From IMG/VR virus record IMGVR_UViG_3300035659_000004, positions 1 through 64,000 of that record: DNA of 64,000 bases. One strand, written 5' to 3'. Shown one piece after another: positions 1 to 64,000 of this stretch; the stretch's first letter is position 1, and each line of letters starts with the position of its first letter. The notes under the pieces are model-generated. The model was not told the DNA's origin. It worked only from the letters and a program-made list of their open reading frames with translations, and did no database searches. The position numbers were made by a program, and so were the translations under genes. Source of the stretch: a virus.

Positions 1-1634
1 ACGTTGGGAATATACCAATTATCGCAGCACGAGTTGGTGACCTTTACGACTTCGATGCAGGTCGTTTTCTCCGAATAGAAGTGCCAGGTGGTCTTCCTTT
101 CTTTTCCTATGCAGAGCATCAACAGCTCGTGACAGGGGGACAGAGTACAGAGAGCTCGGAAGAATTTTTGGACCGTGCGCAGGTTGCAATCACGGTACGG
201 AATCTCATTAATAACCGGTCCATCGATACGGTAATTAATCAGCAATCTCCGGAGGCCACTAATATCCTGACCATTGGTATGGGTGAGCCCGAGATGGTGC
301 GCGATGTGCGGACTGAAATCTCCGCTGCGATTCCGCTGCATATTGGAGGGCATTACGACACGTACTTGGATTTGCCTGAGACACAGGTCGAGGAGAACGG
401 TACCGTAGGAGGTCTTTTTGCTCGGCCGGATGGAATAGCCAACGTTTTCCGTGACCCTGAGCTCACTTACGACCGCGGACGGACTTTTACGTCTTTTGGT
501 CTTGAGGTAGGGCACATTCTCTATGTCGTATCAGGAATAGTGGGAGTTCCTCGTGGTTTTCCCATTACGCGCGTAACAGACCACGCCATTTACGTAAGCG
601 AAAATTGCCCATTCGACGAGGCATCAGATGAACTCGATACCAACGCGGTGGAGTACTCGATTGGTTGGTTTGCTCCTAGTTTTTCCGAGGTGGATTTGGA
701 AGGGACTTCGGTCTATTCTCGAATCGCAGCGGCAAGTACAAACGCGCTCTACTCTACTATCCCTGCAGGCACCTCTAGAAAAATCTCCGAGCCTGGAGCC
801 ATCATCCTCTCCGGAAATCCCGTGCAGGACGTCATCTCTGTCGAGGTTACGGACCCTGCGCCCTCGGCGTTGGTTGATCCCTCGACCGGGACGCTACGGT
901 TTACGACGAGAGTGAATACGACTCCAATTGCAGGTTCTGTTATTGGGACTTCACAGTATCAGGTGGACTGCATCAATCCATCCAAAGGGCAGTCGCTCGC
1001 GGGTGTCGTTTTCATTAGAGTTGGGCCAGTGACGACCCCGGCGCTTTACGACGGAAAGAATTTGCGTGTGTCGTATCGGACATCCAGAACGTTCGCAACA
1101 CTGCAAACTCTTGCCAGTAGTTACGTAGAACGTGTCGTTGCAGCGAATCACCTCATAAAAGCACGTACGCCTATTTGGATTTATGCGGAGATTCCGTATC
1201 GACTGAAGCCCACGGCTACGGATGTCATTACGCCTTCGACAGCGCAGAGTGCTATCTCGGACCATATCAACGCATTCGACCCGAACGATGACCTGGATAT
1301 GTCCGACCTCTCCACGGTTTTTCGCGATACGTACCCAGATACCGTTGGAACGGTTTTTCCGTTCACTATCGAGTACGACTTGCACGCGCCTGACGGCCAG
1401 GTTTTGCAGTTTGAGACCACGGATATCGTCTCAATCTTTTTGAAGTCTACGAATGGCGTGACGCTGATGAATAGCGGGGATATCGTTGTCCCGGATGAAC
1501 TCATAGCGAAGGGTATCACCTCGATATCGACGGAGAGCGACCTCAATAATTTGTATGCGTATTATGGGATTTCAGATAGAACGGTGACGTACAAGACGCG
1601 GCCGGAACTCATCACCTTCACGCTTCGAGGCTAA
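1..1634 (+). CDS. Baseplate wedge protein, gp6/baseplate-J-like (5' end outside window)
   Basis: The reading frame is open from base 3 with no stop, so the gene starts upstream of the window; the GTG at 81 is internal or only a possible start. The visible part is about 543 residues. Early on it has a segment where a run of acidic residues is followed by R-x-x-x-x-I-T-V-R-N-L and later GMGEPEMVRD. That layout resembles T4 gp6-like and baseplate-J-like wedge proteins, which link the tail tube hub to the fibres and rearrange on infection. The C-terminal half is beta-rich, with a segment around YVERVVAANHLIKARTPI that resembles the J-family C-terminus. The next gene begins 4 bases after its stop, consistent with a tail operon. 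Family assignment is by pattern recognition only. Confidence 0.6.
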   Translation, partial: VGNIPIIAARVGDLYDFDAGRFLRIEVPGGLPFFSYAEHQQLVTGGQSTESSEEFLDRAQVAITVRNLINNRSIDTVINQQSPEATNILTIGMGEPEMVRDVRTEISAAIPLHIGGHYDTYLDLPETQVEENGTVGGLFARPDGIANVFRDPELTYDRGRTFTSFGLEVGHILYVVSGIVGVPRGFPITRVTDHAIYVSENCPFDEASDELDTNAVEYSIGWFAPSFSEVDLEGTSVYSRIAAASTNALYSTIPAGTSRKISEPGAIILSGNPVQDVISVEVTDPAPSALVDPSTGTLRFTTRVNTTPIAGSVIGTSQYQVDCINPSKGQSLAGVVFIRVGPVTTPALYDGKNLRVSYRTSRTFATLQTLASSYVERVVAANHLIKARTPIWIYAEIPYRLKPTATDVITPSTAQSAISDHINAFDPNDDLDMSDLSTVFRDTYPDTVGTVFPFTIEYDLHAPDGQVLQFETTDIVSIFLKSTNGVTLMNSGDIVVPDELIAKGITSISTESDLNNLYAYYGISDRTVTYKTRPELITFTLRG

Positions 1635-1638
1635 CTCC

Positions 1639-4600
1639 ATGGGTAATCCCTACGAACTTCCAGACTATGCCTCTTCGCTCTTCCAAGGTCTATCTGGATT
1701 TTGGCAGAGATTTTTCAGTGATACAGCCGACCTCGAGGCCTTCTATCAAGCTTCCGAGCAGTACCTTGGTCAGGTGTACCTCGATCTCTTATCGAACGTG
1801 CTCAGTACTTCGATAGACACGACGCCTGTTTTCAATAAAGAGTCCTGGAAGCTCTTTGCAATAGCTGAAAATGAGCTCTCGTTCACGGAGGGAGCGTCCG
1901 CAGTCGACGACCGTTTCACGTACGACATGCCGGGGACGACGGTTGATTTGGATGTGCTTCAGAACTCAATCGTTGACCCTACGTATGTACTCGAAAAAGA
2001 ATTGGATTTCGAGACGACGGCGTTGGATGGATATCTGCATTTCGTGTCAGACCCTTTTAGGCAGATTGTGGATGAGTCTGGTGAGTACATTCCAGCAGAA
2101 GGTGTGGCTTGGAGATGGGTCAATCTTTTAGTTGGAAATGCTTTTTACGACACGAATTTCAAAGGTCAGTGGCCGGATAGTACGGATGTGCGCCGTGGGA
2201 ATACGCTCCGTCTCCTCGCCTATCAAGGAGCGGAAGTTGTGAATGGAACCGTAGGAAAGCTCACGTACTCGGGGTCTCTTATTTTTTCATCGGCGACGGC
2301 GCCCTTCGTATCAACGTATCGAGGAGACGTTATAGAGGTTTATGGGGACCCGGGAGGTACGGCCTTTGGGCGATATCTCATCAAAGAAGTCCTATCTACC
2401 ACGCAGGTCCTCATTGATGAAGATGCCTACCTCACGCCGACCGTGACATCCGGGACGAACTTGACGTGGCGCCTCTTCAAAAACATCTATTACGATTACG
2501 GCTCACAGGACTACGAAATCGATTTTTTTGAGGAGTACAAGTTCATCGGAAAAAGTGATACGCCATATCCCATAGACCGCTCGGGGCCATTTTTGTACTC
2601 GGTGATACGCGAACCCGCGGACGACATGGTAGCGGGTGTGACCGTTAATGCGTACCCGACAGCTACGGACCTTGGAAGTCGCCATCTAAAAGTGGGGACG
2701 GTGGATGTTTTCGCTACACGTCTTTTTGATGGAAGTCAGGTTCAGGAAAACGTGGATTTCACCGTTGATTATTTGCGCGGTGTTATTACACCGGTCTATT
2801 ATCCTGACCCCATAGATAGTATGGGAGTAGGAGATGGAACTCTCACAGATATGGGGACGTATGCGACCTTCACACATACATCTGCCGTATTTGTTGAGGC
2901 CTACGACGTTGGTGGAACCATTGCTATCACGTCGGGTTCGAGTCCAGGGTTATACACAATAGCGAGTGTGGTCAGTTCGCACGTCGTGGAACTTGAGGAT
3001 AGCGCCAGCATAACGACCGAGGCGGGCGTTAATTGGATACGCCGTAGGGCCTCGACTGTCCCGGCTTGGGACCCATTGTCTTCCATTTCGAAATGTTCTT
3101 ATCAGTTTTCACGGGAGGTCCTCCTCTCTGCGAACGGAGCGGTAGCGGAGCAGTCCGAAGGGTCGGTCAAGCAACTCTCCTTCTGGGTTCCCGAAGTGTT
3201 GGTGGACCGTTTTACGCTCTATAACAATTATGGAGCGATGCTAAATCGTTTTCAGGCCTCGTCTGAGACGTATCGTGTTTTTCTTCGTGGAATCATGTAC
3301 TTATACGTCTCTGGACCTATCCTGCAGCGTATCGAATCCGCGTTGAACGTCGCGGCCGGGTATCCGGTCTGCAGCACCGCGGGGGAGACGCTCACCACGT
3401 ACGACTCGGGGTTGACTTACAGTGGGACGGACGGTGTTTTCACGGCCTTGACCACGCAATTCTCGAGCGCGAGCACGACCTTCACGTCGCTGGATATCGG
3501 CGGGTATGTGGTTGTTAAAGTCGCGGTCGAAGACATCAACCGCACGCGCTTTCGGGTCTTGAGCGTGATTGATTCCCATACGGTCGAGGTCGAAGCGACG
3601 TACGGCGTGTTGGATGAAGTAGGGATGACCTGGGAGTTCAGCCGAACGCTCAAACATACCCTGACCACGGAGACGACGAGCGGCACGGTACGGACGTATT
3701 CGTTCCCCTACTGGGTACCGATGCGGAGCGATCTCATTCCGGCGAATGCTGTAACCTTCGATGCTTTTGAGGTATTTACAACTGCCTTTATCGTGTCGGA
3801 CTATTTGATTGACCCGACATGGTGGCACAACAAGTATATCCCAGAGGTGCTCTGGGGTTCGTCGTCGCAGTCTCGGAGATTTGCAACGACGCAATTAATC
3901 GAACATGTTTTTGACCCCGCAGACGGGGCATGTATCGATGACCCTGGTTTGTATTTGGACGCGGGAGATGATGGAGTCGTCCTTCATCCAGAGATTCCAT
4001 TTACGACAACGCCTGTGTCTTTGTTTCGACACACGGTAGCCTTCATTCTTTTTGACCGCTACCTAAAGATGCACATGTTTTATGTGGGGATTGATCATGA
4101 TACTGAATTTTCGACGGAGTTTATTGATGACATCACCGATCTTGTGTTGGTTGCTAAGCCCGCGTATACGTACCCTTATGTTGAGCCAGGTGAAGATTTC
4201 CGCGATACTCTGAAGCTGCTCGAGGAGTTCTGGATTGGTGAAATAGGATTTACGCTCGATGACTCATTTGCGACTGTTGCAAAAGGAATCACTCTCGATC
4301 ACGATATCCTGACCCTCGATGATTATTATCGATACGAGACCTATGTCGCAGAGGCTACAGGAAAAATTGCGCCGCTGTCGGCCCTCACAACGTTTAATAT
4401 CGCACCTTCCCCCATTGCTCCTGAACGTGAATATTTTGTGACGCTACGTTTCAACGCGACAGTCCACGGGAAGCAGGTCGTCGAAGGGCGCGATTATACT
4501 ATCGATTTAGACCCCATATCGGCATCCTATGGAGAAGTGACGATTGTTACGGCGGATTGGGACGCGGGTGCGATAACGTTCGACGCCCAGACCATTGTTT

Positions 4601-4788
4601 TGTACAATGCGGGTTTGAGTGCGCCAAATACAACGATTGGATATACCCCTTTAGCCGTTGATGGAACAGACCCGACCTATTTGCGTGATACTGTCACGGA
4701 GCAATCAATGATCGACCGAGCACTGACCGTTACTATTGATACAGGACTTCCAGCAGGGATTCCTCCAGGAAACTACACGTATGTCTGA
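1639..4788 (+). CDS. Large tail/baseplate structural protein with three internal beta repeats
   Basis: A 1049-residue protein with no recognised enzyme motif. It starts 4 bases after the baseplate-like gene and is followed by more tail genes, so a virion role is inferred. The N-terminus is predicted helical (FWQRFFSDTADLEAFYQASE). Three stretches, near residues 200-280, 396-472 and 590-675, share a pattern: a short strand, G-x-x-I/V-x-V, then G-x-Y/F-x-I-x-x-V, then a strand ending in a Trp-containing W-x-x-x-R. They look like copies of one small beta domain. The remainder is rich in Thr, Asp and Tyr, typical of phage structural proteins. The Shine-Dalgarno is weak, so translation may be coupled to the gene before it. 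Confidence 0.6.
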   Translation: MGNPYELPDYASSLFQGLSGFWQRFFSDTADLEAFYQASEQYLGQVYLDLLSNVLSTSIDTTPVFNKESWKLFAIAENELSFTEGASAVDDRFTYDMPGTTVDLDVLQNSIVDPTYVLEKELDFETTALDGYLHFVSDPFRQIVDESGEYIPAEGVAWRWVNLLVGNAFYDTNFKGQWPDSTDVRRGNTLRLLAYQGAEVVNGTVGKLTYSGSLIFSSATAPFVSTYRGDVIEVYGDPGGTAFGRYLIKEVLSTTQVLIDEDAYLTPTVTSGTNLTWRLFKNIYYDYGSQDYEIDFFEEYKFIGKSDTPYPIDRSGPFLYSVIREPADDMVAGVTVNAYPTATDLGSRHLKVGTVDVFATRLFDGSQVQENVDFTVDYLRGVITPVYYPDPIDSMGVGDGTLTDMGTYATFTHTSAVFVEAYDVGGTIAITSGSSPGLYTIASVVSSHVVELEDSASITTEAGVNWIRRRASTVPAWDPLSSISKCSYQFSREVLLSANGAVAEQSEGSVKQLSFWVPEVLVDRFTLYNNYGAMLNRFQASSETYRVFLRGIMYLYVSGPILQRIESALNVAAGYPVCSTAGETLTTYDSGLTYSGTDGVFTALTTQFSSASTTFTSLDIGGYVVVKVAVEDINRTRFRVLSVIDSHTVEVEATYGVLDEVGMTWEFSRTLKHTLTTETTSGTVRTYSFPYWVPMRSDLIPANAVTFDAFEVFTTAFIVSDYLIDPTWWHNKYIPEVLWGSSSQSRRFATTQLIEHVFDPADGACIDDPGLYLDAGDDGVVLHPEIPFTTTPVSLFRHTVAFILFDRYLKMHMFYVGIDHDTEFSTEFIDDITDLVLVAKPAYTYPYVEPGEDFRDTLKLLEEFWIGEIGFTLDDSFATVAKGITLDHDILTLDDYYRYETYVAEATGKIAPLSALTTFNIAPSPIAPEREYFVTLRFNATVHGKQVVEGRDYTIDLDPISASYGEVTIVTADWDAGAITFDAQTIVLYNAGLSAPNTTIGYTPLAVDGTDPTYLRDTVTEQSMIDRALTVTIDTGLPAGIPPGNYTYV

Positions 4789-4800
4789 AAGGGTAAAACC

Positions 4801-5361
4801 ATGCCTCACTTTCTAGATCAAGGTGGCCTTTACGGGCATTTCTACATGCGGGTTTACGACGTAGCTCTTGACGGGAGTAAAACGCTGCGTTTTAGATTTG
4901 CAAAGAAAAATCAAATCACAAATAATGGGCGTTTGACGGTGCTCGGTCTTTTGTCGCAGGTTGCGTTAGGCACGCCCGTTCAAGCACACCCGGAATACGG
5001 ACAAATTTGGTCCTTGAGCGTAGGCGATAGCAATATCCCTCCTGCGTCCTCTCAGACGAGTCTTGTCTCGCCTGTTTGGACAGGAGCTCTCGATGTGGCG
5101 CTTGGAGAACGTGCATACAATCCAGGGTCTTATCAATTGAATATTCATAAAGAGGTACCTCCGGGAACCGCCACAGGGTCTACCTTTGCGGAGGCTGGAT
5201 TATTTACGCGGGGGTCCCTAGCTGCGCCTACTCCGGGTTATCCGACTTGGGAGGTTATCCCCGAGCGTCTTATGTACGCTCGGCAAATCTTTTCCTCTTT
5301 TGTAAAGGGTTTGACAATGTCCGTGGTATTTGACTGGACCCTCGGCATGACCGTGGCGTAG
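4801..5361 (+). CDS. Unknown protein in tail operon
   Basis: A 186-residue protein that I do not recognise. AAAGGG lies about 9 bases before the ATG. It sits 12 bases after the large repeat-containing tail gene and 12 bases before the fibre-like gene, so a baseplate or tail role is likely. The sequence is mostly short beta-prone segments with Gly/Pro turns, and the second half carries a hydrophobic stretch (FVKGLTMSVVFDWTLGMTV) that reads as a beta strand pair rather than a membrane segment. No Cys clusters or catalytic motifs are visible. Confidence 0.5.
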   Translation: MPHFLDQGGLYGHFYMRVYDVALDGSKTLRFRFAKKNQITNNGRLTVLGLLSQVALGTPVQAHPEYGQIWSLSVGDSNIPPASSQTSLVSPVWTGALDVALGERAYNPGSYQLNIHKEVPPGTATGSTFAEAGLFTRGSLAAPTPGYPTWEVIPERLMYARQIFSSFVKGLTMSVVFDWTLGMTVA

Positions 5362-5373
5362 GAGAAATTTTCA

Positions 5374-8232
5374 ATGTCTACACAACTGATTGATTTTGAA
5401 ACTGGGAGTTTGACGACAGGCGATTCCGGCGAGCGTATGGAGGAGGAGTCCATCAAGCCTTACGTCGCGGGTGAGCGGGTCCAGGCAGTCGTCTTCGACC
5501 GACCCCTTGAGAATCTTCGGGCGCGCACGGAAGAGCTCCGGAAGAAGGTCGAGGACCTCTTGTACCGCGCCGATGCGGACAAGTGGATCATCACGGGTGG
5601 TAATAGTATTGGCCAGGTGACGGTGCCGGTGTTGACGGCATTCCCAACCGTGACATGGTCAACTGGCACGAACAAGTTCACGATTTCGGAAGCGATTGTG
5701 CTTCAGCCCCTGATGGCTCCACTTGAGGACAAGTTTGCGTCCAAGAGTTTTGTGCTTAAGACTGCTACATTTTTGATTTCAGCCAATGACAATGTTGCAG
5801 CGAGAGACATCCTTTTTGATTATCAGTTGGCTAACAGCATTCGCATTATTTGGGAAGAGTCTGCGTCGCTCGGGGGTGACACTTGCGTAGCAACAATTGA
5901 AGGAGAACCTGAGCATATTCTTCGAATTGTTATTCGGGATGACGGAACAACCCTTGCATCAGATGTTGCAGTTGAACTCAATACAATTTTAGGACCACCA
6001 ATCGCGGCGTCTCCATTCAAGTTCACATTGACGAGTGCCGTACCTGTTTATATTAGTTTATCGGACTTGTCGGCAGGAGACCGCGATGTAGTTCTTACTG
6101 GAACATATTCACGTGAGTTACATCATCTTGCTGCAGCAGAACTCAACACGTTCTTTGGCACTACCACGTTATCAGCTGATGGTGATGGTATTGGTATTTG
6201 GTACGAAGAGTTGACGGATTCAGTTTTGTCCACGCGCGGTGGGCGCCGACAAGCGACACCGATGACAGCTCCGGCACCGAATACGGAGGTTCTTTCGACC
6301 AAGCTTTTCAAGTTTTCGACCAACCCTGAAAAGATTCCCGGAGCTATTCCCCTGTGTCGGCGCATCGGTACGTCCTTGGTGTTTGTCGATGGGACGGTTG
6401 TGGCCGCGGGACAGACGGCGACGTTTGGTGGAGAGGGCTCTATCGATGCGTTGTTGGCTCGGTATCTTACGCATGTCGGTGGGACAGCAGACCAACATCC
6501 AGCTGAAGATATTACTTTTGATGATACAAATTTTAATGCTAGTTGGGGACTTAACCCAGCAGAGGTACAAGAGGCTATTGACTTAGTTGTGGGTGCGTTG
6601 GATGCAACGACTGCTCCTAGTGGGGCGACTCGTGTAGGTTATGCGCCTTATTCTTGGATTGCAGCGACTACTGTTAGCGATGTTATTAAAGAAATTGTAG
6701 ATGACCTTGCGCTTCAGGCCGGCACTCCCGGCACGGCACGCATTGGCAACGTCGCAGCGGTCACGACTGTATGGGATTGGTTTACGCGAAGTAAGGACAC
6801 AGTCCAGGCGCAACTTGCTTCGGTGTTTACGGCGTTGAACAGCTGCCTGCCGGTAAATCAGACCAATGTTAATCCGCAGGTCGCGGTGGACGGTTCTGAT
6901 TCGATCTTTCAGGGTATGTTACGCGGGTTGGTGGCGCCGGCGCCATCGGTTTCGTGGAAACAATTGATTGAGCAGGATTATGGAGATGTCGGTTCGAGTC
7001 TGGGTGTGCAGCCGTCGATCCCGTGGGCGCCGCCCAATTATCGGGACGTGGGTACGCGCACCTGGGTTGATGTCTGCCCGGGATGGTTTTGGTATGCGCG
7101 TAAGCCGTGTTTTTTCGCGGTCTCTAATGAAAAAGCATGTGTATATAAGCTTAACCATATCGCTACGAACTCCGACGGCATTGGCGACGTGGATATCTAC
7201 GTCGATTGGAGCGGCACCTACCCGCTTGCGATGCCGCTCGCGGTGGCGAGTAACGGCAAGTATTTGTACGTGCTCACCGCGGATTCATCGACGCATCGCG
7301 CGAGAATGTTGCAATACGACTGCTACACGAATCCGCTCACAACGCCGACGCTCTATAAGAACGAGTATTTCGATGCCATCGAGCTATGGGATGGCGCGTC
7401 GGCTTATGTAACTTCGATTTCGATGGGAACGAATACCTTGGCCTTTACGGCCAAACATAGCACCGGGGTGCTCACGGCTGACGAGTTCACCGTGATCGTC
7501 GCGCAGGCAGACGTTACCTCTTGGGGTCATGGGCGTGGAAATATAGGCGTGGGAGCTGGTATCGACAATGCTACTGGTTCGCTTTGTCATATTGGCGATG
7601 ACACGTATGCCTTTGGTTACAGAGATGGAAGCCTGCATGGATTCGCTGCTGTTCAGGCGACGGTCATTGGTGGTTTGGTGACTGGCGTCATTGTGCCCGC
7701 AGCCGGGCCGCTCACAGTAAAGGGGACTGGCTCGTCGTATATGCTTAAATCCTGCGTTTTTGATGGCGCGACCGCGTGGTTTATTGATGAGACCGGGCAA
7801 GTCTTTGCCTATGCCCATAAGGGCAGCGACGCATCTGAGGCCGAGCGGTGGATAATAGCTTTCGAATTGACGACTAATAACCTGATTGATCAGTCGGTTG
7901 GCGCAGAGGTGCGCCTCGCGTTTGATGGAGCGCGCGTATGGATTGCTGCGCGCGCGTATGGATTAAATCGTATTGTAATGATGTCGTTTGATCCAACGCT
8001 CATGCTTGATCCGGTATTTTTCCCAGCTGGTTATCCAGCCAAGTTCCCTATGATATATCTAAATCCGCCGGTCACGGCCGGGTGGGCATCTAACGGCCCG
8101 ACAACGGGCCAAGGCCCCGGCAAGATCGCGATCATTGCGGACGTCGCCATGGTAATCGGGCGCTTGGAGCCTAAGGACGGCATTTTGCATAGGGTGGTTA
8201 ACCTGTCTCGGCGCGGTGGACAGTTTGCATGA
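5374..8232 (+). CDS. Tail fibre or baseplate-fibre adaptor protein
   Basis: A 952-residue protein with a good Shine-Dalgarno (TAGGAGA) before the ATG. The N-terminal 75 residues contain a coiled-coil-like segment (PLENLRARTEELRKKVEDLL), common at the particle-attachment end of phage fibres. Near residues 350-410 it has a motif of the type HVGGTADQHPAEDITFDD followed by A-E-V-Q-E-A-I, which recurs in many fibre and long-tail proteins. The last 300 residues contain repeated hydrophobic strands with Gly/Asp turns (NGKYLYVLTAD, GARVWIAARAYG), suggestive of a beta-propeller-like head that might contact a receptor. The next gene runs convergently. The fibre role is inferred from motifs and position. 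Confidence 0.6.
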   Translation: MSTQLIDFETGSLTTGDSGERMEEESIKPYVAGERVQAVVFDRPLENLRARTEELRKKVEDLLYRADADKWIITGGNSIGQVTVPVLTAFPTVTWSTGTNKFTISEAIVLQPLMAPLEDKFASKSFVLKTATFLISANDNVAARDILFDYQLANSIRIIWEESASLGGDTCVATIEGEPEHILRIVIRDDGTTLASDVAVELNTILGPPIAASPFKFTLTSAVPVYISLSDLSAGDRDVVLTGTYSRELHHLAAAELNTFFGTTTLSADGDGIGIWYEELTDSVLSTRGGRRQATPMTAPAPNTEVLSTKLFKFSTNPEKIPGAIPLCRRIGTSLVFVDGTVVAAGQTATFGGEGSIDALLARYLTHVGGTADQHPAEDITFDDTNFNASWGLNPAEVQEAIDLVVGALDATTAPSGATRVGYAPYSWIAATTVSDVIKEIVDDLALQAGTPGTARIGNVAAVTTVWDWFTRSKDTVQAQLASVFTALNSCLPVNQTNVNPQVAVDGSDSIFQGMLRGLVAPAPSVSWKQLIEQDYGDVGSSLGVQPSIPWAPPNYRDVGTRTWVDVCPGWFWYARKPCFFAVSNEKACVYKLNHIATNSDGIGDVDIYVDWSGTYPLAMPLAVASNGKYLYVLTADSSTHRARMLQYDCYTNPLTTPTLYKNEYFDAIELWDGASAYVTSISMGTNTLAFTAKHSTGVLTADEFTVIVAQADVTSWGHGRGNIGVGAGIDNATGSLCHIGDDTYAFGYRDGSLHGFAAVQATVIGGLVTGVIVPAAGPLTVKGTGSSYMLKSCVFDGATAWFIDETGQVFAYAHKGSDASEAERWIIAFELTTNNLIDQSVGAEVRLAFDGARVWIAARAYGLNRIVMMSFDPTLMLDPVFFPAGYPAKFPMIYLNPPVTAGWASNGPTTGQGPGKIAIIADVAMVIGRLEPKDGILHRVVNLSRRGGQFA

Positions 8233-8240
8233 ACGGTAGT

Positions 8241-8263
8241 TTATTTTAAAGACGTGAAAATAA
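8241..8263. terminator. Weak AT-rich hairpin between convergent genes
   Basis: TTATTTT at 8241-8247 pairs with AAAATAA at 8257-8263 around an 8-base loop, in the 57-base gap between the fibre gene (+) and the convergent gene at 8290 (-). The stem has no GC pairs, so a bidirectional terminator is only a possibility. Confidence 0.2.
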
Positions 8264-8289
8264 GTTGTATCCTATATAGATTTTATAAC

Positions 8290-8778
8290 CTAAACCACAT
8301 ACTCAAATCTCGTCGGCACCTCATCCAACTCCACTTTAACACTCGAATTTATCCACTGAGTCAGCCCTCTCGCTGTCGCCAAGCGAGCCAGCATCGATAT
8401 TTTCTCTGTTCCTTTCGTGGCGACTTTCATGACGTCGTGCAGGTCATCCCCATTTTTCGTGGCCTCGACGGCGGCCGGCCACATATCTGAGATGGGTCCG
8501 TTGTTCAGGTAGTCCAAGAAGGCCTGCTCCATGACCGTCGCGGCGCCCTCGGGGTCGTCTTCGATGACGAAGGCGACGATGAGTCGGGCGGTGAGCGCTT
8601 GGACGGCAGCAGGGCTGAGGTTGGTTCCCTCGGCGATGTCCACGCCGTCCAGTGTCGCGAAGGCGAAGTGCCTGGCTATCTGTTCGGCCATGTTGTGGGC
8701 GGATTGGACTGTCGTCTCGGCCGGGAGAGCGGCGGCGAGCGAGGTTGCGAATTCGATGACGTTGTCCGCGAGGGCCAT
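8290..8778 (-). CDS. Unknown Ala-rich helical protein
   Basis: A 162-residue mostly helical protein without a recognised domain. Its ATG directly follows the TAG stop of the upstream gene (8779-8976), so the two are probably translated together. Composition is rich in Ala, Glu, Asp and Leu. There is no signal peptide, membrane segment or Cys cluster. It is the last gene of a three-gene minus-strand operon that begins with a RuvC-like resolvase. It could be a small structural or DNA-metabolism accessory protein; nothing visible decides between these. Confidence 0.6.
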   Translation of the reverse strand: MALADNVIEFATSLAAALPAETTVQSAHNMAEQIARHFAFATLDGVDIAEGTNLSPAAVQALTARLIVAFVIEDDPEGAATVMEQAFLDYLNNGPISDMWPAAVEATKNGDDLHDVMKVATKGTEKISMLARLATARGLTQWINSSVKVELDEVPTRFEYVV

Positions 8779-8976
8779 CTAGAGGACCTTCTCCATGAGG
8801 TCGACCTGCTCGAGCAGATAACCCGCGGAGTATTTTTTCAGAAGGATGCGGACGCCTGCTATTCCGTCTAAGCAATCCTTGCAGATGTGCCCTACCGTGA
8901 CGGTGCCATGCTTGATTTCAATCGAATCTTCGGCGGGTGTTTTCAGGCACTCAAAAATGCTACACATCGTCTTCAA
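8779..8976 (-). CDS. Small Cys-containing protein (possible zinc binding)
   Basis: A 65-residue protein with an N-terminal C-x4-C (CSIFEC) and a central CKDC, which could form one treble-clef or ribbon-like zinc site. The ATG at 8976 overlaps the 3' end of the RuvC-like gene by 17 bases. A second in-frame ATG at 8967 would reduce the overlap to 8 bases, and either is possible. It is probably translationally coupled to the resolvase. The function is unknown. Confidence 0.55.
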   Translation of the reverse strand: MKTMCSIFECLKTPAEDSIEIKHGTVTVGHICKDCLDGIAGVRILLKKYSAGYLLEQVDLMEKVL

Positions 8977-9496
8977 CCTCTAGCTGCTTGAGCTTGTGCA
9001 AGACCTCGAGTTGAGATCGGGTCATCCCATTTGGAAAATGGATTCCACGGGCGAGCTCGGCCATCCAGAGCGCGTCCGCTTCGTCGTCGCTTTTATCAGT
9101 TCCGGGCCACTGGGGCCAGTACCCTTGTGCCGTTTTCACCATGAAGTTCTTGTCGGATAGACCGCGTCCTGTGGCAAATTTTTTCACGGACGAGGGAGGT
9201 GCAAGGAGCACGGGGATGCCGTAATCATAAAGTTTCAGGAGGAAGAGTCCGCGAACTTGTCCAAGTAGGTCAGCTTTTAGGGGTCTCTCGTAGGCTGGGG
9301 CCTCAATTACTGCTTGTGTTATTTGGCCTAAATAGGGGCGCAGTAAATGCGGAACAGTATCTCGAATGTAAGCCAGCCGTTCTCCGCCGCGCCGCTGTTT
9401 GGGGAGAATGGTTCCCGCGAAGACGTACTGTCCCTTCTCTCCGATGAGCGCCAAGCCTGTGCTGGTAGCAGAAGGGTCGATTCCTAAGAAGTACAC
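8960..9496 (-). CDS. ruvC: RuvC-like Holliday junction resolvase
   Basis: A 178-residue protein of the RNase H-fold RuvC family, which cuts four-way DNA junctions during recombination or before packaging. Visible motifs are the N-terminal GIDPSATSTG (first catalytic Asp), VIEAPAY (catalytic Glu) and KSDDEADAL near the C-terminus (paired Asp). The full acidic set is present and the length matches RuvC. The longer frame opens with TTG at 9514, but AAAGGAGAT lies inside that extension, 5 bases upstream of a GTG at 9496, so GTG at 9496 is the better start. It is transcribed away from the gene at 9533. Confidence 0.85.
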   Translation of the reverse strand: MYFLGIDPSATSTGLALIGEKGQYVFAGTILPKQRRGGERLAYIRDTVPHLLRPYLGQITQAVIEAPAYERPLKADLLGQVRGLFLLKLYDYGIPVLLAPPSSVKKFATGRGLSDKNFMVKTAQGYWPQWPGTDKSDDEADALWMAELARGIHFPNGMTRSQLEVLHKLKQLEVEDDV

Positions 9497-9532
9497 GTTG
9501 TATCTCCTTTCCAAGACCGCTAAGATTATCGC

Positions 9533-10213
9533 ATGGCCAAGATGAATGTAACATACAGTCGTGAAGTTCTAGAAGACGGCTATTTTTTGGGGGTGACGGT
9601 GTTGCCGGCGCCCGATACGGACCCAGCTGGGAAGCTCGAGGAGTCCCTCGTTGTTAATACGGCTGATGAAGACATCGCGCGCTTTTCAACGCTCGTGGAT
9701 TTGGAAGACCTAGCAGTAGGTACAACTCTTGAGTGGTTTCAAGCAGCTTCGTATGCGAAGACCCCTCCTGAAGGTACTCCGCAAATGTATGACACACTGC
9801 GTCTTGATACCATTCCAGGATCGTGGGTGCAGCTTGGAGCCGCGGCACCTATGAATTTTTCAATTGAAGAGATCACGGGGTCGTTATATGCGTTTAGATT
9901 ATCTGGGTCGGTTATGCCGCCATGTGGATTTACCGGGATTTTATCTTTTACGATTTTAGAAAATACGGAAGGAGGAGAGGTCATACGGATATCTCAAATA
10001 ACAGATCAGATTGTCACTATCCGCCGCTACGACCAAAACTCTTCAGGAAATGACCCGTACGTGCGCGTTGCAAGTGCAGCCAAGCTTTTCTCGTCGATAA
10101 CAGAAGCTACGAATAAGTACGCGGCCCTTCGAGCTGAAGCGGCTTCTCTTATAGACGCCACGGACCTCGAAGAAGAATCTTTCACGGGTACAATCACGGA
10201 GGAATATGACTGA
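9533..10213 (+). CDS. Unknown, probably structural protein
   Basis: A 226-residue beta-rich protein that I do not recognise. It is the first of three plus-strand genes (9533-11612) linked by overlap or tiny gaps. It has an acidic C-terminus and no enzyme motifs or membrane segments. No clear Shine-Dalgarno precedes the ATG. The 36-base gap to the divergent RuvC-like gene must hold any promoter. A virion-associated role is a guess from composition and neighbours. Confidence 0.5.
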   Translation: MAKMNVTYSREVLEDGYFLGVTVLPAPDTDPAGKLEESLVVNTADEDIARFSTLVDLEDLAVGTTLEWFQAASYAKTPPEGTPQMYDTLRLDTIPGSWVQLGAAAPMNFSIEEITGSLYAFRLSGSVMPPCGFTGILSFTILENTEGGEVIRISQITDQIVTIRRYDQNSSGNDPYVRVASAAKLFSSITEATNKYAALRAEAASLIDATDLEEESFTGTITEEYD

Positions 10214-10587
10214 TGGCTGTTTCTATTACGCTAAAACAAACACAGTCCATCACAGAAGCGAATCTCTTCCGTGTTTTGGATGAGGTCACGGCCGCAGCAG
10301 ATATTTCTGGTTCTATCTTCGTTTTCACAACCGAGACCCAGGCCTTCTCGCATGTAGCGACGGTCTACGATATCGAGCATCTCACGTATACCTCCTATGC
10401 CGAGGCCTTTGCGGCGGGTGCGGAGTTTTATAGGCTTGACGAGGTTCAAAGGGACTTTGAATCGCAAGCTACCGCTGAGTCTTTTGCGGCGTATACACAG
10501 GCTCGAACGCGGACATTGGTGGATGATTACATCGAATATTCAGCAGGCTTCGAAGGTGTGACGACCTTTGTTTACACAGGAGCGTAG
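10213..10587 (+). CDS. Unknown small protein
   Basis: A 124-residue protein whose ATG overlaps the upstream TGA (TGATG), preceded by GGAGG, so translation is coupled to the gene at 9533. The sequence alternates strands and helices, with a possible helix-rich C-terminal half (FESQATAESFAAYTQARTR). I do not recognise it. It is likely part of the same functional unit as the genes on either side. Confidence 0.5.
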   Translation: MAVSITLKQTQSITEANLFRVLDEVTAAADISGSIFVFTTETQAFSHVATVYDIEHLTYTSYAEAFAAGAEFYRLDEVQRDFESQATAESFAAYTQARTRTLVDDYIEYSAGFEGVTTFVYTGA

Positions 10588-10592
10588 ATAAA

Positions 10593-11612
10593 ATGCTCGA
10601 TACGAGAGTTCAGTTTGATCGGACAACGATAGCGCTCCCAGATGGTACGAACGTCTATCAGATAGATGCTGCCGTTATAGACAAGGGTGATCTGCCTCAT
10701 GCGAATATTTTTGTGTATCAAATCTTGGACGAGCTCGATACGACACGGGATACGTTTGTGCGGTTAGGAAATCCGTATGACTTGGAGAACATCGATACTA
10801 CGCGTGCAGTAGCGATAGCAGACGACCAGGAGTTCTTTTTAGCTTCAACTTTACAAGTTCGATATACCGATTTGAACACGGCGGTGCAGGCGAAAGACGC
10901 GGTGCGGTCGCGTATCGACAATTCGGTGAATGCGTGGCGGACGTACTCCGTGGATTTCAGTGGGTCAGATACCGTAAATCATCCAACAGCAGAAGCTACG
11001 TATGAACAGCAGCTTAAAGATGATTATGAGACAGCAAAAGACGCGCGTGTCGCAGCGGATGTTGATCTCGCGGCAGCTGATTTAGCGCTGACCTTGGCGC
11101 AGGATGCGGCACAGGACGCCGTGACGTTGGGTGACGTTTATAAGAGAGATTTGGATTTCACGTCGCAGTCGTATGTGATTTATTGGGCGAATTATTTCTT
11201 AGCTGAGAATACGTTCTTTACGAATATGACGGATCGGTTCGGAGAGTTTACCGATGATTTCTTGCAAGTAACAGGATACAATTACGTATCTACTGGAACT
11301 GTAGGAGGAACCCCGGCTGAAGAAGCCTGGTTATACCACCTACAGACGATGGAAGCGAATCTTAAGGCTAGAACTTTAGCAGCTTACAACGGCACCTCTC
11401 TCGACGCGGCATTCCTGGCCTTCCACCTCAGTGTTGGAGGCTATTACACATCTCAGCAAGGCGTCATTGCTACCGCCAACGTCACGGCCGCAAATGCTGT
11501 CACAGCAAAAAAAGAGGCCGAAGCCTCTTTGGCATCCGCGCAGCTGGCAGAGGATGCAGCCCTTGCTGCGGTCCTCGCCGTCTGCCCGGATTTCGATCCT
11601 TCCTCAGTCTGA
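10593..11612 (+). CDS. Unknown protein with long Ala-rich coiled-coil segments
   Basis: A 339-residue protein. Residues near 130-185 and 285-330 are Ala/Asp/Glu-rich heptad-like helices (for example AADVDLAADLALTLAQ-type patterns), flanking a Phe/Tyr-rich central part. This composition suits an elongated oligomeric structural protein. The C-terminus ends in a Cys-Pro-Asp-containing tail. Its 3' end overlaps the convergent Cys-rich gene of the reverse transcriptase operon by 9 bases, with no terminator visible between them. The function is unknown. Confidence 0.55.
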   Translation: MLDTRVQFDRTTIALPDGTNVYQIDAAVIDKGDLPHANIFVYQILDELDTTRDTFVRLGNPYDLENIDTTRAVAIADDQEFFLASTLQVRYTDLNTAVQAKDAVRSRIDNSVNAWRTYSVDFSGSDTVNHPTAEATYEQQLKDDYETAKDARVAADVDLAAADLALTLAQDAAQDAVTLGDVYKRDLDFTSQSYVIYWANYFLAENTFFTNMTDRFGEFTDDFLQVTGYNYVSTGTVGGTPAEEAWLYHLQTMEANLKARTLAAYNGTSLDAAFLAFHLSVGGYYTSQQGVIATANVTAANAVTAKKEAEASLASAQLAEDAALAAVLAVCPDFDPSSV

Positions 11613-12923
11613 TTTCTCAGGATACGCGTTTGGGTGGATGTACTGATGCCCGTAGTAGCGGTGGACATCGAACATGCTGGTGTACGTTTGGGTGGTCCAA
11701 CGGGGGGCGGGTCGTCCTTGGGTTGCGTGGAAGATGGCTTCTACGTTTACCCTGTAGCGGTCGGGCTGCACATGTAGAAGAGGCCAACATGTACCAGACC
11801 CAAAAGCACCGTGGGATTCGAGAGACCTATGAACTTCTTCCGTGACCATCATGATGAGGGCCGCAGCCTTGTCCCCGAGCGGATAGTATTCGGGATAGTG
11901 TCTCCATTCTGGGTGCTCGCGCTGATAGTTTTCTTTTAAGTAATCGGCAGCTGTTTCTATCGAGAAGTTTTCGATAACATATGAGACATCCGTTTTGTGG
12001 TAAACGACTGCGCGTAGTCCGCGCCCTCTCTCACTGCTAGCTTTTAGTCTAATTCCCAACTTAAAACGGTCCTGTTTCCAAGCAAGGTTTCCTTGGTGCC
12101 AACTTATGAATGCGAGGTCTTCTCTGTCTATACCGGATATTTTTAATAAGTAAAACGCCTGTAATTGTTCTTCGGTAATAGTTTCGGGGTATCCACACCT
12201 TAAGACGTACTGCTTCGACTTATATTGTCCATGGTAAAGAGTGCACACTTCTTTCTTCGTACAATGCGCACATTGGTTTTTAATCGTACTTTTTATTTTC
12301 GCTTTAGTCGTAGCACTAGTGCTTTGGCGTTCTTGCAGTTCTTCGCAGTACTCAAAAGAGTGGTCTTCGGGGATACGGATAAATGGGGCGATCCCTATGG
12401 GCGTACGAGGTTCGCTATAGCGATAGCGATGTGTTCCAGTACTTACGGTGAGAGGCTTCGTATAAAGAGGTGAGATATATTTAAAATTTCCAATAGCTGG
12501 GAATTTTCGTTTCTTTAATTCGTCTATCCAGTCCTCGGCGTACAAATCATTTTCGAGGTATTTAGGACGCGGATAAAAGAGGCAGGGGTCTCCGGGAAAT
12601 TCGGAGGAGTCTGAAACGCAGTTAGAACAGCCGAATAGGACGCGAGGAGACATGCAGTCGCGGCGGAATTCGTGGATGGTACCAATTTTTATTTCACCTT
12701 CCGGGGAGATATATCCAACTAAATCCCAGAAGGAGTCCGTTGCGAATCCACTATTCTTGAGGTCTGGATAGGTTGATACTGTCAGTTCGTCGTTGAAAAC
12801 TTTTATATATAAGTGTCGTTCCAGTTTCAAGTCGGAGAGGGATTTGGCGAAATCGTAGAGCTCTTGGCGGGTGGTCAGGCATGTCTCGAATATTAGAAGT
12901 CCAGTGTCGTCTTTAGGTCCCAT
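11604..12923 (-). CDS. Cys-rich partner protein of the reverse transcriptase operon
   Basis: A 439-residue protein that I cannot assign. The frame is open upstream to 13016, but that would sit inside the reverse transcriptase gene. The ATG at 12923 overlaps the RT stop by 11 bases, a typical coupled start. Two Cys groups are visible, a GCSNC with a later PC near residue 120, and CAHCTKKEVC with a downstream RCG near 230-260, suggesting one or two zinc-binding modules. The remainder is rich in aromatic and charged residues with no nuclease or polymerase signature I can identify. It is the last of four overlapping genes beginning with the vWA gene at 16208, so a shared pathway with the RT is inferred. 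Confidence 0.6.
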   Translation of the reverse strand: MGPKDDTGLLIFETCLTTRQELYDFAKSLSDLKLERHLYIKVFNDELTVSTYPDLKNSGFATDSFWDLVGYISPEGEIKIGTIHEFRRDCMSPRVLFGCSNCVSDSSEFPGDPCLFYPRPKYLENDLYAEDWIDELKKRKFPAIGNFKYISPLYTKPLTVSTGTHRYRYSEPRTPIGIAPFIRIPEDHSFEYCEELQERQSTSATTKAKIKSTIKNQCAHCTKKEVCTLYHGQYKSKQYVLRCGYPETITEEQLQAFYLLKISGIDREDLAFISWHQGNLAWKQDRFKLGIRLKASSERGRGLRAVVYHKTDVSYVIENFSIETAADYLKENYQREHPEWRHYPEYYPLGDKAAALIMMVTEEVHRSLESHGAFGSGTCWPLLHVQPDRYRVNVEAIFHATQGRPAPRWTTQTYTSMFDVHRYYGHQYIHPNAYPEKSD

Positions 12924-14058
12924 CTTCGCTACAGTGTAGCGCTGAATAGTTGGCGATGGCTCCACAGAGCTCGGTGTGGAGATTACTTCCTTTTCTAGGG
13001 TCGACCTGCTGTACATACGTTACTTTGCCTTTCAACCAGAACAGTAACTGCTCTGGGGAACCGAATTTGGCACGCCTGTATTGCGTCTCTAATCCATAAA
13101 TGAGACAGTTATGGACGATAGCGCGAAGACGCAGGTATTCCACGCGTGCGATTGTAATCCTATCGCTGAAGTTCAGGCCCAATAGGTCCTTCGTTCTATT
13201 CGAAGAGCGGATATGCACCTTGCGACGGTTAACAGCGTAACCTGTCTCTTCGATGATTCGAATGAGCTCTTGAACAATCTCGACCTTTTCATTAAATGGG
13301 AAATCGCGTCCGCACGTAAAAGCGAGGTCGTCAGCATACCGAGAGTATACCCAGACACGTTCGCCGTGCAGATTGTATTTCACGTTTAGAGTTTCGAGGT
13401 ATTCACAGATGGGTTTGTCCAGACGATAGTACGCGACGAGATTGCAGATGGCGCCAGAGGTAGGAGCGCCTTGAGGGACACCAAAACGTATCCCATCGGG
13501 GTATCTTTTAGTGGGACAAGGAATGTCACGGACGGTGACCATCCCTTTTATCGGACCTGCTATTTCATTTGGATACCCTAGATTCTTTTCGAGCATCTCT
13601 CCTACCCACCATCGACGGGTGCGGTGGAAGAAATCTTTTAGGTCCATTTGAATATAGGCTCCCTTGCGGGGGCAGTTGTGTTTGGGCGGGGTCTCGATTG
13701 CAGCGTCACATATCGGACATTTGGCGATGTGCCGTGTTACCGCGGAGGCGATATCTTTTCCTACACGGTAGGCGGTGACGTAGATGGGGAGGTGTTCTTG
13801 TAGCAGGTCTAAGAAGTTCTTGTTCAGCCTCTTCTGTGCGAATTTGACTACGGGGTTTGGAGCGTGGAGTAGTCGTATATTCCCACGCCTCTTTTTGATA
13901 TGGAGATGAATGTACCGGCTCTTGTCGTCTGCTACGACGACGTACCAGAGCGTTTTATTTCTAATTTGTATTAAGTTCGAGAGGCTCGTGGAATCGAAGG
14001 GTCGTGGGAGTATAGGGCTATCTACTGGGAGGGGATAAAAATCATACGAGGGAACCAT
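12913..14058 (-). CDS. Reverse transcriptase, retron/UG-like, with zinc-knuckle insertion
   Basis: A 381-residue RNA-directed DNA polymerase. The RT core is clear: IQMDLKDFF (motif A, Asp139), GVPQGAPTSGAICNLV (motif B, residues 193-208) and YSRYADDLAF (motif C, YADD 241-244). These are followed by LLGLNFSDRITIARVEYLRLRA, like the D/E motifs of bacterial RTs. The QGAPTS form of motif B resembles retron and abortive-infection/UG RTs rather than DGR RTs. Between the fingers and motif A lies an insertion with C114-x2-C117 and H127-x-C129, a probable zinc knuckle. There is no maturase X or endonuclease domain. GGAGG sits 5 bases before the ATG. It overlaps both neighbours, so no room exists for a separate ncRNA directly upstream. 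Confidence 0.88.
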   Translation of the reverse strand: MVPSYDFYPLPVDSPILPRPFDSTSLSNLIQIRNKTLWYVVVADDKSRYIHLHIKKRRGNIRLLHAPNPVVKFAQKRLNKNFLDLLQEHLPIYVTAYRVGKDIASAVTRHIAKCPICDAAIETPPKHNCPRKGAYIQMDLKDFFHRTRRWWVGEMLEKNLGYPNEIAGPIKGMVTVRDIPCPTKRYPDGIRFGVPQGAPTSGAICNLVAYYRLDKPICEYLETLNVKYNLHGERVWVYSRYADDLAFTCGRDFPFNEKVEIVQELIRIIEETGYAVNRRKVHIRSSNRTKDLLGLNFSDRITIARVEYLRLRAIVHNCLIYGLETQYRRAKFGSPEQLLFWLKGKVTYVQQVDPRKGSNLHTELCGAIANYSALHCSEDGT

Positions 14059-14572
14059 TCTTCCTCCAATAGGTTGAGATACAGGAATTTGTTCCAGGGA
14101 CGCACGCGCCTGTCAGGAAGTAGACGGAGCGGGGGCAGTACAGACACGCGGGCTCGAATTTGCTCTCGTGCAGGAAATAGAATTTTCCTAGACCAGTGCC
14201 TAGATTTGTTGTTTTTGCTTTCGTTGCTTTTCGTGCGTATTGGTAGGCGTAATGCTGGTCTCGATTAATGTACGTGGGAATTACAAGGCAAGCTTTATTT
14301 CGATAGAGAAGATTTCGGAGCTCTTCGCGGATGTAGGTGGCGGGAGGGTAATGTCCTGAATAGGCCCATTCGGTGGTTATAACGCTGGTTGTATTTGTGT
14401 TGGGATGCACGACCCAGGCGGTCCTAAAGAGTTTCGCCAATTCCTCCTCGTTAACCGTTGGGACAATGTAGTAGATGTTCCAAGGTATTCGGTTGGGTTC
14501 TTTAGAAGAGACGTGCACCCGTGAAAAGCGGTCTGGACGGTTTATCCGGAGAATGGGGATCGGCTCAGTCAT
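14042..14572 (-). CDS. Small Cys-rich protein upstream of the reverse transcriptase
   Basis: A 176-residue unrecognised protein. The frame opens at a TTG at 14575, but the ATG at 14572 overlaps the vWA gene stop by 8 bases and is the more likely start. The C-terminus carries CLYC followed by two further Cys (GAC and SC), a possible zinc site. The central part is rich in Tyr, Arg and Lys (QHYAYQYARKATKAK), which could suit nucleic-acid binding. Its 3' end overlaps the RT start by 17 bases. It is likely an accessory factor of the RT. Confidence 0.6.
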   Translation of the reverse strand: MTEPIPILRINRPDRFSRVHVSSKEPNRIPWNIYYIVPTVNEEELAKLFRTAWVVHPNTNTTSVITTEWAYSGHYPPATYIREELRNLLYRNKACLVIPTYINRDQHYAYQYARKATKAKTTNLGTGLGKFYFLHESKFEPACLYCPRSVYFLTGACVPGTNSCISTYWRKNGSLV

Positions 14573-16208
14573 CAATTTTCACCACGATATCCTGCATGGC
14601 AGGGTGGACTGAACCTTTTGGGCAGATGACCCAGATGACGGGGCAGGGGGGTTTTAATCTAGGCATGGGTCCTCCTTGTATGTCGCTGACGGGAGCTTCT
14701 CCGTCGGTGAAGATGACCATCAGGTCGGTTGCGAAGGGTTGCGTGTCGGGCCTCGGTACAGACCAGTCTTTGGCGGTGTCTTTCCCGAGTACGCGTCGAA
14801 AGGGAGCACAGAAGTCAGTACCTCCATATCCGTGGCGAATGCGCAGTGTTTTGGCTATCTCTTGAATCTCGGAGTCACTCGAGGTGCGGGTAAAGAGTTC
14901 TTCGTATTGAATCCCGTGATCGAAGGTGATGGCGCGAAGCATTACGCCTTGGAATTGACGTAGGATGGCTATGTGTTCGTTGATACAGATTGCGAAGTTG
15001 TCGTCGCTCATGGACCCGCTTGAATCTGTTGCGAGTGTGATACGAAAAGTGAAGTCGTGGTTGTAACCGGGGAAAGGCTCAATCCCTTCATCGAGGACTG
15101 GATACAGCGCGATGTTTGGCTGATTCATAGAATAAATCAGCTTGTTACTAATGACGCTCTTGATTTGGTTCCTGAGGACGATAGGCCAGGGTACCCGGGG
15201 TTCTGTAAGAAGCTCTTCGACAATCTTTTGCATGCACCCGGGAATGGTTCCGCGGTTGCGTGTTGTTTGCTCGACAGCGGTACGCACGGCAGACGCAGCG
15301 TTTCGCTGGATGTCGTTTGCGAGGCGCTCGAGCTCGCCCCCGGACATATTCAGTATCTTCCCTAGAGCCTTTTCAGTGTCCCGGGGGAACAGTGGATCGA
15401 AGTCGCCACAGTCTTCATCATCTTCGGGGTCTTCTTCGCTCTCGGGGTCTTCGTCGTCCCCGTAGTCGTTGTCGTCCTCGTCCTCGTAGTCATCATCTTC
15501 GGGGTCTTTATCGTCTCTTTCGTCATTCTCGTCATCTTCGGGGTCTTCATTATCCTCGGGGTCTTCCTCGCGTTCAGGGTCTTCGTTGTCTCCGGGGTCT
15601 TGACCTTCTTCAGGTTCATCATCGGGGTCCCCGAAGCAATTCATATTAAGCATCATTTCGTTTTCTTTTATCTTCTTAAGAATTTCAGCTATCGCATTTT
15701 CTCTTTCCATTAGTAGCAAAAAGTATTCTTCCATGCTCAACCCCTGAGGGAGGTTACATTTTTCAGGGAAGAGTGCCTTTTCATAAACAATTTTAAAGGC
15801 TTCTACGTTTTTTCCTACTATTAAGGGCCGTACCGCGAGGTCGTTCGCCGTGAGGTCTGCGGCTATATTCAGTGTCTCCCATATTTTTCGTAGTTTTGGA
15901 TTGGCCGAGAGGACTCTAGCCCCTCCAATTGTTCGAAGCATTCTTTCGTGATGACGAAATCCTAGATGTGCAGCTTCGTGTACCAATATGCAGAGCTGCA
16001 TGGGAACGGGTTGGGCGTTGAACTTTTTAAGGTCGACATGCAAACAGAATCTGCCTGCGTTATCAATTGCAATGCCTGCGGGAGCTTTCAGGACTGTGTA
16101 ATTACGGCGGCAACTATTTAGAATTCGTCCGAAGAAGTTATTGTCGCCACGATAACTTCCGAGCCAGTAAAACGCATTTTGCAGAGGTGTCCGGTCTAGG
16201 GCTGACAT
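14565..16208 (-). CDS. vWA-domain protein with HExxH metallopeptidase-like N-terminus
   Basis: A 547-residue protein. The N-terminal part has HEAAH at 77-81 with further His at 86-87, a zincin-type active site in the layout of the DUF2201 family. The C-terminal part is a von Willebrand A domain with an intact MIDAS: D395-x-S-G-S-M-S, a downstream Thr in the GGTDF region, and VIFTDGE. Between them, roughly residues 197-275, is an extreme Asp/Glu/Pro repeat that probably forms a disordered linker. Such proteins usually pair with MoxR AAA+ ATPases, and one lies at 18051-19352. AAAGGA precedes the ATG. It heads the overlapping operon that contains the reverse transcriptase. Confidence 0.8.
   Translation of the reverse strand: MSALDRTPLQNAFYWLGSYRGDNNFFGRILNSCRRNYTVLKAPAGIAIDNAGRFCLHVDLKKFNAQPVPMQLCILVHEAAHLGFRHHERMLRTIGGARVLSANPKLRKIWETLNIAADLTANDLAVRPLIVGKNVEAFKIVYEKALFPEKCNLPQGLSMEEYFLLLMERENAIAEILKKIKENEMMLNMNCFGDPDDEPEEGQDPGDNEDPEREEDPEDNEDPEDDENDERDDKDPEDDDYEDEDDNDYGDDEDPESEEDPEDDEDCGDFDPLFPRDTEKALGKILNMSGGELERLANDIQRNAASAVRTAVEQTTRNRGTIPGCMQKIVEELLTEPRVPWPIVLRNQIKSVISNKLIYSMNQPNIALYPVLDEGIEPFPGYNHDFTFRITLATDSSGSMSDDNFAICINEHIAILRQFQGVMLRAITFDHGIQYEELFTRTSSDSEIQEIAKTLRIRHGYGGTDFCAPFRRVLGKDTAKDWSVPRPDTQPFATDLMVIFTDGEAPVSDIQGGPMPRLKPPCPVIWVICPKGSVHPAMQDIVVKIDD
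15383..15620 (-). repeat. Acidic tandem-repeat tract encoding Asp/Glu/Pro linker
   Basis: Within the vWA gene the coding strand repeats short GAGGACCCCGAAGA-like units, giving many imperfect DPE/EDPED copies. The tract is low complexity and likely to vary in length by replication slippage. It links the metallopeptidase-like and vWA parts. Confidence 0.75.
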
Positions 16209-16271
16209 TCCTGGTCCTTTCTAATATACTTGGAGTTGTGCATGTATCACGCACGGTTGAGAGGATACCCA

Positions 16272-17276
16272 ATGAGCATCATCGACGTCACAAATGATCC
16301 TGCTTTTTCGAATCTTCGAGTCCTGTCTGAGCAGTATCCGGGGCTGGTAGAGTTCGCCAAAGCAGCGGAGCTCTCCCCTGAGGAGTTTGAAGCTCTCCCC
16401 GCGGGAGCGTTTGCTTGGCCGGAAAAGCGGGTCTTTCCTATTCATACCAAGGAACACGCAGCAATTTCACAGGCTTACGCCAAGCACGCCGGGGAACTTC
16501 CCGCGCATGTGCAGGAAAGCCTGAAGCTGGCGTGTGACGCGCATTCCATCCCCGAGGACTTGCTGGTTCCGTCCAATACCAAGACGGCCGGCGCGGTGTA
16601 TCACCTGCTCCCCGAGCTGAATCGTTTTCGAGTGGCATCGGCCGAAGACGTCTTGTACGCCGTGGATGCCTTGGAGAAGCAGGCGCACGTGCTCACGGAC
16701 GAGCAGCGCACCGAGGCCTGTCATAACTTGGCGAAGGTGGCAGAGACTTTTGGGGTTACGGTGAATCCGATTCTGCAGAAGTACGCCGGCAACACGCTCA
16801 CGGATACCGAAGTCCTTGCGGACTGGTTAGATGCGAGAGCGGAAGCTTCTGAATGGGTAGGAAATAAGATTGCTGCGGTGGAGTTCAAGAGCTTAGGGCA
16901 ATCCTATCGGCATGTCAACAAATACTTGGGGTCGAAAGAGGACCAAGTGAAGTTGGCCCAGGCCATCGCCGAGCTCGACAAGTTGGCCGGCATCGAGAAG
17001 TACGTGGGCAAGAGCCTCCCGAACCCCATCTTGACGGTGTGGAACACGACCAAGGTGGCCGCTCAGCAGCTCGAGCTCAACGGGATGCTCTTCGACAAGA
17101 ACAAGCTCGCCTCACTGCCGGCCAGTTTTTGGAACGACGCCCTCGGCCCGGACTTCGTGGAAGAGTTCGCGCCCGGGGGTGTGGTTGACCCGGCGATGCT
17201 GGAGACGGTCCTGCAGACCTTGCCGGCCGACATGAAGGCGTCTTTGGCCACGCAGCTCGCGCCCTACGCCGCATGA
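16272..17276 (+). CDS. Unknown helical protein
   Basis: The frame is open from 16230, but GAGAGG lies just before the ATG at 16272, giving a 334-residue protein starting MSIIDVTN. It is largely helical and rich in Ala, Leu, Glu and Lys, without motifs I recognise. Tracts such as LTDEQRTEACHNLAKVAETF recall Ala-rich virion or scaffold-like proteins of the 48-58 kb block, but this is weak. The next gene overlaps its stop (ATGA). The pair lies on the plus strand between the vWA and MoxR genes, both minus strand. Confidence 0.6.
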   Translation: MSIIDVTNDPAFSNLRVLSEQYPGLVEFAKAAELSPEEFEALPAGAFAWPEKRVFPIHTKEHAAISQAYAKHAGELPAHVQESLKLACDAHSIPEDLLVPSNTKTAGAVYHLLPELNRFRVASAEDVLYAVDALEKQAHVLTDEQRTEACHNLAKVAETFGVTVNPILQKYAGNTLTDTEVLADWLDARAEASEWVGNKIAAVEFKSLGQSYRHVNKYLGSKEDQVKLAQAIAELDKLAGIEKYVGKSLPNPILTVWNTTKVAAQQLELNGMLFDKNKLASLPASFWNDALGPDFVEEFAPGGVVDPAMLETVLQTLPADMKASLATQLAPYAA

Positions 17277-18049
17277 CAGAGCTCCATGAAGGCTTCAAGA
17301 CGCTCTGGGGACTGATACCCGGCATCAGCCAGGGTATGATGGCGAAGATGGCGTCTGAGCAGTCGAACAACGGCGCCCTGCAGGTACTCAAAGACCCGCA
17401 GGCGAATACGGCGGCGGGGTTGTATCTTGCGGCGCGGACGGTCTACGGGGAAGACATCCTGAAGTGGGAGCCCGAGACGGTGTGGCTGACGCTGGACAAG
17501 GATGGGGTGAATCTCCCCGACGAAGAGCGGAACAAGTTGCAGGCAGCTATCTCCCTCATCGTCCATCCCGCTTTTTACTGGGATAACCTGGTCTTCCAGC
17601 GCACCGTCCAGGCCTTGAATGGGGAACTTTTTGACCCAGAGGCGTTGCAAGAATGCACTGCTGCTCACATGGCTTGGGCTGTCTACGAAGCTGGGGTGAT
17701 TAGGGGATTGGATAACGACCAGGTAACCATACCCGAGTTCGACGAGGATGTCCAGCAATATATTGCGGTATGTTTGTTTCGTGAGGGATATGTGTTCCCG
17801 CCCGAGCCCCTGGCTGATTTCGTCGCGGACAACCTGGAGGGACTCTTCCCCAAGAATTCCAATGCCACTGCCCTGAAAAAAGAAGTGGCAGACAGTTGGG
17901 AAGCCTTGGACAAGACCGTCCTCGAGAGAACCGAGTTCTTCGAGAACGAGCTTGGCGTCCAGCTTGCCCAGTTGTCTGCCTGTTACCTGTACGTGAAGAG
18001 GTGGGCTGACCAGCTCGCCGACGATCTCTCGACCGCGCGGCAGCGCTAG
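17273..18049 (+). CDS. Unknown helical protein, coupled to the preceding gene
   Basis: A 258-residue protein whose ATG overlaps the upstream TGA as ATGA, a sign of translational coupling. It is predicted mainly helical, with a coiled-coil-like C-terminus near residues 205-250. No zinc site, nucleotide-binding loop or membrane segment is visible. It ends one base before the convergent MoxR gene. I do not recognise a family. Confidence 0.6.
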   Translation: MTELHEGFKTLWGLIPGISQGMMAKMASEQSNNGALQVLKDPQANTAAGLYLAARTVYGEDILKWEPETVWLTLDKDGVNLPDEERNKLQAAISLIVHPAFYWDNLVFQRTVQALNGELFDPEALQECTAAHMAWAVYEAGVIRGLDNDQVTIPEFDEDVQQYIAVCLFREGYVFPPEPLADFVADNLEGLFPKNSNATALKKEVADSWEALDKTVLERTEFFENELGVQLAQLSACYLYVKRWADQLADDLSTARQR

Positions 18050-18050
18050 T

Positions 18051-19352
18051 TCAGTTGTTGAGGCGGATGAAACGGTCTACGGCCTCATGGGCCTTCTCCG
18101 TGTGTCGCAGGTGAGCCCGGAAGCGGTCCTTGTCCTTGACGAAGCTGTTGATGAGCCACCCACGGTAGGCAGGCTTGCCGTACCGGGTTGCGGTGGCGGT
18201 GATGTTGTCCGTGAGGAGCGCCGAGTATTCCGCAGCGCAGCTTTCGAAGAAGTGGAAGAGCGCGGGGTAGGCCTTATCGACGTCGTACTCCGAGTCGAAC
18301 ATGTAGTTCAGCAGGTTGTAGACGAACTCCACGAGGCGCGGCTGCTTGCCGGCGTCTTCCACCTCTTGGAACTTATGCATGAAAGTCTTGTAGTCCTGTA
18401 GAAATTCCAAGGGGCTTAGGATGACGCTATTGTCCTCGACGAATGACTGGAACTGGGTCGCGGTCGACATATTCAATGTAGCACCGAAGCGGGACAGAGC
18501 TCGGCTGCTCGTCAGGGGGATGCCGATGTGCTCGAGCGCGTAGCAGTCGAGGGAGATGGTCTGCCAGGAGGCCGGGCAGGCGAAGGGCCGGTTGTTGAGC
18601 TTGTTCTGCTCGTCGTAGAGCATGGTCGGTGATGTTCCGATGAATGATCGGACAGCCTCGTGACAGGACATCCCGAGGTTGTGTTGGTCAGCTTTTTCAT
18701 AGTGGTTCTCGTACATGGCACGGACCTCAGGAGATTGCACGACGGGGGACATGCGGTCGCTGTAGTGGAACTCACGAGTACGCGCATGCTGCAGCCACTC
18801 TTCAGTGGAGTAGATGGCGTACACGAACTTCAAACGCCGACGCAGTGCCGCGTTGTTTTCGATCTGCTGAACGGAGTAGGCCCCGGTGGCGGGATTCATG
18901 AGTGCGATTACGAGGCAGTCTTTTGGGAGCTCGTAGTCGTAGATGCGGCGGTCCTCGATGATGGAGAAGAACATGGAGATGGCGTGCTGTTGGCCCATGT
19001 TTATCTCGTCAAAAAGAACGATGCTCCGCTCGCCTGCTTTCGGGAAAACGGTGGGCAACTTGATCTTAAAAAATCCCTCCTCGACGTCCCTTACGGATGG
19101 AACGCCTGCTCCGAGTAGTCCAAATTGAGCAGTACGGATATCACATACGCGGGCTTCGAGCTCGCGTGCGGCTTGGTGCACGGATTGAGATTTTCCCAGC
19201 CCTGCTTCTCCGACGATGCAATATACACCACGATACAAGCGGTTTTCGAAGCTCATTTTGAGTTCGCTTTTTATCTCCCCGATGGTCATCCGAGGGATAT
19301 TGTAGAGGTCCGCATACTCTACATTTGTGGATTCACTATTGTTTTTCGCCAC
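18051..19352 (-). CDS. MoxR-type AAA+ ATPase
   Basis: A 433-residue ATPase. Walker A is GEAGLGKS at 48-55, Walker B is IVLFDEIN at 111-118, sensor 1 is LMNPATG near 151-157, and NNAALRRRLKF follows as a candidate arginine-finger segment. The order and spacing fit MoxR-like AAA+ proteins, which act with vWA proteins to remodel or load cofactors onto target complexes. The vWA gene at 14565-16208 is the likely partner, although two plus-strand genes now separate them. The start is GTG, preceded by AAAGGATAA. Only 22 bases separate it from the divergent terminase gene. Confidence 0.82.
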   Translation of the reverse strand: MAKNNSESTNVEYADLYNIPRMTIGEIKSELKMSFENRLYRGVYCIVGEAGLGKSQSVHQAARELEARVCDIRTAQFGLLGAGVPSVRDVEEGFFKIKLPTVFPKAGERSIVLFDEINMGQQHAISMFFSIIEDRRIYDYELPKDCLVIALMNPATGAYSVQQIENNAALRRRLKFVYAIYSTEEWLQHARTREFHYSDRMSPVVQSPEVRAMYENHYEKADQHNLGMSCHEAVRSFIGTSPTMLYDEQNKLNNRPFACPASWQTISLDCYALEHIGIPLTSSRALSRFGATLNMSTATQFQSFVEDNSVILSPLEFLQDYKTFMHKFQEVEDAGKQPRLVEFVYNLLNYMFDSEYDVDKAYPALFHFFESCAAEYSALLTDNITATATRYGKPAYRGWLINSFVKDKDRFRAHLRHTEKAHEAVDRFIRLNN

Positions 19353-19374
19353 TTGTCTGTTATCCTTTCTTTAG

Positions 19375-21000
19375 ATGAAATCTGTTTCCGCCACCATTAG
19401 CGAAGTCTGTGAGGCCTGGTTATATCTAAACGGTAAACCTTTTCGTCTCGATATGTGGCCAGCGCATCGGGCCTTTTACGATGGGCGCTGGCGCAGAACG
19501 TTGTTGAAAACTAGCCGGCAGGTCGCGAAGTCCACGACCCTGGCAAATTTCGGCATAGCTGAATGCTCTCTTATACCACATTTTTCCGTAATGTTTGTAA
19601 CGCCTTCGAAAGAACAGACCATGCGTTTTTCGAATTCGCGCGTTACAAAAGTTATGCGGTACTCCCCCATCATCCATAAAAAGTTTTTGAGTCCCGAGCT
19701 TTCCGACCGCGTGTTGCACAAGCAGTTCACGAACGGGTCTGAGATGGCGTTTGCTTATGCACTTGACGACGCTGACCGTATCCGCGGTTTATCTACCGAC
19801 CGAAACGTTTACGATGAGGTCCAGGACCTTCTTTATAACCCGGTAATTACAGTCGGTAACGAATGTTTGGCGCGTTCGCAATACGCTTATGAGACCTATG
19901 CGGGGACGCCGAAGACGATGGAGAACACCATTCAGTATCTCTGGGAAATGAGTACCCAGACTGAATGGGTAATGAAATGCAATAGTTGTAAGAAGTATCA
20001 GTACGCAGATTCAGAAAAATCGATTGGCTTGAAAGGCATGATTTGTCTGAAGTGCGGGTCTTATTTGAATCCATTTGAGGGACAGTGGCTTGATACAGCC
20101 GAACCCTTAGCAGAGAAGTCCTTAATTGAAGAGGAAGATCGCATAAAAGGTTTTCACATCTGTCAACCTTCGATGCCAGATTGTAACCCTGTGGCGGTAG
20201 AGAAGGCGGGGTATAACCAGGACCATGTTCGTTTCGCTACGAAGCAGTGGAAAGACATTCTTTATAAACGTGAAAATCTTCCAGCGACGACATTTCGAAA
20301 TGAGGTATTAGGTGTTTCGGACTCGCTCGGCGCGAGAATGATTGCGAAAGACGAGCTTGAGGGACTTTGTACGGGGCTCCCACTCTCAGCTGTCCCAAAC
20401 GCTATGAATATGAATGGTATTGCAATAACTGTTGCGGGAATAGACTGGTCGGGAGGTGGGACGTCTGGCGTGTCGCGTACTGTGTTATGGATATGGGGAG
20501 AACATAAAGCGAGCGGAATTCTTCGCTGTCTTTTTTATCGTATTTATCCTGGTATTAACCCTGTAAATTCAGTCGAAGAGATTATCCAAGTCTGTAATTA
20601 TTATCGGGTGGCTTACGCCGTGGGTGATGCGGGAGAAGGAAGCCTCCCGAATGACGTCTTGCGAAATGCGTTGGGTGCCAACCGTATGACGCAGGTGCAA
20701 TACGGAGCGTATGCCAAGGCTTTGAATTGGAACGGGCAAGACCGTTATCTACTAGACCGCACGACAATGATCGATAACTATGTGATGTTGCTTAAGAAAA
20801 AGTTGGTACAGTTTGGGCCTAGGGAGGAGATGTCCATTGCACTTGCGGACATCTTAAATGAATACGAAGAGGTGACGATGTTGGGTAGGAAGGTGTGGAG
20901 GCACTCGCCACAGAAACCGGACGACTGCCTCCACGCGGGACTCTTTGGCTGGCTGGCTTTTAAGATCATCATGAATGATCTTAAATTTTGGAAGGATTGA
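19375..21000 (+). CDS. terL: Terminase large subunit
   Basis: A 541-residue packaging motor. The ATPase part has a phosphate-binding loop KTSRQVAKSTT (45-55) and Walker B NVYDEVQD (144-151). The nuclease part has GIDWSGGG with catalytic Asp357, and KPDD near the C-terminus supplies further acidic residues. A CNSC/CLKC pair near residues 200-225 forms a probable zinc ribbon between the two parts. It pumps DNA into proheads through the portal and cuts concatemers. No small subunit is recognised nearby. No clear Shine-Dalgarno precedes the ATG. It is transcribed away from the MoxR gene. Confidence 0.9.
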   Translation: MKSVSATISEVCEAWLYLNGKPFRLDMWPAHRAFYDGRWRRTLLKTSRQVAKSTTLANFGIAECSLIPHFSVMFVTPSKEQTMRFSNSRVTKVMRYSPIIHKKFLSPELSDRVLHKQFTNGSEMAFAYALDDADRIRGLSTDRNVYDEVQDLLYNPVITVGNECLARSQYAYETYAGTPKTMENTIQYLWEMSTQTEWVMKCNSCKKYQYADSEKSIGLKGMICLKCGSYLNPFEGQWLDTAEPLAEKSLIEEEDRIKGFHICQPSMPDCNPVAVEKAGYNQDHVRFATKQWKDILYKRENLPATTFRNEVLGVSDSLGARMIAKDELEGLCTGLPLSAVPNAMNMNGIAITVAGIDWSGGGTSGVSRTVLWIWGEHKASGILRCLFYRIYPGINPVNSVEEIIQVCNYYRVAYAVGDAGEGSLPNDVLRNALGANRMTQVQYGAYAKALNWNGQDRYLLDRTTMIDNYVMLLKKKLVQFGPREEMSIALADILNEYEEVTMLGRKVWRHSPQKPDDCLHAGLFGWLAFKIIMNDLKFWKD

Positions 21001-21010
21001 GAATTGAGCG

Positions 21011-24000
21011 TTAGGCCGCGGATTGTTCTGCAGCACCTTCTGCAGCTAGGGCATTTCTGATTTCCAGGTCCAGATAATCGTCATCGTCGTTGTCGCTCTT
21101 GGCGAGCTCGGGGTGGTCCGATAGGAAGGTGTTCACGGGCATCAAATCGCCGTAGGTATTGCCCACTTCGACGTCCCATGAGAAGGGGACAGGGAGCCAG
21201 GGGAATTTCTGTGCGACCTGTTTCACACCGTAGTCCTGGATGAAGGCGGGCATTTGGTGCACGTACTTCTTCGGGATTTGGAACACAAGCGAGTCGTGTA
21301 CCGTGTTGAGCATGTTCCCGCCGAAGTCGTTGCTGATGACGGGGTTGGTGGCGCAGAGGACGTCGAGCACCATCTCGGCGCTGGTGTTTTGGATCTTGAA
21401 ATTGACCGCTTGGCGTTCTGCGCGCCCGCGCATGATGCTGGGGAGATTCTTCAGACTGAGGTGACGTCGTCGACCGAGGAACGTCTCTACGATACCGAGG
21501 TGGGTGACTTGGTCTTTGGTCGCTCGGATGTAACCCTTGATGGATGGGAACATATCGAAGAGGGACTTGATGATGGCCTGGGCCTGGTTATCGGGGATGC
21601 CTACGATGCCTGCAATCTTCTTCGGAGCGGCGCCATACAGGATGCCGAACACGACTCGCTTGATGTTCTTTCGGAGGGCATCGAGTTGCTCTCCATAAAC
21701 CTTGTCTGTCTTCTTGATGGAGTCCCGTGCCTCGAAGTCGGCATAGTTCCAGGCGTGTTTCATGTCGACGCCGATGGTCTCGAGGACCCCACTCCTTTGT
21801 CCGGGGGCGATGTCCTTGAGGAGATTGTCCACGTTGTAGACGGTGGAGGCGAAGAAGCTGTGCGGGTCCATGCCGTCGTTAAGCGCGGCTATGAGCGCTT
21901 TGTCATGGCTATACGCGGCGTATACGCGGACCTCGGCGGCCTTGGCGTCGGCGTTGACGAGAATGAAGTCGGGATGTGTTGGTATGAATATACGTTTGAT
22001 ATGATACTGATGCGGAGGTTTCCCTATCTTTTTAGGGATATTTTGCATGTTTTCTTCGGATGACGACAAACGCGAAGTTGCAGTGCCGTGTTGGTGAAAA
22101 TTCGAATGCATACGCCCATCTTCACGACTTAGGACCTCGATATTCTCAATGAAAGTGGACCGGGCTTTGCTGATTCCGCGGAACTCGAGGAGGGCAGCAC
22201 TGAGTGCACATTTATGCGTAGTGGTCAGGAACTTGAGGAACTTGGCGTCGGTGGAGATGGCCCCCTTCTCTGTGCGAGGGGGCTCAATCTTCCCGGCGTA
22301 GCAGACGAGCTTGCCGGTCCCGGGTTGGAGGTACCCGGTGGAGAAGAGGGCCTTGGCGACGTGCTGGGTGCTGGCAGGGTTGAAGTCGGCGAAGCCCACA
22401 GGCAGCATGTCAGAGAAGATGGCGGACGAGCTCGCAAGGTAGCTGTCCATGTCGGCCTGCAGTTGGAGGATGTACGGACGGTCCACAGCCATCCCGTGGA
22501 GCTCCATCTTTGCAAGGACGCGGGTTGTCGGAATGATGCGGGCAGACATGTTGTACTGCGGAGGATTGGGGATGGGACAAAGAGTTTCCCCTATGTTCCG
22601 CGAGTTAGCAGAAGTACTGCCTAGGAATTCGAGGCGTTTCTTTTCGAGTTTACGTGATTCGTTGGTGAGTTCTTTACGCTGCTGAGCTGCGATACGGAGC
22701 GTGACGTCGGTATCGAAGGCCGCGTATTGAAGAAGGTCGCGGAGAGGGATGGCTTGAAATCCGTCATCCTCCGCGAGTTTCTTCTCGAGGCGAGATAACT
22801 TAGGTCCTTCTGCTTTAACCTTCTTTTTACGCTTGGGTTTGACCCGTTTTAAAAGAAGTTTTTCTTCATCTTCTTCGGTGACAGGTGCTGGGACGAGGGA
22901 ATCGTTATCCATGCGCTTGGCATAAATCTCTTTGAGTTCGTCCTCGTAGGCCGCGAATTCAGGTAGGCGCAAGCGTGTAATGCTTTTCAATCCGTAGAAT
23001 CCTTTTTTATCCTCCTCTATCAAATGTTCGCCCAGCATCACGTCCCAGGAGAGTCGTCTTATCTTAAATCCTTTTCGCTCTAAAACCTTGAGGTCGTATT
23101 TAGCATTCGCAAATACTTTGTATCTAGAACTGCTAAATAGACGCTCGAGATGAGGCCGAGCATCTTCGAGTTTTAAAACCGATTCAGGGTGTTCAAGTTG
23201 GATAGCAGCAGAACGTCCTGTGCCCCAGCTGACGGATACCATGAGTAACTTTAGTTTCGACCTGTGGGGGTAGAGTGAATTTGTTTCAGTGTCGATTGAT
23301 ATCGGAGTTTTATCGGTAGTTTCTCGTAGGATATCGGTGACGAGGGTGTCGAGTTCCTGCACTGTTTTAGGGTAACGGTACTTCTCGGATAGGCGCGCTA
23401 GGATGGTGCGTTGGTCCTCTAAGGTTCCCTCCATATTCTTTTTAACCATTTCGAGGAAGACTTCGACTTGACGTGTTAGAATTTCAGAGTAACCCGCCTT
23501 TGTCACGAGTTGACGTTTTGATAGGGAGACGAATACGAAGGCACGTCTACCTTCGATAGTCGTTTCAATTGTTTTCCCGATGACCTCCATGTATTTTTTG
23601 AATTGGATTCCAAGAGCTTTTAACCCGGTCGCACCCATAACAAATATGCATATGGGTTTTTCGGGTACACTACACTCGAGAATTTCCGCGATGAGATTTG
23701 GAGCACATGCATTTATCTCTTTGGCGCTGGGTTTTTCAGCCTGACATCGAACGGCATAGGTAAAATGCCCCACGGGGTTGTTGTACTTTTTGTCTAGTGT
23801 CTCAAAGGTCAGGCGAGCAGACCGTTCGATGTCCTTAATCCAACCCGAATGATTTCCACTTGAGGCAAGAGTGAGTATGTAGGGGGATTCTCCCACGCAT
23901 ATGTAATTAGCTGTTTGGGGTCCGCTCCCATGACTTACTGCAAAATGATTTTTTTGGTAGCTTGGACACGTGGGACAGTTTGGAAAGTTCCAGGCGCCGG

Positions 24001-24067
24001 CCATCTTGCAGGTGTAACAATCCGCGATAGGGCCTGCGACATTAGGGGAGTCATTAGAAGTCAGCAT
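21011..24067 (-). CDS. polA: Family A DNA polymerase with 3'-5' exonuclease and UDG-like N-terminal domain
   Basis: A replicative DNA polymerase. With the ATG at 24067 (GGAGG 9 bases upstream) it is 1018 residues; an ATG at 24091 is the alternative but has AGGAGG directly against it. The first 190 residues resemble family 4 uracil-DNA glycosylases: CYTC and CPTC near 17-34, ICVGESP near 56-62 and a later VMGATGLKAL. The exonuclease motif I is SIDTET (about 257-262). Polymerase motifs are VNADAKAAEVR (Asp707), KRVVFGILYGA, and VHDS (Asp925), where the usual HDE is HDS. UDG-PolA fusions are known from SPO1-type phages. It overlaps the primase-ATPase gene by 14 bases. Confidence 0.9.
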   Translation of the reverse strand: MLTSNDSPNVAGPIADCYTCKMAGAWNFPNCPTCPSYQKNHFAVSHGSGPQTANYICVGESPYILTLASSGNHSGWIKDIERSARLTFETLDKKYNNPVGHFTYAVRCQAEKPSAKEINACAPNLIAEILECSVPEKPICIFVMGATGLKALGIQFKKYMEVIGKTIETTIEGRRAFVFVSLSKRQLVTKAGYSEILTRQVEVFLEMVKKNMEGTLEDQRTILARLSEKYRYPKTVQELDTLVTDILRETTDKTPISIDTETNSLYPHRSKLKLLMVSVSWGTGRSAAIQLEHPESVLKLEDARPHLERLFSSSRYKVFANAKYDLKVLERKGFKIRRLSWDVMLGEHLIEEDKKGFYGLKSITRLRLPEFAAYEDELKEIYAKRMDNDSLVPAPVTEEDEEKLLLKRVKPKRKKKVKAEGPKLSRLEKKLAEDDGFQAIPLRDLLQYAAFDTDVTLRIAAQQRKELTNESRKLEKKRLEFLGSTSANSRNIGETLCPIPNPPQYNMSARIIPTTRVLAKMELHGMAVDRPYILQLQADMDSYLASSSAIFSDMLPVGFADFNPASTQHVAKALFSTGYLQPGTGKLVCYAGKIEPPRTEKGAISTDAKFLKFLTTTHKCALSAALLEFRGISKARSTFIENIEVLSREDGRMHSNFHQHGTATSRLSSSEENMQNIPKKIGKPPHQYHIKRIFIPTHPDFILVNADAKAAEVRVYAAYSHDKALIAALNDGMDPHSFFASTVYNVDNLLKDIAPGQRSGVLETIGVDMKHAWNYADFEARDSIKKTDKVYGEQLDALRKNIKRVVFGILYGAAPKKIAGIVGIPDNQAQAIIKSLFDMFPSIKGYIRATKDQVTHLGIVETFLGRRRHLSLKNLPSIMRGRAERQAVNFKIQNTSAEMVLDVLCATNPVISNDFGGNMLNTVHDSLVFQIPKKYVHQMPAFIQDYGVKQVAQKFPWLPVPFSWDVEVGNTYGDLMPVNTFLSDHPELAKSDNDDDDYLDLEIRNALAAEGAAEQSAA

Positions 24068-27000
24068 CGATTGTGTCCTCCGTGATCTCATCCTCCTGCA
24101 TTTCTTCTGCTTCTTCTTTTTTCTTTTCTTTTCCCTTATCTGCTAAAGAAGCGCTCTTAATGTTTGCGTCGTGGGCATCCAACCAGTATCTCCCGTTAAA
24201 TACCATGACGTTGTCGATGCTCACGCCTATTCCCATAGACATAGAAGCACGACTGAGGATACCGGATTCTTTAATCGCTTCATCGGTTAGTGCCGCGGGA
24301 TGTCGTCCGAGCGTATTACGTAAATTCAAAGCACTTGTGGCGTTAGTGTTTCGCTCGTGACTAGGTAGGAGGTGCGTTATAACTTGTTCGATATTGAAAA
24401 GCATTAATTGTTTTAGTTCGTCATAGAATACCCCTACACCTGTATCGTTGAGTTCTTGGCGCCATGAGCGGTTGGCTATTATGCGCGCTAAGCTTTGGCA
24501 CTGCGCAGTTTCTTTGAAATCCGATAGGCGGATTACGCTGTGGTGGAGTATCTTGGTGAGATACGTATCGGCATCGCTACTTTGGGTCGTGCGCCGGATT
24601 AACGACTCATTATTTTTTACGTACTCTTTAAAGAAGGACATATAGTCAATGCCAATCGTTTCAAGCACGGCGAAGACGGGGAAAAATGCGGACATGAATC
24701 GGAATTCAACTGATGATTCTAATTGGTCTTTAATTTTGTCGTAGCTCGATCTGAATGCAGTGTAATGTTCACGTACTTTAGGAATATGTGAATACATACC
24801 AAAGTTGACAGCTAAGCGTAAATCATACAGTTCTTGGGGGGAAAAGACTCGATGAATCGAAGAGTTTGGGTCGGAATATCCTATACGTTTGACCATGTTA
24901 ATACTGATGATACGATTTAGGTCTTGGGGTTTGTCTGTCCCTGTTATACTTCCGAATATCACGGGGACATTAATGCAGCGTGTTATAGTCCCTTCTCCAT
25001 TCCTATTCATGGTTGTTCGGGAGCTATTTCCAGAAGTAGCTCCACGTAACATTTCTAGAAATTGGTCAGTCGCCTGTTTATTTTTGACGGTATCTGATTC
25101 AAGTTCGTCTACGCAGTACAGGATAGCACAATCCTCAGCATCAAACGCTAGGGCTGGAACGGTTATATGCTGAACATAACGTGACGCATACAGGAGTTGA
25201 ATACTCAAATTGCTCGAATCTTTTTCTACCTCGCTGAAAACAGACTGTAGGGTGGTTTTTCCAGACCCTGTTTCCCCTGTAAAGTGCACGACGACTTGCC
25301 GGTCGAAGCAGGACATAATAGGAAAGGTCAAAATCAGGGCCGCTAGTAGTTGGCAGTTTAGGTCTTGCTGGGCAAAGATAAACCCGGTGTCGAAATAGCG
25401 GCACAGATCATGATATACCTTTTTCATATCGTACTGCTGCGCTTTTCTAAGTACGTCTGGAGTAAGAGGTTCTAGTCGGTTGAACCATTTGCGATTTATG
25501 ACGGCGTCATCTTTGTAAGTATCGACGAGAATATTTCCAATACGGGGAGAAGGGAGGAGGTTATAAGAGATATCGTTGTCGGTACGTATTATGTCGTAGG
25601 CGTCTGTTCCGTGAACTAAAATTTCTTTTGAATCTAGGTGGTGATATCCATTTCGTATGTTCTTGAGGTTGCTCATACTGGGAGCATCGGGGACTAGTTG
25701 TAATACGGCCTCGCGCAGGATATATCTCAATTCTTTATCGATACGACTGAGCGAGTTATCGGGGATGACGATACATGAAGGTAGGCCTACTTCTTTTTCT
25801 AAAAAGGTTATAATAGTTCCTGTGATACTTGCGATTTCCTGGATGATGCTGCGTTCGCTGTCCAATTTAACTCGTGCGAATTGTTTTTGACGCTTGTTAT
25901 AAAGGACTAGTGTAGCACCCTCGCTTGAACTTCGGTCTACGCCAATTACCGTGAAGAGTGACCTTAAAACTTCTGCAACGCGGTCGATATACGTTTTTAT
26001 GTTGGAATCGTTCGATATGATTCCATTCTTAATAGGATTGGGTCGTAGGATTGGGTACAGATTGCAGAGAGCTTGGACATACGCTTCTATGTCTTCTTTT
26101 CGATGTAGCGTACGCCCTACAGAAATCGCGGTAGAGGTCATGGTAGTGACATCATCCGCCGTGTATTCCTGGAGTTGTAGTATGGCCGCATCAACTAACC
26201 AACTCCAAGCCGGTTTATAACTATCTTTGTCTAGTATCGTGGAAGAAATAAATTGAGGACTGAGTGCGGGGAGGACATAAGCATTATCCAAGTCTTCTGC
26301 CGGAGCCAGTTTTTCCCAGGCGGCATCTGTGAAGATGACGACGCCACACTCGGGGGCGGTGATGGTGTTTATCCACTGCGCCAGAACATTCGCGCTTGAG
26401 TTCGAGTTACCTTTCGAAGGAGCATCCCCTATGAGATACAGATACTTGACGTCGTTCAGCTGTATTACTGAATCGAAGGCAGCTAAGGAGCTCGTTCCTC
26501 CGGCACTCACGACGGCACATTCGACCACGCCTGTTTGAAGGCATTGTACCATGGGCTGTAGCGCGTCGAATTCACCCTCTACAACGACGTAAGACTTTAT
26601 TTTTTGGGTCGAGTTATTCCGTAGGAATTCTCGGTAGGGTCCGAAATTCAATCCGAAAAAACCCATTCCAGGCTCGAAATTATCCTGGAGGAGCGTGATG
26701 CGTTTGTTTGCTCCTACAGCATTTGGAAGCCGTATGCGAAATGCGGCGATGTGTTCTTCTGCCGTACAGAGGGGAAACACGACGCCACCTGTCGCGCTGT
26801 TGGACACACCCTTGTTCACGTCTTTATTTAAGAATTCCGATATAGTTTGTATTAATGCTAAAGCGTTATCGTGTTTGGTTTTACGGTTAGGACTTTCAAG
26901 AAGTTGTTTCGCTAAATTAGGGATAGCAGAAATAGGAGGGACTATCCCGATAGGAAGGTCAGGTAGAATATTCAAAGGCAATTTGCGTACGGACACGAGC

Positions 27001-27692
27001 CAATGAATTGTTTGCGTAGCATAGTCAAAATCTAAAAGGCCTATGCCGTCTTTTCCTGCGGTAATAGGGATTACGTTAGAAGGAAAAGGTGGAGGAGGAA
27101 CGCTATCCGTCGTCGTATCCCCGGGGTAGTCGGGGTCATCTTTTAATTTCGAGACATCGCCCTCAGCGCCATCGTCGCTATATAAATCTTCCTCTATTTT
27201 GTTACGAGGATTTGCCGCTATTGCTAATCCCTTAGCATACGCTTGCGCGGCCAATATGAGTTGTTGATGGCAGACTTCATAAAATAATTCTTTAGATTCC
27301 TGGGTGAGTAACTGCTGTTCGCTCTGCGTAATGTAAGTGCTGTTCTTAAGAAATTGTACCCCTGGATAACTACTAGAAATATAGATGAGGGTTTCCGTGT
27401 AAGTTGTCTTGCATATATTAGAAATGAGTTCGATAGGATCGATAGGGTGGTATCCGCAACCAAAACAATGTCCGTGTTTTTTCTTAGGATAAATATGAAA
27501 AGAAGGTGAAGTATCTGCGTGGTCAGGATGCGGACAAAGGCTAACGATGTCATCTTCACGGTTCTTACGGAGGCCTAACGACCCACTATTTTGGAGGTTA
27601 AGCCAATTCTCAACTGTGATACCTTCCCAAACTCGGTCTATTAAGGATTTGTCAAATTTAACAATTTCCGCTGCCTTGTTCGTCTTGGCCAT
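24054..27692 (-). CDS. Primase-helicase: CHC2 zinc finger, Toprim and P-loop ATPase
   Basis: A 1212-residue replication protein. The N-terminus has a DnaG-type zinc finger (C53, H58, C76, C79). A Toprim domain follows, with VVEGEFDAL (Glu372) and a later LIGDAPSKGN segment, the catalytic centre for primer synthesis. The C-terminal part has Walker A GETGSGKTT at 806-814, Walker B ILYCVDELESD and an Arg-rich motif after GSITGTDKPQDLNR. The ATPase does not look like a DnaB/RecA-type helicase and is closer to the D5 or DUF927-like type. CAGGAG precedes the ATG. It overlaps the nuclease gene upstream by 35 bases and the polymerase downstream, so the three form one replication operon. Confidence 0.82.
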   Translation of the reverse strand: MAKTNKAAEIVKFDKSLIDRVWEGITVENWLNLQNSGSLGLRKNREDDIVSLCPHPDHADTSPSFHIYPKKKHGHCFGCGYHPIDPIELISNICKTTYTETLIYISSSYPGVQFLKNSTYITQSEQQLLTQESKELFYEVCHQQLILAAQAYAKGLAIAANPRNKIEEDLYSDDGAEGDVSKLKDDPDYPGDTTTDSVPPPPFPSNVIPITAGKDGIGLLDFDYATQTIHWLVSVRKLPLNILPDLPIGIVPPISAIPNLAKQLLESPNRKTKHDNALALIQTISEFLNKDVNKGVSNSATGGVVFPLCTAEEHIAAFRIRLPNAVGANKRITLLQDNFEPGMGFFGLNFGPYREFLRNNSTQKIKSYVVVEGEFDALQPMVQCLQTGVVECAVVSAGGTSSLAAFDSVIQLNDVKYLYLIGDAPSKGNSNSSANVLAQWINTITAPECGVVIFTDAAWEKLAPAEDLDNAYVLPALSPQFISSTILDKDSYKPAWSWLVDAAILQLQEYTADDVTTMTSTAISVGRTLHRKEDIEAYVQALCNLYPILRPNPIKNGIISNDSNIKTYIDRVAEVLRSLFTVIGVDRSSSEGATLVLYNKRQKQFARVKLDSERSIIQEIASITGTIITFLEKEVGLPSCIVIPDNSLSRIDKELRYILREAVLQLVPDAPSMSNLKNIRNGYHHLDSKEILVHGTDAYDIIRTDNDISYNLLPSPRIGNILVDTYKDDAVINRKWFNRLEPLTPDVLRKAQQYDMKKVYHDLCRYFDTGFIFAQQDLNCQLLAALILTFPIMSCFDRQVVVHFTGETGSGKTTLQSVFSEVEKDSSNLSIQLLYASRYVQHITVPALAFDAEDCAILYCVDELESDTVKNKQATDQFLEMLRGATSGNSSRTTMNRNGEGTITRCINVPVIFGSITGTDKPQDLNRIISINMVKRIGYSDPNSSIHRVFSPQELYDLRLAVNFGMYSHIPKVREHYTAFRSSYDKIKDQLESSVEFRFMSAFFPVFAVLETIGIDYMSFFKEYVKNNESLIRRTTQSSDADTYLTKILHHSVIRLSDFKETAQCQSLARIIANRSWRQELNDTGVGVFYDELKQLMLFNIEQVITHLLPSHERNTNATSALNLRNTLGRHPAALTDEAIKESGILSRASMSMGIGVSIDNVMVFNGRYWLDAHDANIKSASLADKGKEKKKEEAEEMQEDEITEDTIDADF

Positions 27693-28488
27693 CTAGGTCT
27701 CCTGTCACATGGACCGCTAGTGGACAACGTGATTTGAAATCACACCACCCACAGAGCTTACTAGGTTTGCCTTGGTCGAGGTTTTCAGCGGCGTCTTTCG
27801 TGGTTTTGTTGAGGTGTTCTATCACCTGGTCAATCCACGGGAGAACGCTATCAACCTCTATCGGTTTACCCACGTCGGTGTATTCATCTTGCACCCAATG
27901 AATCGCCGGGATTACATGAGTAATTTGAGGATAATTTGCTTTGGTGAGGAGTGTGTAAGATAAGAATTGCCACTTATAGTACTCAAGTCCGCGGTTTTTA
28001 CCTGTCTTGTGGTCAATGATCATGATGTGGGGCTTTTTGTTAAAAAGAATAGCGACATCGATAACTCCTCGCAGTAGTCCGGAGTTATCAAAAAACTGAA
28101 GAGGACGTCCGTTAAAAGTCGTCGCTACTTTCCTCTCGATAAGAATCTCAGCACCGCCCATTTTTTCGATGAAATTAGTGGTACGTTTCATGAAAGTAGC
28201 AACCGCAGGCATTGCGAGTTCTACTTTCTCACGTTCTAAAGTCAGGAGTTTGGTCTTGGGGTCAGACATCGCTTCACTTTTAGCGGCATCGAGCGAGTAC
28301 CCCGATAAGCAGAGCTCCAGGATTTTGTGAACCACAATTCCCACTTGAGCTTCTTCCCCCAGACGTCCTTTAGTCATTTTATTTACGTACGTATGCTTAA
28401 ACTTGAGAGGACACTGTTGGGCAGTATCCGCTTTGCTAGCAGACCAAGGGGCGTACTTTTTCACAAATGGGGTAGCTTCTACAGACAT
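27658..28488 (-). CDS. RecB/Cas4-like PD-(D/E)XK nuclease with Fe-S-type cysteines (copy 1)
   Basis: A 276-residue nuclease. The active-site motifs are LLRGVIDVAILF (Asp) followed by IMIIDHKTGK (D-x-K). Four cysteines, one in TAQQCPLKF near the N-terminus and three in LCGWCDFKSRCP near the C-terminus, match the [4Fe-4S] cluster of Cas4/AddB-like exonucleases. These resect DNA ends in recombination. It is first in the run that continues into the primase-ATPase and polymerase, and a terminator separates it from the gene upstream. No cas1 or CRISPR array is present, so a phage recombination role is more likely than spacer acquisition. Confidence 0.8.
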   Translation of the reverse strand: MSVEATPFVKKYAPWSASKADTAQQCPLKFKHTYVNKMTKGRLGEEAQVGIVVHKILELCLSGYSLDAAKSEAMSDPKTKLLTLEREKVELAMPAVATFMKRTTNFIEKMGGAEILIERKVATTFNGRPLQFFDNSGLLRGVIDVAILFNKKPHIMIIDHKTGKNRGLEYYKWQFLSYTLLTKANYPQITHVIPAIHWVQDEYTDVGKPIEVDSVLPWIDQVIEHLNKTTKDAAENLDQGKPSKLCGWCDFKSRCPLAVHVTGDLDGQDEQGSGNC

Positions 28489-28506
28489 GCTGAAATTCCT
28501 CTCGAG

Positions 28507-28563
28507 AAAAAAAGACGGCTGAAGCGTAGTACCCCCTTGTTGGGATACCGCGCTCCAGCCGTC
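28507..28563 (-). terminator. Rho-independent terminator after the gene at 28595
   Basis: A 13-base inverted repeat (28514-28526 with 28551-28563, one mismatch) is extended by an inner wobble-containing stem. Read on the minus strand it is followed by seven T residues (28507-28513). It lies in the gap after the stop at 28595, so it should end transcription of that gene before the replication operon. Confidence 0.8.
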
Positions 28564-28594
28564 CGACTCTTAACCGTGCATCTCCGTTGACGCG

Positions 28595-29584
28595 TTATGC
28601 ATCTTCGTTGATGGCTCCGTACCCAAATGCTGCGTCAGTTGCAGGTGTCACTAACGCCGGTATCCCGGCCGTTTCACCTGCTTTTACAGTGGGGTCTTCT
28701 TCAGGCACATTTGCATAACTACGAGCGATGGCGGGGAAGACATAGTCACGCCCTGCGGCGCAGTAGAGAGCGTCACAGATAGGCGACAGGGCCGGAGGAA
28801 CTAGCCCCTCGGGACCAGGGATGGCCCCAACCACGTAGATAAACCAACGTGCCTTCTTGTTGGTCTCACTGGTTTGAACAAGCGTCTTCATGGAGTACCA
28901 GCGATACCAGAGTTGCGGGGTTCTTCCGGCAAATTTCAGGAGTTGGCGTCCTGCTCCTTCGGACGTATTCTTGAAACGCACGAGAACGAGTTCACGTCCA
29001 TCTTGTGCCAGCATAAACGCGTTTACATAGTTACGGCAGTACATGTCCGACTTTTCTTCGTCTTCTGCCTTTTTACGCCACGGTAGGTATGTGCATTTTT
29101 GACATTCACCGAAATGTGACCCAATTTTACGGTCATTGGAATAACACATCACCTTAGGCATCGCATCGTCATCGGGGGCTTTCTTTTCCGCCAATTCACG
29201 CCCCTCCCAAATAAAGATAGGAGTACCGATGAATTCTTTTCCAACCTTTTCACCTGAACTGTAATACATCTCCCCCGGGATTAAATCGACAGGGCGATTT
29301 GGGTCATTTCCGGTTCCGTGGAATAAGCGGAGGTCCGTGTGAAACGCCTGTATTTTTTCACTAACGATTCCTTTACGTTCGGGGTTAAGCCGTTTTAAGA
29401 CATCGTAAAGTGCTTCTTTTTGTGGGATTTCATCAGAAAGCGCGTCGACGAGCTCGAATAGGGCATCGGGCTCTTTATAATCGCGCGCAACGCTTAAGAT
29501 ACGTTGGCCGTATTCGCGTACGAAGTTCTCATAATCTTTGTATTTTTCGAGGGCGGCCACTTCTGATTTCACGATGTTACTCAT
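28595..29584 (-). CDS. Unknown replication-region protein, possible ssDNA-binding protein
   Basis: A 329-residue protein with AAAGGTG before its ATG. The central part has KVMCYSNDRKIGSHFGEC, then KCTYLPW, then DMYCRN, a four-Cys site set in a beta-rich stretch followed by LVLVRFKNTSEGAGRQLLKF. This arrangement recalls phage single-stranded-DNA-binding or annealing proteins in which a zinc site lies within an OB-like fold, but no definite family match can be made by eye. The C-terminus is flexible and ends in acidic residues (INEDA), also common in SSBs. It is a monocistronic unit closed by a strong terminator, suggesting high expression. Confidence 0.5.
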   Translation of the reverse strand: MSNIVKSEVAALEKYKDYENFVREYGQRILSVARDYKEPDALFELVDALSDEIPQKEALYDVLKRLNPERKGIVSEKIQAFHTDLRLFHGTGNDPNRPVDLIPGEMYYSSGEKVGKEFIGTPIFIWEGRELAEKKAPDDDAMPKVMCYSNDRKIGSHFGECQKCTYLPWRKKAEDEEKSDMYCRNYVNAFMLAQDGRELVLVRFKNTSEGAGRQLLKFAGRTPQLWYRWYSMKTLVQTSETNKKARWFIYVVGAIPGPEGLVPPALSPICDALYCAAGRDYVFPAIARSYANVPEEDPTVKAGETAGIPALVTPATDAAFGYGAINEDA

Positions 29585-29638
29585 TTTTGACGTGCACCTT
29601 TCTCTGTTTCGAGGGACAGGAATCCTACCACTGGGATG

Positions 29639-29672
29639 TTGCCCTATGCAAGCATTCTGTGGTCTAATAAAA
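29639..29672 (+). promoter_or_regulatory. Possible sigma-70-like promoter for the sigma factor gene
   Basis: TTGCCC at 29639-29644 and TCTAAT about 18 bases downstream lie in the 106-base divergent gap between the gene at 29584 (-) and the sigma gene at 29691 (+). The match to the -10 consensus is moderate. No transcript evidence is available. Confidence 0.3.
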
Positions 29673-29690
29673 ATAAACAGGAGGTAATTG

Positions 29691-30638
29691 ATGAGCGAAA
29701 GTTATAGTGATCGAACATTCCAAGCATACTATAACGATGTAGGAAAACATGCGGTAATATCCGCCGAAGAAGAACGCCTATATCTAACGCGATATAAAAC
29801 ATGTCCGCAATGTAATAGAAGCCTTCCGAAACTAGTACGACAAGCCTTTTGCCCTACTTGCAAAAAACCAATCACCGAACATGTCCAACCGGGGCGCCCT
29901 ATTGTGTGTACGAAGTGTACGACACGTTTTGATTCGTTTAAACCTCCTTCGTATTGTCCATGGTGTGGAGCTTCTAGGGATTTAGTATCACGCGAAAAAC
30001 TCTTACAAGCGAACCTCCGTTTTGTTGTGAAGATTGCTAAAAAATTCGCTAAGTCCACCTCCTCCATTCAACGTTTAATTTCTGCAGGAAATGTCGGTCT
30101 TGTCTTAGCTATTGACAAATATGAGTTCAAGCATAACACACGTTTTTTAACGTATGCCGCTTGGTGGATTCGAAAAGAAATATGGGATGAATTGCATAAA
30201 TCGAGTCTCGTACATATCCCTTTGCATCGACAGCGAGATAAACAATCATTGCCAGAGTACGACAGTTTTGAAGTGATGGTGGAGCAAGACCTAGCATACC
30301 ATTCCCTTATACCACTAGAAAACACTCCTTCTCAAGCGCTGGTAACGAATGATGACGACATTGTTGAAACCAAGGCGATAGATGCAGATAGTGCGGCGCT
30401 ATTACGTAGGGTAGTAGATAGTTTAGACCTCCGTCCCCGGGACAAATTTATTATTCTCCAACATTATGATGTCGCAGAAGAGACCCGAAGGACGGAGGAG
30501 AAAACGTTGATGCAGATTGCTTCCGCGGCAGGAATTACATCCGAACGCGTGAGACAAATTAGGGATGGGGTTTTAATGAGATTGAAGACGAAACTGCAGA
30601 AGTCTTGCGCGATCTCGGAATTTTCCGAGCTCTATTAG
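29691..30638 (+). CDS. Sigma-70-family factor with inserted double zinc ribbon
   Basis: A 315-residue sigma factor. The TTG at 29688 also fits, but AGGAGG 7 bases before the ATG at 29691 decides the start. Residues 8-36 resemble region 1.2. Region 2 is clear (EKLLQANLRFVVKIAKKFAK, then DKYEFKHNTRFLTYAAWWIR). Region 4 is a helix-turn-helix (LMQIASAAGITSERVRQI). Between 1.2 and 2.1 lies an insertion with four Cys pairs, C38/C41, C54/C57, C73/C76 and C89/C92, enough for two zinc ribbons. Region 3 is degenerate. It presumably directs either host or the phage's own beta/beta' RNA polymerase (39445-48080) to phage promoters. The gene converges on the ParB-like gene with a 4-base overlap. Confidence 0.85.
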   Translation: MSESYSDRTFQAYYNDVGKHAVISAEEERLYLTRYKTCPQCNRSLPKLVRQAFCPTCKKPITEHVQPGRPIVCTKCTTRFDSFKPPSYCPWCGASRDLVSREKLLQANLRFVVKIAKKFAKSTSSIQRLISAGNVGLVLAIDKYEFKHNTRFLTYAAWWIRKEIWDELHKSSLVHIPLHRQRDKQSLPEYDSFEVMVEQDLAYHSLIPLENTPSQALVTNDDDIVETKAIDADSAALLRRVVDSLDLRPRDKFIILQHYDVAEETRRTEEKTLMQIASAAGITSERVRQIRDGVLMRLKTKLQKSCAISEFSELY

Positions 30639-31681
30639 TCGATTTGCGCGAGACCCGCGGCCGCTTGAACTCCTTGCATGAAGTAATCGTATTTACCACG
30701 AATGTTTGCGTTGCGCGCGTTGTTTTTCTTTTCCTGATACGTATTCAAGACCGAGCCGATTTGCTTTGCGGATAACGGCTTGATCTGCTTCAGGTAAGAA
30801 GGATCGAGATAGTCGTAGTTCTCTTTCTTAGACGTAACCTTTCGGCCACGCTTTTTCTCCTCCTTCTTTCCCGCCGCCTTATCGGCTTCTTTACGCCGAT
30901 TGATCCACGTATCAACGACGGTCGCTACGGACAGCGCCGTCAGTTTTCCCGTTTTGATTTTGGTTAAAACCTTGTCGAAAAACTTGAGGTCTCGATTGTC
31001 GTCGTAGTTCAAACGACACAGGGCGTGTGCTGCTGTGAAATCGAGTTTGCCCGCGTTAAGCATCTTCTTCGCTTCGTCTGGTAGGCACTCCAGACGTAGA
31101 TGCTGTGCTACCACGTTCTCGCTATGACAGGTGGTAACTGCAATCTGTTTGATAGTTTCTCCCGCATCACGCATATCGCTAAACGTTCTGCAGAGTTCTA
31201 GGGGAGTATGCTCTTCCCGCGCTGTATTTGCGGCGGTGCTGATACGACGTGCTTCCCGCTCGTCACAATCTCGAACAGATACGAGAGCTTCAGCGATTCC
31301 TGCTTCTTTTAGGGCGGCATAACGGCGCCGTCCATCGACGAGTATAGCTTTTCCATCCTCACGCAAACGGACGAGAATGGGGGTTATTTGTCCCTCTGCT
31401 TGAATGGACTGAGCAAGTTTATCGATGTTTTGCAACTTATCCCGATTCCATTTGGAAGAGAGTTCGATGTCCTTGAGCTTCATCTTCATGACCGAGGCAC
31501 CCGGCAGTTCTTTCTTACTTACCACTATTTTCTTCACGGAAGAAAGTGGAAGGGGTGGAACCTCCTTGGGAGTATTTAATGGAGGAATAATTTCGTCCAT
31601 GTCGGCACAAAGGTCACGCACAATCGCGTCTTCTTCCGCACTTTTACTCGATACCACTTTTTCAGTTTCGTCTTGGGTCAT
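30635..31681 (-). CDS. ParB-like DNA-binding / nuclease-fold protein
   Basis: A 348-residue protein with a ParB N-terminal domain: SIQAEGQITPILVR then ILVDGRRRYAALKEAG (about 113-127) and STAANTAREEHTPLE near 148-161. An HTH-like segment (IKQIAVTTCHSENVVAQHLRL) follows. The C-terminus is Lys-rich (KAAGKKEEKKRGRK), suited to DNA contact. In phages such proteins serve in partition, DNA methylation modules or gene regulation. No ParA is visible. Its ATG overlaps the upstream stop (ATGA). The 3' end overlaps the sigma gene in convergent orientation. Confidence 0.78.
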   Translation of the reverse strand: MTQDETEKVVSSKSAEEDAIVRDLCADMDEIIPPLNTPKEVPPLPLSSVKKIVVSKKELPGASVMKMKLKDIELSSKWNRDKLQNIDKLAQSIQAEGQITPILVRLREDGKAILVDGRRRYAALKEAGIAEALVSVRDCDEREARRISTAANTAREEHTPLELCRTFSDMRDAGETIKQIAVTTCHSENVVAQHLRLECLPDEAKKMLNAGKLDFTAAHALCRLNYDDNRDLKFFDKVLTKIKTGKLTALSVATVVDTWINRRKEADKAAGKKEEKKRGRKVTSKKENYDYLDPSYLKQIKPLSAKQIGSVLNTYQEKKNNARNANIRGKYDYFMQGVQAAAGLAQID

Positions 31682-31947
31682 TCGATTTCTCCTGCTTCTT
31701 TGAGCTCACGTAACACGGCATCTTTATCGACCAACCGGAGGTCTATATGCCGCATGGGGGTTCCTTCGAGGATCGCACCTACAGCGTGAAAGAGTTCTAC
31801 CGCTAAGGGAATAAGGCTATGGTCACTGTTATAAACGACCATATACAGTGCCCGAATTTTTCGAATAGCTTCGCGGTCAGTCCCGCGGAATCTCTTCGAA
31901 TGGAGCGCTACCGTGTTCTGGACAGCGCGGGGTTGGGCCTTCGGCAT
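31678..31947 (-). CDS. Small unknown protein upstream of the ParB-like gene
   Basis: About 89 residues from an ATG at 31947 that has AGAGGTG a few bases upstream. A longer frame reaches 32016, and a shorter start at a later ATG (LYMVVYNSD) is also possible. The C-terminal two thirds (VVYNSDHSLIPLAVELFHAVGAIL to KEAGEIE) look protein-like, while the N-terminal part overlaps the nested zinc-ribbon gene and is less convincing. The stop overlaps the ParB start by 4 bases. The function is unknown. Confidence 0.45.
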   Translation of the reverse strand: MPKAQPRAVQNTVALHSKRFRGTDREAIRKIRALYMVVYNSDHSLIPLAVELFHAVGAILEGTPMRHIDLRLVDKDAVLRELKEAGEIE

Positions 31948-32044
31948 CCAGCACCTCTTTTCCACAAATGGGGCAACACAGTGCTCCGCCTTTGGCGTAC
32001 TTACGTAGTCCCTCAATGAACTCTTCTACGCCGTACTTTTCCAT
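31877..32044 (-). CDS. 55-residue zinc-ribbon protein
   Basis: A short gene whose ATG overlaps the upstream TAA (TAATG at 32046-32042). The product begins MEKYGVEEFIEGLRKYA and has ALCCPICGKE followed by PRCPEHG, giving a C-x2-C ... C-P-x-H zinc-ribbon pattern, and it ends in an acidic tail. The coupling, the zinc site and the clean stop support a real gene despite its size. It could be a small transcription or replication modulator. Confidence 0.6.
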   Translation of the reverse strand: MEKYGVEEFIEGLRKYAKGGALCCPICGKEVLDAEGPTPRCPEHGSAPFEEIPRD

Positions 32045-32496
32045 TAGGCGTTTAGCGCTTCTTCCATCGCTTCTCCAGGGGTAAGGGAAGAGATGGGGGT
32101 ATCGGTGCTCTTATGTTCCGTAGCCACCTTCTTCGTCCGGGGCTTGCGAACCTTGGGTTCAGCGTCTTCGTCCTTGAGGTTGAAGATGTCGACTACCAGG
32201 TCAGCTACACGGGCGACGCAGCCGCGGCGTTTTCCTTCGCCGGCTTCCTTGGAGCACAGGTCGTACATGACCTTGTAGTCGTACTTCTTGGTCTCGAGGT
32301 TGAGGGTCGCGACGATGACTTGTGGCGGCTCATCGATATCCGCGAGGCCACTAATGACTTCATCCAAATAGGCCAGTGACGTCTTACGCGCTTGTACCTG
32401 GTCCATCAGTTTTTGCGCGTCCTCGAGGGTTCCGATGGTCTCTTCGGCCTTGCCACAACGTCCGCAATTCTTTGTGATTTTCAACTGTGCGACCAA
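32044..32496 (-). CDS. Unknown protein with N-terminal CxxC
   Basis: A 150-residue protein. The N-terminus holds KNCGRCGKAEE, one half of a possible zinc site, with another Cys pair more widely spaced (LCSKEAGEGKRRGC). The C-terminal third is Lys/Arg then acidic (EPKVRKPRTKKVATEHK), so probably flexible and possibly nucleic-acid binding. It starts 4 bases after the endolysin stop and is coupled through TAATG to the small zinc-ribbon gene downstream. Confidence 0.55.
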   Translation of the reverse strand: MVAQLKITKNCGRCGKAEETIGTLEDAQKLMDQVQARKTSLAYLDEVISGLADIDEPPQVIVATLNLETKKYDYKVMYDLCSKEAGEGKRRGCVARVADLVVDIFNLKDEDAEPKVRKPRTKKVATEHKSTDTPISSLTPGEAMEEALNA

Positions 32497-32500
32497 TTTT

Positions 32501-33634
32501 TTACCTCTTCAATCTTTCGAGTGTTTTAGGGCCAGCGATCCCATCTGCTACTAGATGCTCTGAGTTGTTGTCATTCCATCTCTTTTGAAAACGGACTACA
32601 GCCTCCTTGGTTTTGGCGCCATACACGCCGTCTACTTTTAGGTCATACCCTCGGTTCACGAGCAGACGTTGAATCTCCTCGATGGCAGGCAAAAGAGTGG
32701 CGCTCGTCTCTTTGTCGGGTTCGGTTTCGAGGCCGTACTCGGGGCTCTCGACACAGGAGTCATGAAGATGATCGTCGGGTTCCTCGACGCAGACATGTTC
32801 GTTAGATGGGAGGTAGACACTCTCCAGTGCGAACTGGTACGCCCCGAGTTCGTCTAGGGGATAGTTTTCGAAGATCGCGGCGTTGGCATCGTCGAAGGGC
32901 CAGAGTGGACCCATATCGAATTTACCCTCTTGCCATTGCGAGTGCTGAGACATGCGCGCAGGAGAAAGGAAAAGGTCTGCGGTGGCCCAGCGGATGACGC
33001 GTTTGAGCTTGATGTTGTTTGTGACTTGGTCGGCGGTGAAAGGTTGGAAAAATTTAGCGCCTTTATAGGCCGGAGATACAGGTTGGGGTGGGAGTTCTTT
33101 TACCAATTTAGCCGGTAGATTTTTCCCATTCCACATCACCCAGTCTTCCCCAACGCTGCGGATGGGGCCGGCGTTCACCATCTCCACGCTCCAGCTATCC
33201 GCATTCCGAGCGGGAGCATGCCAGGCGCCGTGTGTCAGAGGAACGATATAGTAGGGGTCCGTGTGATATCCGATGACGAAATGGGTCGAGGCGCGTCCTT
33301 TGGACAACGCTCCAAACCAGTTGAGTGTGGAGATATGGGAGATCCCCGCGGTAAAATGGTCAACCCACCATAGGGAGGATTTGTTGAGCAACCTATTTGG
33401 GCTGCACTTCGTTGTCGGGTACAGAGTTTTCGCTGTCTTTCCAAAAGCTTGCAGGATGCGTGCGTGGGAATCAATGAACAGCGCGTTCAGGCAAGCGCAA
33501 GCATCAGTCTTCGAAAGCGTTGCAGTCTCAGACGCCTTCCAAAAATCCGTGAAGGTCTTCTTCGAAGCTTTCGCTTCGCTCTCAACCATGTCCCAAAATT
33601 TCTTGTCCTTCGTATAATCGAGCAGACCATCCAT
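32501..33634 (-). CDS. Endolysin: N-acetylmuramoyl-L-alanine amidase with peptidoglycan-binding domain
   Basis: A 377-residue lysis enzyme that cleaves the amide link between muramic acid and the stem peptide. The frame is open to 33757, but AAAGAGGTGA precedes the ATG at 33634, which also clears the upstream gene. The amidase_2 core shows WWVDHFTAG (zinc His), STHFVIGYHTDPY and HGAWHAPARNADSWSVEM (zinc His and the conserved Asn). The last 65 residues are a PG_binding_1 repeat (IQRLLVNRGYDLKVDGVYG then VADGIAGPKTLERL). There is no signal peptide, so a holin would be expected; none is recognised in the window. Confidence 0.85.
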   Translation of the reverse strand: MDGLLDYTKDKKFWDMVESEAKASKKTFTDFWKASETATLSKTDACACLNALFIDSHARILQAFGKTAKTLYPTTKCSPNRLLNKSSLWWVDHFTAGISHISTLNWFGALSKGRASTHFVIGYHTDPYYIVPLTHGAWHAPARNADSWSVEMVNAGPIRSVGEDWVMWNGKNLPAKLVKELPPQPVSPAYKGAKFFQPFTADQVTNNIKLKRVIRWATADLFLSPARMSQHSQWQEGKFDMGPLWPFDDANAAIFENYPLDELGAYQFALESVYLPSNEHVCVEEPDDHLHDSCVESPEYGLETEPDKETSATLLPAIEEIQRLLVNRGYDLKVDGVYGAKTKEAVVRFQKRWNDNNSEHLVADGIAGPKTLERLKR

Positions 33635-33638
33635 CCCG

Positions 33639-34514
33639 TCACCTCTTTCCACGACATCGGGCGTAGTAGCCACAGTAGGTAGGCGAGCAGTGCCACCCGG
33701 TTGGAGCACAACGCGGAAAAATCCCGGCTTTGATATTTCTCGAGACCTCCGCGACATCTTCCAAAAGTACCATCTTTTCCTGCCGGCCGCGCTTGCTCGT
33801 TATCGGGGTATATTTTATTCCCGTTTTTTGCGCCGCGAGAAAATCGATTCTAACGCGGTCGGTGTTTTCTGCAATAGCATAAAACGTTAATTGTGGCTCA
33901 TTATCAATTCTCGAAGACGCCCAGAGCTTTTTTACCGTTTTAAGATCGCTCACGACTTCGACCATTTGAGGGTTTTCCGGGTCGTTCTCCAGACTCATGT
34001 CTGGATTTTTCACTGAATCAACCAGGTCGATAATGCCCAAAACAGGAACTCCACACAACTCGCGCGTCCACTTGAACGTATGTTCCACTCGTACTGGATG
34101 AATGTACGGAACAGCGTCCCTGTAATATACCTTAAACATACGGATTGATTGGTCTTTGGCGTCCCCTTGAGTCTCCTCTTTCCACTCTTCAATCTCGGGT
34201 GCTTGCGCGTCGAACTTGTCCGAGACCGCGGAGACGCCCTCGTCGATAGACGCGGGAGCTCCATGTTGGATGGTATGCCGATGCGTGATTTCCGCGCCCT
34301 TGTGGACGGCAGTCCCTCGAATCTGGGCAATGCCTGGGGGCCGCACGAGCTGAACGATATACGCGTACTCATATTGTCGCGGACACCGTTGGTACATGTT
34401 GAATTGGGAAGGCGATAGATACCCGCGCGGGAGCTCGGGGTCTATCCAGTCTTTGTCTTCTTCAGGTGCTATTGGGGGTGCTTCTTCTTTGTCGTCGAGT
34501 TCGTCACTCATCAT
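33639..34514 (-). CDS. RecB/Cas4-like PD-(D/E)XK nuclease (copy 2)
   Basis: A 291-residue protein. SPSQFNMYQRCPRQYEYAY near residue 33 and CSPTYCGYYARC near the C-terminus give the four Cys of the Fe-S-type RecB/Cas4 fold. The active-site motifs are VLGIIDLVDSV and MVEVVSDLKTVKK (D-x-K). It is a different protein from the nuclease at 27658-28488 and the two share only the motif framework. AGAGG precedes the ATG, which overlaps the upstream gene by 11 bases. It belongs to the operon with the SNF2 helicase and endolysin, suggesting DNA-end processing. Confidence 0.8.
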   Translation of the reverse strand: MMSDELDDKEEAPPIAPEEDKDWIDPELPRGYLSPSQFNMYQRCPRQYEYAYIVQLVRPPGIAQIRGTAVHKGAEITHRHTIQHGAPASIDEGVSAVSDKFDAQAPEIEEWKEETQGDAKDQSIRMFKVYYRDAVPYIHPVRVEHTFKWTRELCGVPVLGIIDLVDSVKNPDMSLENDPENPQMVEVVSDLKTVKKLWASSRIDNEPQLTFYAIAENTDRVRIDFLAAQKTGIKYTPITSKRGRQEKMVLLEDVAEVSRNIKAGIFPRCAPTGWHCSPTYCGYYARCRGKR

Positions 34515-34908
34515 TTTTTCCTCTCACGTAGATAATGGGTTCGCCCGCAGGCAATGTGGACTCGGCCCCCATCCGTTTACGGGTCACGATATCTCCTTCG
34601 TGGTTGTACTCATACACGACACCTTCGAGACGGAGACTCTCATTTAGCAAGTTGGACAATTCCTCGGGGGTGGTTTCGGGTGCAGTTGGCGGGATGGGAG
34701 GAGCAAGAGGCATCGGGGCGAGTGTTGCTCCGCGGACTGGAGGGGTATAAACAGGGAACATGCTGGAAGGTTTCTGTATCCCCAAAAGGTCCAGATTCGT
34801 TTCGATTACTATTTTCCCTTCAGGAATGAAGGTCACGCGGGTGACCTCTGTGTTCAGTGCTTTGGACAGTAGTTGGGATAATTCGTCAAAGGTTACTAGG
34901 ACTTCCAT
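34504..34908 (-). CDS. Unknown Pro-rich protein
   Basis: The frame opens at 35001, but AGAGGTGA lies just before the ATG at 34908, giving 134 residues (MEVLVTFDELSQLLSK). Two similar halves, FDELSQLLSKALNTEVTRVTF and PEELSNLLNESLRLEGVVYEY, flank a Pro/Ala-rich linker (PLAPPIPPTAPETTPEE). They look like two copies of a small alpha/beta domain. The start overlaps the helicase stop by 13 bases. The function is unknown; an adaptor between helicase and nuclease is possible. Confidence 0.6.
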   Translation of the reverse strand: MEVLVTFDELSQLLSKALNTEVTRVTFIPEGKIVIETNLDLLGIQKPSSMFPVYTPPVRGATLAPMPLAPPIPPTAPETTPEELSNLLNESLRLEGVVYEYNHEGDIVTRKRMGAESTLPAGEPIIYVRGKNDE

Positions 34909-36938
34909 CGTACAATCACCTCTGGTTCGACAGTCTTCCGACTGATTTTGGAGGAATAGACGCAACCCACGGACCACGGAATAATCTTCGCTTTCAAACA
35001 CGCGGCGTAGCGTTCACAGAGGATGCAGTTCACTTTTTCCGTGAGCACTCGGGCAATATCCTCTCGGTTATCCAGCGCAATGAGCTGCTGGATTTCTACG
35101 CTTTGCTTTGCACACAGCCGGTATACAACCGTTTTTCGGGTTTGGCCTATTCGATATTCACGAGCTCGAGATTGTAGCCAATGTTCGAGCGACCAAGAAC
35201 GACTGTAATACACGGCGTAACGGGAAGAAACAAGATTGATGGCGATGCCTGTAGATTCTTGTCCGAGGTACACGCGGCAATTTGGATCGGTATTAAATCT
35301 TTCGGCGAGCGCTTTGATATTGTGGGTGGAACGCCCATCCACGCGCACAAAGATGGTCTTTTCTTTATCTAAAAGTTCAGCAATATCATCCATCTCTGCC
35401 ACTAAGTTAGCCCAGATGACGACCTTCTCTTCAGGATTATCGAGGAGGTCTTCGAGTAGGTCTTTTAACGCATCGAGCTTGGGATTATGCGCATAACGTA
35501 GCGTGTGGGTCGTAACAAGATTTTTCGTTTCATCGAAACGCATACATCGTTGCGTTCCAGGCTTTATCTCATTCACGACACAAGTGATAACACGTGGACA
35601 TGTATCGCAAATCTGTCCGGCCTTATCATCTTTTGCATACAGAAAACCGCTGCAGATTTGGAGAAGTTTATTTAAACGAACTCCTCCGCTGAGGTTTTTT
35701 ATTACTAGCTGTTCTCCAAAATCTAATTCAACATATTTAATAATGGAATTGTAGTCTTTGAGTTGTTCCGTGGTTAAGTCGAATAAGATATCGACATCGC
35801 TTAGTTCCGGAAGATCCACGCAGTCATCGATATGTTTTTCACTCGAGATGCTGTTAATGCGCTGGCTAACGACATTTAGATTTTTATACCCTACGATAAT
35901 ATGTTCATTGTACTTAGAAATCACGCAGAACTTTTTGCGATAGCTCATGTAGTCTTCAGGGCACATGTACTTGGCCAGGGCATTCATCTGCGGGTATAAA
36001 TCTAAAGGATTACCCATGCTAATAGTGCCGGTGAGTAGATAACGTCGCGTGGCTCGTTTGCAGAGCTCCACGACCGCCTTCGTCCGTTGACTACGGATGC
36101 ATTTGATTCTATGTGACTCATCTAGAATAATGATTTCATAGGGAAAATCTGTTAGGCATAGGTCTTTTGGAAAAGCTGCAACACGTTTCTTAATTTCAGA
36201 AAGAGATACCATGCCACGATAATCAGAGAGAATTGCAAGAGCATCTTTTTCAGTGAGGCCCAGCATACTTTTCTGGAGGACTAGGGGGATGGGGAACTTA
36301 CTTGTTTTTACTGCTTTCGTTACTTTTGGAGACAGCGTCCTGTTTCCGTAAAGGCGTGCAGCATCGTACGTAGCTAAAAGGATATCGTAATCTTTTTCGA
36401 TACTTAGTTGGAGAGCTTTGAGTTTATTTTGTCGTGTTGTTCCTTTTAAAACTGCGGTATAGAGGGTACCGTTTGAGTGTAGTGCAATCTCATCCACCCA
36501 GTTGTCGATGGCTATGAGCGGCGCAATGATGAGGGCCTTTTGTTTTAATTTTGTTAGGGCCTCAACGACCACCTTTGTTTTGCCCGTGCCCATCTCCCAG
36601 CGTAACGCCCATCGATAGTTATACAGGAGTTCCGCTACGCCTTCGTCTTGATGCGCGTAGTTTGGATAGGGTCCTAGCGAGGAGGTCTTTTTCACCTCTT
36701 CTAAAAGCACGGAATACGGAAGTACCCGGTCGATATGCACCTGAGCAGATTCGTCGTGTTCGATTTCTAGTGCTTGAAAATCATTGAGAACTTTTTCAAT
36801 GAAGGGGGGATAGGCTGGATACATCCAAGCATTGTAGTTTTTGAGGTATGTTCCTCCGAAGATGCGGGATAAGACGGGGTCCTCATCCTTAACGATAAAT
36901 ACAGGGGTTCCGGCAGAGAGCGCGAACGAAGCTTTCAT
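34896..36938 (-). CDS. SNF2-family (SF2) helicase
   Basis: A 680-residue ATP-dependent DNA translocase. Motif I is EMGTGKT (115-121), motif Ia is LIIAPLIAIDNW, motif II is IIILDESHRIK, motif III is YLLTGT, and the C-terminal lobe ends in LQSRAREYRIGQTRK (motif VI). The first 60 residues resemble the annealing-type domain in front of some SMARCAL1-like proteins. A CDTC/C-rich insertion sits between the lobes (near ICDTCPRVITC), and the C-terminus has CILCERYAAC, both probable zinc sites. Phage SNF2 proteins act in replication-fork or recombination steps. AAGGAG precedes the ATG. It is the first gene of the operon that runs to the ParB-like gene. Confidence 0.85.
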   Translation of the reverse strand: MKASFALSAGTPVFIVKDEDPVLSRIFGGTYLKNYNAWMYPAYPPFIEKVLNDFQALEIEHDESAQVHIDRVLPYSVLLEEVKKTSSLGPYPNYAHQDEGVAELLYNYRWALRWEMGTGKTKVVVEALTKLKQKALIIAPLIAIDNWVDEIALHSNGTLYTAVLKGTTRQNKLKALQLSIEKDYDILLATYDAARLYGNRTLSPKVTKAVKTSKFPIPLVLQKSMLGLTEKDALAILSDYRGMVSLSEIKKRVAAFPKDLCLTDFPYEIIILDESHRIKCIRSQRTKAVVELCKRATRRYLLTGTISMGNPLDLYPQMNALAKYMCPEDYMSYRKKFCVISKYNEHIIVGYKNLNVVSQRINSISSEKHIDDCVDLPELSDVDILFDLTTEQLKDYNSIIKYVELDFGEQLVIKNLSGGVRLNKLLQICSGFLYAKDDKAGQICDTCPRVITCVVNEIKPGTQRCMRFDETKNLVTTHTLRYAHNPKLDALKDLLEDLLDNPEEKVVIWANLVAEMDDIAELLDKEKTIFVRVDGRSTHNIKALAERFNTDPNCRVYLGQESTGIAINLVSSRYAVYYSRSWSLEHWLQSRAREYRIGQTRKTVVYRLCAKQSVEIQQLIALDNREDIARVLTEKVNCILCERYAACLKAKIIPWSVGCVYSSKISRKTVEPEVIVRWKS

Positions 36939-36998
36939 TTGGGGTCTCCTTACGATAGAATTTGAACAGTCTCGCGAACGAAAAAAGAAAGTTGAATC

Positions 36999-38738
36999 AT
37001 GACAACGACTTCCGAAACGACGTTAATGTCCACGGGTGGACTCGGGCACTCTAACCCGTATTTCACCTATAGTCAGCTCTTTGCGCCAAAGCGGTTAAAA
37101 GAACTTTTTAAAATGTGTGAGTACCTGTTTTATAACAGCCCACACATCTTCGCGGCGCTTCGGAAGTTTGGGGAATATCCGATAACAGAGATTACGTATG
37201 ATACGGATAATGCTCAGTTAAAAGAGAAACAGAAGAGCCTTATGGAGAAAGTAATTCGCGCAAAAGAATTCCTTCTGAAGGCGACGCTGGATAAGTATAT
37301 TTATGGAAATTCCTTCACTTCTATGTACCAACCGTTTGTCCGGTATTTGACTTGTCCCAAGTGTCGCGCCGCGACCAACATCAAGCACGTCGACTACTCT
37401 TTCACGCTGCAGACATTAACCTTTGCTTTTAAATGCACGTCCTGTAGCAACCCGGTAACGGTGGGAGAGAAAAACGTGGAGGACCGAAAGTTGATGCTCA
37501 CCAAGGACATCAACTTCATTAGGTGGGACCCGAAGTGCATCGATATCGAGCACAACGTTTTCACTGGGGAATCCATTTACTACTATACGATCCCCGCGGA
37601 CACCGCGGCGCAGGTTCGACGAGGGCAAAAGCACATCATCGATACGACTCCCTGGGGTTTCCTGCAGGCCATCAAGGAGCACAAGCCCTTCAAGTTCGCG
37701 CCCGAGGCCATCTTCCATATGAAGTTCTGCGCGCCGGCAGGTGTGAATCCTCAGTGGGGCCTTCCTCCGTTGCTGCCGGCGTTGGACCGCTTCTTCTACA
37801 CGCAAATTCTGCGGAAAGCGAATGAGGCCATCGCCCTCGAGCACCTCGTACCTTTCCGCATCGTATCCCCCGCTGCTTCTTCAAATAGCGGAGACCCTAT
37901 TCAGTCTATCAACCTCGCGCGGTGGATAGAAAACATGAAGAAGAACGTGCAGGATTGGAGAAACGACCCCCTGCACATCATGTACGCGCCTGTCCCGGTA
38001 GCCGTCTCGCAGCTCAACGGACAGGGGCGAGCTCTGCTGACGCTAGGGGAAGTGCAGGAAGCGGAGAAGTCCCTCGTTGCGGCCCTCGGTATTCCCCTGG
38101 AGTTCCTCTACGGCGGACTCACGGGGCAGGGCATGAGCGCGACCCTACGCATGATTGAGAACCAGCTCGCGACGCACGTCAGCGACCTCACAGACCTTCT
38201 TCAGTGGATGAACGACTCCTGCAGCAAGTTCTTGGGTTGGGAATCCGTACAGGTGGGGTTGATTCCTTTCCGAATGGTGGACGACACGGAGAAGAAGACG
38301 ATGCTCCTGCAGCTCTGGCAAGCTGGTTTGCAAGGGATGGGTCCGCAGACTATCTCGACAACGACGATGGCGGAAATCAACGACATCGATGTTCAGAAGG
38401 AATACGGACGTATCAAAGAAGAGACGATACAAAACGCGCGCAGAGGCCAAGAGCTGCAGCGTGAGATGAGCAAGATGCAGAATACGATGGCTCAGGAAGT
38501 GCAGCAACAGGCCGGAGCAGCAGGTCCACAGGGCTATGACCAGCAGCAAATCATCGCGCAAGCAGACCAGTTGGCTCAGCAGTTTTCACAGATGGACCCC
38601 TCGACACGACGAAGTCAATTGCATCAGCTGCAGACCGAGGACCTTGTGATGTATTCGGTCGTGATTCAGCGGCTTGAACAGCAGCAGACGGTTACGCGGC
38701 AGCAGGCGACTATTCAGACACAAGGGGGTATGGGATGA
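36999..38738 (+). CDS. Portal-like protein with zinc-ribbon insertion
   Basis: A 579-residue protein. The middle region, with FHMKFCAPAGVNPQWGLPPLLPALDRFFY and AALGIPLEFLYGGLTGQGMSATLRMIENQ (each wholly within 230-390), fits the wing and clip layout of phage portals. The Gln-rich helical C-terminus fits a crown. CPKC near 125 and CTSC near 147 form a zinc ribbon not typical of portals. The portal is the dodecameric vertex through which TerL loads DNA. It starts the long plus-strand block that carries the RNA polymerase and head genes. The divergent gap to the helicase is 60 bases. Identification is from pattern, not search. Confidence 0.7.
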   Translation: MTTTSETTLMSTGGLGHSNPYFTYSQLFAPKRLKELFKMCEYLFYNSPHIFAALRKFGEYPITEITYDTDNAQLKEKQKSLMEKVIRAKEFLLKATLDKYIYGNSFTSMYQPFVRYLTCPKCRAATNIKHVDYSFTLQTLTFAFKCTSCSNPVTVGEKNVEDRKLMLTKDINFIRWDPKCIDIEHNVFTGESIYYYTIPADTAAQVRRGQKHIIDTTPWGFLQAIKEHKPFKFAPEAIFHMKFCAPAGVNPQWGLPPLLPALDRFFYTQILRKANEAIALEHLVPFRIVSPAASSNSGDPIQSINLARWIENMKKNVQDWRNDPLHIMYAPVPVAVSQLNGQGRALLTLGEVQEAEKSLVAALGIPLEFLYGGLTGQGMSATLRMIENQLATHVSDLTDLLQWMNDSCSKFLGWESVQVGLIPFRMVDDTEKKTMLLQLWQAGLQGMGPQTISTTTMAEINDIDVQKEYGRIKEETIQNARRGQELQREMSKMQNTMAQEVQQQAGAAGPQGYDQQQIIAQADQLAQQFSQMDPSTRRSQLHQLQTEDLVMYSVVIQRLEQQQTVTRQQATIQTQGGMG

Positions 38739-39289
38739 AAAGTTTCGTAGATGCCATCAATGAATCTCGTGCAAGTGCCATCGAGGACCCGGTTGCTCCG
38801 CTGGATAACATCGCAATGTTCATGCCCGAGCCCAAACATCCCTTAAAAGGGAAGCCGACGAACTTCGGTCAGAGTTTGAATTGCTCAGGACACTCACGGG
38901 TCTTCGTGCTGTGGAGACCCTGGAGCCAATGTCACCGTTGCATCAAGGGTATCGAGCATGGAGACTACGTGCTTCCAGACGAAGGAGACCACGAATGCCC
39001 GCATACGATGCGCACGGATTATGAAGCGACCCTGAATCAAGGTCTTCGAGGCGATATCCTTTTTCAGACGCAGGAATATTTCACGCTGCACGACGGGACG
39101 CGCTGCTGCCATATGGTGTGGTTGACTCCCGACCTTACAGCATCTGCGAAGGCCGCCAAACGACAAGAAGTAGCCGATATCTTTTCCCCTATGCACTCTT
39201 CTATCATCGCGGAACAAAAAGCGGAGGAAGAGGAAGAAGCAAAAAAAGAAGCCCTGGAGGCCTCTAATGAGAATCTGGACACGGATTGA
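38735..39289 (+). CDS. Unknown Cys/His-containing protein
   Basis: A 184-residue protein coupled to the portal gene by ATGA. It contains QCHRC, a later ECPH, and RCCHMVW, which could make one or two zinc sites. The C-terminus is a strongly charged helix (KAEEEEEAKKEALEA). Its 3' end carries the stem of a hairpin that on the opposite strand forms a terminator. It may be a portal-associated head protein; this is not established. Confidence 0.55.
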   Translation: MKSFVDAINESRASAIEDPVAPLDNIAMFMPEPKHPLKGKPTNFGQSLNCSGHSRVFVLWRPWSQCHRCIKGIEHGDYVLPDEGDHECPHTMRTDYEATLNQGLRGDILFQTQEYFTLHDGTRCCHMVWLTPDLTASAKAAKRQEVADIFSPMHSSIIAEQKAEEEEEAKKEALEASNENLDTD

Positions 39290-39304
39290 CTCTGCCTCCA
39301 GGGC
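39241..39304 (-). terminator. Minus-strand Rho-independent terminator overlapping the end of the gene at 38735
   Basis: An 11-base perfect inverted repeat (39251-39261 with 39294-39304), read on the minus strand, is followed by TTCTTTTTTT (39241-39250). The loop is long (32 bases), but the GC-rich stem and T tract fit intrinsic termination. There is no T run after the stem on the plus strand. Its position right after the tiny reading frame at 39310-39369 suggests a short minus-strand transcript. Confidence 0.6.
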
Positions 39305-39309
39305 CGAGC

Positions 39310-39369
39310 TTATTTACGCAACACAGCTAGAAGCAGTGCTGCTAGAATCAATCCGGGTTGGATGACCAT
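39310..39369 (-). CDS. Possible 19-residue hydrophobic peptide gene, antisense to the RNA polymerase operon
   Basis: A tiny frame reads MVIQPGLILAALLLAVLRK with a TAA stop. AGGAGGTG, a near-perfect Shine-Dalgarno, lies 9 bases before its ATG, and the terminator at 39241-39304 follows. The peptide is a short hydrophobic helix with a basic end, the form of type I toxin or small membrane peptides. The Shine-Dalgarno is paired in a predicted hairpin (39377-39395). No family is recognised. It lies in the 155-base gap between two plus-strand genes, where a minus-strand signal set is unexpected. Confidence 0.4.
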   Translation of the reverse strand: MVIQPGLILAALLLAVLRK

Positions 39370-39376
39370 TCGTTCT

Positions 39377-39395
39377 CACCTCCTCTCAGGGGGTG
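39377..39395 (-). promoter_or_regulatory. Hairpin sequestering the Shine-Dalgarno of the tiny minus-strand gene
   Basis: On the minus strand CACCCCC pairs with GGAGGTG (seven pairs, one G-T wobble) around a five-base loop. The stem covers the whole ribosome binding site of the 19-codon frame, so translation would need the stem to open. The fold was found by inspection and was not computed. Confidence 0.35.
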
Positions 39396-39444
39396 ATGCA
39401 AAGGTCTCCTCTCTATATACTTGTACCCAAAGTCGAGGTCGTAT

Positions 39445-42400
39445 ATGAATTTGACACCCATCCTTCAAAGTCCAGATGAGAAGCGCGAACGTATTCGGAA
39501 TAAGGTCGTGGAAGGACTGACAGAATCATTCCCAATTACGGCGCGTAACAAAATCATAGAAGTGACAGATGTTTCTTTTACTCCTCGAGACTACACCTCG
39601 AACGAGCAAAAGATGGCTATCTTGAGAGGTGATTCTCTTTTCGAGACCGCGAAGGGGACAGTGAAAATAAAAGACGCGAAGACGGGTAAAGTCTTGGATG
39701 AAGCGAAGGGATTTACATTAGCTCGAGTACCGTGGTTTACTCCACGACACACGCTTATTGTCGGAGGAAATGAATATTCGATTGCGAATATGGTGCGTCC
39801 TAAACCAGGGGTGTACGCTCGCAAGCGCGCTAATGGAATTCTCGAAGCAAGTTTTAATACCATAGGTACTTCGAACTTTAATGTAACGATGGACCCTGAA
39901 AAAGGTGAGCCAGAACTCGAATATGAATCCTCGAAGATTCCCCTTTACACCATTCTTCGTGCATCGGGTATGTCCCATGAGACTATCGCGAAGAAGTGGG
40001 GTACTGCTCTTGCGAATGAGAATCGAAAGAAGCTAGAAAAGAATCTTCCGCAACACGTAGACCGTCTTTATAAAAAAGTCGTACCGGCGTATGCCCTTCT
40101 TCCCGATCTTACTGTCGATGCGAAGATGGCTGAGATTGTTAAGCGTTATGGTACGGCTAAGATGGACCCAAAAGTAAATGAAAAAACGTTGGGACACGCG
40201 TATGGACACGTAACTCCTGACAGTCTTTTGGATGCATCAGCTAAAGTTTTGAGTATTTTCCGTAACCCAGAAGAAGTCGATGACCGAGATAATCTCGACT
40301 TCAAATCTTTGCGTTCAGTAGAGGACTTTTTCAAGGAGCGTATCCAACTCGATGCTCGAGACATTGGACGTAGAGCTGCTATTAAAATCGAGAATACCCC
40401 TGAGGTACGCAAGGCCATGGCTCCCGGGGCGTTCACTCCTGGCCTCGTCAAATTCATCACGGGCTCGCAGTTGGCAGCTGTTCCGACGCAGACCAACCCC
40501 ATGGAGCTCATCGATGCCGCAGTACGTGTGACGGCATTGGGTGAAGGTGGTATTAGTTCCGAACGTGCTATTCCAATGGAAGCACGGATGATTCATCCGA
40601 CGCAGATTGGAGCTATCGACCCTGTTCGAACGCCTGAGTCTTTTCGAGCGGGTATTGACGTCCGTGCTGCTATTGGAGCGCATCATGATAAAGATGGTAA
40701 CATCTATGTTCCCATGTTCGATTTGGCGACGGGGAAACAAAAGCATATTCGGGCAGGAGAAATTGCAACTTCAATCGTGGCATTCCCTCAGCAAGTTTTA
40801 AAGGGGAAGGTCTCAGCGCTTGTTAATGGACGTGTGGCGATGGTTCCTGCTAGTAAAGTTCAGTATCAAATACCACACTCATCTGCGATGTATGGACCTA
40901 CTTCAAATCTCATTCCGTTCATCGAATCGTTGCAAGGGAATCGCCAACTGATGGGGTCCAAGCATCAGACCCAAGCTATCTCGTTAGTTGATCGAGAAGC
41001 TCCCTATGTACAGGTAATGGCGCCGGGTGGAAAATCTTTTGAGCATCTCATGGCGACGATTGTTAATCCAACAGCGCCAGTTGCGGGAACAATTGAGAAA
41101 GTAGATGGGGATTACATCTACATTCGACCACATGATAAGACAGCAGCCGTTAAAAAGGATAAAGACTCGGACCTCGTGCGCGTGTCATATGATACGTACT
41201 TGCCGATGGCTGCTAAGACCTATCTCAACCATACCGTCACGGTGAAAGCGGGGGATGAGGTTAAGAAGGATGAGATCCTCGCGGAGTCTAATTTCACGAA
41301 AGATAAGACGCTAGCTCTCGGTAAAAATCTTTCCGTTGCATACATGCCTTATTACGGAGCAAATTCAAATGACGCGGTAGTTATCAGTTCCGGCGCCGCT
41401 AAAAAGCTGACGTCCGAACGTCTCTATAAAATTGTGCTCCCGCGTGACGCTGACATGGTTTTCAATAGTACGAAGCATAAGACGTATTACGGACATACCT
41501 ACGGACATGACTATTACAAGGGCGTAGATGAAGAAGGAGTAGTACGCCCGGGTGCGAAAATTAATAGTGGGGAACCTGTCGTATTTGGGTTGCGGAAATC
41601 GACCCTGACTTCTGATGATATTCTTCTGGGACGTCTGCACAAATCTCTCGTCCGACCTTTCCGAGATGCGACGCAGACCTGGGACCATGACCATCCCGGA
41701 GAAGTTATGGATGTCGTAAAGACGCCTAAGAGAATTGCAATCACAATAAAAACACAGGAACCTATGCAGATAGGTGATAAACTCTGTTACACGGAAGATA
41801 CAGAAGTCCTGACGACAACGGGGTGGAAGTACATTGTAGATGTTACCACCGATGATATTTGTTATACGCTCGATACGCAGGGCATAATTCATTTATATAA
41901 TCCTACACATACTAACTATTATTCTAAAGCAGGACAACTTTTTTTAGTACGTTCACAGCATGCAGATTTATCTGTGACGTTGGACCATAGTCAGGTAATT
42001 AAAGATGGTGATAGGAATAAATTAGTCCCATCGCGTGAATTGGTTAATAAGCCTTTTCAATTGGTGCGCACAGGAATTTGGACGCCGAAGAGTGCTCCTG
42101 AGTCAGACTCATGGTGTGCACTAGTTGGTTTATACGCCGTAAAAGGACATCTTATTCCTGCGACGCTTATACAGGGAGTTATGGACCATTCTGTAGAGAT
42201 TTATCTACGTCCGCGTATGTTAGAAGAAGAACGTCCTTGGTTGGACCTTATTTTGCAAGATACGCACCTGAAAGATAAGAGTTATATTCAAGGTGATATT
42301 TTGATTATCCGAGACCGAGATTTTTATTTAAGTTGTCAAGTATTAGGGGACGTCGTAGAACGGCGACTTCCAACATTGGTATTCACTCTGGCTCCTAGCC

Positions 42401-44805
42401 AAGCCGGGATAATTATTGATAGCGTTTTAAAAGCCGCAGGTCATCAGACAGGACGAAGTCATATTCAGTACGGAGATGGGACTGATGTCTGTGTCGTGTA
42501 TTCGCGGCAGTTAGCGGATGATCTACAGCGCTTGGCGCTACACGCGGGGTATTCTGCAAACATCGCAACGCATACAGTGAAACGCCCGCAATATGCGAAA
42601 CGTTATTCGCTGCGGTTCCTCCGAAAACGTAGCAATCCGTTCATCAATAACCCGAGAGGTAACCAACAGAACACGCGAGTTATCGATTCAGATGCTCCAG
42701 TGTTTGGTATTACCATTCCAAATCACACCTTGTACGTGCGTGTGAATGGAAAGCCTGTGTGGTCAGGTAACTCCGGGCGATACGGGAATAAGGGTGTGGT
42801 ATCTGAAATCGTTCCGGATGACCAGATGATTAAAGACGAAGCAGGACGACCTATCGATGTTCTTTTAACGTCAGCAGGTGTTGTCTCGCGCGTGAATCCC
42901 GCACAAATAATTGAGACAGCTGTAGGAAAGGTCGTCGAGAAGACGGGCAAGCCACTCATCGTCGAAAGCTTTTCAGGAAGAGATAATGTGAAGTGGGCGA
43001 AAGACCTTCTTCAGGAGCACGGTCTAAAAGACAAAGAGATGGTTTTTGACCCGCGTTCTGGAAAGAGTATCCCGAACGTGATGGTGGGACGCCAATACAT
43101 CTTCAAGATGTTCAAGTCCACGGACACCAACTACAGCGCACGAGGTGTGGATACCTACGACGCAAATCTTCAGCCTACGAAGGGTGGGTCTGAGAGTGCA
43201 AAGGCCATAGGTAAGATGGAGTTCGACGCGCTTGTCGCACACAACGCCCGGAATGTGTTGCGTGAGTCTTCGGTCCTGAAGAGTCAGAAGAACGATGAGT
43301 ACTGGAGAGCTCTTCAGCTAGGATATCCCACGCCTCCTCCGCGCACGTCTTTCGCTTCGGACAAGTTCTTCAATATGCTGACAGGCGCGGGAGTTCGTGT
43401 TGATCGTAAAGGCTCGAAGATAGGGTTGGCGCCTCTCACAGACGCGGACGTGATGGAGATGTCGGCAGGTGAGATACAGGACGCGAAGCTCGTCAGTGCT
43501 AAGAATTTAATGCCTGAAAAGGGTGGGCTCTTTGATCCTGCAATCACCGGTGGAATGAAAGGAACGAAGTGGTCACATATCAATTTGGCCGAGCCTATTA
43601 TCAATCCTATTTTTAATGACCCAGTTCGGCGGTTGTTAGGGATGACTAACGCGCAGCTCGATAATACCGTGCGCACAAAGGGTATCGGTTACGTTAAATC
43701 CGAGCTCGCGAAGATAGACGTCACGAAACGTGAGAGTGAACTCATGGATATGGCGAATAATAAGAAGGGAAATGTGCTCGATGATGTCACCAAGCAGATA
43801 AAGTATTTGCGGGCATTGAAGGCGCAGAACATATCTCCGGAGAAGGCTTACATCTCGAGCGTTATCCCGGTTCTTCCTCCGATCTTTCGCCCGGTGTTGC
43901 CAGGTAAGGGTGGGCAGGAGCTCATTTACGGCGACATCAATCCGCTGTACCGCGACTTGGTGTACGTGAACAACCAGTTCAAAGAGCTGAAGAAGTCTGG
44001 GAAGCTTCCTGACGAAGAGGCCAAGTTGCGAGGAACTCTCCAATCAGCGGTTGGAGCTGTGTATGGGATGAACGACCCCATCACACAGAAGTCAAAGAGT
44101 AGAAATCACAAGGGATTCCTGACGTATATCGCAGGACAGGGGAGCCCCAAGTACGGGTACGTGCATTCCAAGCTCCTGAAGAAACAGCAGGACTTGGCCG
44201 GCCGCGGAACGATTGTCCCGGATACGACTCTGGGAATGGACGAGGTCGGTCTCCCGGAGAATATGATTTGGACGATGTATAAACCGTTCATGATCACGCG
44301 CCTCGTGGGACAGGGGTATCCAGCGCTGCAGGCGAAGCAGATGGTCGATGATAAGCATCCCGCGGCGCGCGAGGCGATGATGCGCGAGACCCGGGAGCGG
44401 CCGGTCATGATCAACCGTGCGCCGACGCTGCATCGATATGGAATAGTTGGAGCATATGCCATACCCAATGCCGGAAAGACCATAAGAATCAATCCTTTCG
44501 CGGAGGTAGGTACGAACAGCGATTTCGATGGGGATACGATGATGGTCCACGTTCCAGCTGGAGCGAACGCTGTCGAAGATGTGAAGCGCATGACGCTTTC
44601 GAACACGCTTTATACTGACAAGATTCGCGGCGACCTACTCGTGGCGCCTCGGATGGAATCGGTCATGGGGCTCGCGCAAGCTACGGCGGTTACGGGAAGC
44701 GGGAAGGCAAAGGTTTACCAAACCAAAGCCGAAGCGATGGCGGACTACAATTCAGGAAAGATAGACCTGGGAACGAGGGTCACCATCAAGGACCGCAAGC
44801 CGTGA
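39445..44805 (+). CDS. rpoB-rpoC1: RNA polymerase beta / beta' N-terminal fusion, intein-containing
   Basis: A 1786-residue precursor. A TTG at 39421 is possible, but GAGGTC lies 6 bases before the ATG at 39445. The beta part shows HPTQIGAIDPVRTPES, LVDREAPYVQV, YMPYYGANSNDAVVIS, GDKL...SGRYGNKGVVS (broken by an intein), PIDVLLTSAGVVSRVNPAQI and a GKMEFDALVAH C-terminal anchor. Without a break it continues into beta': GGLFDPAITGG, RPVMINRAPTLHRYGIVGA and the catalytic NSDFDGDTM (44515-44535), where the three Asp bind magnesium. It stops shortly after, and the rest of beta' is at 46278. No alpha subunit is recognised. The stop overlaps the next GTG start. Confidence 0.93.
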   Translation: MNLTPILQSPDEKRERIRNKVVEGLTESFPITARNKIIEVTDVSFTPRDYTSNEQKMAILRGDSLFETAKGTVKIKDAKTGKVLDEAKGFTLARVPWFTPRHTLIVGGNEYSIANMVRPKPGVYARKRANGILEASFNTIGTSNFNVTMDPEKGEPELEYESSKIPLYTILRASGMSHETIAKKWGTALANENRKKLEKNLPQHVDRLYKKVVPAYALLPDLTVDAKMAEIVKRYGTAKMDPKVNEKTLGHAYGHVTPDSLLDASAKVLSIFRNPEEVDDRDNLDFKSLRSVEDFFKERIQLDARDIGRRAAIKIENTPEVRKAMAPGAFTPGLVKFITGSQLAAVPTQTNPMELIDAAVRVTALGEGGISSERAIPMEARMIHPTQIGAIDPVRTPESFRAGIDVRAAIGAHHDKDGNIYVPMFDLATGKQKHIRAGEIATSIVAFPQQVLKGKVSALVNGRVAMVPASKVQYQIPHSSAMYGPTSNLIPFIESLQGNRQLMGSKHQTQAISLVDREAPYVQVMAPGGKSFEHLMATIVNPTAPVAGTIEKVDGDYIYIRPHDKTAAVKKDKDSDLVRVSYDTYLPMAAKTYLNHTVTVKAGDEVKKDEILAESNFTKDKTLALGKNLSVAYMPYYGANSNDAVVISSGAAKKLTSERLYKIVLPRDADMVFNSTKHKTYYGHTYGHDYYKGVDEEGVVRPGAKINSGEPVVFGLRKSTLTSDDILLGRLHKSLVRPFRDATQTWDHDHPGEVMDVVKTPKRIAITIKTQEPMQIGDKLCYTEDTEVLTTTGWKYIVDVTTDDICYTLDTQGIIHLYNPTHTNYYSKAGQLFLVRSQHADLSVTLDHSQVIKDGDRNKLVPSRELVNKPFQLVRTGIWTPKSAPESDSWCALVGLYAVKGHLIPATLIQGVMDHSVEIYLRPRMLEEERPWLDLILQDTHLKDKSYIQGDILIIRDRDFYLSCQVLGDVVERRLPTLVFTLAPSQAGIIIDSVLKAAGHQTGRSHIQYGDGTDVCVVYSRQLADDLQRLALHAGYSANIATHTVKRPQYAKRYSLRFLRKRSNPFINNPRGNQQNTRVIDSDAPVFGITIPNHTLYVRVNGKPVWSGNSGRYGNKGVVSEIVPDDQMIKDEAGRPIDVLLTSAGVVSRVNPAQIIETAVGKVVEKTGKPLIVESFSGRDNVKWAKDLLQEHGLKDKEMVFDPRSGKSIPNVMVGRQYIFKMFKSTDTNYSARGVDTYDANLQPTKGGSESAKAIGKMEFDALVAHNARNVLRESSVLKSQKNDEYWRALQLGYPTPPPRTSFASDKFFNMLTGAGVRVDRKGSKIGLAPLTDADVMEMSAGEIQDAKLVSAKNLMPEKGGLFDPAITGGMKGTKWSHINLAEPIINPIFNDPVRRLLGMTNAQLDNTVRTKGIGYVKSELAKIDVTKRESELMDMANNKKGNVLDDVTKQIKYLRALKAQNISPEKAYISSVIPVLPPIFRPVLPGKGGQELIYGDINPLYRDLVYVNNQFKELKKSGKLPDEEAKLRGTLQSAVGAVYGMNDPITQKSKSRNHKGFLTYIAGQGSPKYGYVHSKLLKKQQDLAGRGTIVPDTTLGMDEVGLPENMIWTMYKPFMITRLVGQGYPALQAKQMVDDKHPAAREAMMRETRERPVMINRAPTLHRYGIVGAYAIPNAGKTIRINPFAEVGTNSDFDGDTMMVHVPAGANAVEDVKRMTLSNTLYTDKIRGDLLVAPRMESVMGLAQATAVTGSGKAKVYQTKAEAMADYNSGKIDLGTRVTIKDRKP
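41785..42771 (+). mobile_element. Intein in the beta subunit, with a degenerate LAGLIDADG region
   Basis: 329 residues interrupt GDKL/SGRYGNKG. Cys1 opens block A (CYTEDTEVLTTTGWK). Block B is near SVTLDHSQVI, with the Asp-His in the usual His position. The C-terminal blocks are PVFGITIPNHTLYVRVN and then GKPVWSGN, with terminal Asn and Ser as the +1 extein residue. The penultimate residue is Gly where His is usual, a known variant. An LVGLYAVKG segment at 42121-42147 resembles the first LAGLIDADG motif but has Lys at the acidic position, so the homing endonuclease is probably inactive. Splicing is required to rebuild the polymerase active site. Confidence 0.9.
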
Positions 44806-46274
44806 CAGATTCTCCGACGATCATCTCCGGACCGGACTATACCCTGACTAAACAGGAAGTGGTCGATTACTATAAAGACCCGGGGGTTCGAGAAAAGCTT
44901 CTTCAGCATATCGGGAGCAACCCTGTTCTGACTGTGATGCAGCGCACCCCCGGGGAGCCCATCTATCGACGCTACGACGCGAAGAAGCAGCCTCTTCTTC
45001 TGAATCCCCAGTCGTTAGACGACCTTACGAGGCAACGTACCGTGGAGTTCCACTCTACCCTCGGCGAGGGTACACGGGAAATGTGGGTAGATTTGGACCC
45101 TGGCTCGGCGGTCTCTCCCGGCCGGCTCAAGCAGACGGTGAAGCACGTTGAAGACGTGTTGCGAAAACTCCCTCAGGTCACGAATACGAATATCGTTTTT
45201 TCAGGAGGTCGAGGCTACCACGTGCGCGCCGAGCTCGAGAAGGAGCTCAAGACAGACGCCGCCCGAAAGCTTCTTCAAAAGACGTTGCGCCCGCTGCAGA
45301 CGTCGAGCCCCGACCTTGTGGATGCTCCTCCTGGAGGAACTCAGATTCGCTTGGATACCTCGACGTTCCATGCCAAAGGGTCTGTGCGGGCGCCCTACTC
45401 TTTGAACGCGACGACGGGACTGGTAGCGTTGCCTGTGGCGCGTGAAAAGTTGGACATATTCGAGCCCAAGACTGATGCGTCCATCAAGAGTGTCTTGTCC
45501 CAAAAAGACATCGGGGAGTTTGCTCCAGGGATTCCTCGAGAGCGAACGACTCAGCTCCTGCCGACTGCCAAGGGCAAGGCCTGGACGCTTGCGATACAGA
45601 AGCACGTAGCTGAAAAGGCTGGACCGCATTGGGACTTGCGCCTCGTTGACCCCGAGACAGGACAGGCCCATTCCTGGGCGGTCCCTAAGGCTTCTTTTCC
45701 GGACTCCAAGCCACGCCTTGCTTTGCAGATGCCAACGCATAGCGCGGACTACGCCCTTTCTTTTGGTGCGAAAGGTCCGCAAACTATTCGTGAAGGGTAC
45801 GGTAAGGGCACGGTGGAGATGGCGCATAAGGAGCCTATCCAAGTTTTGGAAATCAATCCAAATAAGGTTGTTTTTCAGCGCGGCTCCGGGGACACTCTGG
45901 CGATGCGTCGAACGAACGAAAACAAGTGGTTGCTCCGAAAGGCAACGAACATGACTGAGAAGAATGCTTTTTACGTTGCTGGATACCGCGCGGCGCTTGC
46001 CAAGCTTGGGGCAGCGGCAGTTAAACCTGTGGGAATGCGTGGAAAAGAGATGTCCTATGGAGAGGGAAACCGTCCCCTGGAAAGTGGAGATTCCCATCTT
46101 CCCGCGGGACAGGTTGCGATGATGTTCCAGCAGTTGCCCCGAGCTCAACGACGAGGTGGCAGTGTATCGTTGGAGAACTCGTCAGCCGTCGGAGATAACC
46201 ATGCGGATTGGGGTCCAGCAATGGACGTCTCGAGTTTTGATGGAGCTTCTCCGTATATGGCAGGACGGAACTGA
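44802..46274 (+). CDS. AEP primase / LigD-type 3'-phosphoesterase fusion
   Basis: A 490-residue protein with a GTG start overlapping the polymerase stop (GTGA). Residues 90-220 show archaeo-eukaryotic primase motifs: WVDLDPGS (Asp97, Asp99), VFSGGRGYH (134-140), and RLDTSTFHAKGSVRAPYSL with Asp185. Residues 260-345 match the LigD phosphoesterase: His268, His276, Asp278 and Arg280 in IQKHVAEKAGPHWDLRL, SWAVPK, and His313 and Tyr317 in THSADYAL, then EGYGKGTVE. These correspond to the six active-site residues described for Pseudomonas LigD PE, which trims 3' ends by removing ribonucleosides and phosphates. No ligase domain follows. The C-terminus has FYVAGYRAALAKLG, shared with nearby head proteins. 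Confidence 0.82.
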   Translation: MTDSPTIISGPDYTLTKQEVVDYYKDPGVREKLLQHIGSNPVLTVMQRTPGEPIYRRYDAKKQPLLLNPQSLDDLTRQRTVEFHSTLGEGTREMWVDLDPGSAVSPGRLKQTVKHVEDVLRKLPQVTNTNIVFSGGRGYHVRAELEKELKTDAARKLLQKTLRPLQTSSPDLVDAPPGGTQIRLDTSTFHAKGSVRAPYSLNATTGLVALPVAREKLDIFEPKTDASIKSVLSQKDIGEFAPGIPRERTTQLLPTAKGKAWTLAIQKHVAEKAGPHWDLRLVDPETGQAHSWAVPKASFPDSKPRLALQMPTHSADYALSFGAKGPQTIREGYGKGTVEMAHKEPIQVLEINPNKVVFQRGSGDTLAMRRTNENKWLLRKATNMTEKNAFYVAGYRAALAKLGAAAVKPVGMRGKEMSYGEGNRPLESGDSHLPAGQVAMMFQQLPRAQRRGGSVSLENSSAVGDNHADWGPAMDVSSFDGASPYMAGRN

Positions 46275-46277
46275 TCC

Positions 46278-48080
46278 ATGGCAGATAGGACTGACACATT
46301 CGGAAGATTGCTTGTAAATGACTTGTTGCCAGACGAGCACAAGGTCACGGGACCTATATCGAAGAAATCTTTTTATAAGATGCTCGATACGATGTCGCGT
46401 GAGACTCCGGATGCGTATGTCCGCATAGTGCCCGAGTTAAAACGTCTCGGAGATTCACTTGCTACGACGGAGGGGCTCTCGGTTGGATTGGACGATATCA
46501 CTCCCAACTATAAAGATAGGAATGAAACACTTGCTCCTTTTATTACGCGTTTCGATGCGGCTAAAACGGATAAGGCCCGGAGTCAAATAGCAGAAGAAGC
46601 GCATGGTAAGATGCAAGATGTGGCGATGCGCCATAAGGGAACGATGACGATGCAGGTACAGAGTGGGGCACGCGGTAACCCTACTCAGTACACCTCGATT
46701 GTGGCATCTCCAACTTCAGCACGAGACGGAAAAGGGAATACGGAACCCTGGCTTATCCGACGGTCCCATAGCGAAGGGCTCTCTTCGGCGGATAACTGGG
46801 TCGCGGGAAATGAAGCCATTCTTAATACTATCAGTACATACACAGCGGTATCTGAGCCGGGTGAATTGGCGAAGATTCTCGTGAGTAACATGAGCGACAT
46901 CATAGTAACAGAGGATGATTGTGGAACTACTAATGGTGTGTTTATGACTGCTTTGTCTCCTTCTGTATTGGACCGTTATCTTGCGAAAGAAGTAGGTGGT
47001 TTTAAACATAACACGCTTATTACGTCACTCAATCAGTCCAAATTAGCAAAGATTTCTTCTACTATTCTCGTCCGATCTCCGATGACGTGTGAGGCAGGGG
47101 ATGGTGTCTGCCAAAAGTGTCAGGGCCTAAATGAAAAGGGAAGCACGCATGATATCGGAACGAATGTTGGTGTACGCGCGGCCCAGGCAATGGCGGAACC
47201 TCTTACGCAATTCGCTCTCGGGGCCAAGCATGGGGCGCGAACAATTAAAGATGATCGTATCAAGGTGAAGGGGGTCCAAGGGTTTCGACAGATCATTGAA
47301 TCCCCCCAGCAGTTTGTAAACAAGGCGACGTTGGCGCAGCTGAATGGAACTGTTGAGCGCATCACTCCGGCTCCACAAGGCGGCCATTACGTCGTGATTG
47401 GTGGACAACAACACTACGTAACTCCTAATCTCGCAGTCACGGTAAAAGTTGGAACAGTCGTTCAGGCTGGAGACGCTGTAAGTCAAGGAATTCCCAAACC
47501 CGACGAAGTCGTACGACTGAAAGGTCTGGGAATAGGGCGTCAATATATTGTTGATACCTTGGCAGGTCTTTACAAGGACCAGGGTCGAGAATTAGATCAG
47601 CGGCATTTCGAGCTGCTCGCTAAGGGAGAGCTCAACTACGTGCGCGTTCTCAAAGACCCAAGCCGTAATTTCGTTCCGGGGGACGTAGTTAGTTACAACG
47701 TCTTGAGGAGGGAACTGAAGAAGGGTACCAAGGTCATGCCCGTCGACGACGCCAACGGGGAGACTTTAGGTAAAGCTTATTTTCACTTTTATACAGGAAC
47801 TCGTGTTACTCCCCAGATTCAGGCCTACCTGAAACAACAGGGAGTAAAGGAAGTCATCATCGCTCCGCGTGCGCCTGAAGTAGAATTCATCATGAAAGCT
47901 GCGACCCGAGCCCCTCTTCTAAACCCCGATTGGATGGCTCGATTGTCGCATCGCAATTTGAAAAATACAATCATGCAAGCCACGCACTTTGGAGAATCTT
48001 CAGACATCCACGGAAGCCACCCTGTTCCTGCGTATATTACGGGAGTAGAATTTGGGCAGGGTACCAAAGGAAAGTACTGA
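46278..48080 (+). CDS. rpoC2: RNA polymerase beta' C-terminal subunit
   Basis: A 600-residue protein that continues beta' where the fusion at 39445 ends. Motifs are DDCGTTNGVF, then ILVRSPMTCEAGDGVCQKC (the beta' zinc site with four Cys in total), then IGTNVGVRAAQAMAEPLTQ and ALGAKHGA, matching the bridge-helix/trigger-loop region in which bacteria have AAQSIGEPGTQ. The C-terminal part includes PVPAYITGVEFGQ. With the upstream gene it gives a complete catalytic core in two polypeptides. It starts 3 bases after the primase-phosphoesterase stop. Confidence 0.9.
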   Translation: MADRTDTFGRLLVNDLLPDEHKVTGPISKKSFYKMLDTMSRETPDAYVRIVPELKRLGDSLATTEGLSVGLDDITPNYKDRNETLAPFITRFDAAKTDKARSQIAEEAHGKMQDVAMRHKGTMTMQVQSGARGNPTQYTSIVASPTSARDGKGNTEPWLIRRSHSEGLSSADNWVAGNEAILNTISTYTAVSEPGELAKILVSNMSDIIVTEDDCGTTNGVFMTALSPSVLDRYLAKEVGGFKHNTLITSLNQSKLAKISSTILVRSPMTCEAGDGVCQKCQGLNEKGSTHDIGTNVGVRAAQAMAEPLTQFALGAKHGARTIKDDRIKVKGVQGFRQIIESPQQFVNKATLAQLNGTVERITPAPQGGHYVVIGGQQHYVTPNLAVTVKVGTVVQAGDAVSQGIPKPDEVVRLKGLGIGRQYIVDTLAGLYKDQGRELDQRHFELLAKGELNYVRVLKDPSRNFVPGDVVSYNVLRRELKKGTKVMPVDDANGETLGKAYFHFYTGTRVTPQIQAYLKQQGVKEVIIAPRAPEVEFIMKAATRAPLLNPDWMARLSHRNLKNTIMQATHFGESSDIHGSHPVPAYITGVEFGQGTKGKY

Positions 48081-48083
48081 AAC

Positions 48084-48572
48084 ATGTTTCAGCAGGGATA
48101 TAGCGAAGCATTAATGCATCTTGGATTTGAAAAAAATGCAGCCGGGTGGTGGGCTGCGAAAGCGGTACCTAAGTTAAAAGAGATAGGACAATCCGCTCTG
48201 ACAAATTTTATAGGACAACCTAAACAGTTTGGGCGCGAATTGCGATCAGGTACCGCTTTCGGGTCAGGCGGTTTGATACGGGAAGGTTTTAAAGCTCCTG
48301 GAATTATTCAAAAAGGTCTTATGTATGGGTTTCCCGCAGTTTCTGCTATACAAACTATTCGAAGCAACGACCCTGATAAGGGGGGTGCATTAGGTGGACT
48401 CATTGGTGGAACACTCGCAAGCTCCGCGGCGTTTGGGCCACTTGGAATGCTCGGAGCGATGCCTGCTGGATATCTAGGAGAGGTAGCAGGTAAGCGTTTA
48501 GTGCATGGAGCAAAAAATATTTTAGGTATTGGGAATCAGACTGCTCCAAGATATACTTCTTTGCAGCAGTAA
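48084..48572 (+). CDS. Gly-rich hydrophobic protein, probable head or membrane-active
   Basis: A 162-residue protein beginning FQQGYSEALMHLGFEKNA, the short motif shared with neighbouring genes. The second half is Gly/Ala-rich and hydrophobic (GGLIGGTLASSAAFGPLGML), compatible with one or two membrane or glycine-zipper helices. AAGGAAAG precedes the ATG. It is encoded directly after the beta' C-terminal gene. It could be an internal head protein ejected with the DNA; no family is recognised. Confidence 0.55.
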   Translation: MFQQGYSEALMHLGFEKNAAGWWAAKAVPKLKEIGQSALTNFIGQPKQFGRELRSGTAFGSGGLIREGFKAPGIIQKGLMYGFPAVSAIQTIRSNDPDKGGALGGLIGGTLASSAAFGPLGMLGAMPAGYLGEVAGKRLVHGAKNILGIGNQTAPRYTSLQQ

Positions 48573-48622
48573 GGAAACAAGCCGCGGCACAATTACCCGG
48601 CTAAGAACGTAAGGAAGGTCAA

Positions 48623-49114
48623 ATGAACGCAGAACTCGTGAAGCAAGCGTATGCCTACGGTGCCGCAGTTGCGCTACAGGAACTTGGTTTCAACCCACAG
48701 CAAGCTCAGAATGGGGGAGTGAAGTTGGCGGAAGCCAAGCTCGCCGAGGGGGAAGAAGAAGGTGGAATGCATCCAGCTTTGGCCGCTCTCCTTGGCGGTG
48801 GCGCGGGTGCTCTCGGCGGTGCGGCTTTGGGTGCTGGCAGTGCGTTCATTCCTGGTTTACGCGGCGGAAGAGGTTTGAATAAACTGTTGGGGCGTCCAAT
48901 GTCCGCGGCACAAGGCGGCGGTATTATGGCTGGAAAGGTCACACCCGACGCTCTGTTCAAAAACAAATTCGTGCGCAAGCATTTGATGAACCAAGGTGAA
49001 GCGGCGGCTGACTTCCTGCCAAAACTGCAGGATGCATATCTTCGTGGAATGGGTGGCGCAGGCGTAGGCGCTCTCGGTGGAGGCCTTGCTGGCGGCCTAA
49101 TGGCGGGTGAGTGA
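48623..49114 (+). CDS. Gly-zipper-rich protein, probable internal virion protein
   Basis: A 163-residue protein starting NAELVKQAYAYGAAVALQEL, the shared N-terminal motif. Two long glycine-zipper-like stretches (ALLGGGAGALGGAALGAG and GGAGVGALGGGLAGGLMAG) suggest membrane insertion or close helix packing. A Lys/Arg patch lies between them. AAGGAAGG precedes the ATG. Similar in style to the product of the gene at 48084 but not clearly homologous outside the motif. Confidence 0.55.
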   Translation: MNAELVKQAYAYGAAVALQELGFNPQQAQNGGVKLAEAKLAEGEEEGGMHPALAALLGGGAGALGGAALGAGSAFIPGLRGGRGLNKLLGRPMSAAQGGGIMAGKVTPDALFKNKFVRKHLMNQGEAAADFLPKLQDAYLRGMGGAGVGALGGGLAGGLMAGE

Positions 49115-49134
49115 TTTAACAAGGAGTAACTAAA

Positions 49135-49998
49135 ATGGGTCTGTTAAAGCAAGCACACGTCCGTGGCATCAACCACGCCCTCATTGCGAATGGTATCTTG
49201 GAATTCCCCAATGCCAAAATCGCTGAAGACGTTGCCGATGAGGTTGCGGACAACTATCCCGAGGAAGAAATCCCCGAAGAGACTCCTGAAGATGGACTCT
49301 CTGAGGAGCAAGCCTCGGACATCATCAACCAGCTCGCCGAAGTCGCCGCGGCTATTACCGAGAAGACCGGTGGAGCTCGTGACCGCGGCGTGAACAAGAT
49401 TGCGGCTGAAGTCTCTCTTCAGGATGCAGCCTTTGCGCATGCCCAGTTCTTGGTGAAGCGAGCCATGGAAGAGGGCACCACCAACCCCGGTGAAGGCGCG
49501 GTCGTTCCCGAGCTCACGGGTGCTGAGGCTCAGGTCGATGCGGTGAACAATCCGTCATCGGCAGTGGTCGTTCCGCAGGGTTCGTCTGCTATCGACACGA
49601 CCCCTGGCATCGTTGGTCACGCTGAGCCCGCAGCTCAGCAGCCCGGCGCGAGCGCATCGCCAGCTCCGGATTCCATGGCCGACGTCAAGGCTGCATCCGA
49701 AATCATCCGCATCTTGAAGAAGCTGTCGGAAGATGGAACACTGCCTTCTGAAGGCGGTCGGATGGACCTGAATACGAATTCCGCGATTTCGACTCCGGTC
49801 GTCGCGCAGGGCACAACCAATGCCCCGACCCCGACGGAGCCCATCCCACAAAAGCCGCATCCCGCAACCGCCGAAGCCGGTCTCAATACGGCTGGTAGCG
49901 CTCCCGCGGATGTCTCCAAGGTGGCGGCGTTTTTGCAGACCCCCGAAGGCGCGGCATTTTACCGCAAATTCCAAACTGCAAACATCCTAAATCGCTAA
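49135..49998 (+). CDS. Acidic, Ala/Pro-rich protein, possible scaffold or internal head protein
   Basis: A 287-residue protein starting GLLKQAHVRGINHALIANGI, again the shared motif. It continues with an acidic stretch (NYPEEEIPEETPEDG) and a long low-complexity Ala/Pro/Thr region. This composition resembles phage scaffold or prohead core proteins, which are often removed by the head protease. AAGGAG precedes the ATG. The assignment as scaffold is inferred from composition and location near protease and capsid genes. Confidence 0.5.
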   Translation: MGLLKQAHVRGINHALIANGILEFPNAKIAEDVADEVADNYPEEEIPEETPEDGLSEEQASDIINQLAEVAAAITEKTGGARDRGVNKIAAEVSLQDAAFAHAQFLVKRAMEEGTTNPGEGAVVPELTGAEAQVDAVNNPSSAVVVPQGSSAIDTTPGIVGHAEPAAQQPGASASPAPDSMADVKAASEIIRILKKLSEDGTLPSEGGRMDLNTNSAISTPVVAQGTTNAPTPTEPIPQKPHPATAEAGLNTAGSAPADVSKVAAFLQTPEGAAFYRKFQTANILNR

Positions 49999-50037
49999 GT
50001 TACCACGGCTTCGCTTTCCTCTGTCCTAATTACGTCG

Positions 50038-50043
50038 TACAAT
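50038..50043 (+). promoter_or_regulatory. Possible -10 element (TACAAT) before the gene at 50083
   Basis: TACAAT lies in the 84-base gap upstream of the gene at 50083. The same hexamer precedes the gene at 60616. No good -35 is seen at the expected spacing, so it may belong to a phage-specific promoter or be chance. Confidence 0.25.
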
Positions 50044-50082
50044 TAAACGTTAACGTCTCGTCGACAAGGGAGTATTGCACCT

Positions 50083-52599
50083 ATGCCTACAATGTCCATG
50101 TCTCCGGAAGTTCAAGCGTATGGCCAAATGCCGTCGAACGAACAAGCCGCGGAGATGTTCAAACAAAGATTTTCGGAGATGGCCTATAACGTAATGATGG
50201 CGAAGTTCCCGGAGCTCGCCGCACAGGTGGTGACGTTTAAGCTCATCGAAACGGACGCCGAGAGTGGCAAGGGCGTAGGCGCTTTTGTTTTGCTCATGGA
50301 AGACAAGACCATCTACATCCCTGTTGTGATGGTGGATAGTCAACTCAAACCTTTCGACATGTTCTATTTCAAGGACCTCAATATCTTCCTGCCTCTTTCC
50401 AATGAGTGGCTGGATGAGGTATCGAAGTCCGCGCTGTCTAACTTAGGCGAGCCGGCCAAGTTGCCACAAGGTGTTGCGCGGGATATGAGTATTCGCGATC
50501 TCGTAATCCCGCCCGTTATGCCCGAAGGACGTATAGGTGTCGCTTCCGATCTGTCTGAAATGTTCAAGGAGGCATCTTATAATCCCAAGCCGCGGTTTCT
50601 AGAGTTCGTAAAAAATGCGTCACATGTTGTGCTCGACGGATTAAAGTTAGCCTTTGAACGCAATCCAAGTTTTGGGCAAAAGGTGGCACGGTATTACGGG
50701 AAGAAAGCTTTGATAGAAGCTTTCCAAACGGGATACGCACAGACGGTCAAGGTTGCGGAAGAGAAACGCACGTATATGGTTGGCGTTTATACGTCGAGTA
50801 CTTTTTACGATGCAGTTCCTATGCTGAAAAAGAACTGTGGTACAAAAATTGCTTCAGACCTTTTTAAGACGATTGCGACCGACGGGTTCGCCGCGGTGGA
50901 TACGCGCCCGGTCGTAAAGAATACCATCGTCAAGGTGGAATCCCCCATCGAGCTCACCCCGGCTACCTCCACGGGTTTTTACCATCTGTACTTCCCGGAC
51001 AAAGCCAAGCAGCTCTGTCTGGTTTCCAAAGCGGTGGTAGGCGATGACTACGTGGTCATCTACGCCGACGGGAGCAAGGCTTGGACAGTTTACGGTGCAG
51101 ATGCGAAGACACTGTTGGGAGAACCCGAACATGACGATAAAGTTGTAAAGGCTACGGCGGTTTACAAAGCTCTCGAAGGACGCACCCAGAATAAGCCCAC
51201 CACAGGGAAGTACAACGTTCCGTTGTACGTTTCGAGCAAGGGCAAACTTCAAATCGGTGCGCCGAAATTCATCACGAAGATGACCGAAGATGGTGGGACG
51301 ACTTCATTTGATGGAGGCGTTATCGATTCGGATGACACGCGCGGTCGCATCATGTCTTCTTCGAGCGGCTCTGGCAATAGTCCGTGCACCTGCGGTTGCC
51401 CAACTCTCTACTATCCGAAGAGCACATCCTGGTTTTCGGTACCGGACCCTTGGGAATCAAAGAAAGAGCCTATCACGGACCCAAGCATCATCACGCGTTG
51501 GCTCGACCAATACATCGCGGACAAGACCGATGCTGCTCCTATCAACGTGAAGAGCGCTGGCCTGGCTCAGTGGTGGGTCGAAGGCGTTCCCACGGCGTCT
51601 TATTTGGATGTGGCTATCACGAAGGTGGCCAAGGCTTATGACCTTTCGCTAACAGATTCTGCGAACGTCCTGCACGATGCCGCGAAAAATGGTACGTGTC
51701 GTCTTCGCTTGGTGAAAAGAGCTCAGGGCGAACAGATGATGCAGCAAGAGGCTCCTCCTCAGCAGAGCATGGACCCGGCGATGATGCAACAGCAGCAGGG
51801 CATGGACCCGGCGATGATGCAACAGGGCATGGACCCGGCGATGATGCAGCAGCAGGGCATGGACCCGTCGATGATGGGAATGGGGATGCCTATGCAGCCT
51901 CCTCAATTATCCCCGACGGATTTGGCGATTGCTGAAACGGTACAAGGTCTGCAGCAAGAGAATCAGGTGCGGATGCAGCAGATTCAAGACCAAATGGCGC
52001 AGCAGCAACAGGCTATGCAGCAGGAGACAGAGTCTAACGAGAAACTCATCGCTATCCTGACGCAAATTCAACAACGTGCAAATGCTATTGGACAGGCAAC
52101 AGGTGGGATGGTTCCGCCACAGGCGATGGCTTCTCCGCTAGCTGCTGGGCAGATGCTCGCACCGACACCCCCGCCGCAACCCGAACCTCCTCCGATGCCC
52201 GTGATGCAGGAAGAGGGGCCAGCCTCCGCGGAGATGGTAGCTTCTCAAATTCATCCCGAGCTCGCGGAGCAGGCTGCTGATTTTCAGGACGCGGGGATGT
52301 TCGATACCTCGGTGCTGGCAGTCATGGCTGCGGCGCCCCTTCTTCGGGACATCGTCAGCACGTACATCCCGAACCTCGAGAAAGCTCTCGACAACATCGG
52401 GCGTATTCAGTTGACATTGTGGATGCGGGAGGCTGAAACGAAAGCGGCTATCGGGAATGATGCGTACGTGCTGCTCGAGGACAAGCTGCGCAACGTGTTC
52501 AAAAATCTAGGAGAAATCGTGCTGCAAGTGAATCGCAACGCCCTTGATACCGAAGCGGGCGCGATGCAATCACAGAGGATGTTGGGCGACCAACAATAA
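50083..52599 (+). CDS. Large structural protein with MQ-rich repeats
   Basis: An 838-residue protein. The first 500 residues are mixed alpha/beta with PLSNEWLDEVSK and long ordered stretches. A central CTCGC (residues about 441-445) could bind metal. After residue 560 there is a low-complexity Met/Gln region with four MDPAMM-type repeats, then a coiled-coil-like Gln-rich helix and a Pro-rich linker (TPPPQPEPPPMPVM). The C-terminal 150 residues are helical. The architecture suggests a long virion protein, possibly a head-vertex or tape-measure-like role, which is not decided by sequence. AAGGGAG precedes the ATG. Confidence 0.55.
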   Translation: MPTMSMSPEVQAYGQMPSNEQAAEMFKQRFSEMAYNVMMAKFPELAAQVVTFKLIETDAESGKGVGAFVLLMEDKTIYIPVVMVDSQLKPFDMFYFKDLNIFLPLSNEWLDEVSKSALSNLGEPAKLPQGVARDMSIRDLVIPPVMPEGRIGVASDLSEMFKEASYNPKPRFLEFVKNASHVVLDGLKLAFERNPSFGQKVARYYGKKALIEAFQTGYAQTVKVAEEKRTYMVGVYTSSTFYDAVPMLKKNCGTKIASDLFKTIATDGFAAVDTRPVVKNTIVKVESPIELTPATSTGFYHLYFPDKAKQLCLVSKAVVGDDYVVIYADGSKAWTVYGADAKTLLGEPEHDDKVVKATAVYKALEGRTQNKPTTGKYNVPLYVSSKGKLQIGAPKFITKMTEDGGTTSFDGGVIDSDDTRGRIMSSSSGSGNSPCTCGCPTLYYPKSTSWFSVPDPWESKKEPITDPSIITRWLDQYIADKTDAAPINVKSAGLAQWWVEGVPTASYLDVAITKVAKAYDLSLTDSANVLHDAAKNGTCRLRLVKRAQGEQMMQQEAPPQQSMDPAMMQQQQGMDPAMMQQGMDPAMMQQQGMDPSMMGMGMPMQPPQLSPTDLAIAETVQGLQQENQVRMQQIQDQMAQQQQAMQQETESNEKLIAILTQIQQRANAIGQATGGMVPPQAMASPLAAGQMLAPTPPPQPEPPPMPVMQEEGPASAEMVASQIHPELAEQAADFQDAGMFDTSVLAVMAAAPLLRDIVSTYIPNLEKALDNIGRIQLTLWMREAETKAAIGNDAYVLLEDKLRNVFKNLGEIVLQVNRNALDTEAGAMQSQRMLGDQQ
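51769..51879 (+). repeat. Tandem repeat encoding MDPAMMQQ units
   Basis: Four imperfect units of about 27-33 bases encode MDPAMM followed by Gln and Gly. Unit lengths differ by Gln codons, a sign of slippage. The repeat is in frame inside the structural gene at 50083. Confidence 0.8.
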
Positions 52600-52604
52600 C
52601 TAAA

Positions 52605-53309
52605 ATGTTGGCTCCAATACAGCCCTATTGGCGATGGTCAAACCTTACGTACGGCATCCAACATAGGACACCTCCTGCGGACCCTTGGCTGGAGCAGCTT
52701 TACGATTTGTACCTAGGGAATATAGAAGGGACTGAGTTTCAACAGGTCGTAGTAAGTCATGTTTTTTCGGAGTTCAAGCGCGACGTTATCATGGCCTATT
52801 TTTTCGCAAGGTGTTCCGCTAAGGATATCGAAGAGAGTCTCGAGCTAGCGCCCGAGATAATCGAAGGTATCGCGCGTCTTTTTTTCGACCGAACAAAGAT
52901 TCGTACGAAACTCGACCACATTGAATACGCTCGAGAGTACATGGAGAGGTTCGCTTGTCCTGAAGGCAAGAATCTCATTTACCTGGGGATGACAGGTGGA
53001 CCTCTGACGCTGAAGAACAAATTTTGTCTGGGTTATGAGATGCCCGCAATAGACCAGGACTTCGTTAATCATCGTATGTATCTCACGGCAGTTTCATTTG
53101 GGCTAATGGCCAGAGGTAACGCCTTGACTTCGCGTGAAGGAAAAGAAGCATTGCACTGGTTCCAGCAAGCTTCGGATATGTCGACTACGTATAGGAAGCT
53201 TCAACAAGGCGAGGATGATTCTCAAGATGCCATCGTGGCAATTGAGCAACGTAAGTTTTTGCATAAACCCGAAGCGGTTGGAATAAACCGTAACGACATT
53301 CTTCACTGA
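52605..53309 (+). CDS. Unknown protein, possible small-terminase-like or head-assembly protein
   Basis: A 234-residue helical protein. The segment CSAKDIEESLELAPEIIEGI resembles a helix-turn-helix as seen in small terminase subunits or regulators, followed by FFDRTKIRTKLDHIEYAREY. It sits among head genes 6 bases after the large structural gene. No Shine-Dalgarno is visible, so translation may be coupled. The small-terminase idea is weak and rests on the HTH-like helix pair and the absence of another candidate. Confidence 0.5.
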   Translation: MLAPIQPYWRWSNLTYGIQHRTPPADPWLEQLYDLYLGNIEGTEFQQVVVSHVFSEFKRDVIMAYFFARCSAKDIEESLELAPEIIEGIARLFFDRTKIRTKLDHIEYAREYMERFACPEGKNLIYLGMTGGPLTLKNKFCLGYEMPAIDQDFVNHRMYLTAVSFGLMARGNALTSREGKEALHWFQQASDMSTTYRKLQQGEDDSQDAIVAIEQRKFLHKPEAVGINRNDILH

Positions 53310-53324
53310 CAAGGAGTCGGCCTA

Positions 53325-54182
53325 ATGTGGATGCGTAACGACTACGAAAAAGCAGCGGATACAATCGCCAAAGAGTTTGCAGCTGGCAACGGCGCGGTGA
53401 CCATCAACCAGCTTTCCACGAAGATTGCGACCGACGCCGGTTTGAATCCAGATGGAATTCGAACCCTCGTGCGCCTGGCCAACGTCAACGCTTTCAACGA
53501 GCTCTTCGCAAAGCAGGCCGGTAAAGAAGACCGGATGTTTGAATTTGAGACCGGGGACCCTGAGCTCATAATCTCGGCCCTGCATTCCAACGCGAAGCTT
53601 GCACATGTGAGTTCTTTCCCCGTCCAATTGGATAACCACGATATGCTCGCGGATTACTTCGGCGGATTTTCAACGAAGGTTGCCGAGGAGATTGAGAATC
53701 TCGAAGACAACGAATCGACGGGTGGGTCCGAGTGCGACGAGGAGTGCCAGGCCCCAGTGTTGAATAAGGCCGAAGTCACCAATCTTTATAACCGCGCCAA
53801 AGGTAAGGTTTCAGAAGAAAAGAAAGCCTCGGAAATCCGTTGGGGATTGGCCCTCGAGAAAGCTGCACGTGTGACGCGCGAAGTCGCAGGTCGAAATGTG
53901 CATTTCGATAAGACAGCTTTTTACCGTGACTTAGTATCGGCCAGCAACGGAACTTGCTTGGACGATATCAAAGGTCTGCACGCTTTCCTGACCCGAGAAG
54001 AAGACGTGGATGTTCTTGGTGGGATGAAGGTCGCAGAGGTTGTTGATACGATTGCGCCTACTCTGCGAGGTCAGACCGCGGAGATTCTCAGTTACCTAGA
54101 AGAAGCGCGGGAAGCACGCTACAATTGGGACAAGTGCGCTAGCGCTGAGAGGTTCCTAAATGGGATGGAAGTCAGTCGCTGA
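53325..54182 (+). CDS. Unknown helical head-region protein
   Basis: A 285-residue protein with AAGGAG 8 bases before the ATG. It is Ala/Glu/Lys-rich and helical, with an acidic, Cys-containing patch (GGSECDEECQAP) near residue 140. No catalytic motif is seen. It overlaps the next gene by 23 bases. It may be a minor virion or scaffold-associated protein. Confidence 0.5.
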   Translation: MWMRNDYEKAADTIAKEFAAGNGAVTINQLSTKIATDAGLNPDGIRTLVRLANVNAFNELFAKQAGKEDRMFEFETGDPELIISALHSNAKLAHVSSFPVQLDNHDMLADYFGGFSTKVAEEIENLEDNESTGGSECDEECQAPVLNKAEVTNLYNRAKGKVSEEKKASEIRWGLALEKAARVTREVAGRNVHFDKTAFYRDLVSASNGTCLDDIKGLHAFLTREEDVDVLGGMKVAEVVDTIAPTLRGQTAEILSYLEEAREARYNWDKCASAERFLNGMEVSR

Positions 54183-54867
54183 AAAAGTATTTGTAGACCC
54201 GGGTCCAGCGCTGAAACGTTTTATTGAAAAGGTTCAGCGTAACCCTGTTAAGTCTACATTAGCTGTTGGCACTACAGCTGCTGCCGCAAACTCGTTTGGC
54301 CCCAAGGCCATGGAACAGGAGAGTGAGTTCATGAAGAATCGTCTTGGGTCACCCGACGCCAAGTTTGTGTATGCGTCTGAAAAGGTCGCGGCAATACTAG
54401 AAGACCTGTACGTGAAAGAAGCGGCAGGAACTCCCACGGCGTCTAATCCTTCTGCGTGGAGTAGCGCTTGGACTAAAGGTGTTGAAAGCATAGGGTCAGG
54501 AGTTGGACAAGGAGTGGGCGCCGCAGGTGTCCTGGTTTTGACGGACATCCTTCGAAAAGCAGGACGTGGATTATCTCAAAAACTTCTATATGATTCGAAA
54601 CGAAAAGAAATGCTTCGAAAGATTTTGTCTCTGGACCCCATTGTCAGTGCCTTCGAAGCTCAAAATCCAGGGTTGATGCTTAAGGTTTATGCCTCGATGG
54701 TTTCAGTTGCTCCTACCTTGAGTCTCGACCAGAATGCCGTGACTTCTTTCCTGCGTGAAGCGGCTCAAACGCATGGCGCTCTGAATTACATGACGATCAA
54801 ACAACTGGCTGAAACTGAAAAAGCAATAACAAGTGCTAAGGGGGACGAGCGTCCTCTAGGATTCTGA
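54160..54867 (+). CDS. Unknown protein with Gly/Ala-rich hydrophobic segment
   Basis: A 235-residue protein whose start lies 23 bases inside the preceding gene. A hydrophobic stretch near residues 105-135 (GSGVGQGVGAAGVLVLTDIL) could be membrane-active. Repeated Ala-rich helices surround it (ASEKVAAILEDLYVKEAAG). It fits the group of Gly/Ala-rich head-region proteins from 48 to 58 kb. Confidence 0.5.
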   Translation: MGWKSVAEKVFVDPGPALKRFIEKVQRNPVKSTLAVGTTAAAANSFGPKAMEQESEFMKNRLGSPDAKFVYASEKVAAILEDLYVKEAAGTPTASNPSAWSSAWTKGVESIGSGVGQGVGAAGVLVLTDILRKAGRGLSQKLLYDSKRKEMLRKILSLDPIVSAFEAQNPGLMLKVYASMVSVAPTLSLDQNAVTSFLREAAQTHGALNYMTIKQLAETEKAITSAKGDERPLGF

Positions 54868-54876
54868 GGTGTATAC

Positions 54877-55095
54877 ATGACATTTGAAGAATTGAGTCAA
54901 ATGATTCCTGATTCCGTGAAGCTCGCGATGCGCAATGGACAGTTCCATAAAGTCGCAGCTGTGATGAATGGCTGGAAGACTACGGAGCTCCCCGAGATTC
55001 TCGAGAGCTTTGGGACGAAAGTGGCTAACCGACAAGAGAAGTACCGCGTCATTACGGACGGATTGTCGGCGCTCGAGAATCTGAAGAAGGGTTGA
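54877..55095 (+). CDS. Small unknown helical protein
   Basis: A 72-residue protein with TGAGGTG before the ATG. It is helical, with ELSQMIPDSVKLAMRNGQFHKVA at the N-terminus and a basic C-terminus. It sits 7 bases before the candidate protease gene. The function is unknown. Confidence 0.5.
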   Translation: MTFEELSQMIPDSVKLAMRNGQFHKVAAVMNGWKTTELPEILESFGTKVANRQEKYRVITDGLSALENLKKG

Positions 55096-55102
55096 AACTT
55101 CG

Positions 55103-57184
55103 ATGATGAAGAAGATTGTCCATCTCGACTCGCACTTCCCGACCGGCGAGCAAACGGTTCAGCCGGTGATGCTGTGGTCGAGAGGAAAAAGCTTCATCGA
55201 GCCCATCACGAAGTATGCCAGCGTTGGAGCTGAGTATTTCAAGACCATCGAACCCATTCCAGGGCACAGCATTGTTTACGTTCTCGCCGTCAGTGCATGG
55301 GAGCGCTACGGCGAGAATCGTAATGGAGATGGTTTTCCGGACCAGCCGTATAAACCTCTCTCTAGTCCTCCATGGATTTCAGAAGATGAAATTCTAAGCA
55401 AGCACTACAAATCTTTTGAGCAGTTCGGTTTCAATTACCGTCATCATCAGAACACGGACCCTGAAAAGTCTGTCGGACGTGTGATGCGTGCGTTTTGGAA
55501 TCCGACCATGTATCGCGTTGAACTCCTGATTGATGTCGATAATGCGAAGGCTCCGGATTTAGCAAACCGTATAGCCGCGGGAGAATACCCCCCTGTTTCC
55601 ATGGGTACTAAGGTCCCCTGGGACGTGTGCCTAATCTGCGGAAATAGAGCTCCTACCCGCGCCCAATACTGCGACCACCTCCGTTTTCAGATGCGTGAAG
55701 TCGTCAACGGATTGAAAGTCGCAGCCTTGAATCCGAGTTGTAAGTTCTTCGACATCTCCTGGGTGGTACGTCCCGCAGACCCCAACGCTTACATGTTGAA
55801 GAAGGTCGCGGAAGAGGCCTATGAAATCAAGCTCTCGGGAGCAGCTGCAGGTGAATACTTGGACGAGATGCAAGAGCGTAAGATGGCCGCACACAAACTC
55901 GCGGTCATCGACAAGGTCGTACAGGGAATTCCAGTAGATGCTAAAACCGAGGGTGTTGACCCCATGCATCTTCAGAATATCCAGACGATGCAACCCACCG
56001 CCCAGAGCATGAGCGCAGGTCTTCCCGAGCTCCCGGATGATTTGCTCCGGCGCCTGGCTTCTTCTTTTTCGCTGCCGGAAATCTTCACCTCGACGTTGGC
56101 GATGGGCATGCCTCTTTGCACCCGCGAGGTCGTGAAGATTACTATCTACCGGCAGATGCCCCAGGTTCCGAACATGGATGGGATAGCGGATGCGGCTGTT
56201 GCAGCTCGACAGCCCCTGCTCGGTCTTTTTCAAGAGCACCCTCAAATGCTGGATGCTTTTGAAAAGGATTTGGACATCGACCAATGTCATCTCAATCCAA
56301 AAGTTGCGGAAATGATTGGCACTGGAATGGAAAAACGTTCGGGTATTTACGAGTATTTGAAACGGAAATACATCCCGGGAAAATACCGTGACGAAACTTC
56401 TCAATTGACGCCTTTCACGCTCACGGACCCTGTTTCAGGGCAGCGCTATGGGACCAATCGTTGGGCAGCTATCCAAGCTCACGACGAAATTGCGAAAAAG
56501 AATTTACGCAAAGTTATTGGTGGAGGCGCGGCGTTGGGTGGGGCTTACGGTCTCATTTCTGCAGGGCTTCGTAGCAAAGGTTTATCTAAACTGAATCCCC
56601 TCGTAGCGGGTACCTTAGGTGCTGTTGGTCTTTCTAACTTGCCTTCCATGGGTGCTCACTACATGACCGATCAAGGTGTCCCTATCCCAGTACTCACAGA
56701 GCTCACGAAGATGAGCGTGGACTCTTCTAGTTTTTCACGCTCCCTCGCATTGCCTCTTTTTGGTACACTTGGAACAATGGCTCTTCTTGGAATGGATCGT
56801 AGACACCGTTTAGCCCAGGGCTATATTCCGGGTGACCCTAGTGAAGGAGTCTTACGGCGAGGGGTTGATACGCTCGGCTCTGCTGCAGCTAATTACCCCC
56901 TGCTTTTTGCAGGACTAGGAACCATGGGTCTTCGTGCTGCAGGGAATACGCAAACAGCTAAATACCTCGGAGAAAATATTGTCGGACCTTTAGCGCAAAA
57001 GGGAAAGAGTTGGGCTAATAAAACGGATGAAGCTCTTCGAGGTTGGGCTAAGAAGACAGACCAGGGTGTAAAAGATTGGGCGAGTACGAAGACCTCGTCA
57101 GACACGGTAGGTCTTCCTGATTTGGATATGGACAAAATTGCTGAAAGTCTCGGCAAAATTCTGTTAGCAAACACGGTCTTGTAG
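55103..57184 (+). CDS. Candidate prohead protease fused to a hydrophobic C-terminal region
   Basis: A 693-residue protein. The first 260 residues contain NGDGFP, FGFNYRHHQNTDPEKSVGRV, YRVELLIDVDNAKAPDLA and YPPVSMGTKVPW. The order His then a strand then an I/V-x-V-x-x-G-x-V repeat then a V-S-x-G Ser is the layout of herpesvirus-type phage head proteases (gp21/U35-like). A zinc-ribbon-like CLICGNRAPTRAQYC follows. The C-terminal third is Gly-rich and hydrophobic, with possible membrane segments near residues 470-520 and 555-580. The site among head genes supports a maturation role. Fusion to such a tail is unusual, and the catalytic residues are not proven. Confidence 0.5.
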   Translation: MMKKIVHLDSHFPTGEQTVQPVMLWSRGKSFIEPITKYASVGAEYFKTIEPIPGHSIVYVLAVSAWERYGENRNGDGFPDQPYKPLSSPPWISEDEILSKHYKSFEQFGFNYRHHQNTDPEKSVGRVMRAFWNPTMYRVELLIDVDNAKAPDLANRIAAGEYPPVSMGTKVPWDVCLICGNRAPTRAQYCDHLRFQMREVVNGLKVAALNPSCKFFDISWVVRPADPNAYMLKKVAEEAYEIKLSGAAAGEYLDEMQERKMAAHKLAVIDKVVQGIPVDAKTEGVDPMHLQNIQTMQPTAQSMSAGLPELPDDLLRRLASSFSLPEIFTSTLAMGMPLCTREVVKITIYRQMPQVPNMDGIADAAVAARQPLLGLFQEHPQMLDAFEKDLDIDQCHLNPKVAEMIGTGMEKRSGIYEYLKRKYIPGKYRDETSQLTPFTLTDPVSGQRYGTNRWAAIQAHDEIAKKNLRKVIGGGAALGGAYGLISAGLRSKGLSKLNPLVAGTLGAVGLSNLPSMGAHYMTDQGVPIPVLTELTKMSVDSSSFSRSLALPLFGTLGTMALLGMDRRHRLAQGYIPGDPSEGVLRRGVDTLGSAAANYPLLFAGLGTMGLRAAGNTQTAKYLGENIVGPLAQKGKSWANKTDEALRGWAKKTDQGVKDWASTKTSSDTVGLPDLDMDKIAESLGKILLANTVL

Positions 57185-57195
57185 GATGAAGACGA

Positions 57196-57213
57196 GCACC
57201 ATATGATTGGTGC
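57196..57213 (+). promoter_or_regulatory. Short hairpin between the protease-like gene and the gene at 57238
   Basis: GCACCA pairs with TGGTGC around a six-base loop in the 53-base gap. No T tract follows, so it is not a standard terminator. It could be an mRNA processing or stability element. Confidence 0.25.
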
Positions 57214-57237
57214 GTAAAAGGAAAGAGGTCAAGCACC

Positions 57238-57792
57238 ATGGAATTCGGTAAGATGCTCGCTAACTTTAACGCTCCCGCTGCTTCTCAAACCAAGACAGCC
57301 AGCGCGGATAACTCCAAACAGCAGCTTGCTAGCGCCGTGGAAGCCACAAAGGTTGCCTCGGCGACGCAATCGACGGACGCGGTGGAGGCTCTCATGAAGA
57401 CTGCTGCCACTTTGGCGGAAAATGAAAAGACGGCAGAGCTGGTGCATGCGCATATGAGCGGCCGGGCTTTCGCGCAGGGTGCTTTGGAAGTGTTTGCGGC
57501 AGCGGATTCTGCAGCTCAAAAAGTAGCGTCTGCGTATCCGCAACCGCAACTGCAATTACAGGATGACACAATGGTAAAAGCCGCGGCTGAGCAAGGCTAC
57601 CAGGATACGATGGTTAAAGCTGCCGCCGAGCAGGGTTATCGCGACACGATGACCAAGGCTGCCGCGGAGTACAACCAGGGCTACGAAGCGGCCGTCACTG
57701 ACGCCGTCAACGCCGCCGCCAACGAGTTCTACAAGGGTGCACAAGAGGCCATGATTCTCATTCAGGCCGCTCGCAACCAGAAGAACGGTTGA
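57238..57792 (+). CDS. Ala-rich helical protein with internal repeats
   Basis: A 184-residue protein with AGAGGTC before the ATG. It is very rich in Ala and Lys. Residues 110-150 contain three copies of a 13-14-residue unit of the form (V/T)KAAAE-x-GY-x-(D/E)-x-(M/A). The unit also recalls the GYxxA motif at the start of other head-region genes. A coiled-coil or scaffold-like role is likely. Confidence 0.55.
   Translation: MEFGKMLANFNAPAASQTKTASADNSKQQLASAVEATKVASATQSTDAVEALMKTAATLAENEKTAELVHAHMSGRAFAQGALEVFAAADSAAQKVASAYPQPQLQLQDDTMVKAAAEQGYQDTMVKAAAEQGYRDTMTKAAAEYNQGYEAAVTDAVNAAANEFYKGAQEAMILIQAARNQKNG
57571..57690 (+). repeat. Three tandem KAAAEQGY repeats
   Basis: Three in-frame units of about 39-42 bases encode KAAAEQGYQDTM-like segments inside the gene at 57238. 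They differ at several third codon positions, so the duplication is not recent. Confidence 0.7.
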
Positions 57793-57799
57793 GTGAACC

Positions 57800-58015
57800 A
57801 TGGCTAGACCTCTTCCGAGTGTGGATGCTGTTGTTGCCCGCGTAAAAGCGTTGGCACAAGAAGAGGCCACTAAGTTGGCTTCTTCCTCGGCGCCGATGCT
57901 CACCGACAATGTAGCCCAAGGCCTGCAGAAGTTGGCGAGTGACCTTCGGGCAGAGGCTTCGGTGCGCGTGTCTGTTCAGGACGTTCTGGACTTCGCACAG
58001 GCGGTGAACCGATGA
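57800..58015 (+). CDS. Small Ala-rich coiled-coil protein (family member 1)
   Basis: A 71-residue protein. Its C-terminal half, LASDLRAEASVRVSVQDVLDF, closely resembles part of the next gene's product. It has no clear Shine-Dalgarno. It is coupled to the next gene through ATGA. It may be a small capsid-associated or scaffold protein. Confidence 0.5.
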   Translation: MARPLPSVDAVVARVKALAQEEATKLASSSAPMLTDNVAQGLQKLASDLRAEASVRVSVQDVLDFAQAVNR

Positions 58016-58170
58016 CATCTCCCGTGGCAAACCAACTTCGTACTGTAGCTCAAGAGCTCCGCAAAGAAGCCTCCGTGCGCGAAGAGACGAAGCTGCTGAA
58101 GGTGGCCCAAGTCCTTTCCGCAGCGCGGGCGCTGGACGAGCTCCGAGCCCTGCTGAACGGAAGGCAATAA
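58012..58170 (+). CDS. Small Ala-rich coiled-coil protein (family member 2), 52 residues
   Basis: A short gene overlapping the preceding stop as ATGA. The product has VAQELRKEASVREETKLLKV, matching the ELRxEASVR core of the gene before it. It ends 3 bases before the next ATG. The overlap, the shared core and codon use like that of its neighbours support it as real. Confidence 0.6.
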   Translation: MTSPVANQLRTVAQELRKEASVREETKLLKVAQVLSAARALDELRALLNGRQ

Positions 58171-58173
58171 CCA

Positions 58174-58506
58174 ATGCTAGACCTGATTAAGGTAGCGGAA
58201 GTCCTCGAGGCCGCAGCCAACTATATCGAGGCGACTGAGACTAAGCAGGCCGAAGCGGCGAATGCTATTCGGGATGCGGAAGTCTCCAAACTGGCCAGCC
58301 GTATTCGAGATGCTGTGGGAGAAAACGTTTCTCCTGAGGTTCTCAAGCTGGCCGCGGTCAACCCCGAAGTCACCGAGCTCCTTTCCCGCCTCGCGGGTGG
58401 AGACCGGGTTGATTCCCTGGGTGGCCCTGAAACGACGAAAACAGCTTCTTCTTCCTCTTCGCTGCCCGAAGCAGAAGCTGCTTTTGTAAACTTCCTTCTG
58501 AGCTGA
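58174..58506 (+). CDS. Ala-rich helical protein (family member 3)
   Basis: A 110-residue protein beginning LDLIKVAEVLEAAANYIEA, which resembles the LLKVAQVLSAARAL segment of the gene before it. It ends in a Ser-rich linker and a short hydrophobic helix (EAAFVNFLLS). It is the last of three small genes directly upstream of the capsid genes. The function is unknown. Confidence 0.55.
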   Translation: MLDLIKVAEVLEAAANYIEATETKQAEAANAIRDAEVSKLASRIRDAVGENVSPEVLKLAAVNPEVTELLSRLAGGDRVDSLGGPETTKTASSSSSLPEAEAAFVNFLLS

Positions 58507-58532
58507 AGGACTTGAAAGGGATGAGGTAACAC

Positions 58533-59051
58533 ATGTCGATTCTCACGAGCGGTTTCGACGTCATCACCCACGACCCGCCCGAGAACGCAAAGGCGGCCCT
58601 CGCACTGGTGTTGAGCGTCTACAATCCACCGGCCGTTAGTTCCAGCGGAACTCCGACTGCCGGTACCATCCCCGCGGGTTCCATCGTTGTGATGAACTCC
58701 ACGGGATACGCCATTCCAGCCGACAACGATGCGGCGACCACCAACGCTCCGGTGTTGATGTTCATCACTATCGATGGCGACATGGACTACGATGGCTCCT
58801 TCGTGCACAAGTTGACGTGCATCCAGGGAGGCATCGAGATTCTGACCCCACAGTATTTCGTCACGACATACGCTCCGGGCGCCATGCTGTCCTGCGGTCA
58901 TGCTGGCTCTTCTCCTGTCTCTACCGGCAAGTTCCGCGCTGTCGGTTCGGGCGAGCAGATTTACGGTGTAGTTGGTCCTCGCGGTGTCAATGCCACCACG
59001 GGTCTCCTAGACGTCATTATTCCGCAGGGCATTAGCCCGGCGTCGGCATAA
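58533..59051 (+). CDS. Candidate capsid decoration/stabilisation protein
   Basis: A 172-residue beta-rich protein with GATGAGGTAA before the ATG. The segment GTIPAGSIVVMNSTGYAIPAD, and the Gly/Thr/Val-rich style, resemble phage head decoration proteins of the lambda gpD type that sit on capsid threefold sites. It lies 12 bases before the candidate major capsid gene, the usual place for such proteins. The assignment is from composition and position. Confidence 0.55.
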   Translation: MSILTSGFDVITHDPPENAKAALALVLSVYNPPAVSSSGTPTAGTIPAGSIVVMNSTGYAIPADNDAATTNAPVLMFITIDGDMDYDGSFVHKLTCIQGGIEILTPQYFVTTYAPGAMLSCGHAGSSPVSTGKFRAVGSGEQIYGVVGPRGVNATTGLLDVIIPQGISPASA

Positions 59052-59063
59052 GGGAGGCACCAG

Positions 59064-59984
59064 ATGGCATACAACGTTGAAACCTCTACTCATTCCGCGC
59101 AGTTCCTGAACAAGTCCTTCATCTCCAAGATTGAAGGTGGCCAGACCAAGGAAGCGGTCGAGGCCAGCTCGCTGTTCATCCGCGAGCGTCTTCGTCAGGC
59201 TGCTGCTGTTCGTGAAGTGATCATCCCCCAAGGTGTGACCGAAGAGGACATCGACCGGGACGAGAGCACCGATCAGCCGAAGATCATCATCGACAAGGAG
59301 CCGGATTCGTCGGCTACCTTCGTGCAATTCCAGGGAACTGGTCGACGCACGTGGTTCAAGGGTCCTCGTTACTCGGTTCGCTTCGGCAAGGTCGAGTCGC
59401 AGAGATTCACCAAATCGAAGGCTGAGCTCATGACCTACCGTTCTGACATTCGCAAGATTTTGTCAGACAATTCGGTCATGGACATGGCGGACGAAGAGGA
59501 TCGTAAATTCTACGAGCTCGTCGCTGCCATCATTGCTGCGAACCCGTCGGTACAGCGTACCTCGGGTCCGTTCCAGAGCGGCACCTTCAAGACTGCCTGC
59601 CAGGCGATGCTGACCGGAACTCGCAAACGTCCCATCGGCAAGCTACTCTTGAGCAAAGAGCGCTACATGGACGCACTCGACCTGCCGGCGACCTCTGTCG
59701 GTGACGAGATCGCGAAGCGCCATTTCGATGAGGGTATCGAAGCTTCTCAGAAGCTTTGGGGACTCCCGGTCGTGACCCACGTCAAGTCGGATATCTATCC
59801 GACCGACAAGGGTTGGATCTTCTCCCCAACCTCGCCGAACAATTTCCTCGGCAACTTTTTCACTCTGCAAGATGCAACTCTGTTCATCAAGCAGGAAGCT
59901 GACATCATCTCCTTCTGGACGTACGAATACATCGGAATCGGTTTGGCCAATTCTTTGTCCATGCAGGAAATCGTTTTTAGTTGA
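59064..59984 (+). CDS. Candidate major capsid protein (HK97-fold)
   Basis: A 306-residue protein with a strong GGGAGG before the ATG, consistent with high expression. It follows the decoration-like gene and has a layout typical of HK97-fold capsids: a helical N-arm, a central spine-like helix (EEDRKFYELVAAIIAANPSV), an A-domain with KLLLSKERYMDAL, then WGLPVVTHVKSD and a C-terminal strand set (FTLQDATLFIKQEADIISFW). No prohead cleavage site is obvious. The fold is inferred; no search was possible. Confidence 0.65.
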   Translation: MAYNVETSTHSAQFLNKSFISKIEGGQTKEAVEASSLFIRERLRQAAAVREVIIPQGVTEEDIDRDESTDQPKIIIDKEPDSSATFVQFQGTGRRTWFKGPRYSVRFGKVESQRFTKSKAELMTYRSDIRKILSDNSVMDMADEEDRKFYELVAAIIAANPSVQRTSGPFQSGTFKTACQAMLTGTRKRPIGKLLLSKERYMDALDLPATSVGDEIAKRHFDEGIEASQKLWGLPVVTHVKSDIYPTDKGWIFSPTSPNNFLGNFFTLQDATLFIKQEADIISFWTYEYIGIGLANSLSMQEIVFS

Positions 59985-60005
59985 TGAGAAAGTAGGCTAC
60001 TCGCC

Positions 60006-60539
60006 ATGAAACTCTGCAAGGTTAAAAACGTCACTGATAGTCGATTGATCATCCTTGCCGTTCGCGACAGAGATGGTCAGCCAATTTCTTTTGAACCAGG
60101 TGAATGCAAACAGATGATGTCTGCCACGGTCGACCATCCCGCCGTGTCCGTGCATATCGGTCGGGGACTGCAGCTCGTGGAAGGGCAAGAACTCGTTGAG
60201 GAAGTGCCGAAGACAAAGGTGCTGGAAGTTGCTATTTCACCAGCCCCGCCGCCTGCACCAAAGGTAGAAGCACCGGCCGTCGAGCCGGTCGTGGAAACCT
60301 TGGTGATTCAGGAAGCACCGGCTACACCTGTGGACTCATATGCTAATGCACCTGGCATAACGGAAGAAAACATTTCGACGATTCAGGAAGCGTATCCAAC
60401 CCTCGCAGATTTGGCAAATGCCAATAAAGACGCTCTCATGAAATTAGGTTTCAGTAAATATGGCGCGCGAAAACTAACCGCGTGGGCAGCCGCGAAGTTT
60501 GAAAACGCTGTAGCTATTGAAGTCGAAGACGACGAGTAG
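60006..60539 (+). CDS. Unknown protein with Pro/Ala linker and helix-hairpin-helix-like C-terminus
   Basis: A 177-residue protein. The N-terminal 65 residues are a small beta domain. The middle is a Pro/Ala/Val linker (PAPPPAPKVEAPAVEPV). The C-terminus, ITEENISTIQEAYPTLADL then LGFSKYGARKLTAWA, has the shape of a helix-hairpin-helix or SAM-like fold. It follows the capsid gene and may be a head-completion or vertex protein. Confidence 0.5.
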   Translation: MKLCKVKNVTDSRLIILAVRDRDGQPISFEPGECKQMMSATVDHPAVSVHIGRGLQLVEGQELVEEVPKTKVLEVAISPAPPPAPKVEAPAVEPVVETLVIQEAPATPVDSYANAPGITEENISTIQEAYPTLADLANANKDALMKLGFSKYGARKLTAWAAAKFENAVAIEVEDDE

Positions 60540-60603
60540 CTTTTCTTCTATCTCTATCCCCTTCCCTCAATTCTCTCTTCTCCCTTAGAACCCAGTTCTA
60601 TCC

Positions 60604-60609
60604 TACAAT
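60604..60609 (+). promoter_or_regulatory. Possible -10 element (TACAAT) giving a leaderless mRNA
   Basis: TACAAT ends 6 bases before the ATG at 60616, so a start site at the usual distance would fall on the ATG itself. The 76-base gap upstream is pyrimidine-rich and has no Shine-Dalgarno. No convincing -35 is present. Confidence 0.3.
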
Positions 60610-60615
60610 TCAAGC

Positions 60616-60984
60616 ATGACTGTCGTCGTCAATCATAACTATCCGCAGGCGCACGCCTTGCAGGTCCTTCAAGCAGACGGAACGCCTATTGAAGGCGCCC
60701 ATATCATTATATATAACGCAAATACGTACCATGGTCCGTCTATGTCAGGATGGGTGACGCAGCAAAACGTTCTTTTTGAAAAGCCTTTTGATAGCACAAT
60801 GATTCTTTGTGGAGATCCCGAGGCTTTCACAGTCGTCATCCAAACCGGTTGGGTCGGGGATGTTTATACCGATGAAAATGGGGAATGGACCTCCGATATT
60901 CTTTTACCGGAGGCCCAGACTTGGCTTCTTTATATCGATTTTTCGCCTAACTATACGCCCCGTATCGTTGAGGTGACAACGTGA
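60616..60984 (+). CDS. Unknown beta-rich structural protein
   Basis: A 122-residue protein with no Shine-Dalgarno. The strand pattern LQVLQADGTPIEGAHIIIY followed by VYTDENGEWTSDILLPEAQT resembles an Ig-like/carboxypeptidase-regulatory-type beta sandwich, often found in phage surface proteins. It is coupled to the next gene by GTGA. A decoration or head-fibre role is possible. Confidence 0.5.
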   Translation: MTVVVNHNYPQAHALQVLQADGTPIEGAHIIIYNANTYHGPSMSGWVTQQNVLFEKPFDSTMILCGDPEAFTVVIQTGWVGDVYTDENGEWTSDILLPEAQTWLLYIDFSPNYTPRIVEVTT

Positions 60985-61715
60985 CAGAAGACAAAACAAC
61001 TAGGAAAACAATTCCGCCAGTTCCTCCATCAAAGGACGCGAGGAAATTTGCACGATCTAGTTTGTCATGGGGTGAGATGAATGACGGCGGAAAATTCGCC
61101 ACTCCGCAGGAATTAAAGATGGCACGGCTACCTGCGGTGCAACGCGCACAATCGGGGGAAAGAACTGGGGAAGAAGTATCGAGTGTCTTTATGCCAGTGG
61201 AAGACCTTTACTGGATTAAAGATTCACTTCACAACTTGCGTAAAGACAAAGCGGATAGAACTTTCCTAATGGCGTCTATCCAAACGTATGAAGAAAAATT
61301 GGAGATAATAAATATACGATTAGACGAAATCAGTCACTGCAAAAAAGAAACTGATTTTTTGGAATTAAAAGAAGCTGTGAATAGTTGGCGTACTTTTTTT
61401 CGTAATATCGTAGCTGTCGGGTCTATCGGAGTTTTAGTCGTTATAGGTGGATGGTTGTGGCAGTATTATACTATCGTTAGCCAGGTAACTAAAACGAGCG
61501 AAATTATAATACAAGTTTCGCAGAGTACGGAGACTCTTAGAAGTAATTATGAAAAGTATAGGCAGGAACATTTTGCGGAGAGTGTTAAGGCTTTAGCTGA
61601 AAATGATGCTAAATTTGTGCGATTAGAGTACAAATTACTTTCAGCTATATCGCAGTTGTCACAAGGTGTTACACTAATAGAACCTGAAAAACCAAAGGCT
61701 CCATTAAAGAAATAG
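60981..61715 (+). CDS. Membrane protein with coiled coil
   Basis: A 244-residue protein starting at GTG, overlapping the preceding TGA. It has an N-terminal charged region, a coiled-coil-prone stretch near residues 80-130, one clear transmembrane helix (VGSIGVLVVIGGWLWQYY, about 145-162) and a second coiled-coil stretch after it. The composition is more AT-rich and Lys/Ile-rich than that of the capsid genes. It may be an anchored spanin-, holin- or superinfection-exclusion-type protein; none of these is established. Confidence 0.55.
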   Translation: MTEDKTTRKTIPPVPPSKDARKFARSSLSWGEMNDGGKFATPQELKMARLPAVQRAQSGERTGEEVSSVFMPVEDLYWIKDSLHNLRKDKADRTFLMASIQTYEEKLEIINIRLDEISHCKKETDFLELKEAVNSWRTFFRNIVAVGSIGVLVVIGGWLWQYYTIVSQVTKTSEIIIQVSQSTETLRSNYEKYRQEHFAESVKALAENDAKFVRLEYKLLSAISQLSQGVTLIEPEKPKAPLKK

Positions 61716-61724
61716 GAGAAAATA

Positions 61725-62198
61725 ATGAGCAACTATACTTACCCAATCATCCCCGGTAAAACCGTGATAGGGATACGTCAAACTATTGTGGGAAGTGCCT
61801 TTACGGGAGTAGCTCCTACTTTTCCACTCGTCCCGGGTCCGGGTTCAGGTACGGCATCTGCGGCTAAGTTCGTAGGGGGCATGTACACCTACGGAGACCC
61901 GGAAGACCTTTCGGTTGTGACGCTGGATGCGGGCGGCTTGTTCGATTTGTCGAACAATTATTGCCTGTCGTTGAGGTGTATTCGTGCTTTTTGCGGAACT
62001 GGAAAAATTTATAACCTTTATATTCAAGACCGGGATGGATCGAATATTACCACTGTTTTAACTTCAGCTGATGCGGATAAAACGAATAGGGAATTTGCAG
62101 GAACGAGTCTCATCGTTCTTCCCAGCCAAACAGTGAAAATTACAACCAACGCCGCAGGGACCGTTGATTTGTATTTTTGTCGCTACGAGTATCCCTGA
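61725..62198 (+). CDS. Beta-rich protein, tandem paralogue 1
   Basis: A 157-residue protein with AGGAG before the ATG, beginning SNYTYPIIPGKTVIGIRQT. It is clearly homologous to the next gene along its whole length, including the YGDPEDLSVVTLDAGGLFD, CLSLRCIRAFCG and LPSQTVKITTNAAGTVD segments. The four Cys are partly conserved. The fold looks like a small beta barrel, and a head-fibre or decoration role is plausible. Confidence 0.6.
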   Translation: MSNYTYPIIPGKTVIGIRQTIVGSAFTGVAPTFPLVPGPGSGTASAAKFVGGMYTYGDPEDLSVVTLDAGGLFDLSNNYCLSLRCIRAFCGTGKIYNLYIQDRDGSNITTVLTSADADKTNREFAGTSLIVLPSQTVKITTNAAGTVDLYFCRYEYP

Positions 62199-62215
62199 GA
62201 GGAATAGGTGAAAGC

Positions 62216-62671
62216 GTGAGCAACTATACTTATCAAGTCGTCGTAGGTAAAACAGTTGTAGCCGTGCGTCAAACTACGAGTGTTGCTATGATAGGGGCCG
62301 CTCCTACTATCGCTGTTGTAGGAGCAGCCTACCCTGCTAAGTATGCCAATGGTTTGTACACCTATTGTGATCCGGCAAACCACTCTACCGTGACTTTGAA
62401 TGCGGGAGGCTTATTCGATTTTTCGGATAATGCCTGTCTGTCGTTACGTTGCGTTCGTGCATTTTGTGGCGGAGGCCAGACTTACAGTGTCTTCGTCCAA
62501 GACCGCGGCGGAGCAAATGTTGCAACTATTCTGGCAGGTGAAGGTGCAAACGCCACGAGCCATGAATTTGATGGAACGGGCATCATCGTTCTTCCCGGAC
62601 AGAACGTGAAGATAACGACCACTGCAGCGGGAATCATCGATGCGTATTTTACACGCTACGAGTTTCCCTGA
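62216..62671 (+). CDS. Beta-rich protein, tandem paralogue 2
   Basis: A 151-residue protein. The frame opens at 62177, inside the preceding gene, but the GTG at 62216 aligns exactly with the start of paralogue 1 (SNYTYQVVVGKTVVAVRQT) and has AGGTG upstream, so it is preferred. Conserved segments include CLSLRCVRAFCGGGQTY and LPGQNVKITTTAAGIID. The pair arose by duplication and has diverged well beyond synonymous change. Confidence 0.62.
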   Translation: MSNYTYQVVVGKTVVAVRQTTSVAMIGAAPTIAVVGAAYPAKYANGLYTYCDPANHSTVTLNAGGLFDFSDNACLSLRCVRAFCGGGQTYSVFVQDRGGANVATILAGEGANATSHEFDGTGIIVLPGQNVKITTTAAGIIDAYFTRYEFP

Positions 62672-62687
62672 GCAAAAGAGGTGAGCG

Positions 62688-63155
62688 ATGCCAGTTGTTC
62701 TTCCTTCGACCGGTGACCCATTAACCACGGATGACGTTCGTTGGTTCTTGCGTGATACCCCTGAGCACAACATCATCCTCCCGGATAATGTTGAGTTCAG
62801 CACGGAAGATATTAACCGCGCGATCCGTTTCACCGTGGCCAAGTACAACGTGCTGCCTCCTCTGACCACGTACACGTACGACATGATCAATGAGTACGTT
62901 CTCCTGTGTGGGGTCTGTGCCATCCTTCTTCGGTCCGAGGGTCTTCGACAGAATCGAAATGAAGTGCGAGCACAGGACGGAAATATCGCTCCCGTAAATC
63001 TGGATGAAAAGCAGGCTCAGTACGCGGCCTGGGCGGACCGTCTACAGCAGGAGTTCGATCTCCATTGTCGCCTCTCGAAGACAGAGGCCAACATGGAAGC
63101 GTGCTATGATGGCCAGGCTTCCGGGTACCGCTACCTCGGGCGCTGGACAACCTGA
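62688..63155 (+). CDS. Candidate head-tail connector protein
   Basis: A 155-residue helical protein with AGAGGTG before the ATG. The segment LTTDDVRWFLRDTPEHN and the short helices after it (EDINRAIRFTVAKYN, LLCGVCAILLRSEGL) match the size and helix pattern of phage connector or adaptor proteins (gp6/gp15-like). Its position between head genes and the next large gene agrees. The role is inferred. Confidence 0.5.
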   Translation: MPVVLPSTGDPLTTDDVRWFLRDTPEHNIILPDNVEFSTEDINRAIRFTVAKYNVLPPLTTYTYDMINEYVLLCGVCAILLRSEGLRQNRNEVRAQDGNIAPVNLDEKQAQYAAWADRLQQEFDLHCRLSKTEANMEACYDGQASGYRYLGRWTT

Positions 63156-63158
63156 CCC

Positions 63159-64000
63159 ATGCCACTCTACCCTTCTTCTGTCATCCATTCCGTCAGTAAT
63201 CCGCCTCTTCGAACCGATGCGTACATCGAAATTACGCGGATGTTTCCGATATTTCCTAGACGAGTTTTCGTCCAGTGGGTTCTTCGAAATCCGGTTATAG
63301 GAGAGGCATACCAGTTCACGGTGGAGAGATCCGGTAGTGCCGCGGGTCCTTGGGAGATGCTGACCACCAACCCGACGAATGAGTTCTATTATGCGGACAC
63401 GAATTTTCCAGCGAACCCCCTCGAGGGCGAGCCTGACCTCATGTCCATATCCCGCGTCGTCTATTACCGGGTGACGGCTATACCCCATGGGGCCAATGAC
63501 ACCCTCACGATTATAAAAAAAGTAGAGCCTTGGCTCGACCGCCGACGTGAGGGCATCCATCGGAAGCTCGTGCGAGACGCGATGATATCCCTGCAGCGTG
63601 TTGTCGGGACGGAGATGGCCGCGCTGAAGAAGAAGCGGTGGGGTCACCGCTGTTCTCTCTGCCTGAGCAAGTCGGGGATGTCGGTCGACCCCTATTGTCC
63701 CGAATGCTATGGCACGGGCATTACAGACGGATTCTGGGCTCCTGTTTACGGGTGGGCTCAACTTTTCACGGCGCCTATTTCCGTCCAGTCCGCTCTTCAG
63801 GGCGAGACGGAGATGCGTCAGACCCGGGTGCTGATGGCGAACGTCCCGCAGATGAATGAAGAAGACTTTCTCGTTTTTCTACGGAGCAACCGACGTTTTC
63901 GGGTCTTGGAAGTGACCCCCACGCAGATACACAACGTTGATGTTCATCAGGAGCTTATTGTTTCTGAGCTGAGTCCGGATAGCACAGAGTACAATATAGG
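63159..64000 (+). CDS. Unknown structural protein with zinc ribbon (3' end outside window)
   Basis: A frame open from the ATG at 63159 through the window end, at least 280 residues. The first 120 residues are a beta-rich domain with VFVQWVLRNPVIGEAYQFTV and VVYYRVTAIPHGAND, like a fibronectin-type or Ig-like unit. Near residues 165-190 it has CSLCLSK then CPECYGTG, a zinc ribbon, followed by the GFWAPVYGWAQLFTAP segment. It starts 3 bases after the connector-like gene. Probably a head-tail neck or tail protein. Confidence 0.6.
   Translation, partial: MPLYPSSVIHSVSNPPLRTDAYIEITRMFPIFPRRVFVQWVLRNPVIGEAYQFTVERSGSAAGPWEMLTTNPTNEFYYADTNFPANPLEGEPDLMSISRVVYYRVTAIPHGANDTLTIIKKVEPWLDRRREGIHRKLVRDAMISLQRVVGTEMAALKKKRWGHRCSLCLSKSGMSVDPYCPECYGTGITDGFWAPVYGWAQLFTAPISVQSALQGETEMRQTRVLMANVPQMNEEDFLVFLRSNRRFRVLEVTPTQIHNVDVHQELIVSELSPDSTEYNI

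Follow-up and report, generated by a model that had tools for sequence, protein, structure and literature searches.

Passages of two reviews (PMC13282480, PMC7598289) describe phage multisubunit RNA polymerases that have no sigma subunit of the bacterial type, and sigma genes carried by phages devoid of a polymerase. In a survey of jumbo phages (PMC7824862), phage sigmas are dealt with separately from a TFIIE-like ribbon. The mReC phages (Weinheimer and Aylward 2020, PMC7481178) have caudoviral beta/beta' related to cellular ones, and the phage described here likely belongs to them; neither "sigma" nor "zinc" occurs in the text of that paper. No description of zinc ribbons inserted in a sigma factor was found in a literature search of open-licence papers.

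The window is the whole stretch of DNA that was analysed, i.e. 64,000 nucleotides (positions 1 to 64,000) of the IMG/VR record IMGVR_UViG_3300035659_000004. The phage lineage to which it belongs has both a polymerase and a sigma factor, at a constant distance and with matching divergence; the reviews place them apart.

The sigma gene and its domains

The elements of the sigma gene are given below with coordinates in the window, strand and evidence.

29680..29685, +: ribosome-binding site GGAGGT, ahead of the sigma ORF (sequence).
29691..30638, +: sigma-70 family gene, 315 aa, with two predicted zinc ribbons (ORF, Pfam, relatives).
29712..29798, +: region 1.2-like helices, residues 8-36 (AlphaFold2, alignment to sigma70, Pfam E 0.13).
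29802..29861, +: zinc ribbon 1, C38-C57, CxxC-x12-CxxC (Cys conservation, DNA pattern).
29907..29966, +: zinc ribbon 2, C73-C92, CxxC-x12-CxxC (Cys conservation, DNA pattern).
29982..30200, +: region 2, residues 98-170 (Pfam PF04542, structure alignment).
30210..30386, +: region 3 remnant, residues 174-232, mostly of low confidence (AlphaFold2, alignment of relatives).
30429..30587, +: region 4, residues 247-299 (Pfam PF04545).

The ORF starts with the ATG at 29691 and ends with the stop codon at 30636-30638. In the Pfam scan of the protein, Sigma70_r2 (PF04542, residues 104-170, 9e-12) and Sigma70_r4 (PF04545, residues 247-299, 9e-6, helix-turn-helix) are above their cut-offs. Sigma70_r1_2 (residues 11-29, E 0.13) is below its cut-off and no region 3.1 domain is matched. 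Region 2 is close to bacterial sigmas, its best PDB matches being housekeeping sigmas and RpoS.

The AlphaFold2 model, built from a 33-sequence alignment, has two helices (residues 8-18 and 25-36), followed by the ribbons, a region 2 of standard form and a region 4. Residues 3..171 of the model align with residues 92..446 of E. coli sigma70 (7n4e_F; 112 residues, rmsd 2.9), the alignment starting at sigma70 residue 92. The surplus sigma70 residues between 1.2 and 2.1 are its non-conserved region (NCR), so the ribbons lie at the NCR place. This bears out the earlier note, made from the sequence alone, which had put the insertion between a 1.2-like helix and region 2. The same note had called region 3 degraded, and the model agrees: residues 184-230 have a pLDDT <50 and are unreliable, and most relatives have a CxxC...C...H insert there. 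In the aligned sigmas, position 162 is either Lys or Glu. F152, T154, Y155 and W159 (all invariant, 33/33) and W158 (29/33) are taken here to map onto the -10 melting residues of sigma70.

On either side of the sigma region is an exonuclease-like ORF of the same PHROG, phrog_69 (27658-28488 and 33639-34514, both on the - strand). Elsewhere in the window, a reverse-transcriptase/polymerase-like ORF (phrog_2825, phrog_1423) is found near an HNH-endonuclease-like ORF (phrog_1314), at 12913-14058 (-) and 14565-16208 (-).

Distribution of the ribbons among relatives

Six sigma loci with 77-100% identity were found by direct search and 65 viral sigma loci by a wider alignment search. The latter are sorted below according to the number and the place of their ribbons.

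Class A, 34 loci: two ribbons at the NCR place.
Class B, 4 loci: one ribbon at the NCR place.
Class C, 7 loci: none at the NCR place; a single ribbon within region 2, where it separates helix 2.2 from helix 2.3.
Ribbon-free, the remaining 20 loci. The call is based on the protein for L115, L117, L120, L121, L126 and L127; for the other 14, it is based on the DNA pattern and on tblastn matches whose first residue is 32 or higher.

The CxxC-x12-CxxC DNA pattern has two matches in the sigma gene of 34/34 class A loci and one in 3/4 class B loci (the fourth has x13). It has no match in the sigma genes of the 7 class C and 20 other loci; the spacing of class C ribbons differs from this pattern. The same insertion was sought in other sigma factors and is far from absent in homologues: none of the 29 aligned class A sequences, down to 38% identity, has lost any of the eight Cys or either CxxC-x12-CxxC spacing. 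Identical or close copies of kept rows (L002, L003, L005, L006, L088 and L101) are omitted from this alignment.

A third ribbon-like insert, CxxC...C...H/C, is found in region 3 of 26 of these 29 sequences (L076-L087, L089-L100, L102 and L105). The three that do not have it are the clade of the window itself, in which the insert was either lost or never gained.

In the sigma tree (175 columns, insert columns excluded), classes A, B and C form one clade (99/96), each class forms one clade, and the ribbon-free sigmas fall outside the ribbon clade. The insertion is not fixed across the lineage: sister classes have one ribbon either at the NCR place or in region 2.

The class C ribbon (L108-L114) is close to the -10 reading surface. 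In L126 (about 9671-10810), in-frame stop codons are found in the sigma frame where the other sigmas are open; in this phage, one stop codon may be translated as an amino acid.

A region-2 pattern scan of the cellular genomes of 84,980 species, which reaches close relatives only, gave five sigma relatives (L135-L139). Ribbons are absent in L135-L138, the four cellular relatives that were read.

The two predicted zinc ribbons

The sigma protein has Cys at 38, 41, 54, 57, 73, 76, 89 and 92, plus one at 306; the eight Cys in four CxxC pairs reported by the earlier note are thus at their exact positions. Chance or artefact as the origin of the eight Cys is ruled out by their universal conservation among relatives. 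They very probably hold structural zinc, judging from their pattern.

The double zinc ribbon profile (DZR) of Pfam matches residues 38-93 at 5e-4, below its cut-off. The ribbon stretch has a pLDDT of about 77-92 per block of ten in the model of the whole sigma, and the double ribbon folded alone gives short hairpins (AlphaFold2, pLDDT 86). No solved ribbon fold matching the double ribbon was found in the PDB by Foldseek at E up to 0.001 (VIA best Z 2.3), so the term "ribbon" refers to the Cys spacing, the weak DZR match and the predicted hairpins. The missing PDB match is not evidence of a new fold. In a search of predicted viral structures with the sigma, only ordinary phage sigmas matched.

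Nested pairing of the knuckles (38/41 with 89/92) was weighed since only these align with the single ribbon of class B. Sequential pairing is preferred, because an x12 spacing is common to both halves and recurs in the class B ribbon (x13 in 1/4).

The ribbon of the window is basic (net charge +7), and the net charge spans -5 to +8 over 26 sequences. Given this spread, the ribbons may as well contact beta' or a partner as DNA; the variable charge does not speak for a simple DNA clamp.

The phage RNA polymerase

The elements of the phage polymerase in the window are the following.

39445..44805, +: phage RNA polymerase, a fusion of beta with the N-terminal half of beta' (the ORF opens at 39421, first ATG at 39445).
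43522..43614, +: N-terminal stretch of beta' without the bacterial zinc-binding domain, GLFDPAITGG...HINLAEP (alignment, Cys check).
43927..44061, +: clamp helices of beta', docking site for sigma region 2 (alignment).
44515-44535, +: catalytic NSDFDGD of the beta-beta'N fusion.
46278..48080, +: beta' C-terminal half, which retains the second zinc site, EDDCG, TCEAGDGVCQKC (sequence).

The split RNA polymerase claimed by the earlier note is real; it is not split alone but both fused (beta-beta'N) and split (beta'C). The N-terminal zinc domain is missing and the clamp helices are kept in 21/21 aligned phage beta'. The stretch that corresponds to this zinc domain has no Cys in 17 of these phages and one in 4.

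An intein-like insert of about 329 aa (residues 789-1117; 41785-42771, +) is found inside the beta motif GDK..SGRYGNKG, and every Cys of the beta-beta'N fusion of the window falls inside this insert. Many relatives have beta-beta'N fusions of about 1465 aa; G022 and G024 are examples free of the insert. A LigD-type primase-polymerase with a 3'-phosphoesterase-like part is encoded between both polymerase genes (44802-46274, +). A large terminase is present in the window.

Linkage of the sigma factor with the phage polymerase

The polymerase domain PF00623 is found in 23/26 records with a ribbon sigma (class A, 14/15; class B, 4/4; class C, 5/7) and in 1/20 records with other sigmas (Fisher p 8.5e-9; the records are related, so p overstates their independence). 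This count took in 15/35 class A records. In the three ribbon-sigma records without polymerase, the sequence downstream of the sigma gene runs for 4.4, 10.7 and 11.2 kb before the contig stops, less than the usual 13-16 kb. The polymerase domain is on the strand of the sigma gene and 12.9-15.7 kb downstream in all 22 records measured; G003, whose sigma and polymerase are at opposite contig ends, was left out of this distance count.

A search with beta'C gave 23 loci. Among the 20 records that entered through beta'C alone, 13 hold a ribbon sigma (in G023, only its C-terminal end, at the contig edge). The other seven have 12-63 kb; in six of them, the contig is short and the place of the sigma gene may be cut off. 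The true exception so far is G020 (63 kb), which has a close polymerase at 58.4 kb and no recognisable sigma in the 58 kb searched upstream.

In the beta' tree, classes B and C are clades (100/100) and class A is unbroken but weak (44/14). Sigma and beta' distances are correlated (r 0.83 for 20 genomes; the 11 class A genomes taken alone also give 0.83). Such co-inheritance is expected for any two old genes of one lineage.

The same polymerase lineage is found with a ribbon-free sigma in G055, Vibrio phage D69 and Salmonella phage Arash; the ribbons are thus an addition within one sub-lineage. The polymerase is 88 kb from the sigma gene in G055, and on the other strand, about 9 kb away, in D69. 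Both G055 and D69 are also devoid of the N-terminal zinc domain of beta', so ribbons are not required to compensate for its loss.

Promoter search

29639..29668, +: candidate promoter TTGCCC-18-TCTAAT, with TGG before the second hexamer (extended -10 like).

This candidate is largely conserved in four aligned relatives. It is weak because it is not recurrent in the window: TGNTCTAATA with at most one mismatch has 3 matches in the window (about 10 expected) and is not enriched, and TCTAATA has 4 (5.2 expected). As the conserved element is not enriched in the window, it does not define a promoter class. The sigma-70 promoter scan of 29400-30900 gave one site, compared with 2.1 in shuffles.

Proposed function and alternatives

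The gene product is probably the sigma subunit through which the phage's own multisubunit RNA polymerase recognises promoters. The fuller proposal is favoured with somewhat less assurance: the gene encodes the initiation factor of the phage polymerase, and its ribbons are structural and contact spacer DNA and/or the N-terminus of beta'. Region 2 of the sigma would dock on the clamp helices of the phage beta' and would then melt a -10-like element by means of its invariant residues (F152, T154, Y155, W159). The ribbons would sit on region 2, at its upstream face, as structural zinc modules. By touching spacer DNA and/or the beta' N-terminus, they would stabilise the initiation complex, and they would cover the jobs of the bacterial sigma region 3, NCR and beta' zinc domain; as region 3 and the beta' zinc domain are gone, the ribbons would be situated to occupy this surface. 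In E. coli, the NCR of sigma70 contacts promoter positions -16/-17 and beta' (section of PMC7403470), and the zinc-binding domain of beta' can strengthen contact near -35 (section of PMC10216364). Taken separately, the contact of the ribbons with promoter spacer DNA and/or the phage beta' N-terminus is a tentative part of the proposal. The earlier note had suggested that the insertion may adapt the sigma to the phage polymerase or to a distinct promoter class. The link between sigma and polymerase is supported by co-occurrence, synteny, trees and distances, and the clamp helices, whereas the role of the ribbons is one that we infer.

The sigma could also be of the ordinary phage type and serve to redirect the host RNA polymerase, either early or late, with ribbons that aid binding to the host core or outcompete the host sigma. 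The closeness of its region 2 to housekeeping sigmas and RpoS would fit, as would the usual service of phage sigmas to the host polymerase in phages without their own (part of PMC7598289). The tight linkage, synteny and parallel divergence of the sigma with a phage polymerase whose beta' has its own clamp helices make this unlikely. A regulatory port is judged equally improbable, whether a metal or redox switch or a dock for a phage activator or anti-sigma. Activators such as RbpA, Crl and GcrA do bind at 1.2/NCR/2.1/2.3 (section of PMC7403470), and CorE sigma factors carry a metal-sensing Cys-rich domain (section of PMC8999054). However, four CxxC pairs that are invariant at a fixed spacing look structural, and a single switch does not explain ribbons found at three different places in the lineage.

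Replacement in trans, by the ribbons, of the zinc domain lost from beta' is slightly less doubtful than these two readings, though still rather unlikely. The domain is missing from all 21 aligned phage beta', and the NCR adjoins beta' and the spacer (section of PMC7403470). Strict replacement is weakened by G055 and D69, which have neither feature. The loss of the beta' domain looks older than the ribbons, so trans replacement could only be a later take-over of function. Under a related scenario, also considered rather unlikely, the polymerase lineage would first have lost the beta' zinc domain, and the sigmas would then have gained ribbons at up to three places (NCR, 2.2/2.3, region 3), all of them close to upstream promoter DNA. 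The zinc module would thus have moved from the catalytic core to an exchangeable initiation factor. If true, a bacterial-type sigma would have been reworked into a layout that parallels that of TFB, ribbon plus helical domains.

In TFB, a ribbon is N-terminal to the helical domains. Kinship of the ribbons with archaeal or eukaryotic TFB/TFE, for which this layout was counted, is very improbable: the Pfam scan, taken to E values of 10, gave no match to TFB, TFE or cyclin repeats, both helical domains (regions 2 and 4) are those of sigma-70, and ribbon-free sigmas fall outside the ribbon clade. The comparison with TFB/TFE drawn by the earlier note therefore holds as an analogy and not as a shared domain. 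The preferred reading is still that the sigma, with its structural ribbons, acts as initiation factor for the phage polymerase.

Comparison with known systems

Lineages with zero, one, two or three ribbons provide a natural test of the NCR, region 3 and the beta' zinc domain in initiation, and a little-studied viral transcription machine is opened to test.

Group 1/2 sigma-70 factors with an NCR (RpoD, RpoS) share with the phage sigma a 1.2-like region, regions 2 and 4, and an insertion between 1.2 and 2.1. In the phage sigma, unlike in RpoD and RpoS, this insertion is a predicted double zinc ribbon, and region 3.1 is missing or replaced. The CorE-like ECF sigmas (ECF238) also combine a sigma with a Cys-rich metal domain (section of PMC8999054). 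Theirs is a C-terminal domain with a CXC linker in an ECF sigma, whereas the tandem ribbons found here are fixed and precede region 2.

The phiKZ/AR9-type polymerases with gp68/gp226 likewise associate a phage polymerase with its own promoter-recognition protein (section of PMC13282480). There, gp226 has no sigma sequence similarity and gp68 has only a structural likeness; here, the factor is a plain sigma-70 and beta' has clamp helices of the bacterial type. Vibrio phages D69, D181 and D148 and Salmonella phage Arash belong to the same polymerase lineage (C-terminal half of beta' 29-31% identical over 99%). The sigmas of D69 and Arash differ from that of the window in carrying no ribbons, and are usable as comparison in named phages.

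Follow-up and report, generated by a model that had tools for sequence, protein, structure and literature searches.

LigD-type polymerase and phosphoesterase modules encoded at the RNA polymerase locus of a mostly uncultured tailed-phage group

Members of a large, mostly uncultured group of phages encode, between the two halves of a split multi-subunit RNA polymerase (RNAP), a protein that fuses a LigD-type polymerase domain to a LigD-type 3'-phosphoesterase (PE) domain, an identification that draws on profile matches, catalytic residues and predicted fold. The protein, referred to here as PrimPol-PE, was characterized in a window of 64,000 nucleotides (positions 1 to 64,000 of IMG/VR record IMGVR_UViG_3300035659_000004; Table 1), and compared with its relatives in other viral contigs. 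We read PrimPol-PE, with about an even chance of being right, as a LigD-derived two-step enzyme for the repair of gaps and 3' ends, probably carried or expressed together with the virion RNAP, with sealing left to a host ligase. The polymerase and PE domains of LigD are themselves known from cellular non-homologous end joining (NHEJ) and base excision repair; what appears to be new is the presence of LigD modules in phage RNAP loci, of which we found no description in the literature searched (open-licence papers only).

Table 1. Features of the 64,000-nucleotide window discussed in the text.
Feature	Position	Strand	Remarks
UDG-like / 3'-5' exonuclease / family A DNA polymerase	21011..24091	-	
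DnaG-type (CHC2 zinc finger) primase protein	24054..27692	-	1212 aa; likely replicative primase
Sigma-70-type factor	29688..30638	+	likely partner of phage RNAP
SNF2-family helicase	34896..36938	-	divergent from portal/RNAP block
Portal protein	36999..38738	+	weak match; Arash portal at equivalent place; opens the block with RNAP and PrimPol-PE
RNA polymerase beta fused to beta'N	39421..44805	+	listed from TTG; ATG at 39445 agrees with relatives; catalytic NSDFDGD at 44515-44535
Intein within beta, at GDKL/SGRYGNKG	41785..42771	+	329 aa; missing from L009
PrimPol-PE gene	44802..46274	+	490 aa; GTG start overlaps TGA stop of upstream beta-beta'N (GTGA)
LigD-type primase-polymerase (AEP) domain	44829..45506	+	residues ~10-235; metal ligands D97, D99, D185; motif II SGGRGYH (H140); K17; no Loop 1
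LigD-type 3'-phosphoesterase domain	45573..45947	+	residues ~258-382; H268, H276, D278, R280, H313, Y317
PrimPol-PE C-terminal tail	45951..46271	+	residues ~384-490; mostly disordered; helix FYVAGYRAALAKLG
RNA polymerase beta' C-terminal half	46278..48080	+	600 aa
Small protein with N-terminal G-Y-x-x-A-L-x-x-L-G tag, as in PrimPol-PE tail	48084..48572	+	
Second small protein, variant of G-Y-x-x-A-L-x-x-L-G tag	48623..49114	+	
Head maturation protease-like protein (phrog_18299)	55103..57184	+	downstream, in virion gene block

The initial annotation of this DNA had proposed an AEP primase/polymerase followed by a LigD PE, and both identities were borne out by profile searches, by sequence searches of the PDB and by structural comparison. 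Pfam LigD_Prim-Pol matched residues 60-233 of the 490-aa ORF (E 1.1e-15), with the Mtb LigD polymerase domain (2iru, E 1.3e-6) as the PDB sequence match of this part, while the C-terminal half matched the PE family, both as Pfam LigD_N over residues 266-340 (E 1.4e-6; 28.8 bits, slightly below the curated cut-off of 31.1) and as the archaeal PE 3p4h (E 1.1e-4). In an AlphaFold model built with 20 relatives, the polymerase and PE domains had pLDDT values mostly of 80-95, and the last ~105 residues were mostly disordered. When searched against the PDB with Foldseek, the first domain had Mtb LigD PolDom 3pky as its top match (E 2.5e-13; TM 0.64-0.71 over LigD-type targets), and the second half folded as a PE, with the archaeal enzyme 3p43 as its top match (TM 0.80 over the target, rmsd 2.3, E 3.8e-6), a fold match that we take as a stand-in for side-chain geometry. 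The stand-alone archaeal PEs 3p43 and 3p4h have this fold and active site in common with the phage domain, which, unlike them, is fused to a polymerase and a tail. Across residues 11-380 PrimPol-PE is collinear with Rhodococcus LigD, and it shares with bacterial LigD (mycobacterial Pol-PE-Lig order) both domains, their order, their catalytic residues and their folds. Searches of PHROGs and of BFVD, a viral structure library, gave no PrimPol-PE match, nor any viral protein with a comparable structural match. A chance resemblance to LigD was rejected on the strength of the predicted folds and because the gene recurs at one place in 33 viral contigs with identities down to ~35-40%, although some of these contigs are near-identical, so that the independent viruses number fewer than 33.

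The genomic placement of PrimPol-PE is lineage-wide. Its location inside an RNA polymerase operon, coupled by GTGA on one side and separated by 3 bases on the other, had already been pointed out; both junctions are as described, with the beta'C start 3 bases past the PrimPol-PE stop, and the operon claim turned out stronger than first stated, because the gene occupies a natural split of beta' (after ~E. coli beta' residue 551) throughout a clade. Among the IMG/VR loci with a contiguous PrimPol-PE gene, beta-beta'N lies upstream in 33/33, and beta'C lies downstream in all 29 that reach far enough, the remaining four stopping at a contig edge; the position is retained across the clade, mostly with near-zero spacing to the RNAP genes. 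In a tree of beta'C, 18 PrimPol-PE representatives group with L029, which has retained the tail only, as one clade (SH-aLRT 100), and two further phages with PrimPol-PE, L059 and L063, are placed outside it. Genes were called on stretches of G000 with a simple codon-bias caller, and scanning the region for promoters and terminators turned up nothing in excess of shuffled sequence. A cultured phage with the same enzyme was rejected, there being no PrimPol-PE relative in 50,697 GenBank phage records. The same beta-beta'N / beta'C split is nevertheless present in Salmonella phage Arash and Vibrio phages D69, D148 and D181 (by annotation in Arash and D69), which, like the phage of the window, have the portal upstream and virion genes downstream, but carry genes other than PrimPol-PE between the RNAP halves; no PE protein was found in the Arash and D69 records. 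The Caudovirales with a multi-subunit RNAP (mReC; Weinheimer and Aylward 2020, PMC7481178) are also uncultured and tailed, come from metagenomes and IMG/VR, and have beta/beta' of cellular type; the text of that paper mentions neither primase, ligase nor LigD.

All six catalytic residues of LigD PE that had been listed from the window copy are present, and they are kept in 36/36 phage PE domains (one position being unreadable in one of them) as well as in 15/15 cellular LigDs. The AEP metal ligands are likewise conserved in 20/20 phage sequences; PrimPol-PE has this catalytic triad and the six-residue PE site in common with LigD, and fold and site place its second domain in the PE superfamily. 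Of 20 relatives, 10 have tyrosine in place of the motif II histidine, which the window copy keeps as H140, and in some of them the polymerase may therefore work differently or not at all. Purifying selection acts on the gene, most strongly in PE (dN/dS ~0.04, against ~0.09 in PrimPol), these values being rough since dS is saturated. Loop 1, which is specific to NHEJ AEPs, essential for end synapsis and dispensable for 1-nt gap filling (PMC3898472), is deleted in 20/20 phage PrimPol sequences, and K17, the counterpart of Lys26 in the 5'-phosphate pocket of Mtb PolDom, is K or R in all 20, with the rest of that pocket (Mtb Asn13 and Lys16) not conserved among them. The missing Loop 1 and the retained counterpart of Lys26 are in line with gap filling without synapsis, and the lack of conservation at Asn13 and Lys16 counts against it.

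The NHEJ context from which these domains are familiar, and to which the initial annotation had referred, does not transfer to the phage. A ligase domain is absent from the 490-aa protein by Pfam, as the proposed ligase-less architecture implies, and of the partners that might be encoded elsewhere, neither Ku nor an ATP-dependent ligase was found: Ku (PF02735) is present in 0/22 phage records, and searches of the PrimPol-PE phages with PF01068, PF01653 and a family-specific HMM gave no ATP- or NAD-dependent ligase (the last of these included two PrimPol-PE contigs of 172 and 179 kb), the records being possibly incomplete in both cases. Compared with LigD, PrimPol-PE lacks the ligase domain and Loop 1, has an incomplete 5'-phosphate pocket and no Ku partner, and differs further in its extra phage-specific tail and its viral RNAP locus; a canonical NHEJ LigD was rejected, provisionally as far as the absences of Ku and ligase are concerned. 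PrimPol-PE might still join double-strand ends, replacing or assisting host LigD/Ku in NHEJ, for example in genome circularisation or rescue, as its two collinear LigD domains would allow; with neither Ku nor a ligase found in the records searched, and with the loop essential for synapsis deleted in 20/20, we regard this as improbable.

Priming of replication, a second role initially suggested, found no support either. The phage has its own family-A polymerase and a CHC2 DnaG-type protein, the latter being found in 10/11 PrimPol-PE records, and PrimPol-PE, which is neither the sole primase nor located in the replication block, was rejected as the likely replicative primase. A primase whose PE domain would then strip the RNA primers would be in line with the AEP fold and with the intact catalytic residues of the window copy, but the gene lies in the portal/RNAP/virion block, at a distance from the 18-36 kb replication block, the closest folds are gap-filling LigD and Prim-PolC rather than phage replicative PrimPols, and the motif II histidine is absent from half of the relatives, so that this role seems very improbable.

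PE modules were also found in other combinations. In sister phages (L047, L048, L073 and L091), PE is fused at the same RNAP locus to an ATP-dependent ligase, with ligase motif KxDG and a predicted fold that matches DNA ligases, a pairing that fits an end-healing role. In another clade (L075, L077, L078, L080, L081, L085, L096 and L099), PE and a separate ligase gene lie in the RNAP gap on the opposite strand, and in some of these phages an SNF2 helicase is fused to PE; where beta-beta' is unsplit (L093, L095 and L097), a PE-ligase gene lies downstream of it, and some sister phages have PE alone at the RNAP locus. In the RNAP gap of L255 lies a gene for a protein of 1031 aa in which a P-loop kinase-like domain separates a terminal PrimPol from PE at the opposite end; PrimPol and PE are separate genes in L254, and are found inside proteins of 1743 and 2222 aa in L256 and L257. 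Comparison of these sequences indicates that LigD modules are reshuffled beside the phage RNAP, with PE recurrent and its partner (polymerase, ligase, helicase or kinase) swapped, and the combinations at this locus suggest that phages keep a set of strand-break repair tools linked to their RNA polymerase. In a tree of PE domains, 36 from phages fall on one side of a branch and 15 cellular LigDs on the other (support 99/95), although the cellular sample is narrow, being actinobacterial and proteobacterial only. A first scan of genome contigs with the phage alignment gave no cellular relative; in a second, the best 80 matches were all actinobacterial LigDs, and this is why we regard the cellular sampling as narrow. 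The locus could alternatively be a mere permissive insertion site in a split gene, with PE proteins as independent passengers whose function is unrelated to RNAP. In other phages of the group the gap is indeed occupied by unrelated genes (ferritin-like, HNH, hypothetical), but PE-bearing genes recur there in several clades, the phage PEs all fall on one side of the branch within the narrow cellular sampling just described, and PrimPol-PE keeps its mostly tightly spaced position across the clade, which leaves the passenger explanation with little probability.

Further evidence on the link with RNAP comes from the C-terminal tail. The last ~105 aa of PrimPol-PE are homologous to a stand-alone gene of ~97 codons that lies directly upstream of beta'C in relatives without PrimPol-PE (profile search E down to 8e-7; hhalign probability 98%). 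The tail contains a helix of pattern F-Y-x-x-G-Y-x-x-A-L-x-x-L-G, and as a tag this pattern has 8 matches in the proteins of the window's phage, versus 0.6 expected from shuffles, with 5 of the 8 being N-terminal. A position matrix trained solely on non-PE proteins scored above shuffles (p ~0.002-0.017) on 14/18 PrimPol-PE tails and on two PE-ligase N-termini; in Arash the tag was not found. The helical tag may serve as a signal for packaging or sorting, or alternatively as an element for RNAP binding, and the former fits better since the tag also occurs on proteins away from RNAP genes.

These observations bear on whether PrimPol-PE could instead be a subunit-like accessory of RNAP during infection, anchored on beta' through its tail and serving transcription-coupled repair or R-loop clearance, a possibility that we consider rather unlikely, as we do its corollary that the substrates are nicks met by the transcribing RNAP or RNA 3' ends in RNA-DNA hybrids. 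LigD PE enzymes act on 3' ribonucleotides, and an accessory role would account for the strict genetic linkage to both RNAP halves, for the tail homologue before beta'C even in phages without the enzyme, and for the fusion of PE to an SNF2 helicase at the same locus in other phages. It is at odds with the tag on proteins away from RNAP genes, and with the PE-ligase gene of some phages (G027), which lies far from RNAP. With roughly half of our confidence behind it, the analysis favors co-packaging or co-expression with the virion RNAP over a purely transcriptional role. In virions of Arash, RNAP beta is the most abundant protein by spectral count, and beta', sigma and helicase were found as well, although the authors noted that virion enzymes could be carry-over (PMC10585845); as Arash lacks both PrimPol-PE and the tag, these data bear on RNAP only.

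The trimming and refilling of DNA 3' ends that was envisaged at the outset is a plausible role, supported by the predicted domains, folds and conserved sites. As a two-step repair enzyme, PrimPol-PE would be produced together with the phage split RNA polymerase, and its tail would probably keep it with RNAP, whether packaged in the virion or as a bound partner. The PE domain would first strip blocking 3'-phosphates or 3'-ribonucleotides at a gap or break, the polymerase domain would then fill the short gap, with a probable preference for rNTPs as in its relatives, and a host ligase would presumably seal, no ligase having been found in the phage. Acting without Ku and without bridging two ends, the enzyme would target nicks and short gaps rather than NHEJ substrates, and would allow early repair of strand breaks in phage DNA as it enters or is transcribed. 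A cellular parallel is mycobacterial Prim-PolC of the LigC pathway, also a LigD-like AEP with no fused ligase and a Foldseek match of the phage polymerase domain (5op0); Prim-PolC is not known to carry a PE domain. Unlike Prim-PolC, which works with LigC, the phage enzyme has a PE. Prim-PolC is Ku-free and fills gaps of 1-3 nt with rNTPs in mycobacterial base excision repair, together with LigC (PMC5663958), and this short-gap repair is a precedent that fits PE cleaning, PrimPol filling and sealing by the host. Polyvalent proteins that phages inject (PMC5512222) include, in passages of that paper, PrimPol domains as well as virion RNAPs within multidomain proteins of late blocks; some PE relatives are likewise multidomain proteins (939-2222 aa), LigD PE is absent from those passages, and the 490-aa PrimPol-PE, unlike the proteins described there, has only two enzymatic domains.

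On a broader and more tentative view, these phages would possess a strand-break repair system of LigD parts, tied by tag and tail to a virion-borne multi-subunit RNAP, that mends the genome at its first transcription; that such a system is modular, with PE joined to a polymerase, ligase, SNF2 helicase or kinase across a large lineage of tailed phages, is a possibility we hold equally tentatively. The PE module emerges as a recurrent companion of multi-subunit phage RNA polymerase with an interchangeable partner domain, which makes testable the idea that, by means of enzymes linked to a virion RNAP, phages may mend nicked genomes as infection begins. As a natural Ku-free and Loop-1-free LigD polymerase, PrimPol-PE would also be a model with which to separate the requirements of gap filling from those of end joining.

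In relatives of the phage, the LigD-type 3'-phosphoesterase (PE) domain occurs in other combinations within the gap between the two RNA polymerase (RNAP) halves, including fusions with PrimPol and a kinase-like domain or with a ligase (Table). In loci L075, L078 and L081, from another phage clade, it is joined to an SNF2-family helicase between the RNAP halves, and an ATP-dependent ligase is encoded nearby as a separate gene. The PrimPol-PE of L004 carries an additional segment of ~80 aa, reminiscent of a helical repeat, at the junction of PE and tail. Relatives without PrimPol-PE (L045, L053 and L060) have a helical protein, ferritin-like by eye only, between the halves, and six loci (L092, L093, L094, L095, L097, L098) encode a single unsplit beta-beta' polypeptide of about 2,040-2,570 aa, akin to the split enzyme.

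The window's RNAP beta contains an intein at the conserved GDKL/SGRYGNKG motif; this intein is absent from a relative (L009). An uninterrupted NADFDGD-type motif was not found in beta' of L038, L039 and L056, which suggests a further intein there. The window's family A DNA polymerase combines several domains in one protein, and several of this phage's proteins, otherwise unrelated, share a short N-terminal helix, G-Y-x-x-A-L-x-x-L-G, possibly a capsid-targeting or sorting tag.

Table. Coordinates of features in the window and other viral loci
Feature	Locus	Position	Strand	Remark
PE-SNF2 fusion	L075	3796-5727	-	between RNAP halves
PrimPol + P-loop kinase-like domain + PE, 1031 aa	L255	3343-6438	+	between beta'N and beta'C
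PE + ligase + DUF4269 + peptidase C39 domains, 939 aa	L073	4258-7077	+	RNAP gap
PrimPol-PE with extra segment	L004	7750-9465	+	
Helical protein	L045	7025-7633		RNAP gap
Helical protein	L053	7237-7959		RNAP gap
Helical protein	L060	7638-8168		RNAP gap
Intein, 329 aa	window	41785-42771	+	inside RNAP beta
Family A DNA polymerase + 3'-5' exonuclease + UDG-superfamily region	window	21011-24091	-	one protein
Tagged proteins	window	48084-48572; 48623-49114		N-terminal helix
Tagged protein	L102	4591-5025		N-terminal helix
Tagged proteins	L103	1817-2362; 2359-2802		N-terminal helix
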